The notes beneath the pieces were generated by a model. The model had not been told where the DNA came from. It ran no database searches and worked only from the letters and a program-made list of their open reading frames with translations. 23,883 nucleotides of DNA from Ettlia oleoabundans. Lineage: Eukaryota > Chlorophyta > Chlorophyceae > Chlamydomonadales. Below, piece by piece: positions 1 through 23,883 of the stretch (positions are counted from its first letter, which is position 1; each line of letters begins with the position of its first letter). The stretch lies in NCBI GenBank assembly GCA_019693395.1, contig JAAMXP010003827.1, positions 1 through 23,883 of the forward strand, given 5' to 3'. A program made the position numbers and the translations under genes.

Positions 1-24
1 GGTGGGGGGGGTGGGGTGGGGGGG
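1..24 (+). repeat. G-rich low-complexity tract
   Basis: The first 24 bases are almost only G, with four G-runs separated by single T residues, which fits a G-quadruplex motif on the + strand. The tract lies upstream of the RS-domain exon, probably in an intron of the gene that starts left of the window. It may also mark a contig or difficult-to-read edge. Confidence 0.6.
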
Positions 25-204
25 CGCTTTGGCACGCATATGGCTGCGGTCGGGCTGGACTGTATTGCACCTGGCCGGTTAAACCTGCAGTCCATTGCTT
101 GACGTGTTGCTACCGTGATCCCGCATTAGCCCACAGCCCGGCCCCAATTCTGCCTGCTCTTCTCACCCAAAATGCAACATGCCGCTACTCTCCTCTCCAT
201 GCAG

Positions 205-2468
205 CAGGGCACGCCATTGCGATCACCCACCTCGGCGGCGCCCTCCACTGTAGGCTCGCTGGCAGGTTTGCCAGCCGCTTCGGCAGAGCCGCAGCGCAGC
301 GAGGGCCAGGCACCTTCCAGTGCGCAGCAACAGGCTTGCAGCGACAAGCAGCAGCAAAAGTCTGGCGACGGTGGCGTAGCGGGCAGGGACCCATCCACTG
401 GTGAAAATGGCACAACTGTGGGCCCTGGTAGTGATGGGAGGAAGCCTCAGCCTGATTCGAGCAAGCAGGATGATGGAAGCAAGGCCGAGCGGCGCCGATC
501 ACGCAGCCGCTCCCGAAGCCGATCTCGCAGACGAAGCCGCAGCCGGGAAAAGGACAAGAAGCGTGGGAGGAGTCGCAGTCGCAGCCGGGAGAAAGAGCGG
601 GACCGCGGCAGCAAGCGAGACAGGCGTGAGGATCGGCTGCTGTACCGCCCTGGTGGGCGCCCGCCCCGACGGGATGACCGGCGTCGTGAAGGTGTGTTGC
701 GTGTCTTGCTGCCATTTGCGCTGAGTTTGCACAGTAAATGGCGGTCGGTCTTGCTGGCCGGCAGGTCAAAAGAAGCTAGGGGAGTTGGAGGGTTTTCGGG
801 CAGCCAGGTAGGCTGGTCGGCTGCCATGGTGCACACTAGCGCCAGTTGTGCACAACACGCTTTTCACAGAACACTCGACACTTTTCAGGAACAAAATGCG
901 GGCCCCGTGTTGGTATGCACAGTTCGGGGCGTGTGTTAAGTAGTTGGGTATTGTGCTTCCCACTGGGGGCGCTTAAAGTAGCATTTCGATATCAACAAGG
1001 AAAATCATGCAGCGTTTTGCAATGCTCGGAAGTGCTATTGCATCCATGCCATGCCGTCCCTCCATGTCCAGCCCCTTTGCCCAAGCTGACACTACCGTTG
1101 TGCTTTTCCGTTGTGCCCTTTGCTCCTTGATCTCCCCAGGCACCCACCGCCCAGGCGCACATGTGGCCCTCCCTGCCCCTGTTGCTGCCCCAGCTTCTTG
1201 AGGCTCCTGCCTTCCTGCCTGTCAACGGGCGGCTGCAATGCGCTGGGAGGTGCGGCCGCGTGGCGACGGCGGCACTCCGAACAAACGGTTTGCTTGTTGG
1301 CCTAGTGCCAGGCAGATGGGTGAGCACGCCAGAGGGGATGCCAGCAAGCCCAGGTGCGCCGCATGGCATCCCTGCTCCTGCACACTTGTGTATTTATCTC
1401 ACTCCTTGCCATCCGGCGTGGTCTACCCAAAATCTTTTTCCTGGCACAGCCTACTGCACACGTTTGGCAGTTCACTATTTTCGTCCCGCAAATTCTGTCC
1501 TCACTATTTTCGCTCTCTCCCTGGCTTGCAGTCCTTGTCTGTGCCGCACCTGTCCCCCAAATTTAGTTCTTCTGCGTCTTCTGCTGTTGGTGCCTCTTTC
1601 TTCGAGTCTGTATTCTTTTCAATCTGTAGTCTCGGTAACCTTTTCGTTCCTGCGTGTTTTGGATGCTCTGCCAATTCAGTTACCACTCCTCTCCTGGCAT
1701 CTGCCCCCCTGTCCCCTCGCCTTAGTCTGTCGCCATATGTCTGCATCATACGCATTCATGCTGCATACACCGGCTAGCTGGCTCCCCTGGCTGCCCCCTG
1801 GCCACGTCGCCCGCCCGCCAACCTACCCACCACCCAGCGCTGCGCAGCACGCTGCCTCACGGCAGGCAGGCAGGTAGTCCTCATGGCGGTGGGTGGCCCA
1901 GCGCTGCCTTTGAACTGCCTGGCCTGCACGCTTGTCTGCCCGCAGCCAGCCCCGCTGTTCTGCATTGGTAGGCTGACCTGCTTGCTACCGTTTGTTGTTT
2001 GTGCGATATGTGTTTGTAAGTGTTTGCATGGATCATGGATCGCATAAGGGTTTGCATGCATGGTTTGCTGCCAGCGAGTCGTGAGCCGCGCATTAGCACA
2101 GCTTGCCGCTGCCCAGTGATAGCTTAATATATACGCTATTCCTAGCCACCATGCCTTGGTGGTGAGGACTCAACTTATGTCTGGAACGATGAGGGCAACT
2201 GCATGCTAGCTGCATCGTTATTTACCTGTGCAGTGACTGCCGCTGGGGAGGTCCATGCAGCGTGAACATGTGCCCACCTGTGTAGATTTGCACCTTCATG
2301 CCTACTACTGAAAGTTCCTGGCGCGCTCGCACTCCATAAGCCTGACAACCACACCTACAGTGTTCTTCAATCACATTCATGGCCTGCCTGCAGCTTGATT
2401 TGCCTGCCTCCTGTTCCATGATTCGTGTTGCAGATCGGGACTACCGCAGCAGCGGGTACCGTCGCTGA
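205..2468 (+). CDS. RS-domain (Arg/Ser-rich) protein, 3' part, probably splicing-related
   Basis: Two exons are proposed: 205-691 and 2434-2468. The junction GAA G|AT restores an open frame that ends RDYRSSGYRR and then TGA at 2466-2468. The first exon follows a pyrimidine-rich tract ending in CAG at 202-204, so the gene probably begins left of the window. An ATG at 199-201 in the same frame could instead be the start, giving a protein of about 175 residues. The N-terminal 90 residues visible are Ser/Gln/Gly/Pro-rich and disordered. They are followed by a classic RS domain (alternating RS, then REKDKKR and REKERDR blocks) and a basic tail. RS domains mediate protein contacts in spliceosome assembly and are phosphorylated by SR kinases. 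No RRM or other folded domain is visible, so the exact protein cannot be named; cyclin-L and other SR-related proteins with C-terminal RS tails are options. Confidence 0.6.
692..2433 (+). other. Long last intron of the RS-domain gene
   Basis: This 1742-base stretch begins GTGTGT after GAAG and ends GTTGCAG before a 35-base terminal exon. It is much longer than most other introns in the window. No convincing internal coding exon was found, although long open frames exist by chance because of the high GC. A skipped or regulated cassette exon is possible, as is common in RS-protein genes, but none can be demonstrated here. Confidence 0.45.
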
Positions 2469-2714
2469 AGGCCGCTGGTCTGTCCTGGCGTGTTCCCAAA
2501 TTGATCATGGCAAGCGACAATCTACACTGGCGTGTTTATGGGCAAATGCTGCCTTAGTGTCTTGGCTTGCCTGAGCTCAGCGGCACTCGTGCCTGCGTCT
2601 GCCTGCGCCAATTTGGCTTCCTTGCTTTCTCTCTCGTGTTCCTCACATGCTTTCAGCTTTTCAAAGCAAACTACCAAAAACACGCTTGAAAATCCCCTTC
2701 CTTGGTGTATTTGA

Positions 2715-2719
2715 TTACA
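2715..2719 (-). terminator. Candidate TGTAA polyadenylation signal, SEN34
   Basis: On the minus strand TGTAA occurs about 460 bases beyond the SEN34 stop codon. It is the nearest copy seen. Support is positional only. Confidence 0.3.
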
Positions 2720-3028
2720 ATTCGGGCCTGGGCCTCCTGCCAACCTGACTGTTTTCCGCTTTATCTTGCCCATGGCTTGCCTGTCAAGGTTCCTGTTCAG
2801 CTGCTCTTTGGGTTGTCTCTCCCCTGCTTGCTTGACTTCTATGCTGCTGGCCTGTGCTCTCCTTCTCCCGTCTGTGGCTAACTCGCATCCCGGCTCCACT
2901 GAGCTCCACTGAGCGTATCTCCGCGGGTCACCTGCTGCTTTGTCTGACCCCCTTCACTGCCCTTCTCTTCAACCTTAACCCATGACTCAACATCCACCGT
3001 TTTGGTAACCAGCAAAACTATCCACCAC

Positions 3029-3033
3029 TGTAA
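3029..3033 (+). terminator. Candidate TGTAA polyadenylation signal, RS-domain gene
   Basis: TGTAA is the usual poly(A) signal of many green algae. This copy lies about 560 bases after the stop codon of the RS-domain gene. A 5-base motif is expected often by chance, so support is weak. Confidence 0.3.
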
Positions 3034-3179
3034 GCCAAGTACAGGTCCTCTCACAAGGATTAAACTGCACTGGTAGTTGTGCAGTATGATAGCATGCAAT
3101 AATGAACAGGACTAGCGTGGACCCAACCAGGCAAGGAGGAGGCAGTGGTGTGGCAATCTCCTGCTGGAGTGGCCTCATT

Positions 3180-4888
3180 TCAACCAAAGCCCTCCACTGG
3201 GCCAATAGTGATGTAGTGTATCTGATATCGCTTCCACTCCCTGCCCGTGCCATGGCCACTAGCACCTTGCTGCAAGATGCTCTCTCCGCCTTGCAGCATT
3301 GGTGCCCCAGCTGCATTCTCTTGTTTGTCCTGCTGCTGCGGCTGCTCTTGGCCACCTGCTGGCTCTATTGCCTGCTGCGCTGGAGCTGCCTGGCTGGTGG
3401 TCACCCCCATGCTGCTGGCCGTGCCCACTCGTGCCCCTGCTGCTTCTAATACTGCCTGTGTCATTTCGTGAGCAACGTCCCTTCCCTCTTCCTGTCCCTC
3501 TTCCTGCTCCTCTCCCTCCTCCACCACGCTGGCAATCAGCAGGTGCTTGCGTGCTTGATGTGAACCACGGGTGGCTGAAGCCAACATGGCGGGCAATACA
3601 GGCTGGTCGTACCGCATCAGCCGCACGCAGAACTGGGCGTGGTACAGCGTGGGGTCCCCAGGATACACCAGGTAGTCAGCTCCAAACTTGCTTCCCCCAG
3701 TTAGGCGGTAGCTGCAGCAGAAGGTCAGGCCAGCAGCAGGAACAATAATGAGGTAAGCGCACCTTGAGGGAGTAGTATGGAGCAATGTAGAGGTTGTGGC
3801 AACCAAAGGGCCATCGCGGCAACAGCAATGAGTACTACAGTAACAGCTGCTGCCGTGTACTACAACACAAAAAGCTGACAAGCTGCGCTTCTCCTGTTAG
3901 CATTGTTTGGCAGGGAACCTGGACGGAGGGGCAAGGGGAAACTTACCCCCTAGCATGCAGGTCTCGGAAAACCCCGTAGCGGTGCCGTTCTTCCTGTGTG
4001 GCTGGAAAGTTCCAGGCTACCGCTACCTCCCCAGCTGCGCCTGCTGCACCTTCTGCAACTGTTGCCGCCTCCCCCTCTACTGCACTGCCGTCGTTGGTGG
4101 CTGTGTAAGTGACTGTGTGTGTGCCGTTGGCTGCAGCGGCCTCAGCAGGAGTGGTGGGAATGGTGAAGGCTGCGCCACGGGTCAAGGCTTCCCGCCAGGC
4201 GGGCTCCTCTTGTGTCTCTGCAGCTGCCTGCTGTGCCGCGTCCTGCATGGCAAGATCTCCATCTGGATCTCCCTCCCCCTCCTCTTCAGAGTCATAGTAC
4301 TGGAACCGGCTGGAGGCTGCTTCTCGTCCCCGCTTCCTGCTGCCTCCACCCGCTAATGCTGCCAGCGCCAATGCAAGCTTGCCCCTGCGCAACGTCGGTT
4401 GCAGCTCCCCCCAGTTGCGCTCCAAGGCCAGTGTTACTTCCTCAGGACAAAGCTCAAGTGGCAATCCATGCACCGCGTTCTGCTGTTTGAAGGCTGCGAT
4501 GGGAGCAGCGAAATTGGGGTCAATCAGCAGGAGGCTAGGGAGCTGTAAGGAGGAATGGGAATGGCGGAAGAAAGGCAGCCGCGTGTTTGGCAGCTGTCAA
4601 TTTCTATGGTGGGAATTGTGATGCCTGTCAGTCAAGTGCACCCCAGCAACATACAGCAGCAAGTTACAAAGCTGCGGCATCGTACCCGCCACGCCGCCGA
4701 CCATCGCGCCCACTATTCCACATTCCAGACGCAACCAGTGAGCCACTGCAGGTATTACAGCGCATTATAATGTTGTGAAAACAACACGTTGGGTGTGGGG
4801 GGCGGCAACACGTTAGGCAGCGGCCAAAATCACCGTCGGCATCCCAGACATAGCCTTTGTTTCCTAATATGTGTATAGCCGCTTTCAT
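3180..4888 (-). CDS. SEN34: tRNA-splicing endonuclease catalytic subunit SEN34/TSEN34
   Basis: Exons (minus strand) are 4888-4834, 4745-4686, 4493-3947 and 3711-3180, joined in phase to 397 residues. SEN34 cuts the 3' splice site of intron-containing nuclear pre-tRNAs within the four-subunit TSEN complex. The N-terminal domain carries YVWDAD, then LRLECGIVGAMVGG, then KQQNAVHGLPLELCPEE, which follow the yeast Sen34 layout including the spacing from GI-G to QQN. A disordered acidic and Ala-rich linker (about residues 100-200) follows. The catalytic nuclease fold has SKFGADYLVYPGDPTLYH and ARKHLLIAS. The inferred triad is Tyr237, His245 and Lys276, with spacings of 8 and 31 equal to the human triad. 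The protein ends VEGFG, resembling the yeast C-terminal WAGFG. An unusual Glu/Gln-rich insertion separates the Lys region from this last strand. The start is the first ATG in frame upstream of YVWDAD; this short first exon is the least certain part. Confidence 0.88.
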
Positions 4889-5278
4889 GTGCACCGCAAT
4901 GCCAGCAGCTGCGTGAGGGGATGGACAATGCATGCAAGAGAAAGTGAGACGATGAAAAGCACTACTTTTGTGCTGCAGTACACAGGGCTCGTGGTGTCAC
5001 AGCAAGCCTACCGCGCCCACCAGCGTATGTCTGGATTGTAAGGGTCACAACGGGCGTGACCATTTGACAAAGCTCGCCGACAACATCTCCGTAAGCGCGG
5101 GGCCTTGTATACCTTCGCATTCACAAGCTCCTAGCACCGGTCAAGCAAGATGATGCCCCCTGGTGAGGCTTCACTAGAATGAAGGGCCCCCAAAGAGCTG
5201 GGGGCCCACGAACCACAACGGGTTGAGATGTCTGGCCTAGCCCTGTCTTCACGGCACGATGTCCGATATTATCGATTG
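4889..5278. promoter_or_regulatory. Bidirectional promoter region, SEN34 / RS31-like gene
   Basis: These 390 bases separate the start codons of two divergently transcribed genes and contain no supported exon. Both promoters and both 5' untranslated regions must lie here unless there are untranslated upstream exons. No clear TATA box was recognised. Confidence 0.5.
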
Positions 5279-8080
5279 ATGTGCCCCATCGCAGTTTATG
5301 TGGGCAACTATGAGTATGATGCGGACGAGCGGGAGCTGGAGAGGACATTTGAGAAATATGGGCCCGTGGACCGTGTAGAGTACAAGTCCGGTATGCCGCG
5401 GCCCCTAGTGGCTCCTCAGTCACGTGGCAGAGCAGCTAGCGAGACGCAGGCCCCGTCTCCCTTGCCGCGTTGATCGCTGACCCGCCGCCACGGCTCTCTA
5501 CCCTGCGTCTGCCATCCCTGCTCTTCCGCACCCTCATCGGCTCCCATGCTGCTACGTTCCTACCCACAATGGCGCCCGCCTGCGTGCCCCTGTCCGTCAC
5601 CCTCCGTCATCATGTGGCATCACACGCCATCCGCATCAGCTCACCGATCACCTATGGCTGCGGTGTCAACTGTCACCTTTGGCTGCCTGGCATCGTGATT
5701 CGGCTCTGTCGGCTGACCCCACGAACCTATGCCGTCATCATGCCAACCCTGTCGTCAGTCTGCCGCGCTGCTGCCAGTCAACGAAAGTCACCGAAAACCG
5801 CGCTTTTGACCTCCGGGCTTCACTCACCGTTGCTCCCTGTCGACATCCATACCGCGGGTGCTGACAGCCAGCTGAGACAAATTCAGAGTGCCCACCGACT
5901 GCATGGTGCCAGTCCAAGCCCGGACAATCAACAACTTAGTTGCGCCACCTTCTCCCGGCCACCGCCCACATGTGGCCGTCACCTACGCCAACCCCCGGCC
6001 TTACTACCTGCCCCTCCCTGCCCCCTTCCCTCGCCCTGCGCCTCCCAACCTTCAACTCTTTCCAGGCTTTTGCTTTGTGCACTATCAGGACAAGCGGGAT
6101 GCTGAGGACGCCATCCATGCACTGGACGGGTAAGCAGCACCCAGCAATACCTTGGGCAGCTGCCATCGCTGTCAGGGTGGCTGAATCAAGGTGGCTATTC
6201 CATGCTGTGGCGCCCGGCTGCAACTGCTTTACTGACAGGGCTTGTAGTGTATCTGGGTGGTGCAGCAATGCTGCATTGGCCAGTCGTTTGGCTGTGAAGT
6301 GCGTGTTGCACGTGGCGTTTGTCGGCCTGCAAAGCACCCTCCTTGCTTGCTTGGCCAAGCATCTCTCCTGCTCACTTGCTCTTCTTTCCTACATGACATT
6401 TTCGTGCGTTCCCATTCACTATCAAGCCTACAGATATCCCTGTCCTCTACCGTCTTTCTTTTAACCCCTCCCCCATCACCTCTGGCGACAGAACCACAAC
6501 TGTACCACCACTGCGCCTTGCAGCCGCGAATGGGGCCGCATGCGCCGTCGCCTGCGTGTGGAATTTGCCAAGAATGATGCAAACGTGCGGGAGCGGGAGA
6601 AGGCCCGCCGCAACAGCGCAGAGCCTAACCGCACGCTCTTTGTGGCTGGGTTTGACCCCCGCAACATTCGCACCCGGGACATTGAGAAGGCTTTTGAGGA
6701 GTTTGGGCGCCTGGTGGTGAGTTTTACGACGCATTGAAGCAAGATTGCTCTGCCAGCCATTTTTGCCTGTTCTTGCCCACTCATGTTGCATGTAGTTACA
6801 CACCTGGGGCAGGAACGAAGCAGCAGGTCTGGGCTGGACCTGCCTTTGTGCTTGCCTTCGCGTGCCATCCAGTCTGCCATCTTGCCATGCCGCCTGCATG
6901 CATGCCTTGTTTTGATGTTGTGCCCATGAACATTGATCTACTTAAATGCTGCCGGCCTTGTCCCGACTCCTGCCTCGATTTTGCCCGTCCACGCTGCGTG
7001 CCGTTTCCCTGCCTCGTACTCGCAGCGGTGCGAAAACATCGTTATTTGCCTCCATCATGGCCTTGCTACCTTGCCGCTGGCCCCCTTCCCCCAATCCCGC
7101 AGCGCTGCGAGATCAAGAAAACTTTCTCCTTTGTGGAGTTTGAGCGGGTTGAGGATGCAAAGGAGGCGTGCGAGCAGCTGCACGGCTCACGCATACAGGG
7201 CCGGGAGATTACGGGTAAGACGTGGGAGGAAGTGGCCCGGAAGGAAAGATGGGAAATGACAGCTGCAGATGCAGGGATAGAGGAGTTTTGGTTGGATTGA
7301 TGGGTGGCCACAGGGTGAGGGTGCTGTGTAAATAGCGGCAAAGGTAGAAGCTACTGCAGCAGGCTTGGGAGATCCCCTGGGTGCCCTGGTGCTATTGCCT
7401 GCGACTGAATTTCGTGTTCCTGCACCGCCTTGCCTGCAGTGGAGTATGTGGTGAACAAGAACAGCCTGGGCGGTGGTTACGCCGGCGGTGGTTATGGAGG
7501 CGCCTACGGTGGCGGTGGTGGCTATCGTGATCGTTTCGAGGACCGTGGCGGGCGGGGCGGGTATGAAGACCGCTTCCGTGCCCGCTCTCGCAGCCGCAGC
7601 ATGGAGAGGCGGCGGCGCAGCCCATCATATGACCGCAGCCGCAGCCCGCGCCCGGTTCGCCGCAGCCCCTCACCCGTACGCCGCAGCCCCTCACCAGACA
7701 GGTGAATGTGTGTAGCTGGGGTGTTTTTGTATGTATCATGCAGTTTATTGCACCTAGATATGGCGATTTGCGTGTGGATGGACAGTTGTACATGTTGGCT
7801 GCCTACCCGAACTGGAGCCTGCCTAAAGAGTTGCTGCTGCTGCCTCCGCACCCCTTGCTGCTCATGCCACTGATGTCATTCAGCAGCATCATTGCCTGCT
7901 CATGTCTGACCCAGATGCCAAGCTGTCCAGCCCTAGCCCTGCCTCTGCATGCTGAGGATCTGTGGTTTGCTGGCCCATTGCTGACCCTGCAGGCGCCGTG
8001 CCCTCACTCGCAGCCGCTCACCGTACAAGGGTCGCAGCCCGCGCCGAAGCCCCAGCCGCTCTCGCTCTCCTAGGCGTTGA
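5279..8080 (+). CDS. RS31: Plant-type SR splicing factor, RS subfamily (RS31/RS40-like)
   Basis: Six exons (5279-5390, 6066-6129, 6524-6716, 7103-7214, 7440-7701, 7993-8080) join in phase to 276 residues. All introns are GT-AG. RRM1 (about 4-75) has RNP2 AVYVGNY and RNP1 SGFCFVHY. RRM2 (about 96-165) has TLFVAGF and KKTFSFVEF. These match the two-RRM plan of plant RS31/RS40/RS41, including [14 protein letters not shown] and the C-terminal edge VEY. After RRM2 come a Gly/Tyr-rich segment (about 172-200) and an RS domain with a 21-base direct repeat encoding VRRSPSP, ending RSRSPRR. The protein should bind pre-mRNA and recruit the spliceosome in the nucleus. The ATG at 5279 puts RRM1 at the very N-terminus, as in the family; an in-frame ATG at 5228 would add 17 residues. 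Retaining intron 5 gives a stop at once. Confidence 0.9.
7658..7699 (+). repeat. 21-bp direct repeat in the RS domain
   Basis: Two adjacent units with 21-base spacing both encode RRSPSP in exon 5 of the RS31-like gene. The copies share a 17-base identical core. Such repeats are how RS domains commonly grow and shrink. Confidence 0.6.
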
Positions 8081-8453
8081 GTGTGACCACTTTGAGGCAG
8101 CCAGCCACCAGTTTTTGGAGGAACCTGAGTCATTTCCTTTTCGCAGCAAAGGAATTCTCCTTTTTTGCCAGCAGACCTGCCCCATGTCCCGACTAACTCA
8201 GCGCCCTACTCTTGATGTGTTGCCATCTGCCTGAGCACAATTGTGACTACACTCATAGCGTGTTACATGCTCCCTCAAAGCATATGAAGCCAAACGAGGA
8301 GCTGGTGTGGGCAGTTCAGTTTGTCAATCATACAAAGGATTGCGGGGGAGAATGAACGAAGGCACCTACAAAGAGAGGGTGGCTTCACGCCCGGGGTGCT
8401 GCCGTCACCCACATAGCTGCTACTTTTTGCTGCTGCTGGTTTGTGTTTGCTGC
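8081..8453. other. Convergent 3' region between RS31-like gene and SEC61G
   Basis: These 373 bases lie between two stop codons on opposite strands and show no coding exon. On the minus strand a TGTAA sits at 8267-8263, suitable for SEC61G. No TGTAA was seen on + between 8081 and 8460, so the RS31-like transcript either uses a variant signal or reads into the SEC61G gene. Confidence 0.5.
8263..8267 (-). terminator. Candidate TGTAA polyadenylation signal, SEC61G
   Basis: The motif lies about 190 bases downstream of the SEC61G stop codon on the minus strand. The position is reasonable, but the motif is short. Confidence 0.4.
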
Positions 8454-9346
8454 TTAGCTGGTGTTTGTTCCAATGATGATCTGCAGAGGAGGATGTCAGC
8501 AGATAATTGGGCAAACAACGTAACTGGCAGGATGGCATGGATTGCCTTGTTGGAACTGATGGTCTACTCTTGCGCCTATGCACGTCCTTAACACCTGCCT
8601 ATTCCTTCAATGACTCGCAACTTGAGCACACCACACACATCATCAAGCACCACGCCCCACCATGAATGAGCTGATTGAAAAGAAGCACTGCCTTACTTGG
8701 TTGATGGGGATGAAAATTACTTTCACCACAAAACCAATCAATCCCACTGCAAAGAAGCCAATGCCCGTCAGCCGCGCCACCCTGAAGAACTCCTTCTGCA
8801 AATCCGGGAGAGTGGGACAGGCAGGGGACCGGCAATGCTGCAGCGCGATCAGCCATTAAGGTGCCCATGTCGGTGCTTTGGCGCAAGCTAGCCGCAGATT
8901 ACTAAAATGCAGCAGGCCAGCGTGTTGCGCGCGCTATTGTGCAACCACTGCTGCTGTATACAAGGGTAGGCCACATGACCCGCCAATGCTACCGCCCGCC
9001 GCCCGACTGCTGGGGAACTGTGCTGCTAAAGTTGGCGCGCCCGTAGACTTCACCAACCCTCAATCCGGTGTTCGTGCAGGCCATGAAATCAGGCAGCCTT
9101 GCCACCCAGCACACAAACAAGCAGCGGAACGGCGCGAGTGATGGCCGCGTCTGGGCCCGATCGCGGGCTGCAACCCTCACCCGGTCAGGTTTTTGACACC
9201 TCTTCACAAGCCTGCAGCGGAGAGAGCGGAACGACACACCGATGGGAGCAAATTTGCGTCAAGTTGGCCACCGGTGAGCCGGGACGGTCGGCGCACCTGA
9301 CAGAGTTCTTCGCAAAGTCCTTGACCGTTTCTCCGAACTGATCCAT
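8454..9346 (-). CDS. SEC61G: Protein translocation channel subunit Sec61 gamma
   Basis: Four small exons on the minus strand (9346-9297, 9211-9181, 8795-8697, 8480-8454) join in phase to 68 residues, the normal length for Sec61 gamma. The N-terminal amphipathic part reads MDQFGETVKDFAKNSVRLVK, followed by RCQKPDRKEF, the conserved signature of the family. A single tail-anchor helix (about residues 37-62) contains GIGFFAVGLIGFVVKVIFIP and is followed by INQIIIG. The protein clamps the two halves of the Sec61 alpha channel in the ER membrane and is needed for co-translational secretion. The 31-base second exon and the 27-base last exon are too short for ordinary ORF searches and are easily missed. 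All introns are GT-AG. Confidence 0.93.
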
Positions 9347-10468
9347 GGTTGGCTGCACCGAAGGGGGTGTAACCGTGCAGGAGGTTGCTGTGTGCTAGCA
9401 GGAGGGGGGCGCTCTAGAACAGCAAAAAGAGAGCGAGCAACCTTTATAAAGCTCACCACTGGGCTCGATGCCGGGTGCCCATCCAAGAAAATCCAGCTGG
9501 CCGCTGCGCCGCCAAAGCGCATGAGACGGCGGGTACTGCTGCCAAGATCTATTAGCGTTATAATGTGTTGTGGTGATGTATGAAGTTGGTTGTGCAAATT
9601 TATGGTCAATTTAACCAGCACGGCATTTGCTAATGTTGTCGATTCATAACCACTCTCCGGGCAACCTGTGAGGATTTACAACTTCCACTTGCATCCACAG
9701 CTGTTGGCAAGCCTAATCGACAAACAAACCTTGTAATGTATGCGCATATTGCCAGAATAGAAACGCAATAGCGCAGCCTCTCTTCGCGCACTACAAATAC
9801 ACAATAAGATACATCCGCTTGAAATGCACGGGAAAACATTGTGCAGGGCAGTGAACCATTGGGCTCTATGTAGGGACAGGGAAACAACGGCTACAAAAAA
9901 AGCAATGTCAAACTGAGCCCAGCACCAGGACAAACAGCGGCAGCCATGGGCTACCCTCAGCACACTCAAGGCAGGGTGCGGGATGCATTTTTCATGGATA
10001 TGCAAAATTTGCCGACGGAGAGAAAAGCCCTAGGGCTGGCTTGGATGGTTGCAAGTACAGGCCAGAACGGAAAAATTGGGAAAAGGTGTGTGTGGGTCTC
10101 ATTTGACGAAGGGCAGGATTGGGCTTAGGGCGCTCAACTTGGCACCTGGGGTGGCCAGCAAGACGACCATTCCGCATGGAGTCCCAGTAGATAAATTTCA
10201 TAAAGACATCCGTCTGCAGACGAGACAGCACTGGACCTGCACAAAACAGCAGAGCAAGCTGGTGTTTGCTGCTAGGAATTATGTTACAAGTCCGTTCGCT
10301 TATGACGCGGGCGGCAGGATGCGGGGTGGTGAACCCCAACAGGCCCTTCACCCCCAGACCTACGTTCAAAGCCCCGGTTAGCACGCCCGATATTGTAAGA
10401 GAAGCGTTCAACAGCGGTGCAAGCCTGCTCACTTAGACAACCCCGAGATATCGCTTGCGACCCATACC
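9347..10468. other. Region without a supported gene
   Basis: This stretch contains the SEC61G promoter next to 9347 and a relatively AT-rich part (about 9560-10000) that looks untranslated. On the minus strand several open segments between 9990 and 10430 have G/C-rich third positions in places, such as a frame ending LPFVK and a stop near 10107. I could not join them into a coherent protein, so no gene is called. Confidence 0.4.
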
Positions 10469-10856
10469 TTAGCCGCTGGCCTGCTCCGCGGGCCGGTGCA
10501 CGCCTGCTGGTAACGTCGCGGGGTCCGGCACCGAGGTGTGGGTGCTGAAGATGGAGTATGACCAAACCACTGCACACAGTGCAGACGCAGCCATGATAGT
10601 AAGCCTTGCCTTATCCATGATACCTCGAAGTATTTCGTGCCCCGCAAACAACCGTAATCCACACACTATGCACGGTCCTGCTGCGGGTGCTATGCTCCGG
10701 TAGATGGGTCTCGCCAACGATGCTTCGAGTTAAGCCATGAACCCAAGCTACCTGCGGGGTCATCTCAAAGTTGCCCGTTCCGGCATCCTCAAACTGAGGA
10801 AAGCCGGGCATCGCGTTCCGCCAGATTTCAAACTGCTGTAAAGAAGCGCTCGACAT
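10469..10856 (-). CDS. Possible small single-pass membrane protein, exon junction unresolved
   Basis: Exon 1 (10856-10752) has a good start context, gccATG. It encodes 35 residues beginning MSSASLQQFEIWRNAMPGF and ending at CAG|GTAGCT. A second open segment on the same strand, ending at the TAA at 10469-10471, encodes one hydrophobic helix (LTIMAASALCAVVWSYSIF) and then a Pro-rich tail ending EQASG. Both segments have coding-like third positions. The obvious acceptors do not keep the phase; the only phase-0 acceptor seen is an unusual AAG just before position 10609. The family is not recognised. The start codon overlaps that of array copy A on the other strand, so one of the two starts may be wrong. 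Confidence 0.35.
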
Positions 10857-13647
10857 GGCCGGAAGCCTAGCAGGTAAAGTATTACAAAGCCATCTTCAGC
10901 CTCCGAGGCGCGCAACTGCCCTCTCGCGCTTACCGCACAGTCTCAATGGTTCCCACCCCCCGCTGCACAGGTCCCGCAGCGGCCGCCCTCCTGCTGCTCC
11001 TTGTGGCGGCTTGTAGCGTGACTGCCCACGCTGCCAGCGACTGCCCGTACACCAACACCAGCGAGCCCTTCCCGGCTGGTGGAATTGGGTACTTTTGGGC
11101 CCCCTTGTGAAGGACTACCAAAACCCAAACATGATAGATATGGTGCCAGATTGGCTTGCCAACGCCTTTGAAGCCAGCAAGCTTTTCACAATCAACACGT
11201 GAGCAGCCATGCATTTGGCCAGAGACGGGGTTTTGTGTTAACCCTTGGCCTGCGCCTCATCGGGGCTTAGATGTAAGGTTACCATTTGCAGGGCAGCAAG
11301 CGACTGCTTACTCCCCCAAGCGCACGTACTCACAGCCGTGTTGACATGCCCAACAGCCACATCACTTCAATTTCTGCAAAATGCAGGTCCATGAGCTTTG
11401 GTTCCTATGAGTTGAGCCGTCTGGCAGATTTGACAAGCCCCTACTCAGCTGGAGCTGTCGCCTACATTCTCACCATCCCCGAAGGGGAGGTGTTTGGGCA
11501 GGATGTGGTGGATGCCCTGCTCCCTGCAGATGATGCTGGGTGCCACAGCTTTGCCTGCTGCTGCCGCATGTGTCTGATCAACCAGTCAGAAACAAGAGTC
11601 ACAGCACCCTCCCACAGATGTAAGCCACAAACATTGTTGCAGAGGTAAGTCAGTTCCTACGCCAGTATTTCATGCCAGAGAGGGCAGCCACATCTCCGCC
11701 GTCTTCCCCTCAGCCAACTTTGAGGTAAAGACTGCCCCGGGCAGAACAGGAACCAAGCTAAACATGGCGGCAGGGAGTTTGTAGTCTTGCCAACTTGCAT
11801 GCACGGGTGTGCTACTTGCCAGCAAGGACCCTTTCACCCTTCCTCGTGCGCCCTTCAACACATTTCAGTCGACCCAGTGCTTCCAGCCATCTGGATATAG
11901 TCCTCGCAGCACTATCTTGATGTGCCAACTTGCTACATGGCTGTGCAGGGCATGGACATCTCCCAGCCTATCGCATTTGTGGGCAACACCAGCGTAAATA
12001 CTGCCTATTTCGGTCTGGGCTGCCAGCAGCAGGACCCAACAGTATACACTCTGTCCACCAGCAGCCTGCCCTCGGACTTCTCACTCGGTAGCTACGATGG
12101 TGAGCAAAGACGTGGACTCGCCTCTGCTAGCGTCATAACCGCATATTGGTGTTGGCTCGCCTGCTGTGGCGCTGAAGTATGGCACGTCACAGGCGTGCGC
12201 TCACAACCCCCACGCTTGCGGCAGCTGGCAGTACTCATAGTTACTTTATGTTCCCAGCGTCAATTGTGGGTTGCAATGCTGGTAGCCACGCTGTTTCTTT
12301 GGAATCTGGAAAGAGGGGATAGGCGGAAAGTGGTACCTAGTACGCCAGTCGAGGCATCAACCTTGGCTGGAACTAGGGAGGGAAAACCGCCGAAGGGTAG
12401 CCTACGACACCGCTGCTTCCAAGGGGCCCCAAGGGGCGAATCCTGAACGCTGAAACCAAAGACGTAGTATGGCGGAGCCTGCACCGCCTCAGCAGTTGCG
12501 GTCTAGGTGATAGCGCTTCCTCAATCCACACCCAAGGGCGTAAATTTCCCTTTTTCCCTTTGGGTAGCCACGCTGCTGTCTGACTGCAGATGTTATTGAT
12601 GTTCTTCCCAGCCTGGAGGCCTGGCTCGATCGGCCTGCCAGCGTGATGGATAACATGAGCGCTGGGTCAACATTTCAACAGGCAAGCCTGCCATGTCGCG
12701 CCAGTTTATCCATGCAACCGCCCACCTACATGTACAACAGTCCAGCAGCAACAGAAGCATGCGGCATATGGTGCATCTCCATCCCCATGGCATCACAGGG
12801 ATGCGCCAGCTCAAGCAGAACATGGCTGTTGTTGTCTAGCTGCTTCAGCCAGCTGGTATGTCCTTGAGCATGTAGGGTGCAAACAGACATGATACCAACG
12901 AATGCTGTGTTAACGCAAAATGATCCATGTCTTGAAACAAACATATGGAGCTGGTGTGGGGGAGTAATCTGAATCTTACCTGCTGCCTGCTGCAGTACTG
13001 ACCCCTGGTTGTGAGGGCCACAGGGCAGCCCATCCCCGTGTTTGTCAAGTTGTTTACCCACAGAACGCCGACAACCTGTCTGATGCCAAGAAGGGTGCGC
13101 TGCAGCAACTTGTTTACACTCCTTGCTAATCCCCCTGCTGCTGCGTGTTTCACTGATGCCTTCCCCATATCGCTGGTCTGTCTCAGTTTGGTTGGTGCTG
13201 CTCATGTTTCTCTGTAAGCTTGAACAGCACGGGCACCAGCTTTAGCATCAGCTGGCTTGTGGGAGATGAGGAGGTGGCTCGTGAGGCTGGCCTTGATGCT
13301 GACTTGGAGGAGGTTCATGCTGACCTGGCACTGGTGCTCAACAGGCTCAACGACACCCTGTATGGTGGTGAGCAGCTGAACATAGAAGGGAGATACTGTG
13401 TTGACTCAATGACCACCATCTTAGAGTTGAAGAGCACAGGCACGAGCATGAACCAATTATCCCCTGCATATCACGCTTTACGTCATCAATCGGCAGTCGC
13501 TTGCACTGTTCTGCCTCCGTTCTTGCAGCACCACCCGCCCCCGCCCCCAACGCTGCGCCAACCAGCTCGGCTATTGCTGCTGCGAGCGCTCAGGCAACGT
13601 TGCTGGCACTGGTGCTGTCACTGCTTATGTCCACTTGGTGGGCATGA
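10855..13647 (+). pseudogene. Array copy A: decayed secreted, GPI-anchor-like protein gene
   Basis: The nine equivalent exons lie at 10855-10873, 10971-11198, 11387-11535, 11643-11724, 11949-12099, 12590-12681, 12996-13094, 13219-13367 and 13529-13647. Compared with copies B-D, one base is missing in exon 2 near 11075-11082, where FPADWNW is expected, giving a stop at 11108-11110. The exon 3 donor GT is CT at 11536-11537. Exon 4 is one base short near 11664-11672. Exon 7 has TGA at 12999-13001 where the others have TGG, and it also lacks one base. The exon 8 acceptor is AAG with a lost base. The final exon is intact and ends with TGA. A shortened 54-residue product with only the signal peptide is the most that would be made. 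Some single-base gaps could be sequence errors, but the nonsense codon and donor change together make decay likely. Confidence 0.8.
12682..12995 (+). other. GC-AG intron 6, copy A
   Basis: The intron begins GCAAGC after CAG instead of GT and ends CTGCAG. The same donor occurs at the matching place in the three other copies, so it is not a mutation private to the pseudogene. Confidence 0.75.
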
Positions 13648-14374
13648 CACCTGTGAGAAGAGAACGTTGAACGCGCTACATTCGCCAATCTCACTGCCTG
13701 AACCGGCACCGATGGGTTGCCTGCCTTGCTATCAACCTTTTGGTTGCTGTTGAACCCAGCTGACATATATTATGCCGCGGTAATGTGTCTTCACATGCCA
13801 TTTTGTCGATCAGCGCCGCTGCCCGGGCCAACCAGGAATGGTGATGGGTGCACAGGGAGGGAAGCATGAGCGTGCTGCCAAGGGGCAAAGTGTTCGCCTA
13901 TCTCCCTCAATTACTTCCAATGCTCTGAGAGTCGCTGCATCTGCCGAGCATTGCATCCGGCTTTGTACAAGCAGACTGACGGATCAGTTGCGGAATACTG
14001 CAGCTGCGGCCGCAACGCCTGGCGATACATGCCTGCATGTGAGGTATTGAACGGTTCCTCAACCTTTTAGAGGTTTATAAGGCCTGATATGAAGGTGGGG
14101 GAGTGACGAAAAGCAAACAGGGATTCCCGCTCACAGTTGCATGCAAAGCAAAGCCCCTACCAACCAGGCGAGAGGTGACCCGCCACCCCTGCTGGCAGCG
14201 CCCTGCTGTGCATGAACCGGAGGCCTACAAAAGCCGCCGAAGTCCCTGTTGTTTGCGCAATGCATTGTAAGCTAGCCCACGCAACTTGGACAAGTTTTTG
14301 GGGCACAATTGAAGGCCTCTTGGTTCAAACCGCGGCATAACACCGCCCGGACCCTGCGTTCTTCGCCGCTCGAG
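13648..14374. other. Spacer between copies A and B
   Basis: No coding exon is supported in these 727 bases. A TGTAA at 14266-14270 is far from the stop of copy A. The right end should hold the promoter of copy B and includes the conserved box at 14322-14334. Confidence 0.45.
14322..14334 (+). promoter_or_regulatory. Conserved GGTTCAAACCGCG box upstream of copy B
   Basis: This 13-base box lies 53 bases before the start codon. The same box stands 54 bases before the start of copies C and D while much of the surrounding sequence differs between B and C/D. Copy A has no clear equivalent. Confidence 0.5.
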
Positions 14375-17245
14375 ATGGCCAGAAACCCCGCAGGTGCGTG
14401 ACAAAGGGATTCCGGCAGCTGCGCAACCTACCGGCTTACGTGCATCTGCTGAGACTAACCCGCCTCCTTCGCTCCCCCACCCGCCGCTTCCGCCACGTCC
14501 TGCAGTGGTCGCCATCCTGCTGCTTCTTATGGCGGCCTATGGCACGCCTGCACATGCTACCACTGACTGCTCCAGTGCCGAAACCAATCGGCCCTTCCCG
14601 GCTGATTGGAACTGGGTACTTTGGGGCCCCCTGGTGGATGATTTTGAAAACCCAAACATGATGGATATGGTGCCAGGATGGCTTGCCGACGCCTTTGCAG
14701 CCAGCAAGCTCTTCACAATAAATACGTGAGCAAGCGGTTGGCAGGTTTGCTTGTTGATGTTGCAGGTGCTTGAGCAGTGTGATGTGCTGCCTGCTGCATG
14801 CACACGTGCAAAGCAAGGTTCTTCTACCGGCCAGCGGCGGCCTTTCTTTATTGTTGGGCCCCGTCTTAGACCTGGTGCATGCCGTGTGCTCACATGATTG
14901 GGAGCCAACAAGCGTACAAAGTCATTGCAAACTGCAGTTCTGCAACCTTTGGCTCCTACGAAATACGCCAGCTGGCAGACCTGTTGAGCCCCTACTCCCT
15001 GTCAGCTGTGGCCTACCAGCTCACCGTGCCTGATGAGGAGGTGTTTGGGAAGGAGTCATTAGACGAGCTGCTTCCCGCGGACGATGGTAAAGTGCTGCGC
15101 CTAGTTGACTTCTTTTGTCTGCATAATCTATCAATCAGTCCTGGGCTATATAGCATTGGACACACAGTTAGGGTTGGGCCAACAGGGCTGATGGTTCAGG
15201 AGTCGGGGCTGCGAGTAGTGCCTGCCCTGCTTCCTGTTTTGAAACCAAACGAAGGTGCAAAGGGAGTAGTTGGCCTGTCTGCCACTGGTTTTTGAGAGCC
15301 GAGCACCACATACTGGATTGTAATCTATCGATAGCACAGTCTGTATTGCCAGCTGCATTGCTTGCAGCTTGTCTTCAAACTCCCCAACCCCACTACCTGC
15401 AGAGGTGAACGTTATCAAGCGCCAGTTTTTTCATGCCAGGGAGGGCAGCCACCTCTCCGCCATCCTGGGATTTGTTGATTATGAGGTGGGCGGCCACTGC
15501 GCTCTCACTGAAAGCCTTTTTGAGGATGTGTGTCTGGGCTTTTGGCGGCGGCTGCTAGTTGGATGAGATGGTGTCTGCTGGCTGGCATCAAACATAATGT
15601 GCGTTTATCTCATGCTGCACCCCTACCGCCACCACCATCCCGACCTAGGCGCTTGCCCAACGAGCGGAATGCGAAGTCGAAACCTCAGGCTTGCTGTTTG
15701 TGGGTGTGCAGGCCATGAACATAACCCAGCCCACCACTGTTGTAGCCAACTCCATTGTCAATTTCGCTTACTATGCCTTGGCCTACAATAGTGTGGGCTG
15801 CCAGAGGCAAGATGCCACAATGTTCACCTTTTCCACCGCGCCTCTGCGCCCAGATTTCTCTCTGACAAGCTATGGTGGTGAGCATGCCCACAAACACTGC
15901 TGCCGCCAGCAGCCCCAGCCGCTGCATTGCACAGGGCAGCACCCCGTCATGCTGCAGCTTGGCGTGGCTTGCCGTGCCTTCAGGCCTTCATGGCTGCAAC
16001 AGCCTCGAAGGCCTTCCTAGCTTGGCCCGCTGATGTCCCTCCTCGTTCTCGCTCATGTGAAACTTGGCCACGACTCTTCTGCAACCGACTACTCGGCACT
16101 AGAGTCAACAGAACCTGTGCTGCGCAAATTAACTACTTTCTTCCCACCTCAGTCCCGTCCTCTGCAACTCTTGTTTCTGAGCCGGTTGATACGGTGCAGA
16201 CGTGGTTGACGTGCTTCCCAGCCTGGAACCCTGGCTGGATGGACCTGACAGTGTGTCAAACATCACCATCCCCGGTATTGCGTACTACCAGGCAAGCCTG
16301 CAAGCCGACGGGTGCTTGACAGTCAAGTTGTTGCCTTCAGCATGTTTGACAATGTCTGCAGTTCATTCCCTGCTGCTTCCTGGCTGAGCAGTTCAGTCAA
16401 GCCACCAATGCTGCACACCTGGCTGTCGTCAATGCTTAGCCAGCACAGTGCACTCACTTGGCTTCCTGCTCATTGACTATTATGTTGCAGTACTGGCCCC
16501 TGGTTGTGAGGGCGACAGGGCAATCCATCCCCGTGTTCGTCAAACTGTCCACCACGCTGAGCACCGACAGCCTGTCTGATGCCAAGAAGGGTGCGGTGCT
16601 GTGGCTCTGCTTCTAATCTGCTGTCGGCAGCCCTGGCCAAGATTGCTTGTCCTTCTGTTGTGTAAACCGGGAGCTCCTGGCTGCTTTTTTTAAATCCCGA
16701 GGCTTGAGTTGGCTTCAGCGCTAGCCCCTGGCGGTTCCAACATGTTGCCGCTAACCAGTGCTAGTATTTTTACATGTTGCCGTGCATCAATTGCAGGCAT
16801 GAACAGCACAGGCACTGGCTTTTCCATCGCCTGGCTGGCAGGGGATGAGGAGGTGGCTCGCGATGCTGGCCTGGAGGCTGGGGTGGAGGAGGTGTATGCT
16901 GACCTGGTTGCTGTGCTCATGAGGCTCAACAACATCATGAACGGGGGTAAGGGGCTGAAAGGCAGGGAGGGAAGGGAAGGCAGCACAGGGGAAGGGCTCT
17001 GCATAAGGTACTCCGTCCACCACCACTAAGCTGAGAGGTACTGATGCAACTGCACACCGCACATGTCGCTTTTACGCTGCTTGTTGAGGTTTTGAGCGCT
17101 CACCTGCACCAGTTTGTTTGTTCTTGCAGCGCCACCTGCCCCCGCCCCCGCCCCTGCATTAACCAGCTCAGCAATCCCTACTGCTGCGGGCGCTCCAACG
17201 ATGATGATGCTGGCATTGGTGATGGCCCTGCTTACGCCAGCTTAG
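14375..17245 (+). CDS. Array copy B: secreted, probably GPI-anchored protein, unknown family
   Basis: Nine exons (14375-14393, 14506-14725, 14938-15086, 15403-15485, 15712-15877, 16200-16291, 16491-16590, 16797-16946, 17130-17245) join without a stop to 364 residues. A signal peptide has the core VVAILLLLMAA and a likely cut near THA-type small residues (AHA|TT). Shared family landmarks are FPADWNW, FTINT, FGSYE, NITQPTT, DVLPSLEPWLDG, YQYWPLVVRA and MNSTGTGF. Sequons include NITQ, NITI and NSTG. The end is a Pro/Ala linker, TSSAIPTAAG and a hydrophobic tail (MMMLALVMALLTPA) with no charge, which is the pattern of a GPI-anchor signal. The protein would sit on the cell surface or wall. Intron 6 has a GC donor. 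No catalytic motif was recognised. Confidence 0.82.
16292..16490 (+). other. GC-AG intron 6, copy B
   Basis: The donor reads CAG|GCAAGC and the acceptor TTGCAG|TACTGG. Splicing here is required to keep the frame between YYQ and YWPL; no GT donor nearby gives the same junction. Confidence 0.78.
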
Positions 17246-17564
17246 TGGGCTTGATACCGACGACACACACCAGTTAAATGCCCCAAGCCGTCCTTGTGTT
17301 GCCACCTCCCACTTTAGTTGTTGTTGCACGTTGATGGTGTTATGCTGCGCCGCCGTACCCTTTCACATATGCACCCCTGCCTCACCCGGCGCCGCACTCG
17401 AACATTGCACATACATGCATAACTACCGATGGATGGCGTTTGTGGCTGCGAGGTCAGACAAGGGTTGTTTCAGCCGCTTCACCACAAGCCTCTCCCAAGC
17501 CTGGGAAGCGACCGGCATGATGCTCGCTCTTTGCTTGCAACATGCTTTGATTACTCGTTAGGGT

Positions 17565-17569
17565 TGTAA
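17565..17569 (+). terminator. Candidate TGTAA polyadenylation signal, copy B
   Basis: The motif lies about 320 bases downstream of the copy B stop codon. At the matching position before copy D the sequence is TATAA, so the motif is not conserved in the array. Confidence 0.3.
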
Positions 17570-17702
17570 TACGCTTGTGAATTAGATCTGACGCAATCTA
17601 GCGGACATTGCGCGGGAAATGCATGCAAGTAGGTATAGCCTTGTGCCGGGGAGGTGCCATGCCACCACCGCCATGCTAGGCATGCTGGTAGCTGGCATGA
17701 AA

Positions 17703-17714
17703 ATGCCGCGGCAT
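17703..17714. promoter_or_regulatory. Palindrome ATGCCGCGGCAT upstream of copy C
   Basis: This perfect 12-base palindrome begins 170 bases before the start codon of copy C. The same palindrome occurs 170 bases before copy D. It could bind a dimeric regulator, but it lies in a block that is duplicated as a whole, so conservation alone does not prove function. Confidence 0.4.
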
Positions 17715-17818
17715 GCCGGAACATCCCCAACATCCCCCAGTGCTGGTTCGCCGTTTGCATTGCTATCGCGGCTTGCAGGCAACGCAAACGAGTCCTCCAG
17801 GCACAAGTTACCGCCCGT

Positions 17819-17831
17819 GGTTCAAACCGCG
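17819..17831 (+). promoter_or_regulatory. Conserved GGTTCAAACCGCG box upstream of copy C
   Basis: The box is identical to that of copy B and stands 54 bases before the start codon. It is probably in the core promoter or the 5' untranslated region. Confidence 0.5.
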
Positions 17832-17872
17832 TGATTGAAAACCGGCGAACTCTGCGTCCAGTGCCACTCGAG

Positions 17873-20729
17873 ATGGCCAAGAGCTCAACAGGTGCATGAG
17901 TGTGAGAACTACTGCAACTTCCAGCCGCCCGGCCCCTCGAACTGCCGGGCACCAACCCGCCGCCCGCCCCTTGCGCAGGCCCCGCAGCGGCCAGCCTCCT
18001 GCTGCTTTTCCTAGCGGCGTGCAGTGCGCTTGCTAGCGCCGCCAGCACCTGCCCATATTCAAACACCAGCGAGCCATTCCCAGCAGCTTGGAACTGGTTG
18101 ATGATCGGCCCTGAACCCTTGCCTCAAATCCCAGACGTGGACGCACGCATGCCCGGCTGGCTGGTCGACGCTATGCAAGCCAGCCAGCTGTTCACAATCA
18201 ACACGTGTGTTGAAAGCTTTGTGCTGTCATGTAGAGTATATCAAACGATGCCATGAGTGCAGCAAACTCGTAGGCGTGACGGGTTGCTCTCCCTGGGCTG
18301 ATACCTGCCTTGCTCCTCCCATGGCCTGGCATGTAGCTCCCTCACTTTTGGCTCCACTGAGCTCGTGCCTTCCATTCAGCTTCCTGAAGGGCCCTACGCT
18401 CAGGTTGCGGCTGTTTATAAGTACACTGTGCTGCCAGAGGGGTTGTATGGGCAGGAAGTTATCGACTCACTCATCCCTGACGACGGTGGGTGGGGTGTTG
18501 TGCCCCAAGGTCGCGCCAGCCAGCAACATGCCTTGTAACTCTTCCTTATCTCCATAAGGATGTGTGTTTTGGTCGTGTTTCCAACCAAAATTGTGCGCTG
18601 CCTTTTGTGACGATTAAATGCGGTAACCTGGCATGGACGTGATGCTTCATGCAGGGACGGGACTGATTTACTTCCTCATGCAGCCAGGCACCTACCTGTT
18701 TGGCATCTTTGGAAATGCTGACTACCAGGTTTGAAGCACGTCGGCAGTGCTGTTGCATTTGGTTCATGTTCCTGCATGTTTGGGGGCAAAGGTCCCCCNN
18801 NCCCCCCCCCCCCCCCCCCCCCTCTAGTATCTGACCAGTGCTGCAAATAAATGGGCTGTTAGCGCTCTCCTGCATGTGGGATCCAACAGCCTCCCATCCA
18901 GGGTACTGAACGAACTATGCTGTGCACCACGGACATGTCCTGGCATGATGGCATGCTCATGAAGCTGCTCAGACATTGCACAGAAGGCCGTCCGTGGTGA
19001 TTTCGCTGCTCGCGTTGCACACCAGCAACACAACATTCCAACAATTGGTGGATGAAATTTCTCTGCCCCATCCCTGAATTCATGCTTACAGGGCTTGAAT
19101 GTGACGCAGCCAATATCCACGGTTGGCGACTCCGTGGTCAACATTGCCTACACCGCCTTCTACTGTGGCGAAAACAGTGCGAGCGCAATCACTCTCTCCA
19201 CATCCCAGGCGCCCGCCAACCTGGACATGCTCAGTTTTGAAGGTGAACACAAGGTTCAGGGTGCCCTGTGTTTAGCTGGGATTGACAAGTCATCACACAG
19301 TGATGTGCCAGTGTGCTCGTTGAGTTGATGGCATCTGTGAAGCGAAGCCCATATGCAGGGGACCGCACTTGGAGTTGCATCGCAGCAATACACTGCCTCT
19401 AGTGCAGATCCTCAGCCCCTAATGCCCTTGCAAGGCTTGCCTTGATGGTGGTAAGGAGCGTAATGCCACTGCTACCTATGTGCCTCCTGCCCCTGTTGCT
19501 GGTTGCAGACTTGTCTGAGGTGCTGCCCACCCTACCAGCCTGGATGGGAGATCCCGACAACCTCACCCTCAGCAGTGACTACCTCAGAACTGGTGGAGCA
19601 TCAGTCACCCAGGCAAGCTGGAAAGCAACTCAACGCCTTCCCAGCAAGATAGTCAGCTGTTGCTGCTCTCTGTTCCATAAATTTGCCATTCCTGATGCTG
19701 TGCTTGCCTGTAGCTGGCAGGGGGCTGCATTTCACACACCATGTGCCCACCTGCTGCCTGCAGTACTGGCCGTTGATTGTGAGAGCCAGCGGGGAGCCCG
19801 TCCCTCTGTTCATAAGGCTGCAACGTTTTTTCAGCACCGAGGAAGACGCCAGGCTGGGTGCGCGCAGCATTGCTGTTCCCAGTTTGTCTTCTGAGTTGGC
19901 AACACCCATGCCTGCATTGTGTGATTGATGGGTTATCCGGGCGCAGGGTGCGGTGGAATCAGGACATCCGGCTGACAAGCCTGCAGGGCCCTGAGGTGCA
20001 GCATCACGATTCGCCTGCCCCTGCTTGTGTGGTTATGTGTGTTTCCATAGGGCCCACTAATTGCTTGAGGGGGCCGTTGTGTCAATTTTTTTGGCTGCAC
20101 CTTCAGTATCCCTCGCAGCTGAGTCTTAGCTACCTGCTTTTATCGCTGGCCCGTGCCCTTGTTTCCTACTTGGCAATATCCTTCTATCAGGAGTGAACAG
20201 CACGAATGCCGTACTTGCCGTCACCACCTACTTTGTTAATGCGGCGGAGGATTTCCAGGATGCTGGCCTTGATGCTGACTCGGAGCAAGTTCATGCTGAC
20301 CTGGCACTAGTGCTCAACAGGCTCAACGACACCCTGTATGGTGGTGAGCGGCTGGGACCACATGGGGGTGGCAATGCATCCTGGGGACAGTTGGCCTCTG
20401 CGTGAGGTACTGCCGTCCACCACCATCAAATAAGCTGAGATACGTTGACGCAACAGCACACCACATGGTGCTGTGCACTGCTAACCGAGGTTTGTGGCAG
20501 TCACATGCACTTCTTGGCCTCTGTTCCTGCGCGTGTCGCTTTCTCACTGCTTGTTGAGTTCTTGGGTGTCACCTGCATCCATTTCTGTGTTGCTGCAGCG
20601 CCACCTGCCCCCGCTTCCGTCCCCGCCCCTGCGCCAACCAGCTCGGCTGTCCCTGCTGCTGCGGCCGGTCCGATGATGGTGATGATGGCAATGGTGCTAG
20701 CCCTGCTTACGCCAAGTTGGTGGGCTTGA
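17873..20729 (+). CDS. Array copy C: secreted, probably GPI-anchored protein, unknown family
   Basis: Exons 17873-17891, 17979-18204, 18337-18485, 18655-18728, 19092-19242, 19509-19612, 19764-19857, 20191-20343 and 20599-20729 join in phase to 366 residues. The signal peptide has the core LLLLFLAAC and a likely cut at ASA|AS, followed by CPYSNTSEPFPA. Exon 4 is five codons shorter than in copy D. Sequons include NTSE, NVTQ, NLTL and NSTN. The conserved cysteines are in CPYSN and in YCGEN. The tail is APPAPASVPAPAPTSSAV followed by a Met/Ala/Leu-rich hydrophobic stretch ending SWWA, consistent with GPI anchoring. Intron 6 has a GC donor. Intron 4 contains a poly-C tract with three undetermined bases. 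The exon 3 acceptor is TAG. Confidence 0.82.
18794..18822 (+). repeat. Poly-C tract with a three-base gap (N)
   Basis: A run of C is interrupted by three undetermined bases at 18799-18801 within intron 4 of copy C. The true length of the tract is unknown, so the window coordinates after this point are approximate by the same amount. Confidence 0.85.
19613..19763 (+). other. GC-AG intron 6, copy C
   Basis: The donor is CCCAG|GCAAGC and the acceptor CTGCAG|TACTGG. Phase 0 is kept, and the position is the same as in the other copies. Confidence 0.78.
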
Positions 20730-20774
20730 TACCGACACATGACATACCCGCCACTTCAAGGCCCCCTTTCCTGT

Positions 20775-20812
20775 TGCTGTGACACAGCATTTGTCAATGC
20801 TGTGTCACAGCA
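20775..20812. repeat. Perfect inverted repeat, 17-bp stem with TGTC loop
   Basis: Arms 20775-20791 and 20796-20812 are exactly complementary around a four-base loop. It lies 46 bases after the copy C stop codon, in its probable 3' untranslated region. No transposon ends or flanking target duplication were recognised. Confidence 0.8.
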
Positions 20813-21196
20813 TTACACTGCCCTGCCTCACTTTCTCCAAATAATTCCATGTGCCTCACCCGGCTTAGCACCGCCACTTTGCGCACAAATACACGCATGC
20901 GTTACTACTAATGGATAGCGTGCATGGCACGCTGCTGCACTGTGAGGTCAGAGAGGCGTGTTACAGCTGCTCCACCACAAGCCTCTCCGAGCCTGGAAGC
21001 GACCGGCATGATGCATGGTCTTTGCTTGCAACATGCACTGTGCCTTGATCACTAGTCAACATTATAATACGCTTGTGAGATGGATCTGACGCAAATAAGC
21101 GGACACTGCGATGGAAATGCAAGTAGGAGCAGCCTTGTGCTGGGGAGGTGCCATGCCACCACCGCCATGCTAGGCATGCTGGTAGCTGGCATGCAA

Positions 21197-21208
21197 ATGC
21201 CGCGGCAT
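21197..21208. promoter_or_regulatory. Palindrome ATGCCGCGGCAT upstream of copy D
   Basis: It is identical to the palindrome before copy C and stands at the same distance of 170 bases from the start codon. It lies in the same duplicated block. Confidence 0.4.
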
Positions 21209-21312
21209 GCCGGAACATTCCCAACATCCCTGCACCGCTGCTTCGCCGTTTACATTGCTATCGCGGCTTGCAGGCAATACGAACGAGTCCTCCAGGCACA
21301 AGTCACTGCCCG

Positions 21313-21325
21313 TGGTTCGAACCGC
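21313..21325 (+). promoter_or_regulatory. Conserved GGTTCGAACCGCG box upstream of copy D
   Basis: This version has G instead of A at the sixth position, which makes the first ten bases a perfect palindrome. It stands 54 bases before the start codon. The resemblance to a tRNA B box is noted, but no tRNA is present. Confidence 0.5.
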
Positions 21326-21366
21326 GTCATTGAAACCGGCGAACCCTTCGTCCGGTGCCTCTCGAA

Positions 21367-23842
21367 ATGGCCAAAAGCTCGGCAGGTGCGTGAGTCTGAG
21401 GACTACTGCAACTTCCAGCCGCCCGCCCGCTCGAACTGCCGGGCACCAACCCGTCGCCCGTGGCTTGCCGCCCGCGCCGCAGGCCCCGCAGCGGCCGGCC
21501 TCCTGCTGCTTTTCCTAGCGGCCTGCAGTGCGCCTGCTAGTGCCGCCAGCACCTGCCCATACTCCAACACCAGCGAGCCTTTCCCGGCTGATTGGAATTG
21601 GTTGATGTGGGGGCCCTACCCGCTCACCTATGGCAGCCCAGACGTGCAGGCACAGACGCCTGCCTGGCTGACAGACGCCATGCAAGCCAGCCAGCTGTTC
21701 ACAATCAACACGTGCGCAACATCCTTTCGCTTAAACGTTGCTGGATCAATTGGGCAGCTTGCAGCGGCGGTGGTTGATGGGTCCAAAGGGCATGCAGGCT
21801 TGGCACAACACGTACTTTGCAGCTGTTGCTCCCTGGTCGTGCCTTAGCACCACATTGCCTGGATCACCGTCCTCCTGCAGGCTCGTACCTGAGTTGCATT
21901 TGCATGTATAAGATGAATTTCCTCTCCCCACATCATGCCGCGCATGCAGCTCCCTCACCTTTGGCTCCTTTGAGCTGAAGATGTCCTCACAACTCCCCGA
22001 AGGGCCCTATTACAGCGCGGCATATGTTTACAACAACACCGTACTGCCAGAGGAAGTGTATGGGGAAGATTTGGTCGACGGGCTTATCCCTGATGACGGT
22101 GGGTGGGGTGATCCCTCTCCGGTGTGCCGTTTGTTTCCGGTCTGTGTACCTGTGTTTTGCCACAAAAACAGTGCGCACTGGTACCTCCCTGCACACACTG
22201 TAAACTCTGTGGCGCTGTTTGGTTGTTGGCTTTACTTGTCCCGTGTTGGTGTTAGCAGCAGGTTTGTTGTGGACACCATGAAGCTGCTGACTTACAAGCC
22301 ATGCTGCCTGCAGGGACAGGGTTGGCAGAGCTTAAGAAGGTCTACCTCAACATGCTGCCAGGCAGCCACCTGCTGGGCATCTTTAGTGCCGCAGACTATA
22401 CGGTGTGAGGCAACTCCCCTGCGGGCTGAAAGCCTGCGCTGCTGCCCTGGCTGCTGCTGGGGGAGCAGCGGGTGCTGTTGCCGCTACCTCGCATTTGGCT
22501 GTCGGTAGCGATGCTGCTGGTGGTGGTTCCGGGGGTTGATGTGGCGTCCCACCTGGGCTACCCAAGGATCGGTACCGCTCCAGTCCCCACCAATTCCGCA
22601 ACGTGCCCTCCGCGCCTTTCTACATTCCTGCATTGCTTCAACAACAATGCCGCATCCTATACCCATTGCACCTGTGCAACCGTCCCCACCTCACACACGC
22701 AGGGCATGAACCTGACCCAACCCACCACCTTGGTTGGCGACTCTGTGCTTGACATGGGATACACTGGGTTTGGCTGCGCCAGCCAGCAGCCCCGGGCGCT
22801 CACCTTCTCCTCCACCCAGATCCCCGACAACTTTTCAATGCAAAGCTTTGAAGGTGAGCACAAGGCTGCATCTGCTGCGCCGGGCCCGCCAGGCCCAGTC
22901 CTCCATGCGTAGGCGAAACACCTGTACATGTTGCGGCACTGCTGACAGTGTGGGTATCACCTTGCTGCTGCATTAGATGCTGCTGCTGGTCTTGTTGGCA
23001 TTGGCGAGCCCTTGCTGGTATGCCCCTCATGCTTCATGTGCCTGCTGCATCTTGCTGCCCACCCCCTGTGCAGACATGATGGAGGTGCTGCCCAGCCTGC
23101 CAGCCTGGATGGGCAACCCAGACAAGGTGGTCATCAACGAAACCTCCCCGGCCGCCGCTATCATCTATCAGGCAAGCTGCAGTGTTGTGCACCTGTGCAC
23201 ACATCTGCACAGTAGACCTCGGCTGCAGGATAGTGCACGGCCCTACTATTGGCAAAGGCTGCTGTATGTCTCTACCATATCAGACGATTGGGTAACATAA
23301 CGTTGCGCCTGAGGCTTCTCCAATACAACCGAATTCCTGCCACCCTCACCTGCTGGGGGGTTTTGCTTACTCCAAACCTGGGTGCCCCTTCACCTTCACC
23401 TTGTTCCCCACTGCCCTCTGCCGGCAGTATTGGCCACTTGTTGTGGAGGCCAGCGGTGAGCCCATCCCGCTGTTCCTGAGGTTCACGTGGATGTTTGACA
23501 GCGAGGAGGAAGCCAGACAAGGTGGGTGGGTGAGTGGGTGGGTGAGTGTGTGACAGGGAGACAACATAGCTACCACTTTGTTCTCCTTGTGCCACCAACG
23601 CGTGTGCTGTCCTTTTACCCCCAGGTCTTGTTACAATTGACGAATTCCTTTCCCGATTCCCTGTGCCCCTCGCCAAAATAAGATCGTAGGTGTAAACAGC
23701 ACAGGAGTCACCATCGATGTGTCCACCTGGTTTGTCGATGCGGCTGAGGATTTCCAGGAGGCTGGCCTTGATGCTGACTCGGAGCAAGTTCATGCTGACC
23801 TGGCACTGGTGCTCAACAGGCTCAACGACACCCTGTATGGTG
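21367..23842 (+). CDS. Array copy D: secreted protein of the same family, cut by the window end
   Basis: Exons 21367-21385, 21483-21711, 21950-22098, 22314-22402, 22703-22853, 23074-23171, 23428-23521 and 23690-23842 give 327 residues in one open frame. The ninth exon with the expected Pro/Ala linker and anchor signal lies beyond the window. The signal peptide resembles copy C (core LLLLFLAAC, cut near ASA|AS). Landmarks are CPYSNTSEPFPADWNW, FTINT, FGSFEL, GMNLTQPTT, VLPSLPAWMGNPD, YQYWPLVVEASGE and GVNSTG. Sequons include NTSE, NNTV, NLTQ, NETS and NSTG. The exon 7 donor lies in a GT-rich repeat, and the exon 8 acceptor is TAG in a poor pyrimidine context. Intron 6 has a GC donor. Copy D is closest to copy C in the coding sequence and the promoter. 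Confidence 0.8.
23172..23427 (+). other. GC-AG intron 6, copy D
   Basis: The donor is TATCAG|GCAAGC and the acceptor CCGGCAG|TATTGG. It is the fourth independent case of the same non-canonical donor in the array. Confidence 0.78.
23521..23552 (+). repeat. GTGGGTGGGTGA-type simple repeat at the exon 7 donor of copy D
   Basis: Short GGGT units with GAGT steps cover the 5' splice site and the first 30 bases of intron 7. Several overlapping GT dinucleotides give alternative donors, and the G-runs could form a quadruplex in the RNA. Confidence 0.6.
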
Positions 23843-23883
23843 GTAAGCGGCTGGGCGGGTTGGGTCGTGCATGTGTGGGTGGG

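What the first reader, a model, noticed from the sequence alone, without database searches (positions are those of the whole stretch)
10855..23883. Tandem array of an unrecognised secreted, probably GPI-anchored protein family
Four paralogs with a constant 3.5-kb period, nine conserved exons, signal peptides, many N-glycosylation sequons, a conserved Cys pair and (in A-C) a Pro/Ala linker plus hydrophobic C-tail. The design is that of a cell-surface protein under dosage or diversifying pressure. I could not match the landmarks FPADWNW, FTINT, TQPTT and YWPLVV to any family I know.
Basis: partly seen in the sequence, partly recalled or inferred. Interest (0 to 1): 0.85.

Follow-up and report, generated by a model that had tools for sequence, protein, structure and literature searches.

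The report
Chlorella tandem genes for surface protein
A green alga close to Chlorella variabilis carries at least four head-to-tail copies (one of them broken) of a gene whose product looks secreted and lipid-anchored to the cell surface, and which matched no known protein family here.

Summary
The array is real: four head-to-tail units start at 10855, 14375, 17873 and 21367. Copies B and C are complete nine-exon genes (364 and 366 aa); D is open through exon 8, where the contig ends. Copy A is a pseudogene: shifted frame in exon 2, TGA in exon 7, no GT at the exon 3 donor.
B, C and D have a signal-peptide-like start, 4-8 sequons and one conserved Cys pair; B and C end in a Pro/Ala linker and hydrophobic tail. 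The genome encodes Gaa1 of the GPI transamidase.
dN/dS is 0.36-0.48: constrained genes, no overall diversifying selection. Gene conversion seems to homogenise unit ends.
Pfam and a 5.8-billion-protein collection gave nothing at E up to 10; NCBIfam and PDB gave only weak matches judged chance. The collection holds Chlorella proteins but would miss distant relatives. Best reading: an orphan, apparently lineage-restricted GPI-anchored surface glycoprotein family evolving by duplication, conversion and loss.

The parts
10855..13647 (+). Copy A, decayed paralog: exon remnants 10855-10873, 10971-11198, 11387-11535, 11643-11724, 11949-12099, 12590-12681, 12996-13094, 13219-13367, 13529-13647
   Evidence: Frame shift in exon 2, in-frame TGA and one base fewer than B in exon 7, no GT at the exon 3 donor position
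14375..17245 (+). Copy B, complete gene, nine exons: 14375-14393, 14506-14725, 14938-15086, 15403-15485, 15712-15877, 16200-16291, 16491-16590, 16797-16946, 17130-17245; 364 aa
   Evidence: Open spliced frame, consensus splice sites, dN/dS 0.46-0.48 against D and C
17873..20729 (+). Copy C, complete gene, nine exons: 17873-17891, 17979-18204, 18337-18485, 18655-18728, 19092-19242, 19509-19612, 19764-19857, 20191-20343, 20599-20729; 366 aa
   Evidence: Open spliced frame, dN/dS 0.36 against D
21367..23883 (+). Copy D, exons 1-8 open (21367-21385, 21483-21711, 21950-22098, 22314-22402, 22703-22853, 23074-23171, 23428-23521, 23690-23842); no exon 9 before the contig end
   Evidence: 327 aa open; contig length 23883
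17979..18049 (+). Copy C exon 2 start: hydrophobic stretch of the signal-peptide-like N-terminus, up to conserved Cys31
   Evidence: 15-residue hydropathy windows up to 2.37
20599..20729 (+). Copy C exon 9: Pro/Ala/Ser linker and terminal hydrophobic tail (GPI-signal-like)
   Evidence: Tail hydropathy windows up to 2.18; same design in copy B 17130-17245, up to 1.98
19613..19763 (+). Intron 6 of copy C, GC-AG type; the same donor CAG|GCAAGC is present in A, B and D
13283..13378 (+). 3' part of copy A exon 8 and a few bases beyond, 95% identical to copy D, while the 5' part of the exon is B-like: probable conversion tract
20224..20356 (+). 3' part of copy C exon 8 and a few bases beyond, 94% identical to copy D: homogenised tract
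   Evidence: C-D dS 0.12 in the last block against 0.50-1.71 in the other five

Best explanation
A tandem gene family, found at one locus only in this assembly of a Chlorella species, encoding an acidic, N-glycosylated, secreted protein of about 365 residues. Its C-terminal tail is probably exchanged for a GPI anchor, leaving a roughly 300-residue ectodomain on a Pro/Ala stalk at the plasma membrane or wall, most likely as a surface or wall glycoprotein (adhesion or recognition). The array grew by tandem duplication (probably unequal crossing-over), is partly homogenised by gene conversion at the unit ends, diverges in the middle under purifying selection, and has lost one member (A). Shown here: array, gene models consistent with splice signals and selection, mosaic pattern, decay of A, Gaa1 in the genome. 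Inferred: secretion, glycosylation, GPI anchoring, surface location. The adhesion or recognition step is a guess by analogy.
For: Spliced models with consensus sites and shared phases; third-position excess in C-D and dN/dS 0.36-0.48; hydrophobic N-terminus in B, C and D and C-tail in B and C, sequons, Cys pair, acidic chain; Gaa1 above the Pfam cut-off in the same genome; conversion segment with 14 of 14 informative sites, an extreme reached in 1 of 1000 shuffles; SR-protein neighbour 93% identical to C. variabilis and placed beside it in a tree with moderate support.
Against: No transcript, proteome or predictor evidence. Copy B's sequons are not above chance. D's tail is unseen. Copies B and C differ in the last residues of the tail (TPA against TPSWWA). 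dS is about 1 in B comparisons, so those ratios are rough. The mosaic could in part be slow evolution of the end of exon 8 with B diverging, though the low C-D dS there argues for conversion.
Confidence: 0.6

Rival explanations
1. A secreted enzyme or ligand-binding protein of a known fold that has diverged beyond sequence recognition; the tandem copies give dosage.
For: Conserved aromatic motifs (F-P-A-x-W-N-W, Y-W-P-L-x-V) and purifying selection fit a folded functional domain; weak PDB matches exist (best E 0.027, to SiaP).
Against: No Pfam match for B, C or D at E up to 10; one NCBIfam match at E 0.19 in one of three members; the SiaP match is not significant and covers 94 of 299 positions.
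Confidence: 0.25
2. Single-pass type I membrane protein, or a soluble wall protein, rather than GPI-anchored.
For: The C-terminal hydrophobic stretch could also act as a membrane segment; GPI predictors could not be run.
Against: The tail ends shortly after the hydrophobic stretch with no basic residue behind it, and small residues precede it, as in GPI signals (recalled rule).
Confidence: 0.2
3. Not functional genes: a decaying repeat array or assembly artefact.
For: Copy A is broken; the contig ends inside the array and copy C intron 4 holds three N.
Against: B, C and D are open over eight or nine exons with dN/dS well below 1; the copies differ too much to be duplicated assembly errors (exon identities 0.48-0.86).
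Confidence: 0.04

Closest known systems
GPI-anchored cell-wall proteins of green algae, e.g. those predicted in Scenedesmus obliquus AS-6-11 (PMC7590803; passages seen)
   Same: Signal peptide and GPI-type tail; a surface role in flocculation is suggested there
   Different: The four candidates singled out there carry fasciclin domains; no Pfam domain was found here
Ser surface-antigen genes of Tetrahymena thermophila (PMC4136848; search listing and start of abstract seen)
   Same: Family of polymorphic GPI-linked surface proteins
   Different: Cysteine-rich there; two conserved cysteines outside the signal region here, and no evidence here for antigen switching
Algal non-specific lipid transfer proteins (PMC9832785; start of abstract and passages seen)
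   Same: Secreted multigene family; GPI-anchored members are named in a reference title there
   Different: Defined by an eight-cysteine motif; two conserved cysteines here

Membership tests
Fasciclin (FAS1) GPI proteins | FAS1 domain by profile | tested here: not met
   0 Pfam families at E up to 10 for B, C and D
Non-specific lipid transfer proteins | Eight-cysteine motif | tested here: not met
   Two conserved Cys outside the signal region
GPI-anchored surface proteins (works like) | N-terminal signal peptide | tested here: inconclusive
   15-residue hydropathy windows over 2.0 in B, C and D; no SignalP available
GPI-anchored surface proteins (works like) | C-terminal GPI signal | tested here: inconclusive
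   Linker and terminal hydrophobic tail in B and C, D's not seen; no GPI predictor available
GPI-anchored surface proteins (works like) | Host has GPI transamidase | tested here: met
   Gaa1 family, 91 bits against cut-off 28.6; only this subunit was searched
Diversifying surface-antigen families | dN/dS above 1 in exposed parts | tested here: inconclusive
   No block above 1: 0.19-0.40 in six blocks of C versus D; exposed parts are unknown and site-level tests were not run

The most novel reading that the evidence does not exclude
A Chlorella-restricted recognition protein with a new fold (mating, symbiont-host or virus-attachment surface), kept as a tandem set whose unit ends are homogenised by gene conversion while the middle exons diverge.
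Probability: 0.12. Interest if true: 0.65.

Novelty: new member of a known kind. Interest (0 to 1): 0.38.

Why it matters
Surface proteins of Chlorella are, to my knowledge, little characterised, although they face viruses, ciliate or animal hosts and flocculation technology. A compact four-copy family with a clear architecture and no detected relative gives a testable candidate. Tandem orphan secreted families are, however, common in eukaryotes (general knowledge), so the find is modest until fold or function is known.

Tried and rejected
Internal repeats suggested by the phase 1-1 exon groups (2+3, 4+5, 6+7, 8): no BLASTP match at E below 1 in 12 module pairs (6 of C, 6 of D), rejected. A tRNA-like stretch upstream of the copies: no tRNA by ARAGORN and no Rfam match at gathering score in the window, rejected. 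SiaP-like periplasmic binding protein: best PDB profile match E 0.027 over 94 positions, rejected as chance. Relatives elsewhere: 68 stretches of viral contigs and 52 of genome contigs matched one of two short peptide patterns, none confirmed by tblastn. Exon 8 fold: two helices, mean pLDDT 65.5, pTM 0.36, too weak to use; no fold search was run. Identifying the assembly through a paper giving 32.9 Mb: 0 papers. Literature searches listed no paper on this family in the titles and abstract starts shown: 20 of 56 papers, 20 of 58, 15 of 20, 10 of 18, 5 of 5; passages of two were seen.

Full report
Setting. The window is the whole of contig C1001 (23,883 bp) of a 32.9-Mb assembly in 1,230 contigs. 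The SR splicing factor encoded at about 5290-8080 is 93% identical over residues 1-162 to a Chlorella variabilis protein and 91% to one of C. vulgaris, and a 12-row tree puts it beside C. variabilis with moderate support (94/88, not starred). The organism is therefore probably a Chlorella near C. variabilis; the species was not identified, and this rests on one protein.

Observation. Repeat search shows four-copy families spaced about 3.5 kb. From the four-way comparison I placed exons by hand and tested them by script. Starts lie at 10855, 14375, 17873 and 21367. B and C give complete frames of 364 and 366 aa over nine exons; D gives 327 aa over eight exons before the contig ends. Intron 6 has a GC donor in all four copies. 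Whole-genome searches with C, B and D returned 26, 25 and 24 exon-level matches at E up to 10, all on this contig. A DNA search with D's exon 2 found three places and missed copy B, so DNA searches here are not exhaustive. The last 284 bases match three places, all on this contig, so no continuation to the right was found in the assembly.

Copy A. Its exon 2 is one base shorter than in D and shifts frame; exon 7 has TGA where B, C and D read TGG and is one base shorter than in B; the exon 3 donor position holds CT, not GT. It is a pseudogene unless these are sequencing errors.

Coding evidence. Pairwise dN/dS (Nei-Gojobori) is 0.358 (C-D, 321 codons), 0.477 (B-C, 352) and 0.460 (B-D, 316); dS is 0.70, 1.01 and 1.10. 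Six blocks of C-D lie between 0.19 and 0.40. Differences by codon position are 78, 57, 124 (C-D), 140, 118, 172 (B-C) and 128, 104, 163 (B-D). The genes look real and constrained. Overall diversifying selection is not supported; selection on a few sites was not tested.

Exon-intron contrast. A gapped comparison of exons and introns did not separate them: aligned introns scored as high as exons (for example C-D 0.75-0.90 against 0.70-0.91), because that alignment was free to gap. It is no evidence either way; the coding case rests on frames, splice sites and dN/dS.

Mosaic. From about 500 bases upstream through exon 2, C and D are 75-91% identical in sliding windows, and 95-97% late in exon 8, while exons 3-7 are 62-70% identical. 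C-D dS falls to 0.12 in the last block against 0.50-1.71 elsewhere. At 193 sites where C equals D and B differs, A agrees with B at 117 and with C/D at 76; the last 14 in exon 8 all agree with C/D, and a segment as extreme arose in 1 of 1,000 shuffles. A run of nine C/D-like sites also lies in exon 2. This fits gene conversion; slow evolution of the end of exon 8 with divergence of B is a weaker alternative.

Protein. Hydropathy is high at the N-terminus of B, C and D and at the C-terminus of B and C. Sequons: C 6 (P 0.006), D 8 (0 of 5,000 shuffles), B 4 (P 0.14), against about 2 expected; three alignment positions are shared by all three. Two cysteines are shared outside the signal region. 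The chain is acidic (D+E against K+R: C 34 and 9, D 39 and 9, B 39 and 16) (all). No SignalP or GPI predictor was at hand. Gaa1, a GPI transamidase subunit, is encoded in the genome. A model of exon 8 alone gave two helices at low confidence.

Relatives. Pfam: none for B, C and D at E up to 10. NCBIfam at E up to 1: one match at 0.19 in one of three members. PDB by sequence at E up to 10: 6 matches for C alone, best 0.13, and 17 for the profile, best 0.027, judged chance. In 5.8 billion proteins two profile searches scored the 7,997 candidates sharing most words, none at E up to 10. As a positive control the same collection returned Chlorella, Micractinium, Parachlorella and Auxenochlorella relatives of the SR neighbour (26 proteins at E up to 1e-10). 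The limit of this test: B and C share only 4 five-residue words, and B shares 13 of its 297 with C or D, so a relative as distant as B is from C could be missed, as could genes mispredicted in those algae. The claim is therefore: no close relative found in the annotated proteins held for those species.

Mechanism. Most likely the product enters the ER, is N-glycosylated, receives a GPI anchor in exchange for its tail, and stands at the surface on its Pro/Ala stalk. Whether it adheres, recognises or builds the wall is not decided here. A role of GPI-anchored wall proteins in flocculation has been proposed for Scenedesmus (PMC7590803, passages seen), but the candidates singled out there have fasciclin domains.

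Verdict. A sound but modest find: an unrecognised secreted GPI-type protein family in tandem, restricted as far as tested to this Chlorella lineage, with one dead copy and good evidence of gene conversion.

Noticed in passing
5290-8080 (+), approximate: SR splicing factor gene with two matched RRM stretches and an RS tail; 93% identical to a C. variabilis protein; RS31/RS40-type by the names of hits.
   Followed up: partly
3180-3896 (-), perhaps to 4600: tRNA-splicing endonuclease subunit gene (tRNA_int_endo domain, E 2.3e-13), probably the Sen34 type (recalled). The upstream frame 3943-4596 gave no Pfam match.
   Followed up: partly
8650-9347 (-), approximate: Frames reading MDQFGETVKDFAKNSVR and KEFFRVARLTGIGFFAVGLIGFVVKVIFIPINQ look like Sec61 gamma (recalled), the left neighbour of the array.
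   Followed up: no
130-690 (+): Arg/Ser-rich reading frame near the left contig end, no Pfam match at E up to 0.1.
   Followed up: no
18799-18801: Three N in a poly-C run inside intron 4 of copy C: a small assembly gap.
   Followed up: no
17515-17900 and 21013-21390: Upstream regions of copies C and D are similar (72% to 95% by segment, 95% over 114 nt), so promoters were probably duplicated or converted with the genes.
   Followed up: partly
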